Shown here: piece after piece, positions 1 to 64,000 of the stretch | Numbering within the stretch: position 1 is the first letter of the stretch | How the letters are laid out: the number at the start of each line of letters is the position of its first letter | NCBI RefSeq assembly: GCF_018128905.1 | Contig: NZ_CP063808.1 | Location: 806,001-870,000, forward strand | Direction of reading: 5' to 3' | DNA from: Streptomyces sp. A2-16 | GTDB taxonomy: Bacteria; Actinomycetota; Actinomycetes; Streptomycetales; Streptomycetaceae | Length of the DNA stretch: 64,000 bases | Notes under the pieces: generated by a model | What the model was told of the DNA's origin: nothing | The model's input: the letters and a program-made list of their open reading frames with translations, nothing else | The model's database searches: none | Position numbers and translations under genes: made by a program

Positions 1-240
1 CTTGTCGAACTCGTTGCCGGAGATCAGCAGCACCTTGTCGCCGGCCGCGAAGACCTTGTCGAAGGTCTCGGGGGAGTTGTAGTCGGCGACGGCTATCCGC
101 ACACCCTTCTCGGCGAAATCGGCGGCCTTCTCCGGGGTGCGGACGACGGCGGTGACCTGCTCGGCCGGGACCTTCTCGAGCAGCTGCTCGACGACGTGGC
201 GGCCGAGGTGTCCGGTGGCTCCGGTGACGACGATGCTCAT
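1..240 (-). CDS. NAD(P)-binding SDR/NmrA-type oxidoreductase, 3' end outside window
   Basis: The 80 visible N-terminal residues begin MSIVVTGATGHLGRHVVEQL. The TGATGHLG segment is the glycine-rich NAD(P)-binding loop of atypical short-chain dehydrogenases of the NmrA or quinone-reductase type. The gene runs off the left edge, so the substrate-binding half cannot be judged. It diverges from an HxlR regulator, and regulators of that family commonly control an adjacent oxidoreductase. Target control by HxlR is an inference. Confidence 0.8.
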   Translation of the reverse strand, partial: MSIVVTGATGHLGRHVVEQLLEKVPAEQVTAVVRTPEKAADFAEKGVRIAVADYNSPETFDKVFAAGDKVLLISGNEFDK

Positions 241-303
241 GATGTGGGATCTCCTTGTGGGGTGCGTTGGCACTAACCCTAGAGGAGGCGCTAACTCTGC
301 GAA

Positions 304-328
304 AGTACCCACTTTGAAGTAAGGTACT
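304..328. promoter_or_regulatory. Palindromic operator upstream of the HxlR gene
   Basis: AGTACC and GGTACT flank an inner ACTTTGAAGT palindrome, giving a near-perfect inverted repeat that ends three bases before the regulator's start codon. It lies in the divergent promoter region shared with the oxidoreductase. Size and position suit an HxlR dimer site. The sequence is seen directly; the binding protein is inferred. Confidence 0.6.
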
Positions 329-331
329 GGC

Positions 332-748
332 ATGACGGTAAGTGCAGAGCAGCTCCTCTCGGAGACGATGACGCCGGGCGAGGCGATGTGCCCCCACCGC
401 CTGGTCATGGAACACGTGACGAGCCGCTGGGGCGTCCTGGTCCTGATCCGCCTCCTCGACCGCCCGCACCGCTTCAGCGAACTCCGCCGCGCGATCGGCG
501 GCTACGGCCGCAACGTCAGCGAGAAGATGCTCACCCAGACCCTCCAGACCCTGGAACGCGACGGCCTGGTCCACCGCGACGCCAAGCCGGTGATCCCGCC
601 CAGGGTCGACTATTCACTGACCGACCTCGGCCGCGAGGCAGCGGAACAGGTACGCGGGCTGGCGGAGTGGACGGCGCGGCGGATGGGGGCGGTGCAGGAG
701 GCGCGGGAGGGGTACGACGCGCGGAAGAGGGGCTCTGAGCAGGACTGA
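332..748 (+). CDS. HxlR-family winged-helix transcriptional regulator
   Basis: The protein is 138 residues, usual for the family. It has the HxlR pattern: an N-terminal Cys (MCPHRLVMEHVTSRWGVLVL), then RFSELRRAIGG, then KMLTQTLQTLERDGLVHR, the recognition helix and wing. The Cys near position 21 matches the redox-sensing Cys found in several HxlR/YodB-like regulators. It is divergent from the oxidoreductase at the left edge and probably controls both genes through the intergenic palindrome. The ATG lies close to a possible -10 (TAAGGT), so the message could be leaderless. Confidence 0.9.
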   Translation: MTVSAEQLLSETMTPGEAMCPHRLVMEHVTSRWGVLVLIRLLDRPHRFSELRRAIGGYGRNVSEKMLTQTLQTLERDGLVHRDAKPVIPPRVDYSLTDLGREAAEQVRGLAEWTARRMGAVQEAREGYDARKRGSEQD

Positions 749-973
749 TGCATGTGTAGCGGGTTCATTGGGCGAATGCGGACGGCGCGCGCTGGGCACA
801 TACATGTCAGGGCGTTGGCTGACATGAACCCATGCGCCCCCTCTCCGCCTCCCACGCCGACTTGAGTCGCCCGGCATCCTGGGGGCGGGGCGCTGTGCCC
901 ACCCGCGCGCCGGTCCTCGTGCCGCCCACGAGACCACCGACCGGCAGCCGGACGCCTGACCCGGGGGTTCGCA

Positions 974-1537
974 TTGGCCACACAGAATCCAGATGCGCGC
1001 AGTATCGGTTCTTCAGCGAGGGTGAGGACCGGTCGGATGCGCACCCCCTATCCGCGACAAGTCTGGCGACGGCGGCAGGAAGAACTGGCCTTGGCTCTCC
1101 TTCGCGAAGTAACACGCCTCGCCGAGGAGATCCGCAACGCCAACCTGATACAGCATCACCGCATCGTCGCGGCTCAGGTGGACCATGCCATGGCTGATCC
1201 GGCGCTGGCATCAGCAATGAGCACGCTCGACAGCTTGACGGACGCCAAGCGGCGGCAAGTGTTGTTCGCCAACCGAGAGTACGGCGCGGTGCTGCTAGGC
1301 CACCGCATCGGCGTCTACGGCTGGAACGAACTGATCGGCCACCTGCGCATCCTGGCCCGCAACCGTGTTTTCAAGGAGTACTGGGAGATGACGGTGGAAC
1401 ACCGCCGGAGTCTTCCGAGGGGGACCCTTGAGGCAGAGGTGGGGAAGGCCGTTGACGTGATCCTGGAAGAGCTTGCTGAAGACCCTGACGAGTGGTGGGT
1501 TGTCGGGATGGGGGCAGACGGCAGCCCGCCCGGATGA
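974..1537 (+). CDS. DUF6082-family protein (copy 1)
   Basis: A 187-residue soluble protein of unknown function. Its core (NLIQHHRIVAAQVDHAMADP, then RQVLFANREYGAVLLGHRIG, then a conserved FKEYWE and a C-terminal EWWVVG) matches the DUF6082 proteins common in Streptomyces. A paralogue at 2001-2528 shares all these motifs. The start is uncertain: TTG at 974 is the longest option, and GTG at 1022 also leaves the conserved part intact. No biochemical role is known. Confidence 0.7.
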   Translation: MATQNPDARSIGSSARVRTGRMRTPYPRQVWRRRQEELALALLREVTRLAEEIRNANLIQHHRIVAAQVDHAMADPALASAMSTLDSLTDAKRRQVLFANREYGAVLLGHRIGVYGWNELIGHLRILARNRVFKEYWEMTVEHRRSLPRGTLEAEVGKAVDVILEELAEDPDEWWVVGMGADGSPPG

Positions 1538-1617
1538 CTCCGCGTGCCTTGGGGTAGCGTTTTTCGTTTGGGGCTGAGGGGCCCAGAGTTGGGGCCTGTT
1601 AGGAAGAGGTCACCCCA

Positions 1618-1878
1618 GTGCCAAGCAAAGAGTTCCGGTCTGTCCACATCACTCGCCGCCTCGGGGACACACCCCGCCAACGAGGATCGGTGACGGGCGA
1701 GTCGTGCCCGGACCTCTTCGAACTAAGCGATGGCGACTTCGCGGTGATCGGAACCGACCGGACCGAAGAGCTGGATGCGTTGCTCCCGTCTGACGCTGCC
1801 CGTGCTGACTACGAACGCATTGTGGTCATCACGCGCGAGACGCTCCTGCGCGCCAAGCGCGATATCCCCGACGTGTGA
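1618..1878 (+). CDS. Hypothetical protein, 86 aa, between two DUF6082 genes
   Basis: A small acidic protein with no membrane segment. It contains SCPDLFELSDGDFAVIGTDR followed by a helical C-terminus ending VVITRETLLRAKRDIPDV. I do not recognise a characterised domain, although short proteins of this style are common in Streptomyces next to regulators. It starts with GTG, and its stop lies about 120 bp before the next DUF6082 start, so the three genes may be cotranscribed. Confidence 0.6.
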   Translation: MPSKEFRSVHITRRLGDTPRQRGSVTGESCPDLFELSDGDFAVIGTDRTEELDALLPSDAARADYERIVVITRETLLRAKRDIPDV

Positions 1879-2000
1879 AAAGTGAGGGGCTGGGTGTCTT
1901 GCCTGAGGCGCAAGGTGCCCAGGCCCTCGGCTTGCATGGTGCGCCAGTCGACGCGCGCCCCCTTTCCGCTTCCCGCTCCGGCTTGCACGCTGGAGGAGGG

Positions 2001-2528
2001 ATGAGTTGTTCCGTCGGATCGGGGGTGGGACTGACCGTGCCGAAACAGGAAGAGCTATTGCAGGAACTGCTTCAATCACTCGTCCAGCAGCTCGGCCGTA
2101 TGGCGGACGGATACGACAGGATCGCGACGGAACTACACAGGGCAAACCTGATCCAGCTGAGAGGCTTCTTCCTCGAGCGCTTGGATCGGGCGATCGACGA
2201 TCCCGTGCTGGCGGACTCGCTTAGTACGGGCGAATTCGCCAACTTGTCCGATGAGGAGCGTCGGCAGATGCTCAATGCGAACGCGCAGTACGGGCTCATT
2301 CTGTTGGCTCACCAGATCGGATCCATTGACCGGAGCGCACTCCTCGGGAACTTGAAGATCCTTCGCCGTAGCCCGACCTTCGCTGAGTACTGGGAGCGCA
2401 CAGCCACCGCGCGCAGTTGCCTGGCCCCGGAATCCTTCGAGGCCCGAGTAGGCAGAGCCATCGACGCCATCATGGACGAACGTCCCGAGGACCTAGAGGA
2501 GTGGTGGGTCGTGGCCTCGGGCGATTGA
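2001..2528 (+). CDS. DUF6082-family protein (copy 2)
   Basis: Paralogue of the gene at 974-1537. It shows HRANLIQLRGFFLERLDRAI, RRQMLNANAQYGLILLAHQIG, FAEYWERT and a final EEWWVVASG. The ATG at 2001 was chosen because GGAGGAGGG lies directly upstream. An open frame extends back to 1875 and another GTG exists at 2037. Sequence upstream of the two copies is also partly similar (a pyrimidine-rich CGCCCCCT segment), which fits a local duplication. Function unknown. Confidence 0.7.
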   Translation: MSCSVGSGVGLTVPKQEELLQELLQSLVQQLGRMADGYDRIATELHRANLIQLRGFFLERLDRAIDDPVLADSLSTGEFANLSDEERRQMLNANAQYGLILLAHQIGSIDRSALLGNLKILRRSPTFAEYWERTATARSCLAPESFEARVGRAIDAIMDERPEDLEEWWVVASGD

Positions 2529-2620
2529 GTCGGTCCTGGTGAGGCACCCGCCTCCGCGCGACGTGCACAGGGCCCGGTGCGGTGATGCTCCCGGGCCCTC
2601 CGTCGTGCCGTCCGTCGGTA

Positions 2621-3700
2621 CTACCCGACCACCGTCCAGGTATCGCCCCCGGCCAACAACGCTCCCAGATCCCCCTTGCCGTTCTGCTCGATCGCCGAGT
2701 CCAGCTGGTCCGACATCTGGGTGTCGTACACCGGCCGGTCCACCGACCGCAGCACTCCGATCGGGGTGTGGTGCAGCGTGTCCGGGTCGGCCAGGCGGGA
2801 CAGGGCGAAAGCCGTCGTCGGGGATGACGCGTGCGCGTCGTGGACGAGGATCTGCGACTCGTTCGACGGCGTCACCGTGACCACCTTCAGGTCACCCGTC
2901 GCCGGATCGCGGACCACACCCTTGGACAGGTCCGTCCCGAAGCGGATCGGCTGCCCGTGCTCCAGACGGATCACCGCCTCCTCGGCCTGCTGCTTGTCCT
3001 TCAGCGCCTCGAAGGCCCCGTCGTTGAAGATGTTGCAGTTCTGGTAGATCTCGATCAGGGCGGTGCCGGGGTGGGCGGCCGCCTCTCGCAGGACCGACGT
3101 GAGGTGCTTGCGGTCCGAGTCCACCGTCCGCGCCACGAAGGACGCCTCCGCGCCGATGGCGAGGGACACCGGGTTGAAGGGGGCGTCCAGCGACCCCATC
3201 GGCGTCGACTTCGTGATCTTGCCGACCTCGGAGGTGGGGGAGTACTGCCCCTTGGTGAGGCCGTAGATTCGGTTGTTGAACAGCAGGATCTTCAGGTTCA
3301 CGTTCCGCCGCAGGGCGTGGATCAGGTGGTTGCCGCCGATCGACAGCGCGTCCCCGTCACCCGTGACCACCCACACCGACAGGTCGCGGCGCGAGGCCGC
3401 GAGACCCGTCGCGATCGCCGGCGCCCGCCCGTGGATGGAGTGCATACCGTACGTGTTCATGTAGTACGGGAACCGCGACGAGCAGCCGATGCCCGAGACG
3501 AAGACGATGTTCTCCTTGACCAGCCCCAGCTCCGGCATGAACCCCTGAACGGCCGCCAGGATCGCGTAGTCACCGCAGCCGGGGCACCAGCGGACTTCCT
3601 GGTCGCTCTTGAAGTCCTTCATGCTCTGGCGGCCCTCGGCCTTGGGGACGAGCGTGAGTGCCTCGATCGTGCCCGTGCCTTCCGTGGACGTCTCAGCCAT
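2621..3700 (-). CDS. korB: 2-oxoacid:ferredoxin oxidoreductase subunit beta (KorB)
   Basis: Catalytic TPP-binding subunit of the CoA-dependent oxidative decarboxylation of 2-oxoglutarate (or a related 2-oxoacid) to acyl-CoA and reduced ferredoxin. Visible are the N-terminal WCPGCGDYAIL, the IGCSSRFPYYMNTYG segment and the TPP/Mg motif GDGDALSIGGNHLIHALRRN. The 359 residues fit actinobacterial KorB. GGAGG precedes the ATG. It overlaps korA by 8 bp, so the two are translationally coupled. Substrate specificity within the family is inferred. Confidence 0.93.
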   Translation of the reverse strand: MAETSTEGTGTIEALTLVPKAEGRQSMKDFKSDQEVRWCPGCGDYAILAAVQGFMPELGLVKENIVFVSGIGCSSRFPYYMNTYGMHSIHGRAPAIATGLAASRRDLSVWVVTGDGDALSIGGNHLIHALRRNVNLKILLFNNRIYGLTKGQYSPTSEVGKITKSTPMGSLDAPFNPVSLAIGAEASFVARTVDSDRKHLTSVLREAAAHPGTALIEIYQNCNIFNDGAFEALKDKQQAEEAVIRLEHGQPIRFGTDLSKGVVRDPATGDLKVVTVTPSNESQILVHDAHASSPTTAFALSRLADPDTLHHTPIGVLRSVDRPVYDTQMSDQLDSAIEQNGKGDLGALLAGGDTWTVVG

Positions 3701-5621
3701 CGATGGCCTCCTTGAGAGCCGTGGCGAGCTGTTCGGCCTTGAACGGCATGCCGTTGACCTGGTTGTAGCTGTGCGCGTCGACCAGGTACTTCGCCCGCAC
3801 CAGCGTGGCGAGCTGCCCGAGGTTCATCTCCGGGATGACGACCCTGTCGTACGCCTTCAGCACCGCGCCCAGGTTGCGCGGGAAGGGGTTGAGGTGGCGC
3901 AGATGCGCCTGCGCGATCGACTCCCCGGCCGTCCGCAGCCGTCGTACCGCCGCCGTGATGGGGCCGTACGTCGATCCCCAGCCCAGCACCAGCGTGCGCG
4001 CCTCGTGCGGGTCGTCGACCTCCAGATCCGGTACGTCGATGCCGTCGATCTTGGCCTGGCGGATGCGGACCATGAAGTCGTGGTTGGCGGGGGAGTAGGA
4101 GATGTTGCCCGTGCCGTCCTCCTTCTCGATTCCGCCGATGCGGTGTTCAAGACCGGGTGTGCCGGGCACGGCCCAGGGGCGGGCGAGGGTCTGCGGGTCG
4201 CGCTTGTAGGGCCAGAAGACCTCGGTGCCGTCGTCCAGGACGTGGTTCGGCCCCTGCGCGAACTGCACGGTCAGGTCCGGGAGTTCGTCCAGCTCCGGGA
4301 TCCGCCAGGGCTCGGAGCCGTTGGCCAGGTAGCCGTCCGAGAGCAGCATCACCGGAGTGCGGTACGTCAGCGCGATCCGGGCCGCCTCCAGCGCCGCGTC
4401 GAAGCAGTCGGCCGGGGTCCGGGGGGCGACGATCGGCACCGGCGCCTCGCCGTTGCGCCCGAACATCGCCTGCAGCAGGTCGGCCTGCTCGGTCTTGGTC
4501 GGCAGACCGGTGGACGGGCCGCCTCTCTGGATGTCGATGACCAGGAGCGGCAGCTCCAGGGAGACCGCGAGGCCGATGGTCTCCGACTTCAGGGCCACCC
4601 CCGGCCCCGAGGTCGTCGTCACCGCGAGCGAGCCGCCGAAGGCAGCGCCCAGCGCAGCGCCGATGCCCGCGATCTCGTCCTCGGCCTGGAAGGTCCGTAC
4701 ACCGAAGTTCTTGTGCTTGCTCAGCTCGTGCAGGATGTCCGAAGCCGGTGTGATCGGGTACGAGCCCAGGAACAACGGCAGGTCCGCCTGGCGAGACGCG
4801 GCGACCAGCCCGTAGGACAGCGCCAGGTTCCCGGAGATGTTGCGGTAGGTGCCGACCGGGAAGGCCTTCGTGGCCGGGGCGATCTCGTAGGAGACGGCGA
4901 AGTCCTCCGTCGTCTCGCCGAAGTTCCAGCCGGCGCGGTACGCCGCCAGGTTCGCCTCGGCGATCTGCGGCTTCTTCGCGAACTTGGTCCGCAGGAACTT
5001 CTCCGTGCCCTCGGTGGGCCGGTGGTACATCCACGACAAGAGGCCGAGCGCGAACATGTTCTTGCTGCGCTCGGCCTCTTTGCGACTGAGGTCGAAATCC
5101 TTGAGGGCCTCGACGGTCAGCGTGGTCAGGGGGACCGGATGAAGGCTGTAACCGTCGAGCGATCCATCCTCCAGCGGCGAGGCCGCGTACCCCACTTTCT
5201 GCATCGCCCGTTTGGTGAACTCGTCCGTGTTGACGATGATCTCCGCGCCACGCGGCAGATCGGCGATGTTCGCCTTGAGGGCGGCGGGGTTCATGGCCAC
5301 GAGCACGTTCGGCGCGTCGCCCGGCGTGAGGATGTCGTGGTCGGCGAAGTGGAGCTGGAAGGAGGAGACACCCGGCAGGGTTCCGGCAGGGGCCCGGATC
5401 TCGGCGGGGAAGTTGGGAAGGGTGGACAGGTCGTTGCCGAAGGACGCGGTCTCCGAGGTGAAACGGTCCCCGGTGAGCTGCATCCCGTCACCGGAGTCGC
5501 CCGCGAATCGAATGATCACCCGGTCGAGGCGGCGGACGTCCTTCACGCCTGCCTCTTTGCGCTGCTCTCCCACGACGGCTTCGTCGGCCTGCTCCGCTGG
5601 GCTGCTGACCTGACTGGTCAC
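3693..5621 (-). CDS. korA: 2-oxoacid:ferredoxin oxidoreductase subunit alpha (KorA)
   Basis: A fused gamma-alpha subunit of 642 residues. The N-terminal gamma domain has RFAGDSGDGMQLTGDRF. The alpha pyrimidine-binding half has GSYPITPASDILHELS and FQAEDEIAGIGAALGAAFGG, followed by TTTSGPGVALKSE. It forms the KorAB complex with the downstream beta subunit and delivers electrons to ferredoxin. It leads a two-gene minus-strand operon. The 273 bp upstream up to the response regulator should hold its promoter, but no clear one was assigned. Confidence 0.93.
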   Translation of the reverse strand: MTSQVSSPAEQADEAVVGEQRKEAGVKDVRRLDRVIIRFAGDSGDGMQLTGDRFTSETASFGNDLSTLPNFPAEIRAPAGTLPGVSSFQLHFADHDILTPGDAPNVLVAMNPAALKANIADLPRGAEIIVNTDEFTKRAMQKVGYAASPLEDGSLDGYSLHPVPLTTLTVEALKDFDLSRKEAERSKNMFALGLLSWMYHRPTEGTEKFLRTKFAKKPQIAEANLAAYRAGWNFGETTEDFAVSYEIAPATKAFPVGTYRNISGNLALSYGLVAASRQADLPLFLGSYPITPASDILHELSKHKNFGVRTFQAEDEIAGIGAALGAAFGGSLAVTTTSGPGVALKSETIGLAVSLELPLLVIDIQRGGPSTGLPTKTEQADLLQAMFGRNGEAPVPIVAPRTPADCFDAALEAARIALTYRTPVMLLSDGYLANGSEPWRIPELDELPDLTVQFAQGPNHVLDDGTEVFWPYKRDPQTLARPWAVPGTPGLEHRIGGIEKEDGTGNISYSPANHDFMVRIRQAKIDGIDVPDLEVDDPHEARTLVLGWGSTYGPITAAVRRLRTAGESIAQAHLRHLNPFPRNLGAVLKAYDRVVIPEMNLGQLATLVRAKYLVDAHSYNQVNGMPFKAEQLATALKEAIDG

Positions 5622-5874
5622 TGAACTGGACCTCCCTCGAGGCGGCTGTTCGGGAGCGGCCTTCCCGCAGGCCTTCCCAGGATCAACCCTACGACCGCAA
5701 GGGTCGCCTTCCCTCGGCCATTCGCATGATGGACGCGGTTTTGAGACGTTACGACACCCTGACTTGTCACGATTTGCTCGCCCCCCGGCGCTTTCCTTGA
5801 AGACGCTCCCTCATCGTTCTTCGGTTCTCGGTCCGAGCGGCCCTTTCCCGGCCGCCGGACCGCCGCCCCTGCTG

Positions 5875-5891
5875 TCTGACACGGTGTCAGA
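5875..5891 (-). terminator. Short palindrome just downstream of the response regulator
   Basis: TCTGACA-CGG-TGTCAGA is a perfect 7-bp inverted repeat three bases beyond the response-regulator stop. It has no T-tract. It could be a weak terminator or a protein-binding palindrome. Confidence 0.35.
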
Positions 5892-5894
5892 TGG

Positions 5895-6566
5895 TCAGGA
5901 GTTCAGGTAGGTCAGCACCGCCAGCACCCGTCGGTGGTCGCCGTCGCTCGGGGACAGCCCGAGCTTCAGGAAGATGTTGCTGACGTGCTTCTCCACCGCC
6001 CCGTCGCTGACGACGAGCTGCCGCGCGACCGCCGAGTTGGTGCGTCCCTCGGCCATGAGTCCCAGGACCTCCCGTTCCCGCGGGGTGAGATGCGCGAGCA
6101 CGTCCTGCTTGCGGCTGCGTCCCAGCAACTGGGCGACCACCTCGGGGTCGAGAGCGGTCCCGCCCTCGGCCACCCGCACCACCGCGTCCACGAACTCACG
6201 CACCTCCGCGACCCGGTCCTTGAGCAGGTACCCCACTCCGCGACTGGACCCGGCCAGCAGCTCGGTGGCGTACCGCTCCTCCACGTACTGCGAGAGTACG
6301 AGTACCCCGAGTCCGGGATGTGCCTTGCGCAGCTGTACGGCGGCTCGCACGCCTTCGTCCGTATGCGTCGGAGGCATCCGCACATCGGCGACCACGACGT
6401 CGGGCAGCTCGCCCTGAGCGTCCAGCTCACCGATGGTCTTGATCAGTGCCTCTCCGTCGCCCACACCGGCCACGACGTCGTGCCCACGGTCGGTCAACAA
6501 CCGGGTCAGGCCCTCCCTCAGCAGCACTGAATCCTCGGCGATGACCACCCGCACCCTGTCCTCCAC
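5895..6566 (-). CDS. NarL/LuxR-type response regulator
   Basis: The receiver domain begins [16 protein letters not shown], with the acidic ED pair, the phosphorylation Asp in [10 protein letters not shown] and the conserved Lys in YLLKDRV. It is followed by a GerE/LuxR helix-turn-helix ([45 protein letters not shown]). GTG at 6566 puts the protein start just before the receiver, while the frame stays open to 6599. It lies downstream of two sensor kinases on the same strand and is the only regulator for both. Target genes are unknown. Confidence 0.9.
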
Positions 6567-6725
6567 GACTCTCGGCCCCCCAGCCCACTCCCTGCCCACC
6601 TGCTGGACAAGTCCAGCATTCCAGCATTCGGATGCGGGCGGGCGCGGGCAACGGGATTAGGGGCCGATAGATACGAACAAAGGGCCGAGAATCGGGGGCG
6701 CAGCCCTCAGGGGTCCAAGGGCGAA

Positions 6726-6787
6726 GGGTCGAAGGGGGCCGGGGTCGAAGGGGCCGGGTCGAAGGGGGCCGGGGTCGAAGGGGCGGC
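6726..6787. repeat. Four tandem copies of a 14-16 bp G-rich unit
   Basis: GGGTCGAAGGGGGCCG and slightly shorter versions repeat four times between the response-regulator start and the first kinase stop. The whole gap 6567-6877 is about 310 bp, contains no supportable gene and is otherwise G/C-rich filler. The repeat may form secondary structure that separates kinase and regulator expression. Confidence 0.6.
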
Positions 6788-6877
6788 GTCCCTGGGACGG
6801 GAACGGGCAAGGGCGGCGGGGCGAGTAAGCACCCCCACCGCCCCGCAGCACCCACGGAACCCGTCACACCCTCCCCG

Positions 6878-8221
6878 TCACACCCGGTCACCCCGCCACG
6901 GCAACTCCGCGGTCACCCGCGTGGGCCCCCCGGCAGGCGAGTCCACCACCAGGATCCCGTCCACCGCGTCCAAGCGCTCCGCGAGCCCCGCCAGCCCCGA
7001 CCCGGAGGACGCGTCGGCCCCGCCCACCCCGTTGTCCACGACCTGCAGCATGAGCCGGTTCTCCACCCGCCACACATCCACCGCGGCGAACGTCGCCCGC
7101 GCATGCTTGCTGATGTTCTGCAGCAGCTCCGACACCGTGAAGTACGCGATGCCCTCGATCGCCGGCGCCGGCCGCGAGGGAAGGTCCACCTCCACCTGCA
7201 CCGGCACCGTGCACCGAGAGGCCACCGACGACAGCGCCGCGTCCAGCCCCCGGTCCGTCAGCACCGCCGGATGAATCCCCCGCGCCAGATCCCGCAGCTC
7301 CTGCAGCGCCGTCTTCACCTCACCGTGCGCCTCGTCCACCATCCGCGCCGCGGCCTCGGGATCCTCCGTGAGCTTCTCCTTCGCCAGCCCCAGATCCATC
7401 GCCAGCGCCACCAGCCGGGCCTGCGCACCGTCGTGCAGATCCCGCTCGATCCGCCGCAGATCCGCCGCCGCCGTGTCCACCACGACCCCCCGGTCCGACT
7501 CCAGCTCCACCACCCGTGCCGACAGCCGGCTCGGCCCCAGCAGCCCGTGCACCATCACCCGGTCCACCGTCGTCAGCGCCCGCACGATCCACGGCGTGGC
7601 CAGCGTGAACAGCAGCCCCACCAGCGCCGTCACACCGATCTCGAACGGGTTGTCCAGGTAGATGTGGTGGGTCTCGTCGCCGTACAGCTGCAGCCCGTCC
7701 TGACCGACGTACGCCGGGAAGACCCAGAACCACAGCGGATACGTCAGCAGCGCCCAGCCGTAGACCCAGAAGTTCACCGCGACGACGAACGAGAACGTCG
7801 CCCACGGCAGGTGGAGCACCGAGTAAAGCAGCGTCCGCCACGACGTCCCGCTCTTCAGCACCGCCCCGACCCACGCCATGAACCCGGACCCGCGCTTCCT
7901 GAGCGGCTCCGGATCGCCGACCTCGAGACCCAGCAGGCCCCGCGCCCGAGCCCGCTCCATCGCCCCGAGCGCACGGCACCCCGCGAGCCCCGCTGCGAAC
8001 ACCGGGATCCCGAGGAAGGTCACGAGCAGGCCCGCGCCGAGCGAGACCATCGTGACGGCGTACACGAACATGACGATGCTGATCGGCAGGCTCAGCAGCA
8101 CATAGCCGAACTCCCGCCAGGTCCGCCCCTCGAACGGCGCCCGCAGCCCGGCCGGCACCCGGTGCCGCCGTACCGTCTCGGGGAACCCGAGCCCACTGTC
8201 GTACCCGTAGTCCGTGGCCAT
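6878..8221 (-). CDS. Sensor histidine kinase with putative-sensor N-terminal domain (copy 1)
   Basis: A 447-residue membrane kinase. Several N-terminal hydrophobic segments (FGYVLLSLPISIVMFVYAV onward) match the actinobacterial 'putative sensor' module. A HisKA_3 dimerisation helix follows, with the phospho-His in [15 protein letters not shown]. The HATPase_c domain has [15 protein letters not shown] and VVDNGVGGAD. ATG at 8221 has AGAAGGA upstream and fits the paralogue's N-terminus better than the longer frame to 8299. It presumably phosphorylates the response regulator downstream. Confidence 0.88.
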   Translation of the reverse strand: MATDYGYDSGLGFPETVRRHRVPAGLRAPFEGRTWREFGYVLLSLPISIVMFVYAVTMVSLGAGLLVTFLGIPVFAAGLAGCRALGAMERARARGLLGLEVGDPEPLRKRGSGFMAWVGAVLKSGTSWRTLLYSVLHLPWATFSFVVAVNFWVYGWALLTYPLWFWVFPAYVGQDGLQLYGDETHHIYLDNPFEIGVTALVGLLFTLATPWIVRALTTVDRVMVHGLLGPSRLSARVVELESDRGVVVDTAAADLRRIERDLHDGAQARLVALAMDLGLAKEKLTEDPEAAARMVDEAHGEVKTALQELRDLARGIHPAVLTDRGLDAALSSVASRCTVPVQVEVDLPSRPAPAIEGIAYFTVSELLQNISKHARATFAAVDVWRVENRLMLQVVDNGVGGADASSGSGLAGLAERLDAVDGILVVDSPAGGPTRVTAELPWRGDRV

Positions 8222-8333
8222 CGACGTCGTCCTTCTTCTCTCGTCCCGCGCCTGTGGTGTCGTACCTCCACCCTGCTGCGCCGCAGGTCCGTGGACCATG
8301 GAGGCCGTCGGCGTCTTGGAAGGGGGGTTTTCC

Positions 8334-9557
8334 CTACCTCTCGCCCGGGGTCCGGTCCCGCCACGGCAGCTCCGCCGTGACGACCGTCGGGCCGCCCGGC
8401 GGCGAGTCGACGACGAACAGCCCGTCGACCGCGTCGAGCCGCTCCGCCAGCCCGCGCATGCCCGTGCCGCCGTCGAGGTCGGCGCCGCCGCGGCCGTCGT
8501 CCCAGACCTGGATGAGCAGCCGGTCCTCCGTCCGCCACACGTCGACCGACGCCGACCGCGCCCCGCTGTGCTTGCTGATGTTCTGCAGCAGCTCGGAGAC
8601 GGTGAAGTACGCGATCCCCTCGATCGCCGCGACCGGCCGCGCGTCGAGGTCGGCGGTCACCTTCACCGGGACCGTGCAGCGCGAGGCGACGCTCGACAGG
8701 GCCGCGTCCAGGCCGCGGTCGGTCAGCACGGCCGGATGGATGCCCCGCGCCAGGTCCCGCAGCTCCTGCAGCGCCAGCTTCACCTCGCCGTGCGCCTCCG
8801 CGACCATCGCCTGCGCGTACTCCGGGTCCTCCAGGAGCTTCTCCTTCGCGAGGCCGAGCCCCATGGCCAGGTTGACCAGCCGGGCCTGCGCCCCGTCGTG
8901 CAGGTCGCGCTCGATACGCCGCAGATCGGACGCGGCCGCGTCGACCACGACCCCCCGGTCCGACTCCAGTTCGGCGATACGGCGTTCCAGCTCGTCGGAG
9001 GGCGACAGCAGACCGCGCACCATCGCCCGGTCGACGTTGGTGAGCCCCCGCGCGATGAACGGCAGCACCGGCCACAGCACGAACAACGAGGTCAGCGTGA
9101 TGGAGAAGGTGAGCACTCCCCAGGGCAACCGGATGAACTCGTACAGCACCGTCCGCCAGCCCACGGGATCCTTCACCCCCATCCACAGCTGCGCGAAGAA
9201 GCCGTTGCCGCCGTTCCTGCTGCGCCACGGCAGGGGGCTCGGTTCGTCCACCCGCACCCCTAGCAGCGCCCGGGCCCGGGCCCGTTCCAGTTTGCCCAGC
9301 TGCCGCGCGCCCAGCAGACCCGCCGCGAGCAGCGGGAACCCGATCACGGTGACGGTCAGCCAGAAGCCGGTGAAGAGCACCGTCACGACGTAGACGAAGC
9401 CGAGGATCGACACCGGGAGATTCGCCAGGAGATGCGCGATCTCCTTCCAGGTGTGCGCGTCGAAGGCGATACGGGCCGGCGGCGGCCGGCCGTCGTCGGT
9501 TCCGCCGTCTCTGCCGGTGGTCACGGCACGGCTCGGGGACGAGTGGCGTTCGGTCAT
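8334..9557 (-). CDS. Sensor histidine kinase, paralogue of its neighbour (copy 2)
   Basis: A 407-residue kinase with the same layout as the downstream copy: four or so membrane segments, [20 protein letters not shown] with the phospho-His, [15 protein letters not shown] and [13 protein letters not shown] at 9557 ([12 protein letters not shown]) replaces a much longer open frame without membrane character. It is divergent from nuoA with 203 bp between the starts. Two kinases sharing one regulator suggests two inputs into one output or a kinase heterodimer; that is inference. Confidence 0.88.
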
Positions 9558-9670
9558 ATGGGCTAGCGTGCCGGGCGAGACGGCCGCGCGCCATGAGGCG
9601 GACCGCCGCGGCTTGCTGGGGAAAACCCCACCTCGGCCTTTCGGGCGGCTTTCCTCGGGTGACGGGCTGC

Positions 9671-9698
9671 TTACCGTCCCTTTATCAGGGCCTAGACT
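9671..9698 (+). promoter_or_regulatory. Possible promoter of the nuo operon
   Basis: TTACCG, a 16-bp gap, then TAGACT resembles a vegetative promoter about 60 bp ahead of nuoA. The -35 is poor, so this is a suggestion only. It lies in the divergent region between the second kinase and nuoA. Confidence 0.3.
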
Positions 9699-9760
9699 CC
9701 CGTGCGTACAGATCGTCGAACAGTCATGTTCAGCGTCTTCACAGGGAGCGAGGGGCGGAC

Positions 9761-10183
9761 GTGCCGGAACCGACCGTCGTCGATGCAACCGTCGTCGATC
9801 CGACCGTCGTCGCGGCGGACTACTTCCAGTCGTACTCGGTCGTCGGACTGCTCGCCGTCGTCGGCGTCCTGTTCGTCGCCGTCGCCTTCGGAGCGGGCCG
9901 TCTGCTGCGACCCGTGGTGCCCACGCCCGAGAAGCTCCTGACGTACGAGTGCGGGGTCGACCCCGTCGGCGAGGGCTGGGCCCACACCCAGGTGCGCTAC
10001 TACGTCTACGCCTTCCTGTACGTCATCTTCGCCGTCGACTCGATCTTCCTGTTCCCGTGGGCGACGGTCTTCGCGGCCCCCGGCTACGGCGCGACGACCC
10101 TCGTCGAGATGTTCATCTTCCTCGGCTTCCTCGCCGTGGGCCTGCTGTACGCGTACAAGAAGGGTGTCCTGGCATGGACGTGA
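9761..10183 (+). CDS. nuoA: NADH-quinone oxidoreductase subunit A
   Basis: A 140-residue membrane subunit with three hydrophobic segments. It has the family signature [17 protein letters not shown] and then [26 protein letters not shown] at 9761 follows GGGAGCGAGGGGCGGAC and removes an unlikely upstream extension. A short [17 protein letters not shown] stretch precedes the first helix. First gene of a ten-gene operon; its stop lies inside nuoB. Confidence 0.92.
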
Positions 10184-10893
10184 ACCCCGCGGCCGGCCCC
10201 GCCGCTGCCGGGTCCTCTGCGAGCTCCGCGGCCGACTCCGCCGCCGGGGCTCCGGAGAGCTCCGCCGCCGGGGCCTCTGAGAGCTCCGCCGTCACGGAAC
10301 CGGTCCTGCTGCCGGAGCCGAAACGGCTGGGTGCCCTCGCCCGCCTCGCCCCCGAGCCGATGAAGGTGATCCTCAACTGGGGCCGCCGCTACTCCCTCTG
10401 GGTCTTCAACTTCGGTCTCGCCTGCTGCGCCATCGAGTTCATCGCCGCGTCCATGGCCCGCCACGACTTCATCCGCCTCGGCGTCATCCCCTTCGCCCCG
10501 GGCCCGCGCCAGGCCGACCTGATGGTCGTCTCCGGCACGGTCACGGACAAGATGGCACCGGCCGTGAAGCGCCTGTACGAACAGATGCCGGAACCGAAGT
10601 ACGTCATCTCCTTCGGCGCGTGCAGCAACTGCGGGGGCCCGTACTGGGACTCCTACTCCGTCACCAAGGGCGTCGACCAGATCATCCCCGTCGACGTCTA
10701 CGTCCCCGGCTGCCCGCCCCGGCCCGAGGCGCTCCTCCAGGGAATCCTGAAGCTCCAGGAGAAGATCGCCAGGGAGTCGCTGGGGGAGCGGTACGGGACG
10801 CCCGCGGCCGGCCCGTCGACGGCTGCGCTGCAGAGCGGGCTGGTCAGGCCGCCAGCGCCGACTCCGACTCCGGGTGAGGGGGACGCACGGTGA
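10174..10893 (+). CDS. nuoB: NADH-quinone oxidoreductase subunit B
   Basis: A 239-residue subunit carrying the N2 iron-sulfur cluster next to the quinone site. Ligand cysteines are in [19 protein letters not shown] and VPGCPPRPE. An Ala/Ser-rich N-terminal tail of about 45 residues precedes the conserved core, and a Pro/Thr-rich tail follows it; both are longer than in typical NuoB. It overlaps nuoA by 10 bp and nuoC by 4 bp. Confidence 0.93.
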
Positions 10894-12698
10894 CCGCCGT
10901 CGGCTGGCTCCCCGCCCCCGCCGAGGAACTCTTCGGCCCCGAGGCCACCGCCGAGGAGTCCTACGAGGTCCTGACGGTCGACGTCCCGCCCACCAGCTGG
11001 CTCACCGCACTGCGCGTCGCACGCGACGAACTGGGCTGCACCTACTTCGACTGGCTCAGCGCCGTCGACGAACCCGGCACCGGCTTCCGCGTGGCCGCCC
11101 ATGTCGCGGCCCTCTCCCCGGTACGCCGCCTGCTCCTGCGCACGACGGTCTCCCACGAGACCCCGGTGCTGCCCACCGCCGTCGACATCTACGCCGGTGC
11201 CGCCTGGCACGAGCGCGAGACCCACGAGATGTTCGGCGTCACCTTCGAGGGCCACCCCTCCCTGAACCACCTCCTCCTGCCGGAAACCTTCGAGGGCCAC
11301 CCCCTCCGCAAGGACTTCGTCCTGGCCGCCCGCGTCGCCAAGGCCTGGCCCGGCGCCAAGGAACCGGGCGAGTCCGAACACGGCGGCCCCAAGCGCCGCC
11401 AGATGCTCCCCCCAGGAGTCCCCGACCCGAACGAATGGGGTCCCCAGAAGGGCCAGCTCCCCCCAGCCCCCACCCGCCCCTCCCGCACCCCAGGAGAACG
11501 CCCCACCCGCCCCACCACCGACCGCCCCGCCCGCCGGGTGCGTTCGGCGTCGGAGGGGTCGGCGAGTCAGGCGGAGGCGCCGGGGGCCGCGGGGGCGCCT
11601 GGGTCGGCGGGTGCGGCTGGTGTGTCGGGCGCGTCGACTGCGGCCGGGGCTGCGGGAAGCGGCCCGCGTCGGGCGCGTTCGGCGGCGGAGGGGTCGGCGA
11701 GTCAGGCGGAGACGCCGGGGGCCGCGGGGGCACCTGGGGCGGCCGGTGCGGCTGGGGCTGGTCCGCGTCGGGCGCGTTCGGCGGCCGAAGGGTCGGCGAG
11801 TCAGGGGGAGGCGTCTGGGGGCTCGAGTGCGGTCGGGGCTGCGGGAAGCGGCCCGCGTCGTGCTCGTACGGCGGCCGAAGGCTCCGCGAGCCAGACCGCA
11901 CCCGGGGCGGCGGACGGCGCTCCCGTGACCGCGCCGACGGGTGCGCCCCGGCGTGCACGTACCGCTGCTCAGGGCTCCACCAGCCAGACGGCACCGGGAG
12001 CTGCCGGCACCGACGCCGGTTCGGCAGCCCCGGCCGACCGCGCGTCCGAGTCCGAGGCACCGGCGACGGACCTGCCCGCGTCCACGTCGGACGCCTCGGT
12101 GACCAACGCACCCGCCCCCGAGTCGGATGGCCCGGCCTCGGATGCCCCCGAACCGCAGCACCCGCGAGCGGCGGGCGGCGCCCCGAGTGGGCCCCGTCGA
12201 GCACGTACCGCCTCCAGCGGATCCGCGAGCCGGCGTGGCACCGCGACCGACTCCGAGTCGTCGGCCGCAGACGCGAGCGCGAACCCCGAGCAGCCGAAGC
12301 CCCCCACCACCCCTCGCAGCCCGGACGCACCGTGGCACCACGCCCGCCCGGCCTTCGACGACCAGGAACTGAAGCGGCCCCCCACACAAGAGGACACCGG
12401 GGTCCCCGAGAGCCCCTCCTCATCCGGGAGCACCGGGGCCTCCGAACCCCCTTCCTCGTCCAGGGACAGCGAAGCCTCCGAGCGTTATGGGGAGTCCGAG
12501 GAGTCCGAGGAGTCTGCGGAAGCCGACGAGCCCGCGGAGACCGAGGAGCCCGACGTGCGCAAGACCTCCGAGAAGCCCCCGGCTTCGGAGAGCTCCCCGG
12601 CCACCGAGAACTCACCCCCGAACGAGCAGCCCTCGACCCCCGACAAGCACACCCCCGACAACCCCGCCCCCGACAAGCCCGCAGGAGGCCCGCAGTGA
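10890..12698 (+). CDS. nuoC: NADH-quinone oxidoreductase subunit C with very long disordered tail
   Basis: Residues 1 to about 185 are the 30-kDa subunit, with the signature [18 protein letters not shown] followed by a PLRKDF motif. The family usually ends near here. This protein runs on to 602 residues through a Pro/Ala/Ser/Glu-rich tail. The tail contains six imperfect copies of [13 protein letters not shown] and later acidic S/E/P runs; no fold is apparent. It starts with GTG overlapping the nuoB stop, and its own stop overlaps the nuoH start. No NuoD domain is fused to it, and none follows. Confidence 0.9.
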
Positions 12699-13663
12699 AC
12701 GACGCTCTCGACGTCGCCCTGCGACTCCTGATCGTCTTCGTCGTCTTCCTCACCTTCCCCCTGCTCATCGGCCAGACCGAGCACAAGGTGATGGCCCACA
12801 TGCAGGGCCGCCTGGGCCCGATGTACGCAGGCGGCTTCCACGGCTGGGCCCAACTCGTCGCCGACGGCGTGAAGTTCGCCCAGAAAGAAGACGTCGTACC
12901 GGCGGGCGCGGACCGCCGTGTCTTCCAACTCGCCCCCGCTGTCGCCCTCCTGCCCTACCTGCTCGTCCTCCTCGCCATCCCGATCGGCCCCGGCGAGGGC
13001 GCCGTCGGTGAGGTCGTCGACGCCGGCGTGTTCTTCGTGCTCGCCGTGATGGGCGTGGGCGTCCTTGGTTCCCTCATGGCCGGCTGGGCCTCCGCCAACA
13101 AGTTCTCCCTCCTCGGCGGCCTCCGCACCGCCGCACAGCTCCTCGCCTACGAGCTCCCGATGCTCCTCACCGCCGCCTCGGTGGCGATGGCGGCCGGAAC
13201 CGTCTCCCTCCCCGGCATCCTCGACGCCTTCCAGTGGTGGTGGCTGCCCTGGCAGATCGTCGGCGCGATCGTCTTCTTCGTCGCCGGCCTCGCCGAACTC
13301 CAACGCCCTCCCTTCGACATGCCGGTAGCCGACTCGGAGATCATCTTCGGCGCCTACACCGAGTACACCGGCCTGCGCTTCGCCCTCTTCCTCCTCGCCG
13401 AGTACGCCGGAATCGTCGTCCTGTGCGGCCTGACCACCGTCCTCTTCCTGGGCGGCTGGCACGGCCCCTGGGGCGCGGACGGTCTCGGCTGGGTCTGGAC
13501 CCTCCTGAAGGCGGCCCTGCTCGCCTTCGTCGTCATCTGGCTCCGCGTGACCTACCCCCGCCTGCGCGAGGACCAGCTCCAGAAACTCTCCTGGACCCTC
13601 CTCGTCCCCCTCTCCCTCGCACAGATCGCCCTCACCGGCATCGTCAAGGTGGTGATCCAGTAA
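12695..13663 (+). CDS. nuoH: NADH-quinone oxidoreductase subunit H
   Basis: A 322-residue polytopic subunit that forms the quinone channel at the membrane interface. Family motifs are [36 protein letters not shown] and the acidic loop [23 protein letters not shown] at 12695 has AGGAGG upstream and overlaps the nuoC stop by 4 bp. Confidence 0.94.
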
Positions 13664-13665
13664 CC

Positions 13666-14235
13666 ATGGCCCCCATTCCCGGCTCGGGCCTGGCCAAGGG
13701 CCTGGCCGTCACCCTGCGCACGATGACGAAGAAGACCGTCACCGAGCAGTACCCGGACACCCAGCCCGACCTCCCGCCCCGCACCCGCGGGGTGATCGGC
13801 CTGTTCGAGGAGAACTGCACGGTCTGCATGCTGTGCGCCCGTGAGTGCCCCGACTGGTGCATCTACATCGACTCCCACAAGGAGACGGTCCCGGCGGCGA
13901 CCCCCGGCGGCCGCGAGCGCAGCCGCAACGTCCTCGACCGCTTCGCCATCGACTTCTCCCTCTGCATGTACTGCGGTATCTGCATCGAGGTGTGTCCTTT
14001 CGACGCCCTGTTCTGGTCCCCGGAGTTCGAGTACGCCGAGACCGACATCCGTGACCTCACCCACGAGCGGGACAAGCTCCGCGAGTGGATGTGGACCGTC
14101 CCGGCCCCACCGGCTCTGGACCCCGGTGCCGAGGAACCGAAGGAGATCGCCACCGCCCGCAAGACCGCCGAGAAGCTGGCTGCGGCTCAGGCGGAGCCGA
14201 TCACGCCGGCTGGCCCTGAGGGGGAAGAGTCGTGA
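13666..14235 (+). CDS. nuoI: NADH-quinone oxidoreductase subunit I
   Basis: An 8Fe ferredoxin-type subunit of 189 residues. Two complete [4Fe-4S] motifs are visible: [12 protein letters not shown] and [12 protein letters not shown]. It passes electrons towards N2 in NuoB. The Ala/Glu-rich C-terminus is typical of actinobacterial copies. It starts two bases after the nuoH stop. As the NADH-accepting subunits are missing here, a ferredoxin-type partner is plausible. Confidence 0.94.
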
Positions 14236-14978
14236 CCCTCGCTCAGGAGGCGCACGGCTTCCTCTCCCCGACCGGCGTCGAGGTCGCCTTCCTCCTCGTC
14301 GGCCTGGTCACCTTCGGTGCCGCGATCGTCACCGTCACCACCAAGCAGCTGGTGCACGCCGCTCTGTGGCTGGTGGTGGCCCTCGGTGGCCTCGCCGTCG
14401 AATACCTCCTGCTCACCGCCGAGTTCATCGCCTGGGTGCAGGTCCTCATCTACGTGGGCTCCGTCGTCGTCCTCCTTCTGTTCGGTCTGATGCTCACCAG
14501 GGCCCCCATCGGCCGCTCCCCGGACGCCGACTCCGGCAACCGCTGGGCCGCCCTGGTGGTGGCCCTCGCCGCGGCGGCCGCTCTGGTCTGGGTGGTCGCC
14601 GACGCCTTCCGCACCACCTGGATCGACCTGGACGGCCCCGCCGCCGGCTCCACCGAGGCCACCGGCGCGAGCCTCTTCCAGAACTGGGTCCTCCCCTTCG
14701 AGGCCCTCTCCGTCCTGCTCCTCGCGGCACTGGTCGGCGCGATCGTCCTGTCCCGCAAGGCGAAGGCGGAGTCGGGTTCTCCCCCTGTGAACTCCCGAGC
14801 CGCGACCGGTGGTTCCCCATCCGTCCCTGATTCCCGTAATCACACGATCAGGCGAAATGATCCGATTGCGGGAACTGGGTCGGCCAAGGGAACCGAGCAG
14901 GACAAGAGAACCGAGCAGGACAAGGGAACCAAGTCGGCCAGGGAATCCGAGTCGACCGAGCAGGAAGGCGCCCGCTGA
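14232..14978 (+). CDS. nuoJ: NADH-quinone oxidoreductase subunit J
   Basis: A 248-residue subunit with five predicted membrane helices, including [19 protein letters not shown] and the conserved [20 protein letters not shown]. The last 70 residues are a charged, low-complexity cytoplasmic tail with [17 protein letters not shown] repeats, longer than in most bacteria. GTG start overlaps nuoI by 4 bp. Confidence 0.92.
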
Positions 14979-15385
14979 TGCACCTCGCCTATCCCGCCGT
15001 ACTCTCCGCTCTCCTCTTCTGCACCGGCCTCTACGGTGTCCTCGCCCGCCGCAACGCGATCCTCGTCCTCATGTCGGTCGAGCTGATGCTCAACGCCGTC
15101 AACCTGAACCTGGTCGCCTTCGACGTCTGGCTCAGCAAGACCGCCGAGGAGACCCTGCACTCCGGCCAGGCCCTGACCCTGTTCACCATCGCCATCGCCG
15201 CCGCCGAGATCGGCATCGGCCTGGCGATCGTCCTCGCCGTCCACCGCAACCGCGGCACCGCCGACATCGACAAGCTCCGCGACACGGCCGAGGGCCACGA
15301 ACCCGACGCCTCCGACGACGAAGCCCGCACGGCCGAGCAGGCCGCGGAATCCGGGCGGACCGGGAAGGCTGAGGCCACCGCGTGA
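14978..15385 (+). CDS. nuoK: NADH-quinone oxidoreductase subunit K
   Basis: A 135-residue subunit with three helices. The conserved [20 protein letters not shown] segment carries the membrane Glu used in proton translocation, and a second is in [13 protein letters not shown]. It begins one base inside the nuoJ stop (TGATG) and ends in an acidic tail overlapping nuoL. Confidence 0.94.
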
Positions 15386-17376
15386 CCACGACCACCCTCG
15401 CCGTCCTCGTCCCCCTCCTTCCCTTCCTGGGCGCCGCCGCCGGCCTGCTCCTCGGCCGCACGGCTCCCGGCTTCGTCCGCCCGCTCGCCGTCCTGCCGCC
15501 CCTGGCCGCCCTCGCGCTCGCCGCGGTGGTGGCCGTACGCCAGGGCGGCGACCAGACGGTGAACGCCGCCACCGAACTCACCCCGACCGGCTCGGTCCCG
15601 ATCGAACTCGCCCTGCACATCGACGGCTTCGCCGCCCTCGTCGCCGTCCTGGTCGCCTTCGTCGCCACCTGCGTGCAGATCTACTCGACGGGCTACCTGC
15701 GCGACGACCCGCGCTACCCCTCGTACGCCGCCCTGGTCTCCCTCTTCACCTCCGCGATGCTGCTCGTCGTCTACTCCGGCGACCTGATCGTGCTGCTGGT
15801 CGGCTGGGAGATCATGGGTATCTGCTCGTACTTCCTGGTCGGCCACTACTGGGAGACCCCGGAGGCCCGCGCCGCCTCCCTCAAGGCCTTCCTGGTGACC
15901 AAGCTCGGTGACGTCCCCTTCCTGATCGGCCTGTTCGCGCTGGCCACCGACGCAGGGTCCTTCCGGATCACGCAGGTCCTCGACGCCGTCGCGCACGGCC
16001 GACTCGAGCACCCGACCCTGATCGCCCTGCTCCTCCTCGCGGGCGTGGCGGGCAAGTCGGCGCAGTTCCCGCTGCACACCTGGCTTCCCGACGCGATGGC
16101 GGGCCCCACCCCCGTCTCCGCGCTGATCCACGCCGCGACGATGGTCGCCGCCGGTGTCTACTTCATCGCCCGTCTCCTCCCGGTCTTCGAGGCCTCCCAG
16201 GCCGCGATGGTGGTCCTCGCCGTCATGGCCGCCGTCACGATGCTCGGCTCCGGTCTCGCCGCTCTCGCCCAGGACGACATCAAGCGAGTCCTCGCCTACT
16301 CGACGATCGGGCAGCTCGGCTACATGACCGGTGCCCTCGCCGTCGGCGACCGCGGTGCCGCCGTCTTCCACCTCCTGTCCCACGGCGCCTTCAAGGCGCT
16401 GCTGTTCCTCGCGGCCGGCGTGATCATCCACGCCGCCGGCACCAACTCACTGGCCGCCATGTCCCGGATGAAGGACCTGCGCGCCCGGGTCCCCGACGCC
16501 TACTGGACGATGACCGTGGCGCTCCTCGCGCTCGCCGCGATCCCGCCCTTCAGCGGCTTCTTCTCCAAGGAGTCCGTCCTCGGCGCCGCCGAGCACGTCG
16601 CCACCGGCCACACCGAGCACGCTCCCGGTGCCGCGGGCTGGATCACCCTGGTCGCCGGCCTCCTCACCGCCCTGCTGACGGCCGCGTACGCGACCCGTCT
16701 GTGGCTGCTGGCCTTCTACGGGCGGGGCGTCGAAGCGCCCGACCACGGCCGCCAGCCGCTGACGATGACTGTGGTGCTGTGGGTCCTCGCGGCCCCCTCC
16801 CTGGCCCTCGGCGCGTTCGCCTACCGCGTGCTGCCCGACTGGTTCGACGGCCGCGACCTCACCCCGACCCTCACCACCTCCGTCACCGGCACGGGCGTGG
16901 CCCTGATCGGCGGCATCGTCACCTACGCCGCCTGGCGGCACACCAGGGCGGTCGCGGCCCGGGTCCCGCTCGGCGCGGTCGCCGCCCACCCCGAGGGCGA
17001 CGCCGGACTCGTCGAGGCCGAGGCCATCGCCAGCCACGAGCCCGCGTACGGAGACGTGGCACAGGCGCCCGACCCCGCGGACCCCGGACGGCTGCTGCTC
17101 GGCCCCCTGCACCGCCACGCGGCCGTCGGCTTCCACCTGGACGCCCTGTACGCCGCCCTCTTCGTCCGCCCGGTCCAGGCCGGAGCCACCCTCGTCCGGT
17201 TCCTGGACCGCGAGGTCGTCGAGACCTATGTACGCGGCGCGGGCGCACTGCCCCGCTGGCTCGGCACCGCCGTACGACGCGCCCAGACCGGAAATCTCCA
17301 GACCTATGTGAGCGCGCTGCTCGCCGGCACCGTCGTCCTCGCGGTCGCCGTCGTCCTCGTCGCCACGGGAGCGTGA
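15382..17376 (+). CDS. nuoL: NADH-quinone oxidoreductase subunit L
   Basis: A 664-residue antiporter-like proton-pumping subunit with about 15 helices. Characteristic segments are [51 protein letters not shown] (helices 7-8) and [18 protein letters not shown]. The C-terminus includes the lateral-helix region. GTG start overlaps nuoK by 4 bp. Confidence 0.95.
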
Positions 17377-17382
17377 GCAGGC

Positions 17383-18957
17383 GTGATCGATATCAACGAG
17401 TCCGTGATGCAGTTCCTTCTGGCATTGATCGTGGCCGGACCGCTTCTCGGCGCCGTCACAGCCCTGCTGCCGGCCCCGCCCGGACTGAAGGGGAAGTCAC
17501 CCGACCAGGCCGTGCTGCGGCACGGTGTGACGGTCACGGGCGTGATCCTCATGGCCGCGATCGTCCTCGCGCTCGGCTTCGACCACGACCATCCCTCGAA
17601 GATGCAGGCCACGACCGACATCAGCTGGATCCCCGCACTCGACGTGCGCATCCACCTCGGCATCGACGGCATCTCCCTCCCCCTTCTGGTCCTGACCGCG
17701 CTGCTGACCTTCCTCTGCGCGCTCTACTCGTACTTCAAGATGCCTGCGGGCCCGACCCCGAAAGCCTTCGTCGCGCTGCTGCTCGTCCTCGAGTCCGGCA
17801 CCCTCGCGACCTTCGCCGTCCTCGATCTGCTGCTGTTCTTCCTCGCGTTCGAGATGGTGCTCATCCCGATGTACTTCCTCATCGCCCGCTGGGGCGGCGC
17901 GGAGCGCCAGGCCGCCGCCTGGCGTTTCATCCTCTACACACTGCTCGGCTCGGTCGTCATGCTGCTCGGCCTGCTCCTGATCGGGATCAAGGCGGGCACA
18001 TTCGACATGGTGGCACTCGCCACTGACAACGGCCGGTCGCTGACCACATCCGTGCAGGTCATCGCCGTTCTGGCGGTCGGGATCGGGCTCGCGGTCAAGA
18101 CCCCGATGTGGCCGCTGCACAGCTGGCTGCCCGACGCCCACACCGCCGCGCCGACCGTCGGCTCGGTCCTGCTCGCGGGCGTCCTGCTGAAGATGGGTAC
18201 GTACGGGTTCGTCCGTATTCTGCTGCCGATCGCGCCCGACGGCTTCCGCGACTTCGCGCCCTACCTCGCCGCCTTCGCCGTCGTCGGGATCATCTACGGA
18301 TCCCTGGCCTGCCTCGCCCTGGCCAAGCGGGGCGCGAAGGGCGATCTCAAGCGCCTCATCGCCTACTCCTCCGTCGGCCACATGGGCTTCGTCCTGCTCG
18401 GCATCGCCACCATGACCCCGACCGGCGTGAACGGCGCACTGTTCGCCAACATCGCCCACGGCCTCATCACCGGCCTCCTGTTCTTCCTCGTCGGCGCACT
18501 CAAGGACCGCACGGGCACCACCGACCTCGACACCCTCGCCGAGGAGACCGGCGCCGCCCTGTACGGCAAGGCCCCGCGCCTCGGCGGCCTCCTGGCCTTC
18601 GGAGCGGTCGCGTCGCTCGGACTGCCCGGCCTCGCCGGATTCTGGGGCGAGATGCTGGCGCTGTTCGGCGCCTTCAAGCCCGCCGAGGACCTCAGCCGCC
18701 CCGCCTTCCTCACCTTCATGGCGATCGGCGCGTTCGGCACCCTTCTCACGGCCGCGTACATGCTCGTCGTGGTCCGCCGCGTCTGCATGGGCTCCGTGGC
18801 CCAGGACGCCCCGCGGCTCGCCGACGTCCACACGTACGAGTTCGCGGCCTGGACGCCGCTCGTCGCCCTCACCGTCGTGGCGGGCCTGTGGCCGAAGGCT
18901 CTCCTCGGCCTCACCGACCCGGCCGTCCAGCAGCTCCTCGCAGGAGGCACCCGATGA
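17383..18957 (+). CDS. nuoM: NADH-quinone oxidoreductase subunit M
   Basis: A 524-residue antiporter-like subunit. It contains FEMVLIPMYFLIARWGG with the key membrane Glu, PMWPLHSWLPDAHTAAPTVGSVLLAGVLLKMGTYG and DLKRLIAYSSVGHMGF. It starts six bases after the nuoL stop and overlaps nuoN by 4 bp. Confidence 0.95.
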   Translation: MIDINESVMQFLLALIVAGPLLGAVTALLPAPPGLKGKSPDQAVLRHGVTVTGVILMAAIVLALGFDHDHPSKMQATTDISWIPALDVRIHLGIDGISLPLLVLTALLTFLCALYSYFKMPAGPTPKAFVALLLVLESGTLATFAVLDLLLFFLAFEMVLIPMYFLIARWGGAERQAAAWRFILYTLLGSVVMLLGLLLIGIKAGTFDMVALATDNGRSLTTSVQVIAVLAVGIGLAVKTPMWPLHSWLPDAHTAAPTVGSVLLAGVLLKMGTYGFVRILLPIAPDGFRDFAPYLAAFAVVGIIYGSLACLALAKRGAKGDLKRLIAYSSVGHMGFVLLGIATMTPTGVNGALFANIAHGLITGLLFFLVGALKDRTGTTDLDTLAEETGAALYGKAPRLGGLLAFGAVASLGLPGLAGFWGEMLALFGAFKPAEDLSRPAFLTFMAIGAFGTLLTAAYMLVVVRRVCMGSVAQDAPRLADVHTYEFAAWTPLVALTVVAGLWPKALLGLTDPAVQQLLAGGTR

Positions 18958-20537
18958 GCACCCTGGCCGCCATGGCCCAGTCAATGGCTTCGCCGACCGC
19001 GCCACTGGCTTCGCCGGCCGATCCGCCGGCCGCGACGGCCGCGAACCTGGTCCAGTCGGTCGACTGGCTCGCCATCGCACCGCCGACCCTCGCGGCTGTC
19101 GTCGGTCTCGGCGTCCTCGTCGCCGACCTGTTCGTCGACCGGCACAAGAAGGCCCTGCTCGGCTGGATCTCCGTCGCAGGTCTGGCCGCCTCCGCGCTCC
19201 TGCTGCTGCCCCTCCTGGACGGCGACCGCAGCACCTTCTGCCTGACCGGGGACGCCGACGCCTGCAGCTACACCGCCGACCGCTTCACGCTCGTCATCCA
19301 GTTCCTCGTCCTGGGCGGCGCTCTCCTGGCGGCCCTCCTGTCGGTCACCACCCTCAAGGACGCCGACAAGAGGATCCCCGAAGGGGAGTACTGGTTCCTG
19401 CTGCTCTCGTCAGCCGCCGGCGCCGCGCTCCTGCCGGCCTCCCGCGACCTGGCGACCCTGATCGTCGCCCTGGAAGTCGCCTCCCTGCCCGCCTTCGCCC
19501 TCGTCGGCATCCGGCACGGCGACAGGAAGTCCTCCGAAGCGGCCCTGAAGTTCTTCCTGTCGTCGGTCACCGCGACCGCGGTCAGCCTCATGGGCATCAG
19601 CTTCGTGTACGCCTCCACGGGCACCCTCTACCTCACCCAGGTCGCCGACCGCATCCAGCACGTCGACGGACAGCTCCACACCCTCGCCCAGACCGGAGTC
19701 GTCCTCACCCTCGTCGGCTTCGCCTTCAAGACAGCCGCCGTGCCCTTCCACTTCTGGGTGCCCGACACCTACGCAGGGGCGCCCCTCCCGATCGCCGCCT
19801 ACTTGTCGGTCGTCGGCAAGGCGGTCGGCTTCTCCGGCCTGATCCTGATCACCGTCGTGGCCCTGCCGTCGTACGCCGACGTCTGGGGCCCGGCGCTCGC
19901 CGCGCTGGCCGCGCTCACCATGACCGTCGGCAACGTCGGCGCCCTCCGGCAGCAGGCCACGCGCGCGTACAGCGCCGTACGGCTGCTCGCCTGGTCCTCC
20001 GTGGGCCAGGCCGGCTACCTCCTCGTCCCGATCGCCGCCGCCGCGTACTCCGACGACGCCGAGCGCTCCGTCGGCTCCACCGTCGCCTACGCCCTCATGT
20101 ACGCCGCCGTGAACCTCGGCGCCTTCGCGGTGGCCGCCCTGGTGGGTCGTACGAAGGCAGCGAACCGCATCACCGACTACCGAGGCCTCTACGCGACCAA
20201 CCCGCTCGCCGCTCTCCTCCTGGCCTTCTTCCTGCTCTGCCTGGCGGGACTGCCGCCGGGCATCATCGGCCTGTTCGCCAAGGTCACCGTCTTCTCGGCG
20301 GCCGTGGACGCGGGCCTCGGCTGGCTCGCCGTGGTCATGGCCGTCAACGTCGTGATCGCGCTGTTCTACTACCTCCAGTGGACGACGCTGCTGTTCCGGG
20401 CCCCGGAGGGCGAACCCGCCGGCCACCGCGTCCCCGCCCCCCTCACCGCCGCGCTCGCCCTGACCGGCGTCCTCGGCGTCGCCCTCTCGGGCGCACCCCA
20501 ACTGGTGCTGCGCTTCGCCGACACCGGACTCTTCTGA
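18954..20537 (+). CDS. nuoN: NADH-quinone oxidoreductase subunit N
   Basis: A 527-residue antiporter-like subunit that ends the operon. Signatures are LEVASLPAFALVGI, KTAAVPFHFWVPDTYAGAP and AYSAVRLLAWSSVGQAGYLL. ATG at 18954 overlaps the nuoM stop. The following 215 bp before htpX contain no gene and no clear terminator hairpin. Confidence 0.95.
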   Translation: MSTLAAMAQSMASPTAPLASPADPPAATAANLVQSVDWLAIAPPTLAAVVGLGVLVADLFVDRHKKALLGWISVAGLAASALLLLPLLDGDRSTFCLTGDADACSYTADRFTLVIQFLVLGGALLAALLSVTTLKDADKRIPEGEYWFLLLSSAAGAALLPASRDLATLIVALEVASLPAFALVGIRHGDRKSSEAALKFFLSSVTATAVSLMGISFVYASTGTLYLTQVADRIQHVDGQLHTLAQTGVVLTLVGFAFKTAAVPFHFWVPDTYAGAPLPIAAYLSVVGKAVGFSGLILITVVALPSYADVWGPALAALAALTMTVGNVGALRQQATRAYSAVRLLAWSSVGQAGYLLVPIAAAAYSDDAERSVGSTVAYALMYAAVNLGAFAVAALVGRTKAANRITDYRGLYATNPLAALLLAFFLLCLAGLPPGIIGLFAKVTVFSAAVDAGLGWLAVVMAVNVVIALFYYLQWTTLLFRAPEGEPAGHRVPAPLTAALALTGVLGVALSGAPQLVLRFADTGLF

Positions 20538-20752
20538 ACCGGCGACCTGCCGAACCTGAACCGCCCCTCCTGGGCCGTCACCCGGACGGCCCACCTGGGC
20601 CTCCGTGCGCACAAGGGAACTAGTGGCCCTCGCCTGGCGTTGAGCAAGACGGGAAGGTCCACTGGACGTGACACCACGGACCGGTGGCATCGGAAGACAT
20701 CGGAGACCAGCAAGCAAAGGGTTCCCCTGCTGCACCACTTGGAGGGCGTACC

Positions 20753-21616
20753 GTGCACCGCCGGCACAACGGGCTCAGGACAGCAGTCCTCCTCGGGGGA
20801 CTGTCCGCACTCATCATCGTCATCGGCAGCTTCTTCGGCCGCATGGGGTTGGTCGTGGCCGTCCTGATCGCGCTGGGCACCAACGCGTACGCGTACTGGA
20901 ACAGCGACAAGCTGGCTCTACGCGCGATGCGCGCCCGCCCGGTGAGCGAGTTCGAGGCACCGGCGCTGTACCGCATGGTCCGCGAACTCTCCACCCAGGC
21001 CCGTCAGCCCATGCCGCGCCTGTACATCTCGCCGACCGAGGCACCCAACGCTTTCGCGACCGGCCGCAACCCGCGCAACGCCGCCGTGTGCTGCACCGAC
21101 GGCATCCTGCGCATGCTGGACGAGCGCGAACTGCGGGGTGTCATCGGCCACGAACTCAGTCATGTCTACAACCGCGACATCCTGATCTCGTCGGTCGCCG
21201 GTGCTCTCGCCTCCGTGATCATGTTCCTGGTCAACTTCGCCTGGCTGATCCCGATCGGCCGCTCCGACGACGATGACGGCCCGGGCCTCCTCGGCATGCT
21301 GATGATCATGATTCTCGGTCCGCTGGCGGCCACTCTCATCCAGCTGGCCATCAGCCGCTCGCGGGAGTACGAGGCGGACGCGTCCGGCTCCCAGCTCACC
21401 GGCGACCCCCTCGCCCTCGCCAGCGCCCTGCGCAAGCTCGAAATGGGCACCAAGCAGCTGCCGTTGCCTCCCGAGCCGCGCATCGAGACCGCGAGCCACA
21501 TGATGATCGCGAACCCCTTCCGCCCTGGCCAGGGACTGTCCAAGATGTTCTCGACACACCCGCCGATGGCGGAGCGCATCGCCCGGCTCGAGAAGATGGC
21601 AGGTCGACCCCAGTGA
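20753..21616 (+). CDS. htpX: HtpX-like membrane zinc metalloprotease (M48)
   Basis: A 287-residue membrane protease for quality control of membrane proteins. It has two N-terminal helices, the zinc motif HELSH in [15 protein letters not shown], the downstream Glu ligand in [10 protein letters not shown], and further helices between them. GTG at 20753 ([13 protein letters not shown]) has GGAGGG upstream, although the frame is open to 20684. It overlaps the next gene by 4 bp. Confidence 0.9.
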
Positions 21617-22005
21617 AAACCATCCTGAACGTCATTTGGCTCGTCCTGAGCGGCTTCTGGCTCTTCCTCGCGTACCTGGCCGCGGGCGCGCTGCTCTGCA
21701 TCACCATCATCGGCATCCCGTTCGGGATCGCGGCCTTCCGTATCGGCGTCTACGCCCTGTGGCCCTTCGGGTACACCACGATCGAGCGCCGCGACGCGGG
21801 CGCGCCCTCCTGCCTGGGCAACGTCCTGTGGCTGGTCCTCGCCGGCTGGTGGCTGGCGCTCGGCCACATCGCCACCGGTCTCGTCCTGTGCCTCACGATC
21901 ATCGGCATCCCGTTCGGCATCGCCAACTTCAAGCTGATCCCCGTGTCCCTGTTCCCGCTGGGCCGCGAAATCGTCCCCACGGACGAGCCGTTCGCGGCCC
22001 GCTGA
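21613..22005 (+). CDS. YccF-domain inner membrane protein
   Basis: A 130-residue protein with two copies of the YccF repeat. Each copy has a hydrophobic helix followed by [17 protein letters not shown] or [17 protein letters not shown]. Four membrane segments are expected. Function is unknown in the family. GTG start overlaps the htpX stop, so the two are probably cotranscribed. Confidence 0.88.
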
Positions 22006-22160
22006 CCGGGTGACCCGCAGACCGGTGGGCTGTTGGGCCGCTGGGCCGGTGGAGTGTCACCCCGGCCGAGCTCGCCCCGAGGTTCACCCCGGGTTTTCCA
22101 CAACCCGTAGGTTCTCCACAGGTCTGCCCGACTGTCAGTGCCGCCCTGCATGATGAATGC

Positions 22161-22730
22161 ATGACCGAGAGCGAGCAGTTGCTGGCACGGGTGGCGGACA
22201 AGGCCCGCAGCACCCGTCCGTGGGGCTGGGCTTCCCTCCCCGAGCCGGTGGACGCGGCCACCCTGTCCCGCGCCGAGGCCGCGCTGGGCTTCCGCCTGCC
22301 GCCGCTGCTCGCCGACCTCTACCTGCGGATAGGAGACGGCGGATTCGGTCCCGAGTACGGCCTGTTGCCACTGCTCGACAGCCCTCCGGCAGGCGAGCCC
22401 GCTGCCGTCGTCCAGTACCTGGAGAATCGCAAGAGCGGCAGCAAGGACCCCGACTGGCCCTGGCCCGAGGGTGTCCTGCCGATTTCCCACTGGGGCTGCG
22501 CGATGTACGCGTGCGTGGACTGCCACAGCCCGGAAGCCACCGTCCTCCTCTTCGAGCCGAACGCCGGCGACTGCGACACCTCCTGGTTCGTCGACGCCCC
22601 CACCCTCACGAACTGGCTGCAGACCTGGGTCGACGGCACGGGCTGGTACGAGGAGATGAACGAAGAGCTGGAGATGGCTCCTTGGGCGGAATTCCGGATA
22701 CGCACGGCACCGCCGGCCCACGCGACCTGA
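22161..22730 (+). CDS. SMI1/KNR4 (SUKH) family protein
   Basis: A 189-residue soluble protein. ATLSRAEAALGFRLPPLLADLYLRIGDGGFGPEYGLLPL is the standard SUKH core (a helix followed by L..Y..NGG/GDGG and a strand). SUKH proteins often act as immunity proteins against contact-dependent or polymorphic toxins, but many Streptomyces copies stand alone as here. It is convergent with the permease, with 29 bp between them. Confidence 0.85.
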   Translation: MTESEQLLARVADKARSTRPWGWASLPEPVDAATLSRAEAALGFRLPPLLADLYLRIGDGGFGPEYGLLPLLDSPPAGEPAAVVQYLENRKSGSKDPDWPWPEGVLPISHWGCAMYACVDCHSPEATVLLFEPNAGDCDTSWFVDAPTLTNWLQTWVDGTGWYEEMNEELEMAPWAEFRIRTAPPAHAT

Positions 22731-22759
22731 CGGCCTCCAGGGGCACAAGCCCACGGAAG

Positions 22760-24004
22760 CTACCGCCCCGCCCACCACTTCCGTGCGCCGTACGCCACCA
22801 CGCCGATAGCGAGCACCCCCGCGCCCGCGACCACCGAAACCCCGGGCAGGGCGAACGCCAGCACCACACACCCGAGCAGTCCCACCACCGGCACCCCCCG
22901 GGCCGCCGGAGCCGAACCGAGCGTCCACGCCGACGCGTTGGCCACCGCGTAGTACGCCAGGACACCGAAGGAGGAGAAACCGATCGCGCCCCGTACGTCC
23001 ACCGTGGCGGCGAGGACCGCGACCACCGCGCCCACGGCCAGCTCGGCCCGGTGCGGCACCTGAAAACGGGGATGCACGGCGGACAGCACGCCCGGCAGAT
23101 GCCGATCCCGGGCCATGGCCAGTGTCGTCCTTGAGACACCCAGAATCAGCGCGAGCAGCGAGCCGAGCGCGGCCACGGCAGCACCCACCCGCACCACCGG
23201 CACGAGCCCTGGCACCCCGGCCGCCCGCACGGCCTCGGCCAGCGGTGCGTCCGCACGGCCCAGAGCATCGGCACCGAGCACGGAAAGGACAGCCACCGCC
23301 ACCGCCGCGTACACCACCAACGTGATGCCCAAGGCCAAGGGGATCGCGCGGGGGATGGTGCGTGCGGGGTCCCGCACCTCCTCACCGAGGGTCGCGATAC
23401 GCGCGTACCCGGCGAACGCGAAGAACAGCAGACCGGCCGCCTGCAGCACCCCGTCCACACCACCGGAGACCCCGGCATCCAGCCGCCCGAACTCCGAGGC
23501 ACCGGAGCCCGCACACACGACCACCACGGAAGCGAAGACAGCGAGGACCACCGACACGATCGCCCGGGTCAGCCAGGCGGACTTCTGGATCCCGCCGTAG
23601 TTCACCGCGGTCAGCGCCACCACGGCCGCGACGGCCACGGCATGGGCCTGCCCCGGCCAGACGTACGCCCCCACCGTCAGCGCCATCGCCGCACAGGAGG
23701 CCGTCTTCCCGACCACGAACGCCCAGCCGGCGAGATAACCCCAGAACGGTCCGAGTCGCTCCCGCCCGTACACATAGGTGCCGCCGGAGGCCGGGTACAG
23801 GGCGGCCAGCCGCGCCGAGGAAGTGGCGTTGCAGTAGGCGACCACGGCGGCGAGCGCGAGCCCGAGCAGCAGCCCTGATCCGGCCGCGTGCGCCGCCGGC
23901 CCCAGGGCGGCGAAGATCCCCGCGCCGATCATCGAGCCGAGACCGATGACGACGGCGTCCCCTACTCCCAGCGTGCGCCGCAGCTCGGCACCGGAATGCG
24001 TCAT
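22760..24004 (-). CDS. APC-family amino acid permease
   Basis: A 414-residue transporter with about 12 helices. It opens with LRRTLGVGDAVVIGLGSMIGAGIFAALGP, the substrate-binding glycine-rich helix 1 of APC permeases, and continues with NYGGIQKSAWLTRAIVS and FFAFAGYARIATLGEEVRDP. Substrate is not predictable. ATG at 24004 (MTHSGAEL) was chosen over an upstream frame to 24031. Confidence 0.88.
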   Translation of the reverse strand: MTHSGAELRRTLGVGDAVVIGLGSMIGAGIFAALGPAAHAAGSGLLLGLALAAVVAYCNATSSARLAALYPASGGTYVYGRERLGPFWGYLAGWAFVVGKTASCAAMALTVGAYVWPGQAHAVAVAAVVALTAVNYGGIQKSAWLTRAIVSVVLAVFASVVVVCAGSGASEFGRLDAGVSGGVDGVLQAAGLLFFAFAGYARIATLGEEVRDPARTIPRAIPLALGITLVVYAAVAVAVLSVLGADALGRADAPLAEAVRAAGVPGLVPVVRVGAAVAALGSLLALILGVSRTTLAMARDRHLPGVLSAVHPRFQVPHRAELAVGAVVAVLAATVDVRGAIGFSSFGVLAYYAVANASAWTLGSAPAARGVPVVGLLGCVVLAFALPGVSVVAGAGVLAIGVVAYGARKWWAGR

Positions 24005-24254
24005 GGGCCGCACCCTACTGATCCCCTGCAACCGCGCGGTGCGGCCCTGACGTCCTCTTCAACAACGGGACGCGAACACCCGCTCGACGAAGACCGAACG
24101 CAAGGCGCACAGGCAGGACGTACGAGCAGGCGTGCGAGCAGACCGCACGAGCAAGACGTACGACCCATGTGCACAAGCACTGGCCCTGACTGCCGGGACG
24201 AAGATCACAGTCCCCGGGCAGTGCGGGCACAGCGCGGAAGGGCAGGTTCAGGGC

Positions 24255-24521
24255 ATGAGCATCGTCGGCTGGATCATCCTCGGGCTGTTGGCCGGAGCCA
24301 TCGCCAAGTTCCTGCTGCCGGGCCGGGACCCGGGCGGCTTCATCGGGACGACCCTCATCGGCGTCGCGGGCGCGTTCATCGGCGGCTGGATATCGGCCCG
24401 TTGGCTGGACCACCCGGTCACCAAGAGCTTCTACGACGGGGCCACCTGGGCCGCCGCGATCGGCGGCTCCCTCGTGCTCCTGATCGCCTACCGTCTCCTG
24501 TTCGGCAACTCGCGCGACTGA
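24255..24521 (+). CDS. GlsB/YeaQ/YmgE family membrane protein
   Basis: An 88-residue protein with three membrane segments, opening MSIVGWIILGLLAGAIAKFL and continuing GRDPGGFIGTTLIGVAGAFIGGW, the transglycosylase-associated family pattern. Members are linked to general stress but have no proven activity. The 250 bp upstream hold the divergent promoter region with the permease, with GACGTACGA-type short repeats. Confidence 0.9.
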   Translation: MSIVGWIILGLLAGAIAKFLLPGRDPGGFIGTTLIGVAGAFIGGWISARWLDHPVTKSFYDGATWAAAIGGSLVLLIAYRLLFGNSRD

Positions 24522-24547
24522 CCCCCGAACCGCAGCCAGCAGGCGAG

Positions 24548-24578
24548 AAGGGTGGGCACCGGCCAGGTGCCCACCCTT
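24548..24578. terminator. Bidirectional hairpin terminator
   Basis: A perfect 13-bp stem (AAGGGTGGGCACC and its complement) with a 5-base loop GGCCA lies between the convergent GlsB-like and YajQ genes. It ends in CTT on one strand and AAG on the other, so it can serve both transcripts. Confidence 0.85.
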
Positions 24579-24603
24579 CCTCGTGGATCGGTGGATCAGC
24601 GGC

Positions 24604-25092
24604 TCACCGGTAGTTCACGAACTGGATCGCGAAGTCGAAGTCCTTGCCCTTCAGCAGAGCGATGACGGACTGCAGGTCATCACGGCTCTTCGAGCTGACC
24701 CGCAGCTCGTCGCCCTGGACCTGGGCCTTCACGCCCTTCGGGCCCTCGTCACGGATGATCTTCGCGACCTTCTTGGCGTTGTCCTGGGAGATGCCCTCCT
24801 CGATCGACGCGAAGATCTTGTACTCCTTGCCGGAGAGCTGCGGCTCGCCCGCGTCGAGCGCCTTCAGCGAGATCCCGCGCTTGATCAGCTTGGACTGGAA
24901 GACGTCGAGGACGGCGTTGACCCGGTCCTCGGAGTTCGCCTCCATCAGGATCTTGTCACCGGACCACGAGATCGAGGCACCCACGCCCTTGAAGTCGTAG
25001 CGCTGGGAGATCTCCTTGGCGGCCTGGTTGAGGGCGTTGTCGACCTCCTGCCGCTCGACCTTCGAGACGATGTCGAAACTGGAGTCGGCCAT
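24604..25092 (-). CDS. YajQ family nucleotide-binding protein
   Basis: A 162-residue protein matching YajQ throughout: [20 protein letters not shown], then YDFKG, then [13 protein letters not shown] and a C-terminal [10 protein letters not shown]. Some homologues bind cyclic di-GMP and act as effectors; that function is not demonstrated in actinobacteria generally. ATG at 25092 replaces a non-conserved upstream extension. It is the last protein gene before the element. Confidence 0.93.
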
Positions 25093-25327
25093 GTCCTGTG
25101 GCTCCTTGTATCGGGGTGCGTATCGGCGTGCGTACGGATGCGTATCGGCGTACGTGGGGGCGGGCGCCGAGCCCGTCGTGGACCCGGGCCGCATCCGCCC
25201 AAGCCTAGTCACCCCATGGCCTCCGGGCGCAGATCAATCGGGTGGCGAAGCACCCCTCGGCATCGGGTATTGTTTACGTCGTTGCCACGGAGCACCGCCG
25301 AAAGACGGTTCGAAGGGCAGCAACCCC

Positions 25328-25409
25328 GGCGGTGTGCCCGAGCGGCCAAAGGGAGCAGACTGTAAATCTGCCGGCTCAGCCTTCCCAGGTTCGAATCCTG
25401 GCGCCGCCA
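25328..25409 (+). tRNA. tRNA-Tyr (anticodon GUA)
   Basis: An 82-base class II tRNA. The acceptor stem GGCGGTG pairs with CGCCGCC. The anticodon loop CTGTAAA sits in the stem GCAGA/TCTGC, a long variable arm follows, and the T-arm is GGTTCGAATCC. CCA is not encoded. The gene is intact at the integrase-proximal end of the element; its 3' part from the anticodon loop is duplicated at 57521. Confidence 0.95.
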
Positions 25410-25417
25410 CGCTGAGA
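25360..25417 (+). repeat. Attachment-site repeat, integrase end
   Basis: 58 bp identical to 57521-57578. It begins in the anticodon loop of tRNA-Tyr (CTGTAAATCTGCC) and ends eight bases past the tRNA. The bases just outside (A before, G after) differ from those at the other copy, which sets the limits exactly. Confidence 0.95.
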
Positions 25418-25463
25418 GAGACCCCCTCTCACCAGGTTAATTACCTGGTGAGAGGGGGTCTCT
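25417..25463 (+). terminator. Element-borne terminator for tRNA-Tyr
   Basis: A perfect 21-bp inverted repeat with the loop TAATT starts exactly at the end of the attachment core. It contains a C5/G5 run and CACCAGGT/ACCTGGTG arms. It terminates the tRNA transcript and, on the other strand, transcripts coming out of int. The chromosome's own tRNA terminator is now at 57579. Confidence 0.88.
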
Positions 25464-25583
25464 GCGTTGCTCGCGCTGTCCGATTCGCTGTGGCCGGGAC
25501 GTGGACGTGTCTCACCTCGTACCGCCCATATCCCACCGTCGATCAGTGCGTGTCCCCCAGGTGTCCCCCGGGGGTGAACATCA

Positions 25584-26963
25584 TCACTCGGGCTCGTTCC
25601 ACTCCCGAAGTGCTGCGTCGATCCGGCTGTTCGCGCGCTCGCGCGTCTGGTCAAGGACCTTGGCGTACACCTTGTGCAGTACCGCGATGCTGTGTCCAGC
25701 ACGGCGGGCACATTCCATGGCGTCCACTCCGGAGCTGAGCCAGAACGAGACGCCGGCGTGCCGGAGGTCGTAGGGACGGCGGGCCAGCAGCGAGGACGTT
25801 TCCGCTTGGGTCAGTACGTCATTCCGGGCTTTGGCCCAAACCTCGCCGTAGCCGGTCTCTTGTAGAACGCCGTTGCGGTTCGTCCGGAAGAGGCGGCCAT
25901 CGGGTGCCGTCCCGTGCGTGGAGATGTGTTCTCGCAGGAGGCGGACGAAGTGCGGTGGGATCGGTACCGGACGGGAGTCCTTCTTCGCGCGGGCCTTGAG
26001 GTGGCGCGTCTCGTGCGCCGTGCCGTCGTCGGTCCAACTCCGTCCGGCGCGGACAACTCCCTGTCGAAGGGTGAGCATCCCCCACCCAGTCTCCGGGAGG
26101 TGGCACTGGTTCACCCGCAGTCCAGCGGCCTCGGCTGGACGCATGGCGGCGTAGTACAGGCACCCGAAGAACGCTTCCAGATGCCGTCCACGCGGGCCCT
26201 GCTCACGCACCCCCGCCAGCAGGGCGCGGACCTGGCGAGGGTTGGCGACGCTCTCGGGGTCCACCGCTTCCACCGACTTCGGGGCGGTCCATTTCACGAT
26301 CGTGATCGGGTTGACCGGAATGGTGAAGTACTGCTTTTCCACGGCGAGTCCAAGAACGTCGCTCAGACAGGCCCGCTTGCGCTTCGCGGTGCGCGGTGAT
26401 GCCTCTTTGCCGTCCAGCCGTAGTGACAACGCGTCCAGAGCGAGACGGACGGTTGCTGGATCCTCCATCGCAGTGACCGGCATGGAGTGCTTGGCGATCC
26501 AGGCGAGGGCACGAGCCACATCGTCCGGTGGGGTCTCGTCCCAACGCTTCCGGTTGTACGCCCACCCGTACAGCGCGCGTCGCATGAGCGCGGCATCGGG
26601 CATTCCCGCCTGCGTCTTCACGAGCGCAGGGGTGATGGTGGCCAGCGCATCGGCGTAGTTCTTCCGCGACTTCGCCGGGGCCAGCGCCCACTTGCGGTCG
26701 ACGTACGCGCGGCTGTGCTCGTACCACGTGACGGAACTCTGCTTGGCGCGCAACTCAGATAGGGGGAGGCCCGTCTCCTCATCGAACTGGTCGCCGCGCC
26801 GTACGGCAGACATCAGTTCCGAGCGACGCCCCTCGGCTTGGACCTTCAGTGCGTAGCTTTTGGAGTGCTTGCGCTCCCCGACCAGCCAGCGCACGCGGTA
26901 GGGCTTCGGACGATCTTTGCGAACCTCGATTGCGTAGAGGCGAACGTCGTAGGTCATTGCCAT
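25584..26963 (-). CDS. Tyrosine-family site-specific integrase
   Basis: A 459-residue recombinase that inserts and, with Xis, excises the element at tRNA-Tyr. The N-terminal arm-binding and core-binding regions end near residue 190. Catalytic residues seen are Arg275 (AAMRPAEAAGL), Arg401 in PYDLRHAG, His424 in RAGHS and the nucleophile Tyr433 in HKVYAK. The first His of the usual HxLRH box is Tyr398, a variant common in actinobacterial integrases. It ends 120 bp inside the element. Confidence 0.95.
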   Translation of the reverse strand: MAMTYDVRLYAIEVRKDRPKPYRVRWLVGERKHSKSYALKVQAEGRRSELMSAVRRGDQFDEETGLPLSELRAKQSSVTWYEHSRAYVDRKWALAPAKSRKNYADALATITPALVKTQAGMPDAALMRRALYGWAYNRKRWDETPPDDVARALAWIAKHSMPVTAMEDPATVRLALDALSLRLDGKEASPRTAKRKRACLSDVLGLAVEKQYFTIPVNPITIVKWTAPKSVEAVDPESVANPRQVRALLAGVREQGPRGRHLEAFFGCLYYAAMRPAEAAGLRVNQCHLPETGWGMLTLRQGVVRAGRSWTDDGTAHETRHLKARAKKDSRPVPIPPHFVRLLREHISTHGTAPDGRLFRTNRNGVLQETGYGEVWAKARNDVLTQAETSSLLARRPYDLRHAGVSFWLSSGVDAMECARRAGHSIAVLHKVYAKVLDQTRERANSRIDAALREWNEPE

Positions 26964-27024
26964 AGGAACTCCAGAAGGGCCCGCCGGAAGCGGGCCCCTC
27001 GTGTCTCGTGCGTGCGGGAGATGG

Positions 27025-27213
27025 TCAGGCGGCAGCGTCTTCCATGGACGCCCACCACGCGTCGAGGTCGACGCGGCGGCAGCGGAGCTGGCCGTTGGGC
27101 AGTTTGATCAGCTTCGGGGCCTTGCCCCGTGCGCGCATTCGATAGAAGGCGGCGCGGCTCATGTCGATCTCTTCGAGGACTTCGGAGAGCTTGAGCATCT
27201 TGGGGCGAGCCAT
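27025..27213 (-). CDS. Excisionase / AlpA-type helix-turn-helix protein
   Basis: A 62-residue winged HTH protein: MLKLSEVLEEIDMSRAAFYRMRARG, then KLIKLPNGQLRCRRVDLDAWW. This is the MerR/Xis-like fold used for directionality control. ATG at 27213 has AAGGAG upstream; the frame extends further but without conserved sequence. It lies directly upstream of int on the same strand. Confidence 0.88.
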   Translation of the reverse strand: MARPKMLKLSEVLEEIDMSRAAFYRMRARGKAPKLIKLPNGQLRCRRVDLDAWWASMEDAAA

Positions 27214-27371
27214 TGTTGCGACTCCTTGTCTCGGGCCTTCTGAGGAATCCGCAACATCCGCCACAGCGCAACATTGCTGGTCAGCGGCTTGGTTCTGTGG
27301 CGGATGCCGGTTGTGTTGCGGATAGGTGCCGCCGCGCGGGGCGCGCGGCGGCACCTTGTGGTTGTGGCTGG

Positions 27372-28628
27372 TCAGCCAGCGATGCGGAGTTGCCGTGTGT
27401 CGGTTTCCGCGGACATGTGGCGGCTCTCGGAGGGGTCTTCCGCCACAGATTCACCCTCGCTGACCTGCAGTGTTGCGGACGTTGCGGATGTTGCGGACTT
27501 CTCGGGGGGAGGGGGGCAGTAGCGGGTCCAGGCGTCGCTGAGGTCTTCCGCGTAGTAGCCCTTGGGAGTGCCGCTGCCGACGCGGATGCCGCGGGGCTTG
27601 ATGGGAGTGTTGTCGGGGCGTACGTACTGGCTCAGGAGCTTGGACAGGCCACGTGCGGTGAGCGGTTTGGTGCTCTGTCCGTCCTCGCTCATATCGGCCC
27701 ACGGGGCGTCATCGAGTCCCAGCAGGACTTCGAGGATGGCGGCGCTGGGCATGCGGTCGGCCCCGCAGAACACCCGGTCGCGCAGATCGGTGAGCAGGCG
27801 CACCCCGAGGGATGCCTCATCACCCTGGGAAGCGGCCTTGATGAGCGCGACGCAGGCGGTGCGGGCCCGTTCGGGCCAGTGCCCGCCGGCCGCGTCGGCG
27901 ACCGCCAGGAGCGGCTCCCATACGTCGGCGGGCCGGTCGGACACACCCTCGGGCATCTCCGGCCAGGCCTGTGCGACCTGGTCATGAATGGTGATGGCCC
28001 AGTCGGCGAGTCGATCCCGCAGAGCGTGGCCCTGCTTCTCGTGGACGCGCCGGCGGTAGGGTTCGGCCTTCTCGTTGGGGGCCTTCTTGCGCATGCGGAT
28101 GATGACCGAGCGGGTCAGGATCGTGTCCGGCAGTGAGCCGAGTCCGGCCATGGCGACCGCGCAGAACGAGGAGAACCACTCGGTGCTTTGGTTCGAGCCG
28201 TCGCCGACGCAGCGCAGGGACTTGGCGCCGCGCCGGTAGCCGGAGTTGAGGAACCCGCGGACCTCTTCGTTGCCGCCGGCCTTGGGACCGAACACGGTGT
28301 CGATCTCGTCGAAGAGTAGCGTCGGGGTTCCTCCGTCAGCCTCCACCAGCCGGAACAGGGCGTTGGCGGAGGCATTGACGGTGGTGGCCGCCCGAGGGGT
28401 GAGGGTCTCCACGATCTCCAGAGCGCGGGACTTGCCCGATCCGGGCTCGGGGGAGAGAAACGCGAGACGGGCGGTGCCGTCGAACGCGTCGATCAAGTGG
28501 GCGTGCGCGTCCCACAGGGCGACCGCGACGTAGGCGTGCTCGGTGGGGAAGACGTTGAACCTGCGGTGGAACGCTTCGACCTCATCGAGTAGCGCGGCGC
28601 CGTCGATGGGGGTGTTGGGGCTGGTCAT
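27372..28628 (-). CDS. DUF3631 P-loop ATPase, likely replicative helicase-like partner
   Basis: A 418-residue protein with Walker A in SPEPGSGKSRALE (about residues 60-72) and Walker B in TLLFDEIDTVFG. An arginine-rich SVIIRMRKK follows, which is the DUF3631 arrangement seen after primases in actinobacterial mobile elements. The ATG overlaps the stop of the 65-residue ORF upstream (ATGA). Together with the prim-pol it probably makes up the replication module; direct helicase activity is unproven. Confidence 0.82.
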   Translation of the reverse strand: MTSPNTPIDGAALLDEVEAFHRRFNVFPTEHAYVAVALWDAHAHLIDAFDGTARLAFLSPEPGSGKSRALEIVETLTPRAATTVNASANALFRLVEADGGTPTLLFDEIDTVFGPKAGGNEEVRGFLNSGYRRGAKSLRCVGDGSNQSTEWFSSFCAVAMAGLGSLPDTILTRSVIIRMRKKAPNEKAEPYRRRVHEKQGHALRDRLADWAITIHDQVAQAWPEMPEGVSDRPADVWEPLLAVADAAGGHWPERARTACVALIKAASQGDEASLGVRLLTDLRDRVFCGADRMPSAAILEVLLGLDDAPWADMSEDGQSTKPLTARGLSKLLSQYVRPDNTPIKPRGIRVGSGTPKGYYAEDLSDAWTRYCPPPPEKSATSATSATLQVSEGESVAEDPSESRHMSAETDTRQLRIAG

Positions 28629-28822
28629 GCGGCGTTCCTCCTTTCGGAGTTACGGGTCGTGCACGCGGTGCGGTGGATCGGAGGAAAGAGCTGAAAGGAC
28701 GCCCTTCGGGCGACCTTCTGTCGGCCGCCCAGGCCCGGCCGTGGCGGAGCGGGCGGGGCGTCCTGCGGCCCGTTGAGGGTGGGGATGAGGCAATCCAGGC
28801 GGGGGGATCGGTTGGTGGTCAC
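28625..28822 (-). CDS. Small hypothetical protein coupled to replication genes
   Basis: 65 codons starting GTG. The start overlaps the prim-pol stop by 4 bp and the stop overlaps the DUF3631 start by 4 bp, so translation would be coupled on both sides. The product is basic (GLGGRQKVARRASFQLFPP) with no recognised domain. The exact overlaps are the main reason for calling it; it may serve mainly as a translational bridge. Confidence 0.55.
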   Translation of the reverse strand: MTTNRSPRLDCLIPTLNGPQDAPPAPPRPGLGGRQKVARRASFQLFPPIHRTACTTRNSERRNAA

Positions 28823-29745
28823 GCGACCTCCCGCGGTGTCGCGTTCGCGACGATCCACTCCATGGCGCTGCGGATCGTGGTGCGGCACTCGACAGCCGGC
28901 AGTCCCGTCGACTCTCCCGCCGCCTGGATTGCCTCTTCGACCGTGTGGCGGTCGATGTGGCCCCAGGCGACGAACCGGGCCACCTTGCACGCACTGCGGT
29001 GCAGCGTGTTGTTGCGGCCGTTCGGACCGCCCTCGCGAGCGGCCCGGATGACCGCGCACTCCCGCTCCAGCGCCGTGCGCGCGGCCTTGCTGCCGTCCAG
29101 CACCGGCGCGAGCGTCGGTGGTGTGGCCGGTTTCGCCGGTTCGGTCAGCAGCGCCGCCAGCCACACGGGCAGGGCGGCCACCGGGGCGGCCTCAGCGACC
29201 TCGTAGGCGCCCTGCGGGGTAGTGCTGCCCGCGGCGACGACGTAGCCGCCCCAGGCGCGGGTGTCGATGTGGGGGGCGAGCCGCTTGACGCTGCACTTCA
29301 ACCGCACGCCGCGCGGGGCCGCGAAGTACACATGCCGGCCCCCGCTGGGAGTCCGCACCTCGTAGGTGCACGGATACGGCTGTCCGGCGCGCTCGCAGAG
29401 CCCCTTGAAGGAAGTGGCGCCGTCAGGCGCTCCTTCTTGCACTTTCTCCTTCGGCATGTCCAGATCGACCACCAGGAGGCCCGCCGGTCCGGTCGCGATC
29501 CCCACGTTGTAGGGGTGGTGGGCCCATGTCGCGTGGATCAGGTTGGGGTCAGTGGTGGCTCGCTGTTCGGGGGTGCGGTGCCCGCCGGCGCATCGTCCGG
29601 TGCTGGGGCAGGCGCGCTCGGGATGTCCGGCGGGCCGCTTGGCGCCCGGAACCAGGGGGATGACGGGCCAACCTCGCTCGCCGCACAGCAGTGCCGCGGC
29701 GAGCAGGTGCAGGGTGCTCGGGGACACAGTGAGGGGCTCGTTCAT
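28819..29745 (-). CDS. Bifunctional DNA primase/polymerase (prim-pol) replication protein
   Basis: A 308-residue protein with a prim-pol N-terminal domain: GWPVIPLVPGAKRPAGHP, HPYNVGIATGPAGLLVVDLDMPK (the DxD metal site) and GGRHVYFAAP. It ends in a helical region. Prim-pol proteins act as replication initiators in one AICE class. It leads the replication operon, and the 192-bp upstream region is divergent with the restriction-like gene and should hold its promoter. Confidence 0.87.
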   Translation of the reverse strand: MNEPLTVSPSTLHLLAAALLCGERGWPVIPLVPGAKRPAGHPERACPSTGRCAGGHRTPEQRATTDPNLIHATWAHHPYNVGIATGPAGLLVVDLDMPKEKVQEGAPDGATSFKGLCERAGQPYPCTYEVRTPSGGRHVYFAAPRGVRLKCSVKRLAPHIDTRAWGGYVVAAGSTTPQGAYEVAEAAPVAALPVWLAALLTEPAKPATPPTLAPVLDGSKAARTALERECAVIRAAREGGPNGRNNTLHRSACKVARFVAWGHIDRHTVEEAIQAAGESTGLPAVECRTTIRSAMEWIVANATPREVA

Positions 29746-29937
29746 GGTGCAGCTCCTTCACCGCGCACTCGCCGGATGTCGGTGGGGTGGTTCATGCTGG
29801 AGACCTCCACAGGTCTTGTGGGACAGGTGGATCAAGGGGCGGCCCGGATCATTGGCGTGAGAGGGCCGTCCCTTTCTGCGCCCGCTGAGGGCGGGCGAGA
29901 TCATGGGGTTGTCAGTGGTGGCGGCTAGATTCGCGGC

Positions 29938-30960
29938 ATGTCGAGTCTTGACCTTGCTCAGGGATCCACCGCGACGCGTGCGGAGTTGGCGGCTGCGTAC
30001 GGCGGTTCGCAGTACGGCGGCGGCATCGTGCCGGCCAACAAGTCGCAGAACATTTTCGTCTTCTCCGACCCTGCGGCCGGGGCCGAGCATGATTACACCT
30101 TCGATGGCCGCGCGGACGACGATGAGTTCGGCGTCCTGTACCTGTACACGGGCGCCGGACAAGGGGCGGGCGATCAGCAGATGACTGACCGCAACCTGGC
30201 CCTGCGCAACCACATGCAGGCCGGCCGGGACGTGCACCTGTTCGTCGCGGACGGCACCTTGCCGAACAGCGCCACCGTCGTTCAGCGCTATATCGGGCAG
30301 GTCGTCGTTGACCCGATTCAGCCGTTTGAGGAGCGCTGGACGCAGGTCGACGGCAAGCCGGGCCGCCGGCTGTTCGTGTTTCGACTGCGGCCGGCCCCGG
30401 GGGTCACGCTCGCGCTGACCGCGAAGGATTCGATGCAGGTGGCGCCGGCGACCGAGGTGTTGCCGGTGCCGGCGGCCGAGCCGGAGCCGGAGCCGGCAAG
30501 CGCGGTAGCGACGGCGGTTGCTACCGAGCAGCACGGCACGGACTCCACCACCGCGGACATCATCGGCGGTTCACGGACGGTTTTCCGGCGCGAGGGACGC
30601 CTGACCACGGCGTTTCAGGCGCACTTGGAGGCCCACGGGCACGTTGTATTCCGGTTTCAGATCCCGGTGGCCGGCGAGCGAGGCGCTCTGCTGACCGACC
30701 TGTACGACGAGACCGACAACGTCCTGTACGAGGCTAAGGGCAAGGCCGACCGCGGCCACGTGCGAATGGCGATCGGGCAGTTGCTCGACTACCGGCGCCT
30801 CATCGACGTCCCTGACGGGCTGCGCATTGCGGTGTTGCTGCCTGAGGAGCCCACCGCGAACGTGCGGGAGCTGTTGGAGGTAGAGGGCATCGCGTTGGTG
30901 ACGATGACGGCTGAGGGCGAGTTTGCGGGATTCCCGCTGTCAGCGGCCGGGGCCGGCTGA
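29938..30960 (+). CDS. Putative type IV restriction enzyme: SRA-like domain plus PD-(D/E)XK nuclease
   Basis: 340 residues. The N-terminal 160 (YGGSQYGGGIVPANKSQNIF, then VLYLYTGAGQGAGDQQMTDRN) resemble the SRA-like modified-base reader of ScoMcrA. An Ala/Glu/Pro linker of about 40 residues follows. The C-terminal domain has the nuclease pattern Asp254, Glu265-Ala-Lys267 and Gln281 (LYEAKGKA, GQLLDYRRL). ScoMcrA itself uses an HNH nuclease, so this is a different fusion. It is the only plus-strand gene between 25.5 and 43.4 kb. Cleavage of modified foreign DNA is inferred. Confidence 0.72.
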   Translation: MSSLDLAQGSTATRAELAAAYGGSQYGGGIVPANKSQNIFVFSDPAAGAEHDYTFDGRADDDEFGVLYLYTGAGQGAGDQQMTDRNLALRNHMQAGRDVHLFVADGTLPNSATVVQRYIGQVVVDPIQPFEERWTQVDGKPGRRLFVFRLRPAPGVTLALTAKDSMQVAPATEVLPVPAAEPEPEPASAVATAVATEQHGTDSTTADIIGGSRTVFRREGRLTTAFQAHLEAHGHVVFRFQIPVAGERGALLTDLYDETDNVLYEAKGKADRGHVRMAIGQLLDYRRLIDVPDGLRIAVLLPEEPTANVRELLEVEGIALVTMTAEGEFAGFPLSAAGAG

Positions 30961-30997
30961 CCGATGTCCTTGTCCCTCATGGGGCAAGGGGGTGAGA

Positions 30998-31041
30998 CCG
31001 GGGCGACCGCGGATCTGTGACGAGACGGGCGGTCGCCCCGG
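30998..31041. terminator. Hairpin between convergent genes
   Basis: A perfect 13-bp stem (CCGGGGCGACCGC with its complement) and an 18-base loop lie between the stop of the restriction-like gene and the stop of ssb. There is no T-tract. It probably separates the two convergent transcripts. Confidence 0.7.
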
Positions 31042-31047
31042 GCGCAG

Positions 31048-31503
31048 TTAGAACGGCGGTTCAGTGTCCGCTCCGGCAGTGGCCGGGGTACCTGCCGCGG
31101 CCCACGGGTCCTCGCCCCCCGGGCCATTGTGTCCGTTGCGCTTGGCGTTGATGGTCACGGTGGTGAAGCGGACCGAGGCGCCGATGTCGTCGATCTCGAC
31201 GGCGAGGATGGAGCGCTTCTCGTTCTGGTCGGTGGTCCAGTCGTGCTGCCGCATGCGGCCGTTGGCGACGACGCGCGAGCCCTTCTTGAGGCTGTCGGCG
31301 ATGTGCTCGGCAAGCTGGCGCCAGGCGGCGCACCGGTAGAAGGCTGTGGTGCCGTCCTTCCACGCGTTCGTGGTGCGGTCGAAGGTGCGCGGGGTGACGG
31401 CGATGGTGAACTTCGCCAGCGCGGCGCCGCTCTCGGTGAACTTCAGCTCGGGGTCGTCGGTCAGGTTGCCGACGAGGGTGATCGGGGTCTCTCCGAACGA
31501 CAT
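31048..31503 (-). CDS. ssb: Single-stranded DNA-binding protein
   Basis: A 151-residue SSB with one OB fold: ITLVGNLTDDPELKFTESGAALAKFTIAV, TTAFYRCAAWRQLAEHIADSL and KGSRVVANGRMRQHDW. The acidic C-terminal tip ends EPPF rather than the classic DDDIPF. ATG at 31503 has AGGAG upstream. A plasmid-type SSB suits an element that replicates autonomously or moves as single-stranded DNA. Confidence 0.93.
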   Translation of the reverse strand: MSFGETPITLVGNLTDDPELKFTESGAALAKFTIAVTPRTFDRTTNAWKDGTTAFYRCAAWRQLAEHIADSLKKGSRVVANGRMRQHDWTTDQNEKRSILAVEIDDIGASVRFTTVTINAKRNGHNGPGGEDPWAAAGTPATAGADTEPPF

Positions 31504-31522
31504 GCTGTCTCCTGGTTTCGGG

Positions 31523-31861
31523 CTAGAAGGGGGCTTGGGTGCTGCGGTCGTTCGCGGTCCACGGCTCGCTGCGGCGGGAGCCCACCAGGAGCCCGGCCGC
31601 GAGCATGTCCTCATCGCCGATCCCGGTGCAGGGACGACGCTGTTCGCTGCCGTCGGGCAGGAGCCACAAGGTCATGCCGTCCTGGTCGCAGACCGTGCAG
31701 TCGGCGTGAGTGCCGCGGTGCTCAGCGGTGATGTAGAGGCGGGTCCGGGTGCGGTCGCGGGTGGGGTAGCGGCGTATGGAGGTGGCGTCGACGCTGCCGA
31801 GGACGGCTTGTGCGACGCGGGGGACGTCCGCGGTTTCGCAGATGATCCGGATCTCGAACAC
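31523..31861 (-). CDS. Hypothetical protein in the transfer region
   Basis: 112 residues from GTG at 31861, with AAAGGAG upstream. It starts VFEIRIICETADVPRVAQAV and has a TRLYITAEHR strand. A CTVCDQDGMTLWLLPDG segment carries one CxxC. No known domain. It is compact and soluble, located 19 bp ahead of ssb on the same strand. Confidence 0.6.
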   Translation of the reverse strand: MFEIRIICETADVPRVAQAVLGSVDATSIRRYPTRDRTRTRLYITAEHRGTHADCTVCDQDGMTLWLLPDGSEQRRPCTGIGDEDMLAAGLLVGSRRSEPWTANDRSTQAPF

Positions 31862-31878
31862 CGTGCTCCTTTCGCAGG

Positions 31879-32100
31879 TCAGCGCTTGGAGCTGAAGAGC
31901 TTGAGGGCGATGCCGCCGACGCCTATGGGCCCGGCGGTGTGGGCGATGAAGACGGCCGTGTGGGCGGCGTAGTCGAGCAGCCAGGCCAGGGCGGCGGCCA
32001 GTCCCCATCCGCCGGCGACGACCGCGCCGGCGATCGCGAACGGGTACAGGAAGCGCCGCAACGGAAAGTCGGCACCGTGGGTGCCGTGGATGTGCGCCAA
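31879..32100 (-). CDS. Small membrane protein in the transfer region
   Basis: 73 residues from TTG at 32100, which has AGGAG eight bases upstream; the frame is open to 32214. It shows LRRFLYPFAIAGAVVAGGWGLAAALAWLL and AVFIAHTAGPIGVGGIALKL, two membrane segments, ending in a basic FSSKR. No family recognised. It may be a minor component of the transfer machinery. Confidence 0.55.
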   Translation of the reverse strand: MAHIHGTHGADFPLRRFLYPFAIAGAVVAGGWGLAAALAWLLDYAAHTAVFIAHTAGPIGVGGIALKLFSSKR

Positions 32101-32153
32101 GACGGGATCTCCTTGTCTCTCGGGGGCGGTGTGGGCGGCCGGGTGGCCTGTCC

Positions 32154-32189
32154 GGCCCTCGCTCCCGCCGGAGCGGGGGAGCGAGGGCC
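32154..32189 (-). terminator. GC-rich hairpin
   Basis: A 13-bp perfect stem (GGCCCTCGCTCCC and its complement) with a 10-base loop, downstream of the VirB4-like gene and upstream of the small membrane protein. It probably attenuates or ends the transfer transcript together with the next hairpin. Confidence 0.6.
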
Positions 32190-32219
32190 AGGCGGAGCAT
32201 CTGGGTGGGTGCATGCGAA

Positions 32220-32250
32220 AGGGCCCACCCCCTGCCGGGGTGCGGGCCCT
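32220..32250 (-). terminator. Hairpin downstream of the VirB4-like ATPase gene
   Basis: AGGGCCC-ACCCC pairs with GGGGT-GGGCCCT across a 2-base bulge, with loop CTGCC. It lies 20 bp beyond the stop of the ATPase gene in the direction of transcription. Confidence 0.65.
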
Positions 32251-32270
32251 GAGTGATGAAGGAACGCGTG

Positions 32271-34436
32271 TCAGAGATCGGAGGGGAGCTTGGTTCCGGT
32301 CTCTGCGTCGTACGCGTCGCCGGTCGGGGACAGGCGGATGGTCCGGGACTGTGCTCGGGTGCCGGTCTTCCAGGTCTTGCCGCCGACTGAAACGCGGACG
32401 GTGATGTCTGCGAGGGGGTCGGTGACCGACAGCGCGATCTCGGGCGCCTTGGGGTACCAGCGGTCATTGCCCCGCGTGGTCTGTGCGGTCTTGCCGGAGG
32501 CGTCGATGCGCAGGTACTTCGCGTTGCGGTCGAAGTACGAGCGCAGTTCCAGGTAGACGCGGTCCCGGTCGCTGTTCCAGTGGGCGACCAGGTCGGCGTT
32601 GACGCCGTCGACTTGGAGGGCGGCTCCCGAGCGGCCTTTGTAGGCGGCGGCCTTCTCCTGACGGGCCTGCTGTTCCTGGTCGTCGGCCGCGTACTGGTAG
32701 ACGCCCGCGATCGTGATGCCCAGGGCTGCGATCGCGGCGACGTAGGGCCAGGCCCGCCGACCCGTCCGCGGCGGCGGGTCGGCCTGGGGTTGGGGGGCGT
32801 ACGGCTGGGGGCCGCGGTGCCATTGCGGGGACGTGCTGTCGCCGGTCTTCTCGAACCATGCAGCGTCGTCGGTGCCCATGCGGGCGACGGTAGCGCGCAG
32901 TTGGCCGGCTTGTCGGCGCTCTCCGCGAAGGTCGGCCACCTGTGCCCGGGTCTCCCACCAGGCAAGCGCTTGGGGGGAGTTGAGGCCGTGGGTGGTGATG
33001 TCCTCGCGCTCGTAGAGGGCGGCCAGCTGAGCGGCTTCGTCGCACCGGCCGGCGAGCGCGGCTTGGAGGACGCGTTCGTGCCGGGTCAGGGTGCCGATGA
33101 CGTTGGGCGGCAGGCTCTTCCAGTCCCAGCTGTCGTCGGCCGCGGTGAACGGCGCGTACAGGTCTTCGCTTGGGTCGACGGCTGCGGTGCCCTCACTCGA
33201 CTTCGTGACCGGCTCTGCCGCGGTGGTGGCGGTGTCCTGCTCGACAGCCAGCTCCTGGACTAGGGCCTGCTGCGCCTTGCGGCGCTGCGAGGACGTGTCC
33301 GTGAGAGCGCGCTCCTCCTCTGTGAGGAGGGTCTGGACGACGTCGACGTAGTCGGGACCGACCTTCCACACCGCCTGGCCGGGTTCAAGGGTGGGGATAA
33401 TGTCGATGAGCGCCTGAGGCAGTCCGAGCAGGGCGCCGACGATCGCGGCTTCTTCCGGTCCCAGGCGTCCGACGTGGGCGATCTCGCACAGCCGGGCCAG
33501 ATCCTGCGCCTTGCCCTCTCCGAGGTCGGACAGGGTGTGCATCACTACGTCCAGCGACAGCGCGGCCTTGCGGGAGTTCTTCAGCAACCGCTGAATGAGT
33601 TCGCTGGTGGCCGGTGACAGCAGGATCTGCCACGCCTCTTCGAGGACCAGGTGGCGGTGCACGGCGGTGGACTGGCGCAGCCACACATGTTCAGCCCAGC
33701 AGGAGATCGCGGCCATCAGCGACGGGATCGCCGGGGAGTTGCGGTCCAGCCGACTGAAGTCGAAGGACAGGACGGGCAGGTCGGTCTCGGGGAGGCTGGC
33801 GTCCTGGCCGTCGAACAGGCCGGTCAGGGAGCCTTCGGTGTAGCGGGACAGGGCGATCGCCGGGCCCTCGCCCCACTCGGTCAGCTTGGCGGCCGGCCAC
33901 CGGCCGTCCTCCGGCGCCACCAGCGCATCCACCAGCCCGTTCAGCGAGGTCGCTTTCGGGTGGGCGAGAGCGTGCTGAAGAGCGTGGGCGGCCTGGTGTG
34001 TCAGTGCGCCGGGCTCGACAGCGGCGATCAGGGAGCGCACCAGCTGCTCGCGGACCTCGCGCGGGAACAGATCGCTGCACGGGTTGAGGGTGAAGGAACC
34101 GGCCTCAATGACCCGGCCGCCAAGCGAGCGGGTCAGGGGCGCCCATTCGCCGCTCGCGCTGTCCTCGCCGAAGGAGTCGATGACAACGGCCTGGTGGGCG
34201 TTGTCAAGGATCTCCCGCCGGATGCGGGTCTTGGCCGTCGTCGATTTGCCGGAGCCCAGTCCCCCCAGCGCGAGCGAGTTCGTGGACGGCAGGATCGCGG
34301 CGTCGGTCAGGACGGGCGAGAGGTGGAAGGCGCGTCCGTCCAGCAGGGAGCGGCCGATCGGGATGCCGGGGAAGGCCGTGTTGGAGGCGATGAGGGGTGC
34401 GGTGATCGCGGCGTGGTTGGAGGGCAGGCGGATCAC
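32271..34436 (-). CDS. VirB4-like conjugation ATPase with C-terminal membrane-anchored domain
   Basis: 721 residues from GTG at 34436, overlapping the upstream gene by 4 bp. Walker A is GLGSGKST (59-66) and Walker B is HLVLEEAW (262-269), with the VirB4/TrbE-like KNSRKAALSLDVVMHT after it. Residues 440-520 are helical. One membrane segment lies at about 563-580, and a beta-rich domain of about 140 residues follows, which would be extracytoplasmic if the ATPase is cytoplasmic. This C-terminal extension is not usual in VirB4. It would power assembly or substrate transport of a type IV-like channel. Confidence 0.8.
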   Translation of the reverse strand: MIRLPSNHAAITAPLIASNTAFPGIPIGRSLLDGRAFHLSPVLTDAAILPSTNSLALGGLGSGKSTTAKTRIRREILDNAHQAVVIDSFGEDSASGEWAPLTRSLGGRVIEAGSFTLNPCSDLFPREVREQLVRSLIAAVEPGALTHQAAHALQHALAHPKATSLNGLVDALVAPEDGRWPAAKLTEWGEGPAIALSRYTEGSLTGLFDGQDASLPETDLPVLSFDFSRLDRNSPAIPSLMAAISCWAEHVWLRQSTAVHRHLVLEEAWQILLSPATSELIQRLLKNSRKAALSLDVVMHTLSDLGEGKAQDLARLCEIAHVGRLGPEEAAIVGALLGLPQALIDIIPTLEPGQAVWKVGPDYVDVVQTLLTEEERALTDTSSQRRKAQQALVQELAVEQDTATTAAEPVTKSSEGTAAVDPSEDLYAPFTAADDSWDWKSLPPNVIGTLTRHERVLQAALAGRCDEAAQLAALYEREDITTHGLNSPQALAWWETRAQVADLRGERRQAGQLRATVARMGTDDAAWFEKTGDSTSPQWHRGPQPYAPQPQADPPPRTGRRAWPYVAAIAALGITIAGVYQYAADDQEQQARQEKAAAYKGRSGAALQVDGVNADLVAHWNSDRDRVYLELRSYFDRNAKYLRIDASGKTAQTTRGNDRWYPKAPEIALSVTDPLADITVRVSVGGKTWKTGTRAQSRTIRLSPTGDAYDAETGTKLPSDL

Positions 34437-35506
34437 AGGATCGCCCCTTTCCGGGTGGATGCGCCGTGCGGGGTGGTCATCACGTGGGCGCGGTGCTGCT
34501 GGCCGGGCAGCCAGTCGAGCCGGATGCGGTGCCGGTCGGCGGCAAGGGAGGCTTGCCAGCGGGCCTCGGTGACGGACTCGGGGCTGTCGCCCCACACGGT
34601 GAGGTAGCCGTCGATGTCCACGAGGGTGGCGCCCTGCACGAGGGCGCCGTGGGTGGTGCCGCTGGCGATCTGGTGGGCGTCCTGCTTGACCTTGTCGGCA
34701 GTGAACGCCTCGCTCGCCGCGGCCTGCCACTTCGCCGACCTGCGGGACTGGCCCGCGGGCAGCGGCCGGTACAGCACCGCGAAAGAGCGCTCTGCCTGGT
34801 CGTCAAGCAGGAACTTGCCCATCAGGTCGCCGCCGGTCTCGTCCGGCCAGCCGGTGATGCGGGTGGTGGCCGCGTACCGTCCGTCCTCCAATCCGACCCA
34901 CCCGGGGCCGCGGTCGGCGACGGAGGGCAGCGGCTCGGGGTCGATGGGGGTGAGCGCTCCGAGGCGGGCGAACTCGCCCTCCAGCGTGGCCAGCAGCCGG
35001 TCCGGCTGTCCTACCAGCCCTTTAGGGACGTGGACGGAGATGGTTTGGGTGTGGTCGGTGAACTCGCCGACGGCGGCGTGGTGGGTGACGTGGACCTGGA
35101 CGCCCGCGTGGCGGGCCTGCCCGCCGGCGAACGTCAGCGCCCGGGAGAACGCCTCGTGGAAGGCGGTGCGACGCTGGTCGTCCTGCATGGTGCCGTGGTC
35201 CGGGTACAGCGCCCATGTCGCCGTGGCGCCGGGCTGGGCTGTCATCGATACGGGCACAGCACGCTCGCGCAGGTGCCGGTATCCGACCGTCGCCCACCGG
35301 GCCACCGAGCGCGGTCCGGGCGCGAGGTTGAGCAGGGCCCCGGCGGCGCCGACCGCTCCGAACGTCCACAGCGGGGGCGGGGAGATCATCGCGGACGCGA
35401 GGACGGCGCTCCCGACACCGGCGTTCACCCGGGTCAGCAGGGTCTCGGCCGGGCTCAGTCCGCGCTGGAGGGCGGGGATGCGGTAGCCGGGTGTCAGGGA
35501 GTACAT
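34433..35506 (-). CDS. VirB4 N-terminal-like membrane protein (SCO6880-like)
   Basis: 357 residues. One or two hydrophobic segments lie at residues 28-62 (VGSAVLASAMISPPPLWTFG), followed by a soluble domain with HEAFSRALTFAGGQARHAGVQVHV and RSFAVLYRPLP. The second half, ending in the DIDGYLTVWGDSPESVTEA region, resembles the substrate-binding N-domain that precedes the ATPase in VirB4-like proteins. With the 4-bp overlap to the ATPase gene, the pair looks like one VirB4 split in two. Assignment rests on layout and partial resemblance. Confidence 0.65.
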   Translation of the reverse strand: MYSLTPGYRIPALQRGLSPAETLLTRVNAGVGSAVLASAMISPPPLWTFGAVGAAGALLNLAPGPRSVARWATVGYRHLRERAVPVSMTAQPGATATWALYPDHGTMQDDQRRTAFHEAFSRALTFAGGQARHAGVQVHVTHHAAVGEFTDHTQTISVHVPKGLVGQPDRLLATLEGEFARLGALTPIDPEPLPSVADRGPGWVGLEDGRYAATTRITGWPDETGGDLMGKFLLDDQAERSFAVLYRPLPAGQSRRSAKWQAAASEAFTADKVKQDAHQIASGTTHGALVQGATLVDIDGYLTVWGDSPESVTEARWQASLAADRHRIRLDWLPGQQHRAHVMTTPHGASTRKGAIL

Positions 35507-35610
35507 GGGGCAGAACCTCCGGAAGCTTGGGGCGAACCGCCCCGGGCCCGGCGCTCCGCCCCTTTCCGCGATCGGGCGGGAGGGGAGAACGCCGGGCCCG
35601 GAGGGGCTCG

Positions 35611-36798
35611 TTACGGGGTGGAAGAGCCGCCGGGTGCGGGCGGTGAAGCCGCCGACCGGCTGCGGCGTGCGGCGGTTCGGGCTGTGGAGCGGGAGTCAGC
35701 TGTTTGCTCCCGACGGCGCGCGATGGCGGACTCTGCGGTGAACCGTCCCGGCCGCTTTGGCTGCCGGACGCCGTAGGCGGCGAGCAGGACCCCGCGGTCC
35801 TGGTGCACGGCCCGGCCGGGGGTGTTGACGGTGCGCCTGCGGTGCGGGGTGTTCTCCTGCTCGTAGACGTCCGGGGCGCCGGCCCGCACGACCGCGTGGG
35901 CCGCCCGGTTGTCGGTGCGCCGTTCCACGAAGGTCCGGGCGCCGCGCGCGATCTGGGGTCCGAAGTACGGGATCCCGTGGAAGATCATGCGCAGCATCAG
36001 GGCGTCCGCGGCGAGCAGGAGAACGGTGTCGACCACGAGCGAGCCGTGGGCGAGGGTGACGAATGGGGAGACCAGCAGCAGGGCGAACGGGCAGAACATC
36101 AGCCCGAGCAGGCGCATCGCCCACGTTTTCACGGCCGTCGTGTCGCCCCCGCGTGCCAGCGAGGCCAGCACGAGCGGGGCCATGCAGACGAACGCGAGGA
36201 TGCCGAGGTTGCGGGTGATGAACACCAGTGTGGCGGGGGCCAGAGCAACCACGAGTGCGGAGACGGTCAGCAGCTTCGCGAGCGGGACGTCTTTGTCCGC
36301 GCCGTGCTGGAGGTCATGGAGGATGGCCTTGAACAGGGTCGCCTCGTTGCTGTCGAACGCGGCCGTGAAAGCGGTGCTTACGGCCTTGTTCAGCATCATC
36401 ACCGCCCCCGGGACCGTCGCCATGCCGGCGACGGCCGCCAGGGTCCAGCCCGTCGAGGCGCCCATCTGGCGCAGGCGCGGGGCGCCCTGCCAGGCGGTCA
36501 GGCCGCACACGACGACCACGCACGCGAAGATGGCGACGGCCAGGTGCTGACCCAGCCACAGGAACGGCTCGTACAGGGCGCTGTCCGCGCTCTTCGGCGC
36601 CCACGCGTCCTTCGGCGCGACCAACGCGTTGATCTTCTTGATGATGCTCTCTGCGAAGTCCCGGACGTTGTCGGAGGCACCGTCTGTGATGCCGCCGCCA
36701 GTGCTACTGTCGCCGCCTGCGCGACGCCGTGCGTCTTCCTCGCAGAGGCCCCGCATCGGTCCAGCGATCAGACTGCACTTGTTCTCCTTGTCTGCCAT
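35611..36798 (-). CDS. VirB6/TrbL-like polytopic membrane protein
   Basis: 395 residues from ATG at 36798 (MADKENKCSLIAGPMRGLC). A soluble N-terminus is followed by about six helices, including LAVAIFACVVVVCGLTAWQG, LLTVSALVVALAPATLVFI and LGILAFVCMAPLVLASLARG. A conserved-looking loop NEATLFKAILHDLQ and a basic, Arg-rich cytoplasmic tail are also present. This matches the inner-membrane channel subunit of Gram-positive type IV systems. It lies five bases after the pilin-like gene. The family call is by topology and context. Confidence 0.68.
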   Translation of the reverse strand: MADKENKCSLIAGPMRGLCEEDARRRAGGDSSTGGGITDGASDNVRDFAESIIKKINALVAPKDAWAPKSADSALYEPFLWLGQHLAVAIFACVVVVCGLTAWQGAPRLRQMGASTGWTLAAVAGMATVPGAVMMLNKAVSTAFTAAFDSNEATLFKAILHDLQHGADKDVPLAKLLTVSALVVALAPATLVFITRNLGILAFVCMAPLVLASLARGGDTTAVKTWAMRLLGLMFCPFALLLVSPFVTLAHGSLVVDTVLLLAADALMLRMIFHGIPYFGPQIARGARTFVERRTDNRAAHAVVRAGAPDVYEQENTPHRRRTVNTPGRAVHQDRGVLLAAYGVRQPKRPGRFTAESAIARRREQTADSRSTARTAARRSRSAASPPAPGGSSTP

Positions 36799-36803
36799 GG
36801 GCG

Positions 36804-37079
36804 TCAGCCCTTGGCCTGGGTGACGGTGGAGAAGAGAGTGTCGCCGTAGAGGGCCAGCACGACGGCAACGGCCAGCGTGCCGACCGCGGCAACCCCCTTG
36901 CGCAGGGCGCCCTTGGGGTCGCTGGACGTCTTCAACAGCATGCCGAGGGCGATGACGGCGATGACGGCGGCAATGCCCTTGGTGACCAGGCCGGCGCCGG
37001 TCAGGCTGATGCTGTCGAAGAAGTCCTTGAACCCGGTGGACATGTCGACGGGTTTGGCGAGGAGGAGGGACTTGTTCAT
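36804..37079 (-). CDS. Small VirB2/pilin-like membrane protein
   Basis: 91 residues with two hydrophobic segments (LVTKGIAAVIAVIALGMLL and GVAAVGTLAVAVVLALYG) separated by a short charged loop KTSSDPKGALRKG. The layout is that of VirB2/TrbC-type pilins or the equivalent small proteins in Gram-positive systems. It sits three bases after the wall-hydrolase gene and directly ahead of the VirB6-like gene. Confidence 0.6.
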   Translation of the reverse strand: MNKSLLLAKPVDMSTGFKDFFDSISLTGAGLVTKGIAAVIAVIALGMLLKTSSDPKGALRKGVAAVGTLAVAVVLALYGDTLFSTVTQAKG

Positions 37080-37082
37080 GGG

Positions 37083-38075
37083 TCAGATCTCCTGGTTCTG
37101 CTGGGGGGTGGGGCGGGCGAGGGCGTACAGGTCGGTCATGGTGTCCAGGGGGTCGATGCGGACCTTCGTGCCGGGGCGGGGGGCGTCGAGCATGTAGCCG
37201 CCGCCGATGTAGAGGCCGACGTGGTGGATTCCCGCGGCGGTCTTTCCGTAGAAGACGAGATCGCCGGGGAGCGCGTCTTCCGGCTTTACCGGTTCGGAAG
37301 CCGCGTACTGCTGTGCCGCGGTGCGGGGCAGGGATATTCCGGATTTCGCGTAGGCGTAGAGCGTGAGCCCCGAGCAGTCGAAGCCGGTGATTTTGGCACC
37401 GGAGCGGCCCATCGGCGAGCAACAGTTTCCGGTGCTGGGACCGTTCGCATTGCCGCCGCCCCATGAATACGGCGTACCGAGCATCGCGTACGCCGCATTG
37501 AGAGCAGTGACGCCCTGATCCGCGGTTGCGGTCTTTCCGTTGGAGGGTTGTTTGGCGAGTGCCTCGATGGACTGGACGTAGTTCTGTGTCTCCTTGTACG
37601 GGGGAATGCCCCCGTATTTGCGGACGGCTCCGCTTCCGGCGTTGTAGGCGGCGAGCATGTTGGACTGCTGGTCGCCGGGAACGTCCTTGACGTCCTTGGC
37701 GATTGAGCAGAGGTATTCGGCCGCCGACGGGATTGCATCGGCGGGATCCCACACGTCGCGTTCACCGTCGCCGTTTCCGTCGATGCCGTGGGCTTCCCAC
37801 GTGGACGGCATGAACTGGGCGATGCCTTCCGCGCCGACCTGCGAGCGCGCTTTCGGGTTGAAATTCGATTCCTGGGTGAGAAGCGCGGCGAGCAGGTTCG
37901 GCGTGACCGCCGGACAGGTGCTGCCCGCGGCCTGGATCAGGGCTTTGTACTGGCTCGGCACGGACAGGCTGAGCAGCGTTCCCGCGGGATCGTCGCTGGC
38001 TGCTTGCAGGCAAGCGGCCACGGCGACGGCCGCGGTCGCGCCTATGCCGATCGTGACGGCTGTAGAGGCACGCAA
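37083..38075 (-). CDS. Bifunctional SLT transglycosylase / NlpC-P60 peptidase
   Basis: 330 residues from TTG at 38075, preceded by GGAGGAACCTCG. An ATG at 38132 is in frame but overlaps a repeat array. It has an N-terminal membrane anchor or signal (TAVTIGIGATAAVAVAACL). The SLT domain has the catalytic Glu69 in LTQESNFNP and AEGIAQFMPSTW. The NlpC/P60 domain has Cys234 in GFDCSGLTLYAYAKSG and His285 in HHVGLYIGGG. The same two-domain layout is found in CwlT of ICEBs1, which opens the wall for conjugation. Confidence 0.88.
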   Translation of the reverse strand: MRASTAVTIGIGATAAVAVAACLQAASDDPAGTLLSLSVPSQYKALIQAAGSTCPAVTPNLLAALLTQESNFNPKARSQVGAEGIAQFMPSTWEAHGIDGNGDGERDVWDPADAIPSAAEYLCSIAKDVKDVPGDQQSNMLAAYNAGSGAVRKYGGIPPYKETQNYVQSIEALAKQPSNGKTATADQGVTALNAAYAMLGTPYSWGGGNANGPSTGNCCSPMGRSGAKITGFDCSGLTLYAYAKSGISLPRTAAQQYAASEPVKPEDALPGDLVFYGKTAAGIHHVGLYIGGGYMLDAPRPGTKVRIDPLDTMTDLYALARPTPQQNQEI

Positions 38076-38123
38076 CGAGGTTCCTCCCTCCTTCCTGGGT
38101 TTGTGATCGTCTGTGCTGGTCAG

Positions 38124-38242
38124 CACCGCCATGCAGGACCGTCAGGGCACCGCCACACCTCGGCCGGGCACCGCCATGCCACCGCCATGGGGTGGCGGTT
38201 GTGGCGGTGCGGTGGCGGTGGGCGGGCGGTGCCCGTGGCGGT
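38124..38242. repeat. Octamer CACCGCCA array in both orientations; possible clt
   Basis: CACCGCCA occurs at 38124, 38148, 38169 and 38180. Its complement TGGCGGTG occurs at 38202 and 38213, with seven-of-eight matches at 38193 and 38235. The central pair forms a 7-bp hairpin (38181-38199). The array fills the gap between the FtsK/TraB-like gene and the wall-hydrolase gene. Streptomyces TraB proteins recognise repeated octamers in clt loci near traB, so this is a reasonable clt candidate. Confidence 0.6.
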
Positions 38243-39942
38243 CAGGTGGTGGCCATGGCGGCGGCGGTGAGGTCGGTCAGGCGGTAGCCGCGGCCTTGCG
38301 TGGTCTTGCGCGCCGGAACCCCGTCCAGAAGACGCGAGAGCTGCTTTCCGCGTTCGGTCGGATCGGTTTCCGTGATCCCGAGGGCCGGGGCCAGGTCGGG
38401 CGTGGGCATGAAGTCCACTCCGGTGTTCCGCATCAGCTCGATTGCCTGCTTCAGCGGAGAATCCGGGATCGCTGCTTCGCGGCGGGCGTGGACCTCATCG
38501 ACCACGTCCCAGATGACCTCATCCGCGAAATTGAACCCCCGGAGCAGGGTGGACGTACCGTTGGCGAACAGCACGGCCTGTCCCTTGACATCCGGGTCCA
38601 GAAGCGCCGGGTGGATCGGGGCGACCGTATCGAAGTACGAATCCCCGAGGGCCACTTTCGCGCTGCCCTCCGATGCCACGTAGAGGCACATTCGGTACAG
38701 GAATTGATCCCGTACCTTCACCGGGATCGCGTCCTTTGCCGGGCGCTGGGTCAGCATCACGGTGGCGATTCCGGATTCCAGGGCTTTCGAGACCAGGGAC
38801 CGGGACTTGTCCTCTACCCGGCGGACCTGCTCTTTCGATTCCTTGGTTCCGTTGTCGGTGTAGAAGTCGGCGGCCTCATCGACGATGAAGAACACCGGTT
38901 TGAAGACCGGTGCCGGCTGCCGGTTGCGGATGGCGTCCTGGAGTTGTGTATACCGGCGGTCCACGCGGGAGTTCAGCTCATCGAGCATGTCTTCCAGGAC
39001 GGCGGGATCGTCGGACGCCTCGTAACGGACGGCGAGTTTCTCGAACTTGGTCAGCCCGCACAGTTTCCCGTCGAGCAGATACAGATCGAACTCGCCGTAC
39101 GCGATGAGCAGACAGGTGATGAGGCCGTTGACCAGCGTCGTCTTGCCCATCTGCGTCATGCCGGCGATGAGCAGGGACGCCTTGTCGAACGTCGGCACCC
39201 CAGCGAGCCGGCCGGTGACCTCGTGTCCGAGGGGAACCCCCGCGAACGACTGGATCTCCTGCCGGGTCGGTGCGGGGAACGCGGTGCTGAACGGGGGCTC
39301 GTTCAGCACGAGCAGCCGCACATGGCGCTCGCTGCGGCGGGATGTCTCCAGCTTCAGGTGCAGGCGGGTGACGCCGAACATCGACGCGATCCGGTCGAGC
39401 CGTTTCGCGACGTCGTCGTGCGTGCGCCCCTCCGGCATCAGGAAGTCGTAGACGGTGCCGATGCCCGGCAGCGTCTCGATGGTGGCGTCCCCGGCGCGGA
39501 CCTGTTCGTTCCTGGCGATCGCCCCGACCCTGCTGAGCAGCATGGTCAGTTGCGGGTGGCTCTCGCTCCCGCCCGGGGACGTTCCGGCAGGCAATTGCGT
39601 CTCACCTGCGGGACCACCGGGAGTCGGCCCCGCTGCGGCGGCCTGTTCAGGCGTTCCCTGCCATACGGCGGGGGCTTCCTGCGTGAAAGCCACCTGCGGG
39701 GCTCCGGTCTTCGGCTGCGGGCGGTGCGCCCACAGGCGCGGGATGCCCGTGCGGATCCTCCAGGCCAGATAGCCCAGCGCAACCAGCGTCCCGGCGGTGC
39801 CCAGGACCGTGACCGGCCAGGACAGGCCCAACTTGTCCTTGATGGCGGCCAGGGCACCAAAGGCAATCGCCAGGCCGCCGATCGCGCCGGTCATCTGCCC
39901 GTAGGTGTCCTCGCCCTTGCTCTGCTGTGGCTTCCTTCCCAC
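38242..39942 (-). CDS. FtsK/SpoIIIE-type DNA translocase (TraB-like)
   Basis: 566 residues. Two membrane segments lie near the N-terminus (about 17-35 and 43-62), followed by a Pro/Ala-rich linker. The motor domain has Walker A GMTQMGKT (261-268) and Walker B VFFIVDEA (350-357), then SKALESGIATVMLTQRPAKDAIP, typical of FtsK-like translocases. The C-terminal 60 residues look like a small winged helix that could read DNA repeats. In Streptomyces elements such a protein alone can move double-stranded DNA between hyphae. Confidence 0.9.
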   Translation of the reverse strand: MGRKPQQSKGEDTYGQMTGAIGGLAIAFGALAAIKDKLGLSWPVTVLGTAGTLVALGYLAWRIRTGIPRLWAHRPQPKTGAPQVAFTQEAPAVWQGTPEQAAAAGPTPGGPAGETQLPAGTSPGGSESHPQLTMLLSRVGAIARNEQVRAGDATIETLPGIGTVYDFLMPEGRTHDDVAKRLDRIASMFGVTRLHLKLETSRRSERHVRLLVLNEPPFSTAFPAPTRQEIQSFAGVPLGHEVTGRLAGVPTFDKASLLIAGMTQMGKTTLVNGLITCLLIAYGEFDLYLLDGKLCGLTKFEKLAVRYEASDDPAVLEDMLDELNSRVDRRYTQLQDAIRNRQPAPVFKPVFFIVDEAADFYTDNGTKESKEQVRRVEDKSRSLVSKALESGIATVMLTQRPAKDAIPVKVRDQFLYRMCLYVASEGSAKVALGDSYFDTVAPIHPALLDPDVKGQAVLFANGTSTLLRGFNFADEVIWDVVDEVHARREAAIPDSPLKQAIELMRNTGVDFMPTPDLAPALGITETDPTERGKQLSRLLDGVPARKTTQGRGYRLTDLTAAAMATT

Positions 39943-40110
39943 ACCCCTCCGTTCTTCACGATCTCGCGCAAGCGGGCACGGCCCGCCCGCACTTGGTCTG
40001 GTGGGTTTCCGTGAGGCTCGCCGGGTCTGCGCCGGGTCTGCGAACGTGCCGCTCGCCGGGGCTCACCGGGTCTGCTTCACTGGTGTCGACTGCTTCCGGC
40101 AGTCGCAACG

Positions 40111-40141
40111 ACGGCCAGCCCACTAGTCCTGGGCTGGCCGT
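40111..40141 (-). terminator. Strong hairpin upstream of the translocase gene
   Basis: A perfect 12-bp stem ACGGCCAGCCCA/TGGGCTGGCCGT with a 7-base loop, 25 bp beyond the stop of the DUF2637-like gene. Next to it (40010-40080) CCGGGTCTGC repeats three times. It probably ends the upstream operon, so the translocase may have its own promoter in 39943-40110. Confidence 0.8.
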
Positions 40142-40165
40142 CATTGGTGTGTGCCGGACGCTGCT

Positions 40166-41197
40166 TTAGGGCTGTGCGTCCTCCGCGTCGATCAGCGCGG
40201 CGTAGGCCTTGCGCACCCGCTCTTCCTTCGCGGAGAAGCCGGCCGCGCGGTACGCGGCCAGGGCCTTGCGGTACGAGAGCGGGGGGTTCTCGGAGTGGCG
40301 CAGCCACCGCAGCACGACGGTGAGCTGTTCCTCGCTCAGCGGCTCGCCTGGCTCGGGGGTGTCGACGCCGGCCACGGCCGCCACCCGAGCGAGCGCCGAC
40401 CAGTCGAGCGGGGTGTGTCCCTCGCCCTGGGAAGCGGTCAGTTCGGGTACCGGGGACACGGGGCTGACCTGGGGGGACACAGGGGACACACCCGGGGACA
40501 CGGCGGGGGACACACCCCCGTCCGACCACTGGCCCAACACCCGGGCGAGATCCTCGTCCGAGAACAGCGCCGGTACCGCCTGCGGGACGTCGGCCACCGG
40601 GTGTTCCGCGGTGAGCTTGGTCAGCTCCTCGGCTGCCTCGTGGCGCACCTTCTGTGCCTTGCCGCGGGCCTTGTGCTCCTCGCGCTCCAGGACGGCCGCG
40701 GTGGTCTGGCGGTCGGTCTTGGCGCGGGTGACCGCGCGGCCGATGGCGACCTGGTCCCGCGTCGCGCTGCGCACGGCGTCGATCTGCGCCTGTGCCTCGC
40801 GGGAGATTCGGGTGGCGTCCCGTTCCACGGCCATGATGAGCGTGGCCTTGGCGGCGGCCGGGACCACGGCGCCGATGACCGCGACGACCGCGGTGGCGTA
40901 CAGCAGGCCGTGGGTGAACAGCACTCCGACCGACGTCACGAGGAACAGCCACCCTAGGGCGGTGGGCAGCGTTGCCTTGGAGCCCTGACGGCGGTGGGCG
41001 GTCTCCATGGCCAGCGCGTACAGCCACACCGCGTCGTAGATCCCGGCCACGGTGTAGGCGAGCGGCGCCGGCGCCTGGTGGGAGAGGATCTCCCCCACCG
41101 CGTAGACCGTCCAGCCCAGCGAGAGGCCGGTCAGTCCGGCCGGCAGACTCCAATGCACCGTCCTGCGCAGCACGGCTCGCACTTCCTTCCAGTCCAT
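40166..41197 (-). CDS. DUF2637-like membrane protein, spread/transfer associated
   Basis: 343 residues. Four N-terminal membrane segments (VHWSLPAGLTGLSLGWTVYAV, YTVAGIYDAVWLYALAM, LGWLFLVTSVGVLFTHGLLY and AVVAVIGAVVPAAAKATLIM) are followed by a coiled-coil-like region. A Val/Ser/Pro-repeat linker (SPGVSPVSPQVSPVSP) and a helical C-terminal domain with LTVVLRWLRHSENPPLSYRKAL come next. This layout is common in Streptomyces mobile elements and associated with transfer or spread. Precise role unknown. Confidence 0.75.
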   Translation of the reverse strand: MDWKEVRAVLRRTVHWSLPAGLTGLSLGWTVYAVGEILSHQAPAPLAYTVAGIYDAVWLYALAMETAHRRQGSKATLPTALGWLFLVTSVGVLFTHGLLYATAVVAVIGAVVPAAAKATLIMAVERDATRISREAQAQIDAVRSATRDQVAIGRAVTRAKTDRQTTAAVLEREEHKARGKAQKVRHEAAEELTKLTAEHPVADVPQAVPALFSDEDLARVLGQWSDGGVSPAVSPGVSPVSPQVSPVSPVPELTASQGEGHTPLDWSALARVAAVAGVDTPEPGEPLSEEQLTVVLRWLRHSENPPLSYRKALAAYRAAGFSAKEERVRKAYAALIDAEDAQP

Positions 41198-41201
41198 GTG
41201 A

Positions 41202-41582
41202 TCACTCCTTGTTCTGGTCGTCGGGGTAGGCGCAGGGGACGCAGACCCCGAGGGATGAGGGGATGACGTATCCGGCGTCCTTGCGGCACTGCGGGCAGGT
41301 CCGGCGTGCTCGCATCGCGCACGCCAGGGCCCGCCGCTTGGCCGGGGTCATCGGCCGGACCGGCTTGGCTTTGTCGAGCCGGTACAGGTAGGCGACCAGC
41401 GGTCCACGCCGGTAGCGGGGCCGGAGTATCTGGCCGGCGATCGGCTGGCCGCCGGGGCGCAATCCGCGGGCCCGTAACTGCCGTCTGGTCGCCAGTCCGT
41501 CGGGCGCGTACCGCCACGGCCAGGTGGGGATGCCGAGGCGGGCGCCGTTCGGGTCATAGCACTTGCCCCAGGTGACGGACAT
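41202..41582 (-). CDS. RRQRL-type zinc-binding protein of actinomycete elements
   Basis: 126 residues. It has the conserved ATRRQLRARGLRPGGQPI and RPMTPAKRRALACAMRARRTCPQC. The C-terminal zinc ribbon has CPQC and CVPC pairs. Proteins of this layout recur in Streptomyces integrative elements next to transfer genes; no activity is known. It begins one base inside the previous stop (TGATG) and lies four bases ahead of the DUF2637-like gene. Confidence 0.78.
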   Translation of the reverse strand: MSVTWGKCYDPNGARLGIPTWPWRYAPDGLATRRQLRARGLRPGGQPIAGQILRPRYRRGPLVAYLYRLDKAKPVRPMTPAKRRALACAMRARRTCPQCRKDAGYVIPSSLGVCVPCAYPDDQNKE

Positions 41583-41911
41583 CAGGTCGTCGCCCCGGCC
41601 GGTTGCGGGGCGGTGATGCTGCCGTATCCGACCAGGTCCACGACCGTGCCCGCGCGGCCGACGCTTGTTGTCAGGACGCGGGTGTGGCCGTTGCTCTGCT
41701 CGCGGTGGACCACGGCCTCCGGCGGGATGCCCAGGGCCTCGCGCCATGCCTCGAAGCCGGACAGGTCGTCGTGAAACGACAGCTCCAACCGGTCCGGGTA
41801 GATGGTCGACACCGCTACGGCCGGCGCCGACAGGTACCCGAAGTCCGCAGCCAGCAGGCGCAGCGCCCGCAGCGGCACGGCCAGGTCGTCCAATGTCAGA
41901 CCCTCGCTCAT
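41582..41911 (-). CDS. Hypothetical protein, 109 aa
   Basis: A soluble protein with a helical N-terminus (LTLDDLAVPLRALRLLAADFG) and beta strands in the middle (RLELSFHDDLSGFEAWREAL). No recognised family. It overlaps both neighbours (4 bp upstream, 1 bp downstream), which supports it as a real member of the transfer operon. Confidence 0.65.
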   Translation of the reverse strand: MSEGLTLDDLAVPLRALRLLAADFGYLSAPAVAVSTIYPDRLELSFHDDLSGFEAWREALGIPPEAVVHREQSNGHTRVLTTSVGRAGTVVDLVGYGSITAPQPAGATT

Positions 41912-42201
41912 GCCGCGACTCCCCGACGCGCCGTACGGCGGCGGGCGAGGCGGGGCAGCGGGACCACGTTGAACAGGTCCGGGTTCTCATCGACTACCCG
42001 CGCGGCCAGCCGGATCAGGTCGTCGGGCAGGCTGCCGTACTCGGGGTCCGCCAGGATGTCGCGGGCCGCGTCGAGGCGGGCCGCGCGCTCCATCTCGCTC
42101 TCGCCGTCGACTCCGAGCCAGAGTTCGGCGGGAGTGCCAAGGGCGAGTTCGACGAAGTCCTCTGGGGTGTCGGCCCGGTGGCCGCCGACGTAACTGTGCA
42201 T
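41908..42201 (-). CDS. Hypothetical protein, 97 aa, first gene of transfer operon
   Basis: From ATG at 42201, which has GGGAGCTCCC just upstream. Acidic, with RADTPEDFVELALGTPAELW and ERAARLDAARDILADP. It ends in a basic RLARRRTARRG tail. No known domain. Its stop overlaps the next start by 4 bp. Confidence 0.6.
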   Translation of the reverse strand: MHSYVGGHRADTPEDFVELALGTPAELWLGVDGESEMERAARLDAARDILADPEYGSLPDDLIRLAARVVDENPDLFNVVPLPRLARRRTARRGVAA

Positions 42202-42315
42202 GGGAGCTCCCATGTCGAAGGGACGAAGAAAGCCGGAAGCCGCGAGCGCGCCCACCAGAGGGCGGCGGCCGGTCCGGGAAGTACGGCGCCGCCGCGCGAT
42301 GCGGCGGGCCGGAGT

Positions 42316-42346
42316 GCTCCGGCCGGGAGTCGAACCCGGCCGGAGC
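42316..42346 (-). other. tRNA acceptor/T-arm minihelix-like hairpin
   Basis: Read on the minus strand, GCTCCGG-CCGGG, loop TTCGACT, CCCGG-CCGGAGC, then A. That is a perfect 12-bp stem with a 7-base loop matching a tRNA T-loop. It would be a 7-bp acceptor stem stacked on a 5-bp T-stem without the D and anticodon arms. It may simply be a terminator hairpin ahead of the transfer operon; the T-loop sequence is what makes it notable. Confidence 0.5.
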
Positions 42347-42437
42347 CGTCAGTGCGGTGGAGATGTTCAGTAGGGGTGCGGGCCGCGCGGACGCGGCGGC
42401 AGCGGATCCTTCGTCTTCTCGTGCTCGCCGCCGGCCA

Positions 42438-42554
42438 TCAACGGCCGCCCCGAGCACGGGCGTTGTCTTCGCTGCGCTTGTTCGCCTCGCCTGCCTTGCG
42501 GGACAGTTCGTCCCGTTCCGCGTCTGTCAGACTGGTGATCACAGGTGCCTCCAC
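42438..42554 (-). CDS. Possible very small protein
   Basis: 38 codons from GTG at 42554, giving a charged helix (TSLTDAERDELSRKAGEANK) with a basic end. No good ribosome-binding site is seen, and a longer frame to 42761 has low-complexity sequence. The helical, non-random composition is the only support. Confidence 0.3.
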   Translation of the reverse strand: MEAPVITSLTDAERDELSRKAGEANKRSEDNARARGGR

Positions 42555-43246
42555 ATCAGGTGCCTGCTCGCGGTCCCTCGGGTCGCACCCCGGGGGACCG
42601 CTCAGGGCCGGACTTTCCGGCTCCCCCCGCCCCGCCCATGCAGCCAGCGCACCAGGTGCGGGCCGGACGGGCGAGGAGAGGCAACCGGCCGCAGCGCAAG
42701 CCGCCGCGAGACCAGGAAGAGGCGGACCGGGGAGGGCTTCAAGCGCCGCCGACCGGTCCACCCGGCAGCGCCCGTGTATGTCGTCGGCTCACGCCGACCT
42801 CCCTCAGGTAGCAGGGATGCGGCTTCACCGGCGCTCCGTTGCTACGGACTACCGGTCCCGAGCCGGGTAATCGGGCGCGTCATCGTCACTGCTCTGACGC
42901 CAGCAGGGCGGCATGCACCAGGTGGCACCCCAAAGGGATGTTCTCCAGAGCCGATGCAGGTGGCTGCGCCGCCGACGACATCACCCGGTCGTCTCGGGGG
43001 CGGTCTTCTCATCCCGCCACGTGCGTTGGGGCCTGCTGTACTTCCCCACACCCGCGATGGGGTGGCGCCTGCCAGGCGCGTAGGGGGAGAGCTTCGTACA
43101 TCACGGCGGTTTGCCACCCGGACCCTCGCCCTAGGCACCTGCCGTGACCGCCGCTCTCGCGTCAGCCCCGCACGATCACTCTTCAGTTCTCAAGGAACGG
43201 CCTGCTTGGTGCACACGCCGGATCTGCCCCATCCGGGGCCCGTTCG
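42555..43246. other. Gene-poor control region of the element
   Basis: About 700 bp without a supportable gene, between the transfer operon and the regulatory genes. It contains small inverted repeats, for example GTCGGC/GCCGAC near 42785 and GCGCCT/AGGCGC near 43066. An open frame crosses it on the plus strand, but its composition is not protein-like. It is a likely place for promoters of the leftward transfer operon. Confidence 0.4.
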
Positions 43247-43277
43247 CATGCAGTACCTGTTTTACAGGTACTGCATG
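43247..43277. promoter_or_regulatory. 13-bp perfect inverted repeat, probable operator
   Basis: CATGCAGTACCTG and its exact complement flank TTTTA. It is AT-richer than its surroundings and lies between the transfer operon and the XRE gene. The GTAC-containing arms suit a GntR-type dimer such as the one encoded at 45233. KorSA-like repressors of AICEs act through sites of this kind; the pairing here is inferred. Confidence 0.65.
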
Positions 43278-43381
43278 GTGGTCCGTCAAGTACAAGCACG
43301 GATCCGCTTGGGTTTCGCGCCGGTACTTCTTGGCGCACACTCAGAATCGCCCCAGGTCAGGGGAGTTAGTCACCCCGTACG

Positions 43382-43410
43382 TAGACAGCTCGAAATCATC
43401 TGGCTACGGT
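43382..43410 (+). promoter_or_regulatory. Probable promoter of the XRE-Nudix operon
   Basis: TAGACA, 17 bp, then TACGGT matches the vegetative Streptomyces promoter consensus. It ends 35 bp ahead of the GTG start at 43445. Confidence 0.55.
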
Positions 43411-43444
43411 CAAGAAGTCCCTAGAAGTCCACGCGGGGGTAAAG

Positions 43445-44200
43445 GTGTCCAACGAACGACTGAGGTCTGCCCTGTTGGCGCGCGGCATGACGATCCAGGA
43501 TCTGGCTGCCGAGATCGGGGTGATCCCCAAGACCATCGAGCGCTGGGTCACGCAGGGCAAGGTGCCGTACCGGCGCCACCAGTACGCGACGGCGACAGCA
43601 CTCCAGGTCGACGTAACGATGCTGTGGGACGACTCCCGGACTCAGGAGTCCGCAACTGACCTGAGCAAAGCGGAGATCGTCACGGCCTACCCGCACCGCC
43701 ACGTCGTACCGACGGACTTGTGGCGGGAGATGTGCGAGCGCGCCAAGGAGCGCATCGACATCCTGGTCTACGCAGGCATCGGCCTTGCCGAAGATCCGCG
43801 CTTCCTCTCTGTCCTCAAAGCGAAATCGAAGAGCGTCGCGATTCGCGTCCTGATGGGCGACCCCGCGTGTGAGGCCGTCATCCAGCGCGGCATCGACGAA
43901 GGCCACCGCATCATGGACGGCAAGATTCGCAACGCCCTGGTCAACTACAGCCCTCTGTTCACTAGCCACCCCGACATCGCGTTCCGCTTGCACGACACCG
44001 TGCTCTACAACTCGATCTACCGAGCGGATGACGAGATGCTCGTGAACACGCATGTGTACGGCATCGGCGCCTACCTGGCTCCTGTCCTGCACCTACGGCG
44101 ACTCCCCGGGGCGGGACTCTTCGAGACATTCGCCAATAGCGTGCAGCAGACCTGGGAAGGCGCAAGGCCAGTGACCGAAGACGACATCACAGGAGCATGA
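43445..44200 (+). CDS. XRE-family regulator with DUF5919-type C-terminus
   Basis: 251 residues. The N-terminal HTH reads GMTIQDLAAEIGVIPKTIERWVTQGKVPYRRH. The larger C-terminal domain (ERAKERIDILVYAGIGLAED, VAIRVLMGDPACEAV and NSIYRADDEMLVNTHVYG) resembles a phospholipase D-like fold without clear catalytic repeats. GTG at 43445 has GGGGG upstream. Genes like this sit directly before a Nudix gene in many AICEs. It ends three bases before the Nudix start. Confidence 0.8.
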   Translation: MSNERLRSALLARGMTIQDLAAEIGVIPKTIERWVTQGKVPYRRHQYATATALQVDVTMLWDDSRTQESATDLSKAEIVTAYPHRHVVPTDLWREMCERAKERIDILVYAGIGLAEDPRFLSVLKAKSKSVAIRVLMGDPACEAVIQRGIDEGHRIMDGKIRNALVNYSPLFTSHPDIAFRLHDTVLYNSIYRADDEMLVNTHVYGIGAYLAPVLHLRRLPGAGLFETFANSVQQTWEGARPVTEDDITGA

Positions 44201-44203
44201 GCC

Positions 44204-44677
44204 ATGGGACGCATCGACTACCTTCACGACCCCGACGCCCCGCCGGCCAACTCGGTAGTGCCTTCCGTCGTGGCATTCGTGCAGAACGATGCGGGACAGG
44301 TGCTGATGATCCAGCGCTCTGACAACGGCCGTTGGGCCCTGCCCGGCGGCGGGCACGACGTCGGTGAGTCCATTAGCGGCACCGTGGTGCGCGAGGTCTG
44401 GGAAGAGACGGGCGTAAAGGCCGAAGTCGTCGACATGTCCGGGATCTACACCGACCCTGGGCACGTGATGCAGTACGACGACGGCGAGGTGCGCCAGCAG
44501 TTCAGCATCTGCTTTCGCGCGCGACCGGTCGGCGGCGAACTTCGTACGAGCAACGAGACCACTCAGGTCCGCTGGGTCGACCCAGCGGACCTGACGACGT
44601 TGGACGTGCACCCTACGATGCGGCTCCGAATCGAGCACGCCATGGACCGGACGCGCCCGACCCCCTACATCGGCTGA
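44204..44677 (+). CDS. Nudix hydrolase, Pif-like
   Basis: 157 residues with a complete Nudix box: GHDVGESISGTVVREVWEET, followed by GV. All catalytic Glu residues and the Arg are present. In pSAM2 the Nudix protein Pif prevents redundant transfer into cells that already carry the element, and its gene sits in an equivalent regulatory block. That role is inferred here from context. An AGGAG lies ahead of the ATG. It overlaps the convergent HD gene by 13 bp. Confidence 0.85.
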   Translation: MGRIDYLHDPDAPPANSVVPSVVAFVQNDAGQVLMIQRSDNGRWALPGGGHDVGESISGTVVREVWEETGVKAEVVDMSGIYTDPGHVMQYDDGEVRQQFSICFRARPVGGELRTSNETTQVRWVDPADLTTLDVHPTMRLRIEHAMDRTRPTPYIG

Positions 44678-45231
44678 CGCTTGGCGGCGCCGACTCGTTC
44701 GAGCACGCGCGAGGTGCAAGCCAGGATCTCGGGTTCGGCCCGGCGGATGAACTGCCCGATCAGGCTCTCCGGTCCGTACCGACCGGTGATCTCATTGATT
44801 CGATCGATCGGGTTCGTGGGCGTGCCGTCCGGTGTGGTGTTCATGTCGCAGTAGCAGAGCGCATCGTTCAGGTGCGCGCTCTCGCGGGGGAACTCGCCCT
44901 CCAATTCCTCGCGCATGCCGCGGGCTTCCGCCTCCAGCCAGGCGCAGGAGTGGTGAGCAACCAGGTTGATGACCCGTTCATCGGCACCAGCCGCATCCCG
45001 GAGGTATCGAGCCCCGTCCAGCGGGTGAAAGCCCGTCTTGGCGAGGTCCGGGGCATAGCCGATGTCGTGCAGTACCGCCGCGGCCTCCAGTAGATCCGCG
45101 TCCTGGTCAAGAACGAGCGCGATCGTCCGCGCCCGCTCGGCTACGCCGAGGCAGTGCTTCCAGCGCCGCGGAAGCGGTTCGGCGAGCAGAGACTCAGCCA
45201 GGGGATAGGCCCACTCGGTCAACGTCGGCAA
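44665..45231 (-). CDS. HD-domain phosphohydrolase
   Basis: 188 residues with the metal-binding HD pattern: WKHCLGVAERA (first His), AAVLHDIGY (His-Asp) and LVAHHSCAWLEAEA. A later Asp lies in LCYCDMNTTPDG. Likely a nucleotide or dinucleotide phosphohydrolase; substrate unknown. Such genes accompany the XRE/Nudix/GntR block in AICEs. It is cotranscribed with the GntR gene, one base apart. Confidence 0.85.
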   Translation of the reverse strand: MPTLTEWAYPLAESLLAEPLPRRWKHCLGVAERARTIALVLDQDADLLEAAAVLHDIGYAPDLAKTGFHPLDGARYLRDAAGADERVINLVAHHSCAWLEAEARGMREELEGEFPRESAHLNDALCYCDMNTTPDGTPTNPIDRINEITGRYGPESLIGQFIRRAEPEILACTSRVLERVGAAKRQPM

Positions 45232-45232
45232 G

Positions 45233-45694
45233 CTACGAACGCTCCTCTCGCGTCGGCACGGCGCGGACGGTCCGCACCTTGCCCTGTCCGCCGCCCGCCA
45301 GCACGCCGGCGGTCTGCAACTTCTCCAGCGCCTTGGTCACGGTGGGGCGCGAGACGCCGAACCGGCCAGCCAAAGCGGAAGCGCTCGGGAAGGCTTCCCC
45401 CACTTCGAGCCCCTCAGCCGTGATGATGTCGGCGATGCGCTCTTCCAGGGGGCGTTGATCTGTTGGTGCTCCGGCCCGTACTACACGCCACCGCCCACCC
45501 GGTACTGGCTCGGCGATGCCGTTCTTATGGAGGACCCCGAACGCTCGGAGCGCGACGCCGCGCGAGATCTTGTAGTCGCGCATCAGATCAGCAGCAGACG
45601 GCAGCTCCGTCATCGTTGGTTCCGCCTCAATCCTGGCCTTCACCGCGTCTGCGACCCATAGATAAGTCCCTCGGGGGCTGGCCTGCTGCGACAC
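45233..45694 (-). CDS. GntR-type regulator with two winged-helix segments
   Basis: 153 residues containing two related wHTH units: LPSAADLMRDYKISRGVALRAFGVLHKNG and FPSASALAGRFGVSRPTVTKALEKLQTAG. There is no effector domain. Similar proteins (KorSA-like) repress transfer and replication genes of Streptomyces elements. A good candidate for binding the inverted repeat at 43247. Confidence 0.85.
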   Translation of the reverse strand: MSQQASPRGTYLWVADAVKARIEAEPTMTELPSAADLMRDYKISRGVALRAFGVLHKNGIAEPVPGGRWRVVRAGAPTDQRPLEERIADIITAEGLEVGEAFPSASALAGRFGVSRPTVTKALEKLQTAGVLAGGGQGKVRTVRAVPTREERS

Positions 45695-45766
45695 TCGCTC
45701 TCCCTCTCAGTCTGCCCGCCGTCCGATTCAAGCTTCCCATGTCTCCTGTTGCGGCAGGATGCTGCC

Positions 45767-46639
45767 GTGCAGTGGCTACCAACCTTCGACACCAAGCTCA
45801 ACGTTTGGACGACTGCTGCGATCATCGTCGCCAGCATCGGCCTCTACAACACCGTGCGTGGGTGGTGGCGCCACACGCTTGGCAAACGAGCGTTCTTTGT
45901 CAAGAACCTCCGGAAGCTGGCTCCGCACGTCAGACACGAGTACGCCAAGGACCTGTTTGGTGAGCCCGCGTGGCAGTACAAGCGGAGCATCGAGGAGTAC
46001 TCCGTTGTACCCGACACCGGAGACTTCGGGACCGTCGAACGAGAGATGACCGTCCGCACTTGGCCACTGGGCAGGATGGCCTATCTGACCACTTGGTGTA
46101 GTGAGGACGACGAGGTCGAGATGTACAGCATCACGACTCGTAGCAGGATCTTCCGACCTGCGGTCATGGTCGGTACCGACCATGTCGTCCGGCTAGGGAA
46201 GTCCTGCCTGTCTTCTCTGCCTGCTCCTAACCCTGATGTCGAAGGGCCCGTCCTGTGGGCTGTGGGCGCCCAACGGTACTCGTACGCGGAATGCCACTAC
46301 TTCGGTCGCCCGGGCGGCTACCGGACCTGGGTTGTGGGAGTTTCCGATGTCGGATACCCAGCGTTGGCCCCCGTCCGGTTGGGTGCCAACCCGGAGGTGT
46401 GTCATGACCCCTCGGAGATTGAGCGGTACCGGCAACAGGCTCGAATCAACTCAGTCCTCATCGCAGGTGGCAGCCCCCTGCGCCTCGGTTCCATCCTGCC
46501 GGCAGGGCTTGGCCCGGACAGTAGCCGTGTCGGTCTCGTTGAGCCTGAATACGGCTTCCGTGCACGCCTTATGAGATTTCGCTGGAAAATTCGGATGGCG
46601 GCGTCTCGTCTGCGTGAGCCAAAGGCCTCCGGAGAATGA
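45767..46639 (+). CDS. Membrane-anchored hypothetical protein (ETEC_3214-like)
   Basis: 290 residues from GTG at 45767; TTG at 45749 is also open. One N-terminal membrane helix (VWTTAAIIVASIGLYNTVRGWW) is followed by HTLGKRAFFVKNLRKLAPHVR, FGEPAWQ and a large soluble domain. The start resembles ETEC_3214-type proteins, which have no known function; I am not certain of this match. It is divergent from the GntR gene and begins the cargo region. Confidence 0.6.
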   Translation: MQWLPTFDTKLNVWTTAAIIVASIGLYNTVRGWWRHTLGKRAFFVKNLRKLAPHVRHEYAKDLFGEPAWQYKRSIEEYSVVPDTGDFGTVEREMTVRTWPLGRMAYLTTWCSEDDEVEMYSITTRSRIFRPAVMVGTDHVVRLGKSCLSSLPAPNPDVEGPVLWAVGAQRYSYAECHYFGRPGGYRTWVVGVSDVGYPALAPVRLGANPEVCHDPSEIERYRQQARINSVLIAGGSPLRLGSILPAGLGPDSSRVGLVEPEYGFRARLMRFRWKIRMAASRLREPKASGE

Positions 46640-46642
46640 AGT

Positions 46643-47911
46643 TCACGAATCGCTATTCTGGGAAATAGTCACTTCACCCACTTGAGTTAGATGAATGGTT
46701 CCTTTAGCTCGACCGCCGCTATTGAGGGCGGTGATCGCCCAAGTAATTACTGCTTCGTCATAGTTCCATGAATCAGCGATGACGTGAAGCTTAGGCAATC
46801 GTGCATGACCTTCAGCCCTGACACTAGCTACATTGAATACAGCCGAGCCGGGCTCGATAGCAGTACTGATCTCGCCGGACTCTCGATATGGAATATTGAT
46901 CGAGCTGGCGAAGTGATTTCCAGTGAAGATGGGGTATTTGGTACCCAGCGGTTCTGGCGGGCGCGGTTGCGTGAATTCCTCCGCTGTGTAGTCCTCCGCG
47001 AGAATCACTTTCAACCACACTGGGAAGCCCAACTCTACTCGGACGCCTTGGTGGCTGATTTGGTCGGGGTTGGAGATCGTGAGCTCAAGTTCCCCGGCCC
47101 CCTTTCGGGCGTACCACTGCCTGGAAATGTTCAGAAGATATTCGCTGTACTCCTTCAAGTGTTCGTCTGCTTCCTCCAGGTAGTCCTCCTCGGTGCGACT
47201 GTCCATGCTGGCCATACCTAGAGGGGAAGATCGGCGTGTTATGTTCGCGGGGTGCAGTACTTGTTCTTTTCGTGCCGCGAGCTGCTGGTTGAGGTATTCG
47301 TCCAGCTTCCACAAAGGGATCTCAACAGGTTCGACGCGCGGCCTGAGTGTCATGTTTTGAGTGGAGGATGTGGATTCTTTTGCCCTTCGGGTCAGTGAGA
47401 GTACCTCGCCCGGGTTCGCTTGGACGGTGCGACCTGAACGTCGTACGAAAATCATTCCCGCGGCGTAATTGCCAAATTCTTTATTCAGGGTGTGGATTGG
47501 GTCGCCCATTTGCGGCGGCTCGATGGTCATCACTAGGATGGTGAAGCCATCAAGGGTTACGTAGCTTGCAGACCACTCAGGACCCTGATGGCCAAGATAG
47601 GATTGAAGTCCGGAGTCAAGATCTGCCAGGTCGATACTTGTGACTCCTTCCACACTTCCCGGTTCTACTCCAATCACAATGTAACTGTAACCCTGGCAAA
47701 TTGATGATGACTTCTCGGGCATCCGATTGCCCATGCCGATGATGTGACGGGCCAGCGTTGCCTTGACGTCCTTCTTGGTCAGGTCGTAGGTAGATTTCCA
47801 TTCGATCCAGTCGTTTTCATCGTGTTCGCCCGCATCGCGAATTGCTGTAACCAGTTCAAGTAGCTGTCGTGGGCTTCGGAACGGGCGCTCGGTGGAGACG
47901 TTCAGTGTCAT
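46643..47911 (-). CDS. AlbA_2/Schlafen-type putative DNA-binding protein
   Basis: 422 residues. The N-terminal part (NDWIEWKSTYDLTKKDVKATLARHIIGMGNRM, then YSYIVIGVEPGSVEGV) has the ExK and glycine-loop pattern of the Schlafen AlbA_2 domain. GMIFVRRSGRTVQANPGEV follows. The C-terminal 230 residues (EYLLNISRQWYARKGAGELELTI onward) look beta-rich and are unfamiliar. The gene is AT-richer than the chromosome. Convergent with the membrane protein gene, three bases apart. A defence role is possible. Confidence 0.7.
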   Translation of the reverse strand: MTLNVSTERPFRSPRQLLELVTAIRDAGEHDENDWIEWKSTYDLTKKDVKATLARHIIGMGNRMPEKSSSICQGYSYIVIGVEPGSVEGVTSIDLADLDSGLQSYLGHQGPEWSASYVTLDGFTILVMTIEPPQMGDPIHTLNKEFGNYAAGMIFVRRSGRTVQANPGEVLSLTRRAKESTSSTQNMTLRPRVEPVEIPLWKLDEYLNQQLAARKEQVLHPANITRRSSPLGMASMDSRTEEDYLEEADEHLKEYSEYLLNISRQWYARKGAGELELTISNPDQISHQGVRVELGFPVWLKVILAEDYTAEEFTQPRPPEPLGTKYPIFTGNHFASSINIPYRESGEISTAIEPGSAVFNVASVRAEGHARLPKLHVIADSWNYDEAVITWAITALNSGGRAKGTIHLTQVGEVTISQNSDS

Positions 47912-48146
47912 GGTTAAAGTATGGCGACTTGGGCACGCGAGGGCACGCCGGTTTGGCTACCCGGCAAGCTGGTTGCCGATCGTGGCCGCGGTTTCCATCG
48001 TCACGAGGCTGCTGTGGCTCCGTGCTGAGAGCAGCCCTGAGAGGCCGATGAAAGGGTCATGTGCGGCCGCACTTCTCCTCCGGGAAGGTCTGTGCAAGCT
48101 TGCGCTAATAGTGCGAATTGTGGAGTATTGCCATAATCTTAATATG

Positions 48147-48188
48147 TGTGAGCCCTGGCTGAGGCATATGCATCAGCCAGGGCTCACA
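48147..48188 (-). terminator. 16-bp perfect hairpin in the 47912-48295 gap
   Basis: TGTGAGCCCTGGCTGA and its exact complement flank a 10-base loop. It lies 108 bp beyond the nuclease-like gene and probably ends that transcript. The rest of the 384-bp gap shows no gene and is AT-rich near 48110-48145. Confidence 0.75.
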
Positions 48189-48295
48189 TGTCGTCGGCTC
48201 GGAGGCTTACCTTGACGGTCCGTCGAGTTGCGGCCGAGGGGGGTGGTGTTTGGGGGTTAGCGGTATCGGCGCGGCACCACTAGTCCAGAAGTATT

Positions 48296-48940
48296 TTATC
48301 CTGGAACAGGGAAGCTAAGAGCCTCAGCCAGGGCCATCTCTAGTTCCACTGGAGTGTCCCACTCGCGCCAACTGACAACCCATACGGGAACACCAGTCTT
48401 GCGGTACTTTTCCGCGTATACCGCTACCTCTGGATGCACCTTGACGTTGGTGACGATCAACCCGACTCCGGGGGTACTGTATTGCCCTCTCAGGTACGTC
48501 CTCATTTGGTTAAGTACGGAGATGTTGAAAGGCTGTGTCTCTCCGTAGTGCTTTGCCTCAACAAGAAGCAAGCGATCCGGCAAATGTGCGAGAAGGTCAA
48601 TCTCGCGATTCTGTCCGAGTCGCGCGTTAACCTCAACGTCGCCAGCCCATTCGTGGACATGGGCATGTAGGATCTTACTCAGTACGCGAGCTAGGCTTTG
48701 TTCATATCGTGACGCCTGTACCCAAGTTCCTGGTGGGCCTTTTTCTTCTGGCTGTTGGGCAACCTCAAGGACGCGAGGAGGGAACGGCAATACTTCGGTG
48801 TTTCCGTCTCCGAGGTCCACTTCAACGAGCACCCGGAGACCTTGCCCCTCCCCGTATGCTCCTGTGACAGTTCCTTGTACGACGTCAAGTCCCCATGGCA
48901 CTAGGATCGCATCGCCGACTTCATAGTCACGATTAGTCAT
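48296..48940 (-). CDS. PD-(D/E)XK nuclease-like protein
   Basis: 214 residues from ATG at 48940 with GAGGA upstream. The N-terminal 60 residues are an SH3-like beta segment (YEVGDAILVPWGLDVVQGTV). The nuclease core has Glu80, Asp115 (NREIDLLAHL) and Glu128-Ala-Lys130 (LLLVEAKHYG), then VGLIVTN. This resembles Mrr-cat or restriction-like folds. It starts eight bases after the stop of the gene upstream, so they are one operon. Confidence 0.72.
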   Translation of the reverse strand: MTNRDYEVGDAILVPWGLDVVQGTVTGAYGEGQGLRVLVEVDLGDGNTEVLPFPPRVLEVAQQPEEKGPPGTWVQASRYEQSLARVLSKILHAHVHEWAGDVEVNARLGQNREIDLLAHLPDRLLLVEAKHYGETQPFNISVLNQMRTYLRGQYSTPGVGLIVTNVKVHPEVAVYAEKYRKTGVPVWVVSWREWDTPVELEMALAEALSFPVPG

Positions 48941-48948
48941 TTCGTTCC

Positions 48949-49539
48949 TCACCATGGCCGTGGAACCCCCAAAAGTGCCCCGAGGGATAGACCAACCACG
49001 TCGTCCATCACTGTGGCGACATCGTCCAGATTTGTCTGCCATGCTTTCAGTGTGGGCTCATTCAGGAAGTAGCCTTCACCCGCCAATGTGCGCAGTTTCG
49101 CCACGTCGTCGTGCGCGACACCATTGCGCATCTCGGTAATTTTCTTGAGTTCTGTCGGCCAGGTCCTGGCGCGACTGTCGGCCGCAGTCATGGCGGGCCA
49201 AAAAAGGAATCCAAACTTCGCAAAGTCACGCGCAATCGCTTCATTGTGCGCATTCCCTTTGTCGACGTCTCGGCCTTTAGTAAGTAGCTGGCGGAGTGTG
49301 CTTTCGAGCTGTGGATTACCGTTAGATGCAGTCACTGCGAAGAACTCACTTGCTTCGTCGTGCAGTGCGCGACAAAATCCTTGAAACTCCGTCGCCATAC
49401 GCTGGAGAACGACTGCTAGCGCCTGGTCGACTTCCCACCCGGCCGTAGTCGCCGCCACCTGGGCCGAGTGCATCTGCCAAGCAAGGTCGATACACAGTGC
49501 GCGTTTGGCGCTCCAGTCGGTCAGGGCTTGAGACGTCAC
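48949..49539 (-). CDS. Hypothetical protein upstream of the nuclease gene
   Basis: 196 residues if started at GTG 49539; the frame is open to 49782 through a pentanucleotide repeat. It is largely helical (VDQALAVVLQRMATEFQGFCRALHDEASEFF, EMRNGVAHDDVAKLRTLAGEGYF). The RNGVAH motif matches the Rx4-6H signature of HEPN-type RNases, so a HEPN fold is possible. No Shine-Dalgarno is visible before 49539. With the nuclease-like gene it may form a two-gene defence unit. Confidence 0.6.
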   Translation of the reverse strand: MTSQALTDWSAKRALCIDLAWQMHSAQVAATTAGWEVDQALAVVLQRMATEFQGFCRALHDEASEFFAVTASNGNPQLESTLRQLLTKGRDVDKGNAHNEAIARDFAKFGFLFWPAMTAADSRARTWPTELKKITEMRNGVAHDDVAKLRTLAGEGYFLNEPTLKAWQTNLDDVATVMDDVVGLSLGALLGVPRPW

Positions 49540-49676
49540 TCTTGGAGGATACGCGCGACGTCGGCACGAGCACAGGCGAGACGCGGAGATCGCTCTGCGC
49601 TGGCGTAGGGGCGGATACCCAAGCCCCCGAAGGGCCCTGAACCGCATCAAGGGTCTGCCGCACGATCGGGTGACAT

Positions 49677-49736
49677 CCTGACCTGACCTGACCTGACCTG
49701 ACCTGACCTGACCTGACCTGACCTGACCTGACCTGT
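49677..49736. repeat. Pentanucleotide repeat (CCTGA)11 plus CCTGT
   Basis: Eleven perfect CCTGA units followed by CCTGT. Read on the minus strand it lies 138 bp ahead of the GTG 49539 start and inside the in-frame extension, where it would encode SGQVR repeats. Simple repeats of this length are unusual in Streptomyces. Confidence 0.95.
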
Positions 49737-49804
49737 CACCCGAACCTGCACCAGACCCGTCTGGGGCCCGCCGGCGCAGCAACTGGGAGACACATCACGA
49801 CAGG

Positions 49805-49950
49805 GCGAACGTTGCTCACCCGTTCAAGTTCAGTAGCTCCGTCGCCGACGAGATCCCCAAACTCGCCGGACTCCGGAAACAAGGGCTGATCAGCGATGAA
49901 GAGTTCGAGGCACAGAAGCGACGGCTCATCAAAGGATGTGAAGCGCCCCA
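49805..49950 (+). pseudogene. SHOCT-domain remnant
   Basis: A plus-strand frame without a usable start encodes EIPKLAGLRKQGLISDEEFE and then AQKRRLIKG. This is the SHOCT signature normally found at the C-terminus of bacterial membrane-associated proteins. The frame is stopped upstream by the CCTGA repeat. It looks like the leftover end of a lost gene. Confidence 0.6.
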
Positions 49951-49989
49951 CGCCACTCTGTGTTGGGCGCCTCCGTGCGCCCGGAGCGG

Positions 49990-50430
49990 CTACCGCATCA
50001 CGCCGTCCAGATACGCCTGTACTGGTCCATACAGCCCGGCCGGGATGAGCTCCGGGATCTGGCCGAGCCGCACCCACCGCACCTCCGCCACTTCCCGCGG
50101 AGACGCCGGGTGGGCGGTGCCGGACAGGGGACGGCACCCCACGTAAACCACGCGCCAGCCAGTGCCGGGATGTACCCGCTCGCCCAGGACCAGCGGTGCC
50201 ACGACGACGCCAGCCTCCTCTATCGCTTCACGGGCTGTCGCCTGGCCAGCAGTCTCGCTCGACTCGACCTTGCCGCTGGGAAACGTCCACAGCAGTGCGC
50301 CCGCAGGGGCGCTGCGGCGGCTCAACAGGACACGGCCACCATGGGTGATCACGGCGCCAGCGATTCTGGAAAGGGGCACGGAGGCATCATCCCGTCCAAC
50401 GCTGGGGCGGCTTGCCGAGGAAACCCTCAA
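49990..50430 (-). CDS. Nudix hydrolase (second, cargo region)
   Basis: 146 residues with a complete Nudix box: GKVESSETAGQATAREAIEE, then AGV. IAGAVITHGGRVLLSRRS precedes it and VRWVRLGQIPEL follows, typical of MutT-like proteins. Start TTG at 50430 has GAGGAAAGG close by; GTG at 50379 is the alternative. It differs clearly from the Pif-like copy at 44204. Confidence 0.8.
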   Translation of the reverse strand: MRVSSASRPSVGRDDASVPLSRIAGAVITHGGRVLLSRRSAPAGALLWTFPSGKVESSETAGQATAREAIEEAGVVVAPLVLGERVHPGTGWRVVYVGCRPLSGTAHPASPREVAEVRWVRLGQIPELIPAGLYGPVQAYLDGVMR

Positions 50431-50483
50431 CCTTTCCTCAGGAACCGGCAGTACCCGCGTAGCCTGTTCCCAGGCGGGACATC

Positions 50484-51899
50484 ATGCTGTGCATGAACGC
50501 CGCACTAGCCGTCGACTTGACCCAGACTCGGCACTATCCAGTCGCTGGCCTCGTCCTTGCAGCCCTCGTCCTTGCCTGGGTGCTCCTGTCCATCCTGAGG
50601 GAATCCGGGGAAACCACCAAAGACGGCGATGGCCAAAACCGGAAGCCAACTCGCTGGCCTTTGTGCCGCGCTGCGCTCGGTTTCATCGCTGGCGCCACCA
50701 TCTTCGTGCTCCTCTTCTGGCAAGGACCCTGGTGGTTCGACAGCCTCCACATCCGCAAAACTAAACTCGGGCCCGCCGACGGAGTCGTAATCACCGGTTT
50801 CCGCACCGGCCTCGTAGCCCTCGCAGCTGGCCTTGTCGCCGGAGCTGGCCTCTATTACACCCACAAGAAACACCAACTCGAACAGCAGCAGTTCGAACAC
50901 GCTCGGCAGCAGTTCGCCGAAAGTCAGAAGCAGTTCGAGACCACCGTCCGCGAAGCTCAAAGGCGCGATGAGCGGCAGGCTGAACTCACCCGAGAGGGAC
51001 AGGTCACCGGTCGCTATGTCGAAGCCATCAAGCTTCTCGCGGCTGAACGGGCACCCGAGAAGCTTGGTGGAATTTACAGTCTCGAACGGATCATGAGGGA
51101 CTCGGAAAGAGACCGCGGCACCATCGCCGAGGTGCTGGCCGCCTATGTCCGGAAGCGGTTGGATGGGTCTGCTCCCGAGATCATGGAAATTCTGCGGGAA
51201 GAAGAGGAACTGGCGGCTGCAAGAAGGCGAGGTGGCCGCATTGACCCCCCACCGTCGGACCCGCCACCCCTAGTTCCCCTTCCCGAAGACATCCGTGCTG
51301 CGCTGACCGTACTTAGCCGGAATTGGGAAGAGGCAGCCTATCGAGCAGACCTGCGTACTCTTGACCTGACTCGCTGGGACGCTCGAGAGGTGCAGATGGT
51401 CGGAGTTTACGCGCCCAGTGTCCAACTCTCTTCCTCGGAACTGCCAGGTGCCGCGCTCAACAGATCCGACCTACATGATGCCGTGCTGGTCAATTGCAAC
51501 CTCAAAGGTGCAGACCTCTCTCACGCCGAACTTTACGACTCCGCCCTGCTGGGTAGCCAACTCGCAAACGCCCAACTAGTAGGCACAATCCTTTACGATG
51601 CCGACCTCAATAAGGTCGACGCACGCCAAGCAAATTTCACGGGGGCTAACCTTTCTGGCGCGCAGCTCCGCGATGCCCGGCTCCAAGGGGCGACCTTTAG
51701 CTCGGCGAATCTCGACGGGGCGATGCTGACAAGGGCCCATCTCGAAGGAGCGGACCTGGCTACCGCTCATGGTGTCACTCCCGAACAAATCTGCCGAGCC
51801 TATATTCGCGAGAGCACCAGACTGCCAGCAGACATCGTAGGACACCCACAGGTACAGGCGCGCATCTCGCAATGTGCGAGCGAGACGAATGCGGGGTAG
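50484..51899 (+). CDS. Membrane pentapeptide-repeat protein
   Basis: 471 residues. Three hydrophobic segments lie in the first 126 residues, then a coiled coil rich in Gln/Glu (QLEQQQFEHARQQFAESQKQ). A YSLERIMRDSERDRGTIAEVLAAYV segment comes next. A C-terminal right-handed beta-helix of pentapeptides closes the protein (LHDAVLVNCNLKGADLSHAE onward to about residue 445). The YSLERI..D....I.EVL pattern recurs in Streptomyces membrane pentapeptide proteins. Function unknown; a membrane sensor or effector role is possible. Confidence 0.8.
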   Translation: MLCMNAALAVDLTQTRHYPVAGLVLAALVLAWVLLSILRESGETTKDGDGQNRKPTRWPLCRAALGFIAGATIFVLLFWQGPWWFDSLHIRKTKLGPADGVVITGFRTGLVALAAGLVAGAGLYYTHKKHQLEQQQFEHARQQFAESQKQFETTVREAQRRDERQAELTREGQVTGRYVEAIKLLAAERAPEKLGGIYSLERIMRDSERDRGTIAEVLAAYVRKRLDGSAPEIMEILREEEELAAARRRGGRIDPPPSDPPPLVPLPEDIRAALTVLSRNWEEAAYRADLRTLDLTRWDAREVQMVGVYAPSVQLSSSELPGAALNRSDLHDAVLVNCNLKGADLSHAELYDSALLGSQLANAQLVGTILYDADLNKVDARQANFTGANLSGAQLRDARLQGATFSSANLDGAMLTRAHLEGADLATAHGVTPEQICRAYIRESTRLPADIVGHPQVQARISQCASETNAG

Positions 51900-52169
51900 T
51901 CTCCACCAGCCTGGCAAGAGAAGTCCAGCGACATCAGGTCGATTTATCAGGTGTCCGGCGACAAGTCAAGGTGCCCCTCAGCGCCATGCCGACGATGGGT
52001 GCGGTGAGCCGCCATCCACGGAGCGTTTCTCCGACTCGCCTCTAACTCATCATAGGTTGATAAATCGGCTCTTCGAAGAGGCGTCCAAGCCCATACCGCG
52101 TGCGACTGGGAGGGCGAGGCTGATGCGCTCGAATATGTCGATGCGAGGCGCCTAGAAGCGCAATACCCT

Positions 52170-52646
52170 GTGCTAGTGACGAAAGCAAACGAGTGGATCA
52201 CAGGCGGACAGCAGCGATTCGACAACCTCTTGGGGCGCATGATCCGCGAAGCCGCCACGCTGGAGATGTACCTCGAGCTGACCGTCAAGCAGCTGTGCGG
52301 CAGCCCCTATGGCGCTCTGCTGATCAGTGGTGAGAGCTCAAGCCGTGTCATTACTGCCTGCCGTGCCCTCGTGGATGCTCGCAATGACATACCGGAGGAA
52401 GGCAAAGAGGAGTTCAGGGCCTTGCTGGCCCAGGCGAAGCAGGCCTTCGAGCGGCGTCACCGCTACGTTCACGGCGCGATCGGCTGGGAGGGTGACGGGA
52501 TCGCTGGCACTATGCGCAACAGGCGCCTGAAGGCGGAAGGTCAGTTCGAGCGTATTGACATCGATGACCTTGAGGCACTCGGCAACGAGTTCAATCGACT
52601 TACCTTCGTTGCCGGCAGCTGCCTAAGGCTCGCGACCGGCGAGTGA
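52170..52646 (+). CDS. Hypothetical protein with HEPN-like motif
   Basis: 158 residues from GTG at 52170 (GTG at 52176 also fits). Helical throughout. FERRHRYVHGAIG carries the Rx4H signature of HEPN ribonucleases, and an earlier EAATLEMYLELTVKQ helix fits the four-helix fold. Such proteins are often toxins or abortive-infection effectors. No antitoxin partner is obvious nearby. Confidence 0.6.
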   Translation: MLVTKANEWITGGQQRFDNLLGRMIREAATLEMYLELTVKQLCGSPYGALLISGESSSRVITACRALVDARNDIPEEGKEEFRALLAQAKQAFERRHRYVHGAIGWEGDGIAGTMRNRRLKAEGQFERIDIDDLEALGNEFNRLTFVAGSCLRLATGE

Positions 52647-53462
52647 GTGGTGCAAGCGCCCCCTCGCGCTTCCGTGGGGGTAGAGGGCCAGCCCAAATCA
52701 TCAACCGGCGAGACGCAGTGGGGAGCGGAGTGGGAGTGCTTCGAGGTCCGCGCTCCAGTCACTTGCCAGCTCAGCTTTGGCTCAGCCCACGCGATCTTGC
52801 ATCCTCTCCCGGGCCGCAGCAGAACTGGAGCGGGTACCCGGCTCTGGACGAGATGTGGACGAGAAGTCGGTATGTTGAGCGGTGCATGCGCATCCCTGCT
52901 GGTCGGACGGGGTGCGAATGTTTGATCTTGAGAGGACAGTAAATCCGCCGGGCCCCCGCGCGGGGCGGCTGTAGGCCGTCGGAGGGCGGCCCGAGATGAC
53001 CACAGCCGGCCTGGACCGCAGTACCTCCTACATTCATGGCACCGCTATGAGGCGGTCGCTGAGCGGCTTCTCCCCCAGGTGTTCCCCGACAGCGGAGGCT
53101 GCACGGAACTTCCCAGGTCGTAGGCGGCCAACGGAGCCCGCAGTAAGTCTGCTGATGGGCCTTCATTCCTTGAGACGGTCTTGGTACCTGTGCCCCCGGG
53201 ATGGCGCGCGCGTCTACCTATGTCGATCTTGCGAGTGGTGGGCACCTGAGGGGTGTCCGTCTGCCGCGAGATCCCCCTCGAAGGCCGCCACGTCACAACG
53301 TCTCTCTGCGTCCATGGAGTTCGGTCTCAACGTGTTGGTCAGAAATGCGGAATCCACTGCAGTGCACAGAGTCGTTGTGCCAACCTCGCAGGCAGCCCGC
53401 TGGTTGACACACGCGCGGGCGGCCGTGGGAGCACCGTCGTGGGTGCGGAGGAGGCAGTGGGG
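52647..53462. other. 816-bp stretch without a supportable gene
   Basis: Several overlapping open frames cross it in all directions, but none has family resemblance or a convincing ribosome-binding site. The plus-strand frame from 52996 contains a locally protein-like piece (ASMEFGLNVLVRNAESTAV) and could be decayed coding DNA. The end of the stretch should contain the promoter of the trypco2 gene. Confidence 0.4.
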
Positions 53463-53750
53463 ATGGAGATTGAACTGGCGGATGCTGTCGCGGCGTTGCG
53501 TGATGAGCTGCTGGAGGCAGCCGCGCGTGGTGTCGGGCAGGACGTGGAGTTCAAGGTTGGTGCCGTGGAGCTGGAGTTCGCCGTGGAGTTGCGCGAGAGC
53601 GCGGAGGCCAAGGCCGGCTTTAAGGCATGGGTGGTGAGCGCGGAGGCACGGGGCGCCGTGGAGCAGGGGCGGACGCACCGGGTGACGATTTCGCTGCAGC
53701 CGCGGCAGCGTGGCGGAGGCGACTGGACGGTGGGCCGAGCTCGGGGCTGA
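53463..53750 (+). CDS. Trypco2-domain protein
   Basis: 95 residues: MEIELADAVAALRDELLEAA, then KVGAVELEFAVELRES and VVSAEARGAVEQGRTHRVTI. This is the trypsin-co-occurring domain 2, known from bacterial conflict systems where it partners a trypsin-like protease fused to an NTPase. AGGAGG lies eight bases ahead of the ATG. It ends 22 bp before the protease gene, consistent with a two-gene module. Confidence 0.82.
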   Translation: MEIELADAVAALRDELLEAAARGVGQDVEFKVGAVELEFAVELRESAEAKAGFKAWVVSAEARGAVEQGRTHRVTISLQPRQRGGGDWTVGRARG

Positions 53751-53772
53751 GCCGGCTGGCGGGGGATGCGGC

Positions 53773-56700
53773 ATGGATGAGCGTCGGGTGGTGTGTGTGG
53801 CCGGGCCCGCTGTGGGGTCCGGATATGTGATCGGCCCGCGGTTGGTGCTGGCCTCCGCGCACTGCACCCCCGCCGTGGGCGGCGATGTCGTGGTGCAGTT
53901 GCCGAGGCACGAGCCGCCGCGGGAGTACCGGGCGAAGGCCGTCTGGCGCGGCACGCCGGAGAAGGCCGATGACGCGGCACTGCTCTACATCACGGATGAG
54001 GCCTGGGTCCCGGTCAGCGGCGTGCCACTTCGCTGGGGCCGGTTGGTCACCGACACCCCCGGGGTGGCCTGCGAGAGCTGGGGATATCCGCAGGTGGTGC
54101 AGCGCCAGGGCAGCCCAGAGTTGTCCTGGCATCCGTTCGGAAGGGTGACGGCCGCCCCGCGCGCGGGCGGCGGGCGCTATGTGATGCAGGTCGGGGGCCA
54201 GTCCCCGGAGCAGTTGGAGGATGACGCCTCGCCCTGGGGCGGGATTTCCGGGGCCGCGCTGTTTTGCGGCGACCTGCTGGCGGCTGTCCTGGCCGTCGCG
54301 CCCAGGGGCTGGCGTCATAGCCAGCTGGAAGCGGTGCCGGTGCATGTGCTGCTGGCCGATCCTGAGTTCCGTCAGGCCCTGCGGGAGGGCGGGTACGGCG
54401 CCCTGCCGCGGTTGGAGCCGGTGGAGTGGCAGCACCTGGCCGAGTCGGCCTATTCCGGGCCTGCGAAGTCGCCGGCAGCGCTGCTGCGTGCCGACCGGCA
54501 GGTGGTGAGCTTCCACGGCCGTCAGGCGCTGCTGCAGGAGCTGGACGACTGGTGTGCCCGGGTCGGCTTCGACGTCAGATTGATCACGGGGCCGGCCGGG
54601 CAGGGCAAGACCCGCCTGGCGTATGAGCTGGCTGCACGGCTGGAGGCTGCCGGGTGGACGACGCTATGGCTGCGGAGCACCGCCGACGGCGGCGACATCG
54701 CGGCCCTCAAAGACGCCTCGGTTCCGTTGTTGCTGGTGGTGGACTATGCCGAGACCCGAACCGAGCAGCTGACGCATGTGTGGGAGGCCGCCGCCCGCCA
54801 CGACGGGAGAGAAGCGTTCAAGGTGCTGCTGCTGGCGCGTACCGCCGGCGAGTGGTGGGAGGACCTGCAGACCAGCGGGCTGGCGCAGGAGCTGCTGGGC
54901 GCGGCGGTCACCACCCCGCTCTCCCCGCTCCAGCCCGATCCCAAGGAGTGGGCGGAGACCTACCGCCAGGCGGTGGCCGCCTTCGCCGAACGCCTGCCGC
55001 GAGTCGTCGGCCAGGAGCGGTCCGACTGGCGGGCGCTGGCTTCCCGGTTGTCCGCCCCTGCCGCCCATCCGGGACTGGGCCATGCCCTGACCTTGCAGAT
55101 GCTTGCGCTCGCCGATCTCCTTGACGCAGCCGATCCCGTCATCGCCGACCAGTCCGCCGCCATGCTCGCCCCTTCGGTGGAAGATCGCCTGCTGGCGCAC
55201 GAGGGCAGCTACTGGCAGCGCGGTGCCAACGCGCCGGGTCTGCCGCGGCTGGAGAGCCTCAAAGACGTCCTGGCCGCGGTCTTCCTTGCCGGCGCCGGTG
55301 ACCGCGAGCAGGCCGATGCGCTGCTGCGCCGCGTCATCGGCACCGCCGACCCGGACCGGATCAGTGCCACCCGGACCTGGATCGCCGGCCTGTATCCCGG
55401 GAGCGGTGAGCTGCCATTCGGCAGCCTGCAACCAGATCGCCTGGCCGAACAACATGTTGGACGACGCCTGCAAAAGAACCCCGGCCTGGCCACGACGATC
55501 CTTCCTGGCGCCACCCACACCCAGCTCGCCCAGCTAGTGGCCGTCTACGCCCGTACCACCAGCCATCGCACCTTCCAGCCACTCGGTGCGGCACTCACCG
55601 CGCTATGCGTATCGAAGCCGGATGTTTTGGCGAGCGAGGCTGTGCAAGCCGTCCCTCAGACCGAGAATCCGCAGCCGCTGCTGGCCGCACTGCACACCAT
55701 CGCGGAATCCCCGGATACCTCCTCCGAACTTGTTGAGCATCTGTGTGATGCCCTGCCCGAGACCAGTCACCGCCTCGGCGAACTGTCACTCCAGCTCACC
55801 ATCCGACTCGTCGAGCATCATCGCGCTCAGGTGGCCGCCGATACAGCGCAGCTCCCCGACCTCGCCATGAGCCTGAACAACCTCGCCGTTCGGCTCGGGG
55901 CCCTCGGTCGGCGTGAGGACGGTTTGGCCGCCATCGAAGAAGCCGTTGCTGCCTACCGCGCCTTGGCGGAGGGTCGCCCGGACGCGTTTCTCCCCGACCT
56001 CGCCATGAGCCTGAACAACCTCGCCAATCGGCTCGGGGACCTCGGCCGGCATGAGGACGGTTTGGCCGCCATCGAAGAAGCCGTTGCTGCCTACCGCGCC
56101 TTGGCGGAGGGTCGCCCGGACGCGTTTCTCCCCGACCTCGCCATGAGCCTGAACAACCTCGCCGTTCGGCTCGGGGCCCTCGGTCGGCATGAGGACGGTT
56201 TGGCCGCCATCGAAGAAGCCGTTGCTGTCTACCGCGCCTTGGCGGAGGGTCGCCCGGACGCGTTTCTCCCCGACCTCGCCATGAGCCTGAACAACCTCGC
56301 TGTTCGGCTTGGGGACCTCGGTCGGCGTGAGGACGGTTTGGCCGCCATCGAAGAAGCTGTTGCTGTCTACCGCGCCTTGGCGGAGGGTCGCCCGGACGCG
56401 TTTCTCCCCGACCTCGCTGGAAGCCTGAACAACCTCGCCATTCGGCTTGGGGACCTCGGTCGGCGTGAGGACGGTTTGGCCGCCGTCGAAGAAGCCGTCA
56501 GCATCAGCCGCACCTTGGCGGAGGGTCGCCCGGACGCGTTTCTCCCCGACCTCGCTGGAAGCCTGAACAACCTCGCCGTTCGGCTCGGGGCCCTCGGCTG
56601 GCGTGAGGACGGTTTAGCCGCCATCGAAGAAGCCGTTGCTGTCTACCGCGCCTTGGCGGAGGGTCGCCCGGACGCGTTTCTCCCCGACCTCGCCATGAGC

Positions 56701-57438
56701 CTGAACAACCTCGCCGTTCGGCTTGGGGACCTCGGTCGGCGTGAGGACGGTTTGGCCGCCATCGAAGAAGCCGTCGGCATCCGTCGCACCTTGGCGGAGG
56801 GTCGCCCGGACGCGTTTCTCCCCGACCTCGCCACGAGCCTGAACAACCTCGCCAATCGGCTCGGGGACCTCGGTCGGCGTGAGGACGGTTTGGCCGCCAT
56901 CGAAGAAGCCGTCGGCATCCGTCGCACCTTGGCGGAGGGTCGCCCGGACGCGTTTCTCCCCGACCTCGCTGGAAGCCTGAACAACCTCGCCGTTCGGCTC
57001 GGGGACCTCGGTCGGCATGAGGACGGTTTGGCCGCCATCGAAGAAGCCGTTGCTGTCTACCGCGCCTTGGCGGAGGGTCGCCCGGACGCGTTTCTCCCCG
57101 ACCTCGCCATGAGCCTGAACAACCTCGCTGTTCGGCTCGGGGACCTCGGTCGGCATGAGGACGGTTTGGCCGCCATCGAAGAAGCCGTTGCTGTCTACCG
57201 CGCCTTGGCGGAGGGTCGCCCGGACGCGTTTCTCCCCGACCTCGCCACGAGCCTGAACAACCTCGCTGTTCGGCTCGGGGACCTCGGCTGGCGTGAGGAC
57301 GGTTTGGCCGCCGTCGAAGAAGCCGTCAGCATCAGCCGCACCCTTGCCGTGTCCCGACCCGAAGTGCGCGGACCAGAGCTAGAGCAGTCCCTACAGGTTA
57401 TGGAATGGCTGAAGTCTCGCTCCGGGGACAGCGGCTGA
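53773..57438 (+). CDS. Trypsin-like protease / P-loop NTPase / TPR conflict-system protein
   Basis: 1221 residues from ATG at 53773 (GTG at 53710 is also open). The trypsin domain has His30 in ASAHC, Asp66/67 in KADDAALLY and Ser159 in GGISGAALF. The STAND/NLR-type NTPase has P-loop GPAGQGKT (273-280) and Walker B LLLVVDYAE (Asp324). Residues 695-1200 are eleven 46-residue TPR units (SLNNLAVRLGALGRREDGLA type). The expected action is sensing by TPR, NTP-dependent assembly and activation of the protease. Target unknown. It is the last gene before the right attachment site. Confidence 0.85.
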   Translation: MDERRVVCVAGPAVGSGYVIGPRLVLASAHCTPAVGGDVVVQLPRHEPPREYRAKAVWRGTPEKADDAALLYITDEAWVPVSGVPLRWGRLVTDTPGVACESWGYPQVVQRQGSPELSWHPFGRVTAAPRAGGGRYVMQVGGQSPEQLEDDASPWGGISGAALFCGDLLAAVLAVAPRGWRHSQLEAVPVHVLLADPEFRQALREGGYGALPRLEPVEWQHLAESAYSGPAKSPAALLRADRQVVSFHGRQALLQELDDWCARVGFDVRLITGPAGQGKTRLAYELAARLEAAGWTTLWLRSTADGGDIAALKDASVPLLLVVDYAETRTEQLTHVWEAAARHDGREAFKVLLLARTAGEWWEDLQTSGLAQELLGAAVTTPLSPLQPDPKEWAETYRQAVAAFAERLPRVVGQERSDWRALASRLSAPAAHPGLGHALTLQMLALADLLDAADPVIADQSAAMLAPSVEDRLLAHEGSYWQRGANAPGLPRLESLKDVLAAVFLAGAGDREQADALLRRVIGTADPDRISATRTWIAGLYPGSGELPFGSLQPDRLAEQHVGRRLQKNPGLATTILPGATHTQLAQLVAVYARTTSHRTFQPLGAALTALCVSKPDVLASEAVQAVPQTENPQPLLAALHTIAESPDTSSELVEHLCDALPETSHRLGELSLQLTIRLVEHHRAQVAADTAQLPDLAMSLNNLAVRLGALGRREDGLAAIEEAVAAYRALAEGRPDAFLPDLAMSLNNLANRLGDLGRHEDGLAAIEEAVAAYRALAEGRPDAFLPDLAMSLNNLAVRLGALGRHEDGLAAIEEAVAVYRALAEGRPDAFLPDLAMSLNNLAVRLGDLGRREDGLAAIEEAVAVYRALAEGRPDAFLPDLAGSLNNLAIRLGDLGRREDGLAAVEEAVSISRTLAEGRPDAFLPDLAGSLNNLAVRLGALGWREDGLAAIEEAVAVYRALAEGRPDAFLPDLAMSLNNLAVRLGDLGRREDGLAAIEEAVGIRRTLAEGRPDAFLPDLATSLNNLANRLGDLGRREDGLAAIEEAVGIRRTLAEGRPDAFLPDLAGSLNNLAVRLGDLGRHEDGLAAIEEAVAVYRALAEGRPDAFLPDLAMSLNNLAVRLGDLGRHEDGLAAIEEAVAVYRALAEGRPDAFLPDLATSLNNLAVRLGDLGWREDGLAAVEEAVSISRTLAVSRPEVRGPELEQSLQVMEWLKSRSGDSG
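55855..57372 (+). repeat. Eleven tandem 138-bp TPR-coding repeats
   Basis: Exact 138-bp periodicity, with CGGAGGGTCGCCCGGACGCG present in ten units and only a few varying bases per unit. Variation is concentrated at a few codons: A/G/T/M before SLNNLA, V/N/I after it, A or D in LGxLG, R/H/W in LGxx, and AAY/AVY/SIS/GIR. The last unit diverges at its end (SRPEVRG). Confidence 0.95.
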
Positions 57439-57520
57439 TTCCGAGATCCCTCCCCCAAGCCTCCCCCACGAACGGATGTGTCAAGAAATGCTGCAGGTGA
57501 CGCGGGGCCGGAGTAGCCCG

Positions 57521-57578
57521 CTGTAAATCTGCCGGCTCAGCCTTCCCAGGTTCGAATCCTGGCGCCGCCACGCTGAGA
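57521..57578 (+). repeat. Attachment-site repeat, distal end (partial tRNA-Tyr)
   Basis: 58 bp identical to 25360-25417. It starts at the anticodon loop, and the 5' half of the tRNA is absent: the preceding sequence (GGAGTAGCCCG) cannot form the D-arm or acceptor. It is therefore not a functional tRNA. Confidence 0.95.
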
Positions 57579-57626
57579 AAGAGATCCCCTCCGAACTGCG
57601 GAAACGTAGAGCGGAGGGGATCTCTT
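57579..57626 (+). terminator. Original chromosomal terminator of tRNA-Tyr
   Basis: A 15-bp perfect stem AAGAGATCCCCTCCG with its complement and an 18-base loop, directly after the distal attachment core. It differs in sequence from the terminator at 25417 but has the same position relative to the tRNA 3' end. Before insertion it would have ended the tRNA-Tyr transcript. Confidence 0.8.
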
Positions 57627-57973
57627 CGTTTCGCATGTCCCGGCGCCGGAAGGTGCGGCGGAACAGGGTGATGCGCCTCACCGGGCGGTGTCGCCGCGGA
57701 GTCAGGACACACGATCGTGGTCCCCGTGCAGTGCTGCGCGCATGCAGCGGTAGTGGCTGGAACTCCGCCCCCGCTCCCCACCGCGACCGCACGCTCCACC
57801 GCGGCTCCCCTCCACATCGCCCCCCACCGTCCGCCTAGCCCTGGCGCACGCCACCTCCCCAACGCACCCCACCCCTCCCGGACCCCGGACCCCCACCCCC
57901 GGCACACCCGATCAGCCCACCCACCCCCACGACCCCACGCACAAACCCCGCCCACCCAGGGCACACTGACTGC
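57627..57973. other. Chromosomal intergenic region right of the element
   Basis: About 350 bp, C-rich on the plus strand, without a gene that I can support. Long frames on both strands here are low-complexity (Pro/His/Arg). Confidence 0.5.
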
Positions 57974-58186
57974 ATGTCCAGTCGTCGCAGGCTCTGCCCC
58001 GAGTGCCGTCGCGAGATTGCTGTCGTCGCCGGCCGCTTCGCCCGGCACGATCCGCCCGGTGCGCGTGAGAGAGGGCAGCTCGTCTCGTGTCCGGGTTCTC
58101 GGAGACCGGCGGAACTCGGAGCGGTACAGCCGTCGTTGGACGGTTACGCGGTCCCCGTCGTACCCGGCCAGCTGCCCCTGTTCTGA
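57974..58186 (+). CDS. Small Cys-motif hypothetical protein
   Basis: 70 residues opening MSSRRRLCPECRREIAVVAG, with one CPEC knuckle and a further Cys in LVSCPGSRRP, so a small zinc-ribbon-like fold is possible. It ends VPVVPGQLPLF. Proteins like this occur in Streptomyces; function unknown. Confidence 0.6.
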   Translation: MSSRRRLCPECRREIAVVAGRFARHDPPGARERGQLVSCPGSRRPAELGAVQPSLDGYAVPVVPGQLPLF

Positions 58187-58198
58187 CATGCCGGGCGC

Positions 58199-58384
58199 CT
58201 ACGCCCCCGCCCACAGGACCTTCCGCAAATCGCTCCGCAGCGTGCCCGACCGCAGCCCCTCCAGCCGTACGAGGGGACGCCCCGTTGTGAACTGCCGTGC
58301 CCAGTACGCGCGTACCGCCTCACGACCATGCAGCCGGCCGCCGTCCAGCATGTTCGGCATGTTCGGCACCTTCGGCCAGTCCAC
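58199..58384 (-). pseudogene. C-terminal remnant of an NTF2/SnoaL-like gene
   Basis: The frame encodes PNMLDGGRLHGREAVRAYWARQFTTG and then the end of a SnoaL-like fold. The PNMLDGGRLHG segment normally sits mid-protein, and the N-terminal half is missing. An apparent ATG at 58384 would give only 61 residues. It is probably a decayed gene near the insertion junction. Confidence 0.6.
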
Positions 58385-58433
58385 GTCCGGGCCCGGCAGG
58401 GCAGAGCGAAGACATCCCGTTCGGCGGCCGTCC

Positions 58434-59090
58434 TCAGTTGCCCGCCACCGACCTCACCGCCACCGACACCGGCGTGGAACCGCTCACCAGCTCCAGGGTC
58501 AGCCCGGCCGTCGCGGGCGTGTCGAGCAACTCCGCCAGTACGGCGGCCACGTCGTCACGCGGGATCGAGCCACGGCCGGTGTGTGCCTCCAGGCGCACGA
58601 GGCCCGTGCCCGCGTCGTCCGTGAGGGAGCCGGGACGCAGCACCGTCCAGTCCAGCGCGTCCAGGCTGGTGACGTAGGCGTCGGCCTCGCCCTTGGCGCG
58701 CAGGTAGACGTCGAAGATCTCGTCGCCCTCGTGCCGTGGGTCCGCGCCCATGGACGACACGATCACGAAGCGCCGTACGCCCGCCAGGACCGCCGCGTCC
58801 GCGAACAGCACCGCCGCGCCCTTGTCCACGGTGTCCTTCCGGGTCGCGCCGCTGCCCGGGCCCGCGCCGGCCGCGAAGACCGCCGCGTCCGCGCCCCGCA
58901 GAGCCGACGCGACCTCCTCGACCGAGGCCGACTCCAGGTCCAGCACGACCGGTTCGGCACCGGCGTCCCGTAGGTCGTCGCCCTGTTCCGCGCGGCGGAT
59001 GATCCCCGCCGCCTTGATCCCGCGCGCGGCGAGCAGCCGCTCCAGCCGCAGCGCGATCTGACCATGACCACCAGCGATGACAATGCGCAT
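58434..59090 (-). CDS. NAD(P)H-binding SDR-family oxidoreductase
   Basis: 218 residues, starting MRIVIAGGHGQIALRLERLL with the NAD(P)-binding GGHGQI loop. DAAVFAAGAGPGSG, RRFVIVSSMGAD and LDWTVLRPGSLTDD follow. This is the YwnB/NmrA-like atypical SDR type with unknown substrate. Single gene, with the divergent region to the right. Confidence 0.88.
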   Translation of the reverse strand: MRIVIAGGHGQIALRLERLLAARGIKAAGIIRRAEQGDDLRDAGAEPVVLDLESASVEEVASALRGADAAVFAAGAGPGSGATRKDTVDKGAAVLFADAAVLAGVRRFVIVSSMGADPRHEGDEIFDVYLRAKGEADAYVTSLDALDWTVLRPGSLTDDAGTGLVRLEAHTGRGSIPRDDVAAVLAELLDTPATAGLTLELVSGSTPVSVAVRSVAGN

Positions 59091-59251
59091 GCCTTCGACC
59101 GTACGCCGGTACAGCCGCGCGCGCCTGTGCGCTTGTGCGCCCGTAGGTCTTTGGGCCGCTTCGCCAGCGGCTGCAAACCGCGTGCGGGTGCCGCTGCGTC
59201 CTGCCCGCCGCCCGCGCAGCTACCCGCGCCCCACAAAGGCGCCCGCAGCCG

Positions 59252-60523
59252 CTACGACACTTCCCCCCGCCCCTGCCGAGGCAGCCCCAACTCCGCTGCC
59301 GCCGCCGAGTTGCAGTACTCGCGCACCGCGCTCGTCCGTGCCACCACGCGCCCCCGGTGCACCACGATCCGGCTGTACGCCAGGGAGAGGGCGCCGGCCA
59401 GGCGGTCGCCACGTACCGCGAGCAGTTCGGCCGGGAAACCCGCCTCCACGCGGACCTCGGGCAGCCCGAGTACGGCCCGCGCCGACGTGCTGACGGTGTC
59501 GTAGGCGTCCTCGGGCCGCAGCCCGTACCGCGAGGCGAGCAGGTACGCGGCCTCCAGCGGGTCCCCGCGGCCCACCGGATTGCAGGCGTCCCGGAGCGCA
59601 CCGCTGCCGGCGGCCACCCGGACCCCGGCCGCGCGCAACAGCCGTACCGGAGCCGTGCCCCGCCGGTCCACGCCCGCGCAGCCGCCCTGCGGAAGGCACA
59701 CCACGGCGACTCCGGCCGCCGCGAGCTGGTCGGCGGTGCGGGAGACCACCTCGGCGGGGAGGTGGTCGAGGCCCGCGCAGGGGCTGAGGGTCACGCCGGG
59801 CCGCAGCCCCCCGGCCATGGCGGCGAGGCGGGCGAGCCGGGCCGGGTCGGTGGCGTCGGTGTGCAGGTCGACGGGGCAGCCGTGCTCGGAGGCCACCTCC
59901 AGGATCGCCTCGGCGTAGCCCGTCGGATCGGGGTCGAGGTCCGGGCAGCCGCCCACCACCGAGGCGCCCATCTTCAGCGCGTCCCGCAGCACCGCGAGCC
60001 CCTCCGCCCCGGCCACCCCGGTCAGCACCCTGGGCATCGCCACGGCCGTCAACTCGGCGAGCCCGCGCAGTGATCGCCGTGCCTGCAGTACGGCGGCCAG
60101 CGCGCCCAGCCCCTGGACGTCACCCACGCGGACATGTGCCCGCAGCGCGGTCGCCCCGTGCCCGAGCTGGAGGAGGGCGGCCTCCGTGGCCCGCCGCTGT
60201 ACCTCTCGCGGATCGAAGGAGACGGGCCCCTCGACGTCGGCCGACAGCGCGGTGTCGCCGTGGGCGTGGGGCTCGGCGGGGGCGGGCAGGAGGAGGTAGC
60301 CGCTGAGGTCCACGCGTGCACCGCACGCGCGCGTGCCGCCCACGGCCAGGCTCCCGGCGGTGCCGACCGCCTCGATGCGCCCGCCGCTCAGCCGTACGTC
60401 CACGGTTCTGCCGTCGGTGAGCCGAGCACCGCACAACAGGAGGTCCGCGCCCTCGTACCGGCCCGACGACGCGGCACCCGACGAGGACGAGGAGTGGGAC
60501 GGCTGCGGGTGGCTGTCGGGCAT
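59252..60523 (-). CDS. Amidohydrolase-family protein (cytosine deaminase-like)
   Basis: 423 residues. The metal site HxH is in PAPAEPHAHGDTAL. DLHTDATDPARLARL supplies the next His. GSGALRDACNPVGRGDPLEAA holds the late Asp region. The expected His in the SHCAGLD-type motif is replaced (SPCAGLDHL), so catalysis may be altered or lost. It resembles the cytosine deaminase branch. A Ser-rich N-terminal tail of about 20 residues precedes the core. Confidence 0.8.
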   Translation of the reverse strand: MPDSHPQPSHSSSSSGAASSGRYEGADLLLCGARLTDGRTVDVRLSGGRIEAVGTAGSLAVGGTRACGARVDLSGYLLLPAPAEPHAHGDTALSADVEGPVSFDPREVQRRATEAALLQLGHGATALRAHVRVGDVQGLGALAAVLQARRSLRGLAELTAVAMPRVLTGVAGAEGLAVLRDALKMGASVVGGCPDLDPDPTGYAEAILEVASEHGCPVDLHTDATDPARLARLAAMAGGLRPGVTLSPCAGLDHLPAEVVSRTADQLAAAGVAVVCLPQGGCAGVDRRGTAPVRLLRAAGVRVAAGSGALRDACNPVGRGDPLEAAYLLASRYGLRPEDAYDTVSTSARAVLGLPEVRVEAGFPAELLAVRGDRLAGALSLAYSRIVVHRGRVVARTSAVREYCNSAAAAELGLPRQGRGEVS

Positions 60524-60779
60524 CGCGCTCCAGGGGCTCGGGGCTGCGGGGCCCGGAGCCGCCGGAACCGCGCAAGAGGACGCAAGATCACGCAGAGTGA
60601 GTCGAGCCTAGGGTGGCGGCGCACCCCTGACGGGGAGGAGCGCAATAGTCGTACCGGTGTGGTCCGCCGTACGGGAGGGGCCGGTGAGGCGGCCGGGAAC
60701 GCCGTGGATCAAGGCACCCAGGGCTCCGCGAAACGGATTTGGGCGAACGGCGGCGGAGCGTGTAATGTCTTCATCGCTC

Positions 60780-60852
60780 GCCCCAATAGCTCAGTCGGTA
60801 GAGCGTCTCCATGGTAAGGAGAAGGTCTACGGTTCGATTCCGTATTGGGGCT
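60780..60852 (+). tRNA. tRNA-Thr (anticodon GGU)
   Basis: 73 bases. Acceptor GCCCCAA/TTGGGGC, anticodon stem TCTCC/GGAGA with loop ATGGTAA, T-arm GGTTCGATTCC. Discriminator T; CCA not encoded. Confidence 0.95.
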
Positions 60853-60898
60853 CTGGTGTGAGAGGTTCCCGTCGCGAGACGGGAACTGATCGCATCGC

Positions 60899-60971
60899 AG
60901 CGGTGTAGCTCAGTCGGTAGAGCAAGCGGCTCATAATCGCTGTGTCACCGGTTCAAGTCCGGTCACCGCTA
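60899..60971 (+). tRNA. tRNA-Met (anticodon CAU)
   Basis: 73 bases. Acceptor AGCGGTG/CACCGCT, anticodon stem AGCGG/TCGCT with loop CTCATAA, T-arm GGTTCAAGTCC, discriminator A. The paired first base of the acceptor stem points to an elongator rather than an initiator tRNA. It lies 46 bp after tRNA-Thr. Confidence 0.93.
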
Positions 60972-61059
60972 CAGACAGTAGCCGATTGTGGGGTCGGTCC
61001 TTCGATCGGCTACTCTTCTATGCGTTAATCGTCCCATCCGTTCGTCAAGGAGCACTCCT

Positions 61060-61224
61060 GTGGCTGCCACCGACGTCCGCCCGAAGATCACGCTGGCCTG
61101 CGTGGAGTGCAAGGAGCGGAACTACATCACCAAGAAGAACCGGCGTAACAACCCGGACCGACTGGAGATGAAGAAGCACTGCCCGCGTTGCAACGCGCAC
61201 ACCGCGCACCGCGAAACGCGATAA
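61060..61224 (+). CDS. rpmG: 50S ribosomal protein L33
   Basis: 54 residues: [40 protein letters not shown], then [11 protein letters not shown]. Both CxxC pairs are present, so this is the zinc-binding (C+) form. GTG at 61060 has AAGGAG upstream. It lies directly after the two tRNA genes. Confidence 0.96.
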
Positions 61225-61326
61225 ATCAGGCTCGTACACGAGGCCGTCCCCGAGAGATCGGGGGCGGCCTCGCGTCGTTGAGAGACCCGATACCGGCCAG
61301 TAGAGCAACCAGGAGGTGCCGAGCCC

Positions 61327-61779
61327 ATGGCGCTCGACCAGTCCTTCGTGGGGCGGACCTACCCGCCCACCGACCCCTATGAGGTGGGCCGGGAGAAGAT
61401 CCGCGAATTCGCCGAGGCCGTGGGGGACACCAACCCCGCGTACACGGACCCGGAGGCCGCCAAGGCGCTCGGTCACCCCGACGTCGTCGCCCCGCCGACC
61501 TTCGTCTTCGCGATCACCTTCAAGGCCGCGGGACAGGTCGTGCAGGACCCGCAGCTCGGCCTGGACTACAGCCGCGTGGTGCACGGCGACCAGAAGTTCG
61601 CCTACGTCCGCCCCGTGCGTGCCGGCGACCGCCTCACCGTCACCTCCACCATCGAGGCGATCCGGTCCATGGCGGGCAACGACATCCTGGACATCCGAGG
61701 TGAGGTCCACGACGAGGCCGGCGAACACGTCGTGACCGCCTGGACCAAGCTGGTCGCGCGCGCGGCAGAGGAGGCGTGA
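61327..61779 (+). CDS. MaoC-type dehydratase subunit (HadA-like, FAS1_DH region)
   Basis: 150 residues with the hot-dog pattern EFAEAVGDTNPAYTDPEAAK and GHPDVVAPPTFVFAITFKAA. HGDQKFAYVRPVRAGDRLTVTS follows. It lacks the catalytic DxxxxH pair on its own, as expected for the non-catalytic partner of a (3R)-hydroxyacyl-ACP dehydratase. It overlaps the partner gene by 4 bp. The role in fatty acid elongation is inferred from HadAB of mycobacteria. Confidence 0.87.
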   Translation: MALDQSFVGRTYPPTDPYEVGREKIREFAEAVGDTNPAYTDPEAAKALGHPDVVAPPTFVFAITFKAAGQVVQDPQLGLDYSRVVHGDQKFAYVRPVRAGDRLTVTSTIEAIRSMAGNDILDIRGEVHDEAGEHVVTAWTKLVARAAEEA

Positions 61780-62216
61780 CAAAGAACATGACGGCGAAGA
61801 TCGCATACGGCGACGTCGAGGTCGGCACCGAACTGCCCGCCCAGTCCTTCCCCGTGACCCGTGCCACTCTCGTCCAGTACGCGGGGGCCTCCGGGGACTT
61901 CAACCCCATCCACTGGAACGAGAAGTTCGCCAAGGAGGTCGGACTGCCGGACGTCATCGCGCACGGCATGTTCACCATGGCCGAGGCGATCCGCGTCGTC
62001 ACCGACTGGACCGGCGACCCGGGCGCGGTCGTCGAGTACGGGGTTCGCTTCACCAAGCCCGTCGTCGTCCCGAACGACGACCAGGGCGCCACGATCGAGG
62101 TCAGCGGCAAGGTCGCCGCCAAGCTCGACGACAACACGGTCCGTGTGGACCTCACCGCGACCAGCGCGGGTCAGAAGGTGCTGGGGATGTCGCGGGCGGT
62201 CGTACGGCTGGCCTGA
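61776..62216 (+). CDS. MaoC-type dehydratase catalytic subunit (HadB-like)
   Basis: 146 residues. The hydratase-2 motif YAGASGDFNPIHWNEKFAKE contains the catalytic Asp and His. VGLPDVIAHGMFTMAEAIRV and VRFTKPVVVPNDDQGATIEV follow. GTG at 61776 overlaps the HadA-like stop; ATG at 61788 is an alternative. Together they would form a dehydratase heterodimer. Confidence 0.9.
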   Translation: MTKNMTAKIAYGDVEVGTELPAQSFPVTRATLVQYAGASGDFNPIHWNEKFAKEVGLPDVIAHGMFTMAEAIRVVTDWTGDPGAVVEYGVRFTKPVVVPNDDQGATIEVSGKVAAKLDDNTVRVDLTATSAGQKVLGMSRAVVRLA

Positions 62217-62367
62217 GACGGGTCAGGCCGAGTTGGGCCTGGTTGGGCCGGGTCGGGTCTGGTTGGTAAGGGGCGCTCTCCATTGCGGGGCGCTCCTTAC
62301 CTGCGTCTGGCCCCCTGCCTGCGACAACGGGTGAGGGGGAGGAGGAGTTCCGGAGCCCTTGACGGAG

Positions 62368-62385
62368 TTAGTGATTGAGTACTAA
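62368..62385. promoter_or_regulatory. TetR operator within the tetR promoter
   Basis: TTAGT-8-ACTAA. The site covers the spacer between TTGACG (62359) and TAACTT (62383), a good promoter with 18-bp spacing. Transcription would begin close to the ATG at 62395, so the message may be leaderless. The same site occurs at 63016. Confidence 0.75.
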
Positions 62386-62394
62386 CTTACTTGC

Positions 62395-62964
62395 ATGGTC
62401 AGGATGAGTGCAGAAGAGAGGCGTGAGAGCGTCATTCGCGCGGCGACGATCGAGTTCGCCCGCGGTGGCTACCACGGCACCTCGACCGAGGCGATCGCCA
62501 AGCGGGTCGGGGTCTCGCAGCCGTATCTCTTCCGGCTCTTCCCGGGGAAGAAGGCGATCTTCCTGGCGGTGGCCAAGCGCTGCATGGAGGACACCATCCG
62601 CACCTTCGCGGAGGCCTCGAAGGGCTTGGAGGGCGAAGAGGCCCTGCATGCCATGGCGGACGCGTACACCCGGGTCATCACGGAGCGGCCCGAGGTGCTG
62701 CTGATGCAGATGCAGATGTACGTCGCGGTCGGGGCCGCCGAGCAGGAGGGCGACCGCGAGTTCGGCGAGGCGGTGCGGACCGACTGGATGCGGCTGTGGG
62801 ACACCGTCCACCTGCCGCTCGGCGCCGACATGAACGAGACGACGACCTTCCTGGCGTACGGAATGCTCATCAACTGCCTGGTGGCGATGGGTTTCCCGCC
62901 CCAGCACCGGGTCTGGGAAGGCCTGTACCCGTCGGCGCGCTCCAAGGGCCGACTGGAGCACTGA
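62395..62964 (+). CDS. TetR-family regulator of the adjacent efflux gene
   Basis: 189 residues. The N-terminal HTH reads SVIRAATIEFARGGYHGTSTEAIAKRVGVSQPYLFRLFPGKKAIF. The helical C-terminal ligand-binding domain is typical in length. It sits just upstream of an MFS pump in the same direction, and both promoters carry TTAGT-N8-ACTAA, indicating autoregulation and control of the pump. The inducer is unknown. Confidence 0.92.
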   Translation: MVRMSAEERRESVIRAATIEFARGGYHGTSTEAIAKRVGVSQPYLFRLFPGKKAIFLAVAKRCMEDTIRTFAEASKGLEGEEALHAMADAYTRVITERPEVLLMQMQMYVAVGAAEQEGDREFGEAVRTDWMRLWDTVHLPLGADMNETTTFLAYGMLINCLVAMGFPPQHRVWEGLYPSARSKGRLEH

Positions 62965-63015
62965 GGAACTTCGGAGAAACAAGGCGTCACCGGCGCCTTT
63001 TCATGATCGAGAAAC

Positions 63016-63033
63016 TTAGTAATCAATAACTAA
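63016..63033. promoter_or_regulatory. Second TetR operator, upstream of the MFS gene
   Basis: TTAGT-AATCAATA-ACTAA, the same arms and spacing as the site at 62368. It lies 27 bp ahead of the MFS start codon. Confidence 0.75.
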
Positions 63034-63060
63034 TCGCCGATCACACCCGCTGGGGGAGCG

Positions 63061-64000
63061 ATGTCACAGCAAGCACAAGCCGCACCGACCGCACGTCGCG
63101 GGGGAGCCGTCTGGGCCCTCGTCATCACCAGCGTCGCCGGATTCATGGCGGCCCTCGACAACCTCGTCGTCACCACCGCCCTCCCCTCCATCCGCGAGGA
63201 CCTCGGCGGAGCGCTGCACGACCTGGAATGGACGATCAGCGCCTACACGCTCACCTTCGCCGTCCTGCTCATGACGGGCGCGGCACTCGGCGACCGCTTC
63301 GGCCGACGCCGCCTCTTCCTGATCGGCCTCACGATCTTCACCGGCGCCTCGGCGGCCGCGGCCCTGGCCCCCGGCATCGACTCCCTCATCGCCGCCCGCG
63401 CGGTCCAGGGCGTGGGAGCGGCGATCATGATGCCCCTCACGCTCACCCTCCTCACGGCAGCGGTCCCCGCCGCCAGGCGCGGGATGGCGTACGGCATCTG
63501 GGGCGCCGTCAACGGACTCGCGGTGGCCTCCGGACCCCTCATCGGCGGCAGCCTCACCGAACACATCTCCTGGCAGTGGATCTTCTGGCTGAACGTCCCG
63601 CTCGGAGTCGCCCTGCTGCCCCTCGCCCGCCTGCGCCTCGCCGAGTCCCACGGCACCGGCGCGCGCCTCGACCTCCCCGGCACCCTGCTCGCCAGCGGCG
63701 GTCTCTTCGGCATCGTCTACGGCCTGGTCCGCGGGCCCTCCGACGGCTGGACCGACTCCCTCGTCCTCCTGGCCCTGTTCACCGGCACCGCGCTGTTGGC
63801 GGCCTTCGTTATCTACAGCACCCGGGCCAAGAACCCCATGCTCCCCATGCGACTGTTCCGCTCCCGGGCCTTCTCCGGCATCAACGCGGCCAGCCTCCTG
63901 ATGTTCCTCGGCATGTTCGGCTCGATCTTCCTGCTCAGCCAGTACATGCAGGGCGTCCTCGGCTACTCGCCCACCGAGGCGGGCCTGCGGATGCTGCCCT
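63061..64000 (+). CDS. DHA2-type MFS drug exporter, 3' end outside window
   Basis: 313 visible residues. MAALDNLVVTTALPSIREDL (motif D1) and GAALGDRFGRRRLFLIG (motif A) are the marks of 14-helix EmrB/QacA antiporters, followed by GVGAAIMMPLTLTLL and NGLAVASGPLIGGSLTEHISW (motif C). At least eight helices are present before the edge. GGGGGAGCG precedes the ATG. Repressed, by inference, by the TetR upstream. Confidence 0.92.
   Translation, partial: MSQQAQAAPTARRGGAVWALVITSVAGFMAALDNLVVTTALPSIREDLGGALHDLEWTISAYTLTFAVLLMTGAALGDRFGRRRLFLIGLTIFTGASAAAALAPGIDSLIAARAVQGVGAAIMMPLTLTLLTAAVPAARRGMAYGIWGAVNGLAVASGPLIGGSLTEHISWQWIFWLNVPLGVALLPLARLRLAESHGTGARLDLPGTLLASGGLFGIVYGLVRGPSDGWTDSLVLLALFTGTALLAAFVIYSTRAKNPMLPMRLFRSRAFSGINAASLLMFLGMFGSIFLLSQYMQGVLGYSPTEAGLRMLP

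What the first reader, a model, noticed from the sequence alone, without database searches (positions are those of the whole stretch)
31048..39942. Type IV-like secretion genes next to an FtsK/TraB translocase in one AICE, without a relaxase
Known Streptomyces AICEs usually transfer double-stranded DNA with a single TraB-type motor. Here a VirB4-like protein (split over two genes), a VirB6-like protein, a pilin-like protein, an SLT-NlpC wall hydrolase of CwlT type and an SSB accompany the FtsK-like motor. No relaxase signature (three-His HUH or MobA/MobC type) was recognised in any frame I examined. This suggests a hybrid route: double-stranded transfer through a type IV-like envelope complex, or an unknown relaxase.
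Basis: partly seen in the sequence, partly recalled or inferred. Interest (0 to 1): 0.8.

Follow-up and report, generated by a model that had tools for sequence, protein, structure and literature searches.

The report
FtsK-driven, relaxase-free type IV transfer machine
A 32-kb mobile element in a Streptomyces chromosome carries six transfer genes that put an FtsK-type DNA motor next to predicted parts of a type IV secretion channel, with no recognised relaxase; they match in order six genes of the plasmid SLP2, very likely those reported to be needed for its spread, and would likely move double-stranded DNA through an envelope channel.

The parts
25360..25417 (+). attL: 58-bp exact repeat, 3' end of tRNA-Tyr (25328-25410)
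57521..57578 (+). attR: second copy of the 58-bp repeat; right end of the element
25584..26963 (-). tyrosine integrase (PF00589 E 9.2e-6, 26.0 bits, just under the cut-off 27.1); 72% identical to the integrase beside tRNA-Tyr in another genome (L083)
26954..27274 (-). small ORF beside int, likely excisionase; relatives at 52-76% beside int in L078, L082 and L083
27372..28628 (-). RepAM-type replication protein (DUF3631, PF12307 1.3e-59)
28819..29745 (-). Prim-Pol primase/polymerase (PF09250 1.1e-43)
31048..31614 (-). SSB (PF00436 1.7e-27); the SSB-like part begins near residue 40
32271..34436 (-). VirB4 ATPase half, 721 aa, Walker A GGLGSGKST; NF045971 5.4e-6, AAA_10 1.4e-4 (both below curated cut-offs); hydrophobic span near residue 567 and a further C-terminal part
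   Evidence: most calls used one codon too many (to 34439)
34433..35506 (-). VirB4 N-half with N-terminal helices (VirB3/PrgI-like, inferred); SCO6880-like (9.2e-7, below cut-off); model matches R388 TrwK/VirB4 residues 36-374
35611..36798 (-). VirB6-like polytopic membrane protein (label unproven); homologue of SLP2 pQC542.3c
36804..37079 (-). 91-aa protein with hydrophobic spans, VirB2/pilin-like by position only
37083..38132 (-). SLT + NlpC/P60 cell-wall hydrolase (VirB1/CwlT-like)
38242..39942 (-). FtsK/TraB-type motor, 566 aa, N-terminal membrane anchor; family profile matches FtsK (2.8e-14) and TcpA (1.4e-11) in the PDB
39980..40158 (-). conserved cis element: long hairpin with paired changes, inverted repeat, three GCAGACCCGG-like repeats
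40166..41197 (-). SpdB2-like membrane protein (the SLP2 counterpart is annotated spdB2-like)
41202..41582 (-). RRQRL-motif zinc-binding protein, shared with SLP2-type plasmids

Best explanation
The six genes 32271-39942 form an SLP2-type transfer module on an AICE, in which an FtsK/TraB-type motor most likely docks by its membrane anchor onto a predicted, reduced type IV secretion channel and would pump double-stranded DNA through it without a relaxase. Shown: gene order and homology to SLP2, a VirB4 in two halves (N-half by fold of a model), a wall hydrolase, no recognised relaxase, dN/dS well under 1. Inferred: after excision and replication by Int, RepAM, Prim-Pol and SSB, FtsK binds the circular element and translocates it; the split VirB4, the VirB6-like and the small membrane protein build the membrane pore; the SLT-NlpC enzyme opens the wall; the SpdB2-like protein helps spread in the recipient mycelium. 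Motor and channel behave as separable units: the motor stays with the element's backbone, the channel can be exchanged with plasmids.
Against: Strand state of the transferred DNA is untested. No VirB8 was recognised, although the review says that all known MPF_FATA elements encode one. The N-half model is of middling quality (pLDDT 64) and the Foldseek superpositions are loose (TM 0.41-0.50 by query). The VirB6-like model is poor and matches nothing in the PDB; PF19590 (TrbL_3), listed for many relatives, was not reproduced by direct scans. The ATPase half is below every curated cut-off and its profile found no VirB4 in the PDB. Four of 26 plasmids are typed mobilizable, one with a MOBF relaxase. 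Chromosomal relatives, cmdA-F, act in sporulation and did not replace the SLP2 genes in transfer.
Confidence: 0.62

Rival explanations
1. Ordinary single-stranded type IV conjugation with a relaxase that no profile recognises, or one supplied by the host or another plasmid; the FtsK protein acts as a TcpA-type coupling protein, and the hairpin 39980-40158 is the origin of transfer.
For: TcpA is among the profile's hits; the element has SSB and Prim-Pol; the conserved hairpin with paired changes resembles an origin; 4 of 26 plasmids are typed mobilizable, one MOBF.
Against: No MOB family in the element; 22 of 26 plasmids non-mobilizable; SSB and Prim-Pol also occur in an AICE relative without the channel (L077); the cis element also precedes quite different genes.
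Confidence: 0.2
2. The VirB-like genes do not form a DNA channel but remodel wall and membrane at the hyphal tip or septum, as the cmdA-F cluster affects sporulation; FtsK alone moves the DNA.
For: cmdB/C/D homologues affect aerial growth and sporulation (PMC2782261); AICE relatives L077 and L078 carry a different, likely single-motor module and none of the six genes.
Against: Six SLP2 genes are reported as required for transfer and the Cmd cluster could not replace them; the FtsK anchor is kept when the motor is exchanged.
Confidence: 0.12
3. A decayed or inactive transfer region.
For: Nothing direct; no transfer has been measured for this element.
Against: All six frames open, dN/dS 0.19-0.56, exact att repeats.
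Confidence: 0.04

Closest known systems
Streptomyces lividans linear plasmid SLP2 transfer region (SLP2.19-23 / pQC542.1c-6c)
   Same: Same six genes in the same order, plus spdB2-like, RRQRL and the cis element
   Different: SLP2 is a linear plasmid with an annotated replicative helicase and ParAB; here the module sits on an integrating element with RepAM/Prim-Pol and a tRNA-Tyr att site
AICEs (pSAM2, SLP1, pMEA300 type)
   Same: Int, RepAM (PF12307), Prim-Pol (PF09250), FtsK (PF01580), tRNA att site
   Different: AICEs are described as needing only a single Tra/TraB and no genuine T4SS (PMC3218068 section 8)
Gram-positive T4SS of the pCF10/pIP501/Tn916/ICEBs1/pCW3 kind
   Same: VirB4, VirB6-like, SLT-NlpC hydrolase, FtsK/TcpA-like motor; gene order B6-B3-B4 as in pCF10
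   Different: VirB4 split, its N-half predicted to carry VirB3-like helices; no VirB8 and no relaxase recognised
cmdA-F (SCO4126-4131) and SCO6878-6881 of S. coelicolor
   Same: Three SLP2 genes are reported to resemble cmdB/C/D; ATPase homologues, mostly near 36% identity, were found in 83 of 100 relatives searched
   Different: Chromosomal; affects sporulation and antibiotics; did not replace SLP2 genes in transfer

Membership tests
AICE (criteria of Ghinet et al. 2011) | tyrosine or serine integrase | tested here: met
   PF00589 E 9.2e-6 (26.0 bits, cut-off 27.1); homologue beside tRNA-Tyr in L083
AICE (criteria of Ghinet et al. 2011) | RepSA, RepAM (PF12307) or Prim-Pol (PF09250) | tested here: met
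   PF12307 1.3e-59; PF09250 1.1e-43
AICE (criteria of Ghinet et al. 2011) | FtsK/SpoIIIE transfer protein (PF01580) | tested here: met
   2.5e-12, 47.2 bits, cut-off 24
AICE (criteria of Ghinet et al. 2011) | flanking att repeats | tested here: met
   58-bp exact repeat at tRNA-Tyr
AICE (criteria of Ghinet et al. 2011) | double-stranded transfer by one Tra protein | not testable with these tools
   needs mating experiments
T4SS-type ICE (criteria of Ghinet et al. 2011) | relaxase | tested here: not met
   no MOB family in the Pfam scans
T4SS-type ICE (criteria of Ghinet et al. 2011) | VirB4-like protein (AAA_10) | tested here: inconclusive
   AAA_10 21.5 bits, cut-off 27.5; N-half matches TrwK/VirB4 by fold
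T4SS-type ICE (criteria of Ghinet et al. 2011) | VirD4-type coupling protein (PF02534) | tested here: not met
   no PF02534 match listed; the motor is FtsK/TcpA-like
SLP2-type transfer module | six genes in order ftsK to ATPase | tested here: met
SLP2-type transfer module | genes required for transfer | not testable with these tools
   reported for SLP2 only
Tn916/ICEBs1 type (MOBT + TcpA) | Rep_trans (MOBT) relaxase | tested here: not met
   no PF02486 match in the Pfam scans
Tn916/ICEBs1 type (MOBT + TcpA) | VirB8 homologue | tested here: inconclusive
   no Pfam match; the C-terminal part of the ATPase half was not folded

The most novel reading that the evidence does not exclude
A separate class of conjugation machine: a double-stranded DNA pump of the FtsK family plugged by its membrane anchor into a stripped-down VirB3/VirB4/VirB6 channel, with no relaxase, no VirB8 and no nicking. 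Pump and channel evolve as interchangeable cartridges, so that AICEs and linear plasmids trade channels while keeping their own pumps.
Probability: 0.45. Interest if true: 0.82.

Novelty: new variant of a known kind. Interest (0 to 1): 0.62.

Why it matters
AICEs are described as moving DNA with one protein and no type IV system, and type IV conjugation as using a relaxase. This module has predicted channel parts without a recognised relaxase, falls between the two standard search schemes, and gives a model (SLP2 in S. lividans) in which one can ask directly whether a type IV channel can pass double-stranded DNA. The natural motor exchange points to the FtsK membrane anchor as the docking piece.

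Tried and rejected
Relaxase: Pfam scan of 97 further open frames of 100 aa or more, wholly inside the element, gave 18 families at E <= 0.01, none of MOB type; shorter frames and frames crossing the ends were not scanned. For SLP2 plus NZ_CP109477, 49 proteins (not all of their annotated genes) gave 63 families of which only 25 were shown, none of MOB type among those; this does not settle SLP2; both are typed non-mobilizable.

VirB6: structure model of low quality (pTM 0.36), no PDB match at E <= 0.001; PF19590 not reproduced. ATPase profile against PDB: nothing useful; VirB4 N-half sequence profile: nothing.

Cis element as an FtsK binding site (clt): considered and weakened. Part of it, searched as a pattern, occurs in 19 of 295 genomes, 21 sites, reversed-pattern control 0; by my comparison of coordinates 15 of the 21 sites lie 4.5-5.7 kb upstream of the VirB4 N-half gene, and 15 of its 16 hits have one. 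Of the other six, five were fetched and precede other genes (L074-L078); the site in G107 was not looked at. The repeats are largely kept in motor-swapped L059 and partly decayed in L041. A terminator or leader RNA is as likely. No Rfam match there. Core found in 28 of 33 loci; 27 were aligned, L057 (shortened gene copies) dropped and the start of L045 moved by hand. The structure counted was derived from the same sequences, so the slid control favours it.

Trees: L041, L050, L053 and L057 were left out; some proteins (such as the FtsK of L083) are partial.

Papers: passages only of PMC2782261, PMC12857230, PMC9513070, PMC3583192, PMC4170104, PMC9195940; passages and sections 8 and 9 of PMC3218068; all others only as search listings. 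Xu et al. 2006 was not held; the SLP2 requirement rests on its citation in PMC2782261. No paper joining this module to AICEs turned up in the listings; that is no proof of absence. The meaning of MOB-suite's 'mobilizable', and which proteins of pCF10, Tn916 or ICEBs1 resemble ours beyond, are recalled.
Full report
What is there. The window lies in a 9.8-Mb genome. Two of its genus-mates, G017 and G035, hold contigs that equal in length, and in the place of the ATPase, contigs of S. glaucescens and S. mashuensis (L042, L044), so the genus is Streptomyces. A 58-bp exact repeat at 25360-25417 and 57521-57578, beginning inside tRNA-Tyr 25328-25410, bounds a 32.2-kb element. Left end: integrase, likely excisionase, RepAM (DUF3631), Prim-Pol, SSB. 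Then the transfer operon 39942-32271 on the minus strand, preceded by an SpdB2-like gene and an RRQRL zinc-binding gene. Right part: regulators and cargo.

The transfer module is that of SLP2. FtsK is 61% and the ATPase half 63% identical to SLP2 proteins; SLP2 holds spdB2-like, ftsK, SLT/C40 hydrolase, a 90-aa protein, a 420-aa membrane protein, the VirB4 N-half and the ATPase in the same order. In the SLP2 record the N-half aligns in two pieces. [quoted passage not shown] The UniRef name of the 420-aa protein is PQC542.3c, third of six; the assignment of the other five names is my inference from gene order.

The motor. The FtsK family profile hits FtsK (2.8e-14) and TcpA (1.4e-11) in the PDB, then EccC-type chains, and no TrwB/VirD4 at E <= 0.1.

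No relaxase. No Pfam MOB family in the element. Of the 26 plasmid records with the VirB4 N-half, 22 are typed non-mobilizable and 4 mobilizable; one of the latter carries MOBF; the other three were not opened.

Distribution. A scan of named genomes with the ATPase alignment gave 31 loci; 29 have matches to all six genes. With the window that makes seven AICE-type backbones. A homologue of the window's integrase was seen in four of the seven (window, L030, L082, L083); in the others no other integrase was looked for. The one in L083 lies beside a tRNA-Tyr; L029, L030 and L035 have tRNA-Thr, -Arg and -Pro beyond the replication genes, but att repeats were not tested there. In a sample of 295 genus members, 15 genomes hold 16 copies of the VirB4 N-half at E <= 1e-60. 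Two AICE relatives (L077: RepAM 91%, RRQRL 83%; L078: RRQRL 66%, integrase 51%) carry instead a 522-574-aa and a 704-705-aa protein, the latter with a P-loop and only weak FtsK/HerA scores, and none of the six genes. So related backbones travel with either kind of transfer module.

Mosaic structure. Trees of five module proteins (33-36 sequences): the seven AICE FtsKs form one clade with support 1.0, while the window's SLT, VirB6-like, N-half and ATPase proteins group with S. canus plasmids L087/L088 with support 0.999-1.0; the AICE proteins do not form one clade in those four trees. Along the DNA, identity to AICE relatives L081 and L035 is higher down to 38051; below it identity to the plasmids is higher in most 200-bp windows, but not at 36851-37050, 35651-35850 and 32271-32450, and hardly at 37451-37650 and 33051-33250. 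Conversely, in L041 (draft contig) and L059 (plasmid) the membrane anchor is typical (70-75%) but residues 150-566 are foreign (19-31%); the two foreign motors are 90-99% alike and their anchors 73%, so this may be one exchange that later spread. Both observations fit a motor that must match the channel through its anchor only.

Cis element. Between spdB2-like and ftsK lies a hairpin with 9 of 24 pairs changed on both sides across 27 sequences; 97.4% of cells paired against 90.8% in shuffles and 28.6-44.3% when slid by 1-3 columns, followed by at least one GCAGACCCGG-like site in 29 of 30 loci, three in most. It has no Rfam match. It also precedes other genes, so its role is open.

Mechanism and verdict. 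The anatomy is firm; a double-stranded substrate is inferred from the FtsK motor, the missing relaxase and the AICE setting. The T4SS review treats TraB as a coupling protein working without other known T4SS subunits (PMC12857230 passages), and Ghinet et al. describe AICEs as not requiring a genuine T4SS (PMC3218068 section 8). This module is a variant outside both descriptions.

Noticed in passing
39980-40158 and L026:17562-17737, L074-L078: Conserved covarying hairpin with inverted and direct repeats after SpdB2-like or DUF2637 genes in several kinds of Streptomyces element; no Rfam match.
   Followed up: partly
42872-42987 (-): gntR-DTE RNA (RF02989, 123.8 bits, E 2.3e-25) inside the element.
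   Followed up: no
53710-57438: 1242-aa protein with STAND NTPase, TPR and weak trypsin-like matches at the right end of the element, possibly a defence gene; a trypsin-co-occurring domain (PF19631, 8.5e-29) matched one of the 97 other element frames.
   Followed up: no
L041:4547-6103 and L059:8447-10051: FtsK proteins with the SLP2-type membrane anchor joined to a foreign motor.
   Followed up: partly
[not shown]
   Followed up: no
49677-49735: Six tandem copies of a 10-bp unit (CAGGTCAGG-type) inside the element.
   Followed up: no
L082: Next to one G231 AICE lie more AICE-like genes (Prim-Pol 51%, RRQRL 68%, FtsK 25%), possibly a second element in tandem.
   Followed up: no
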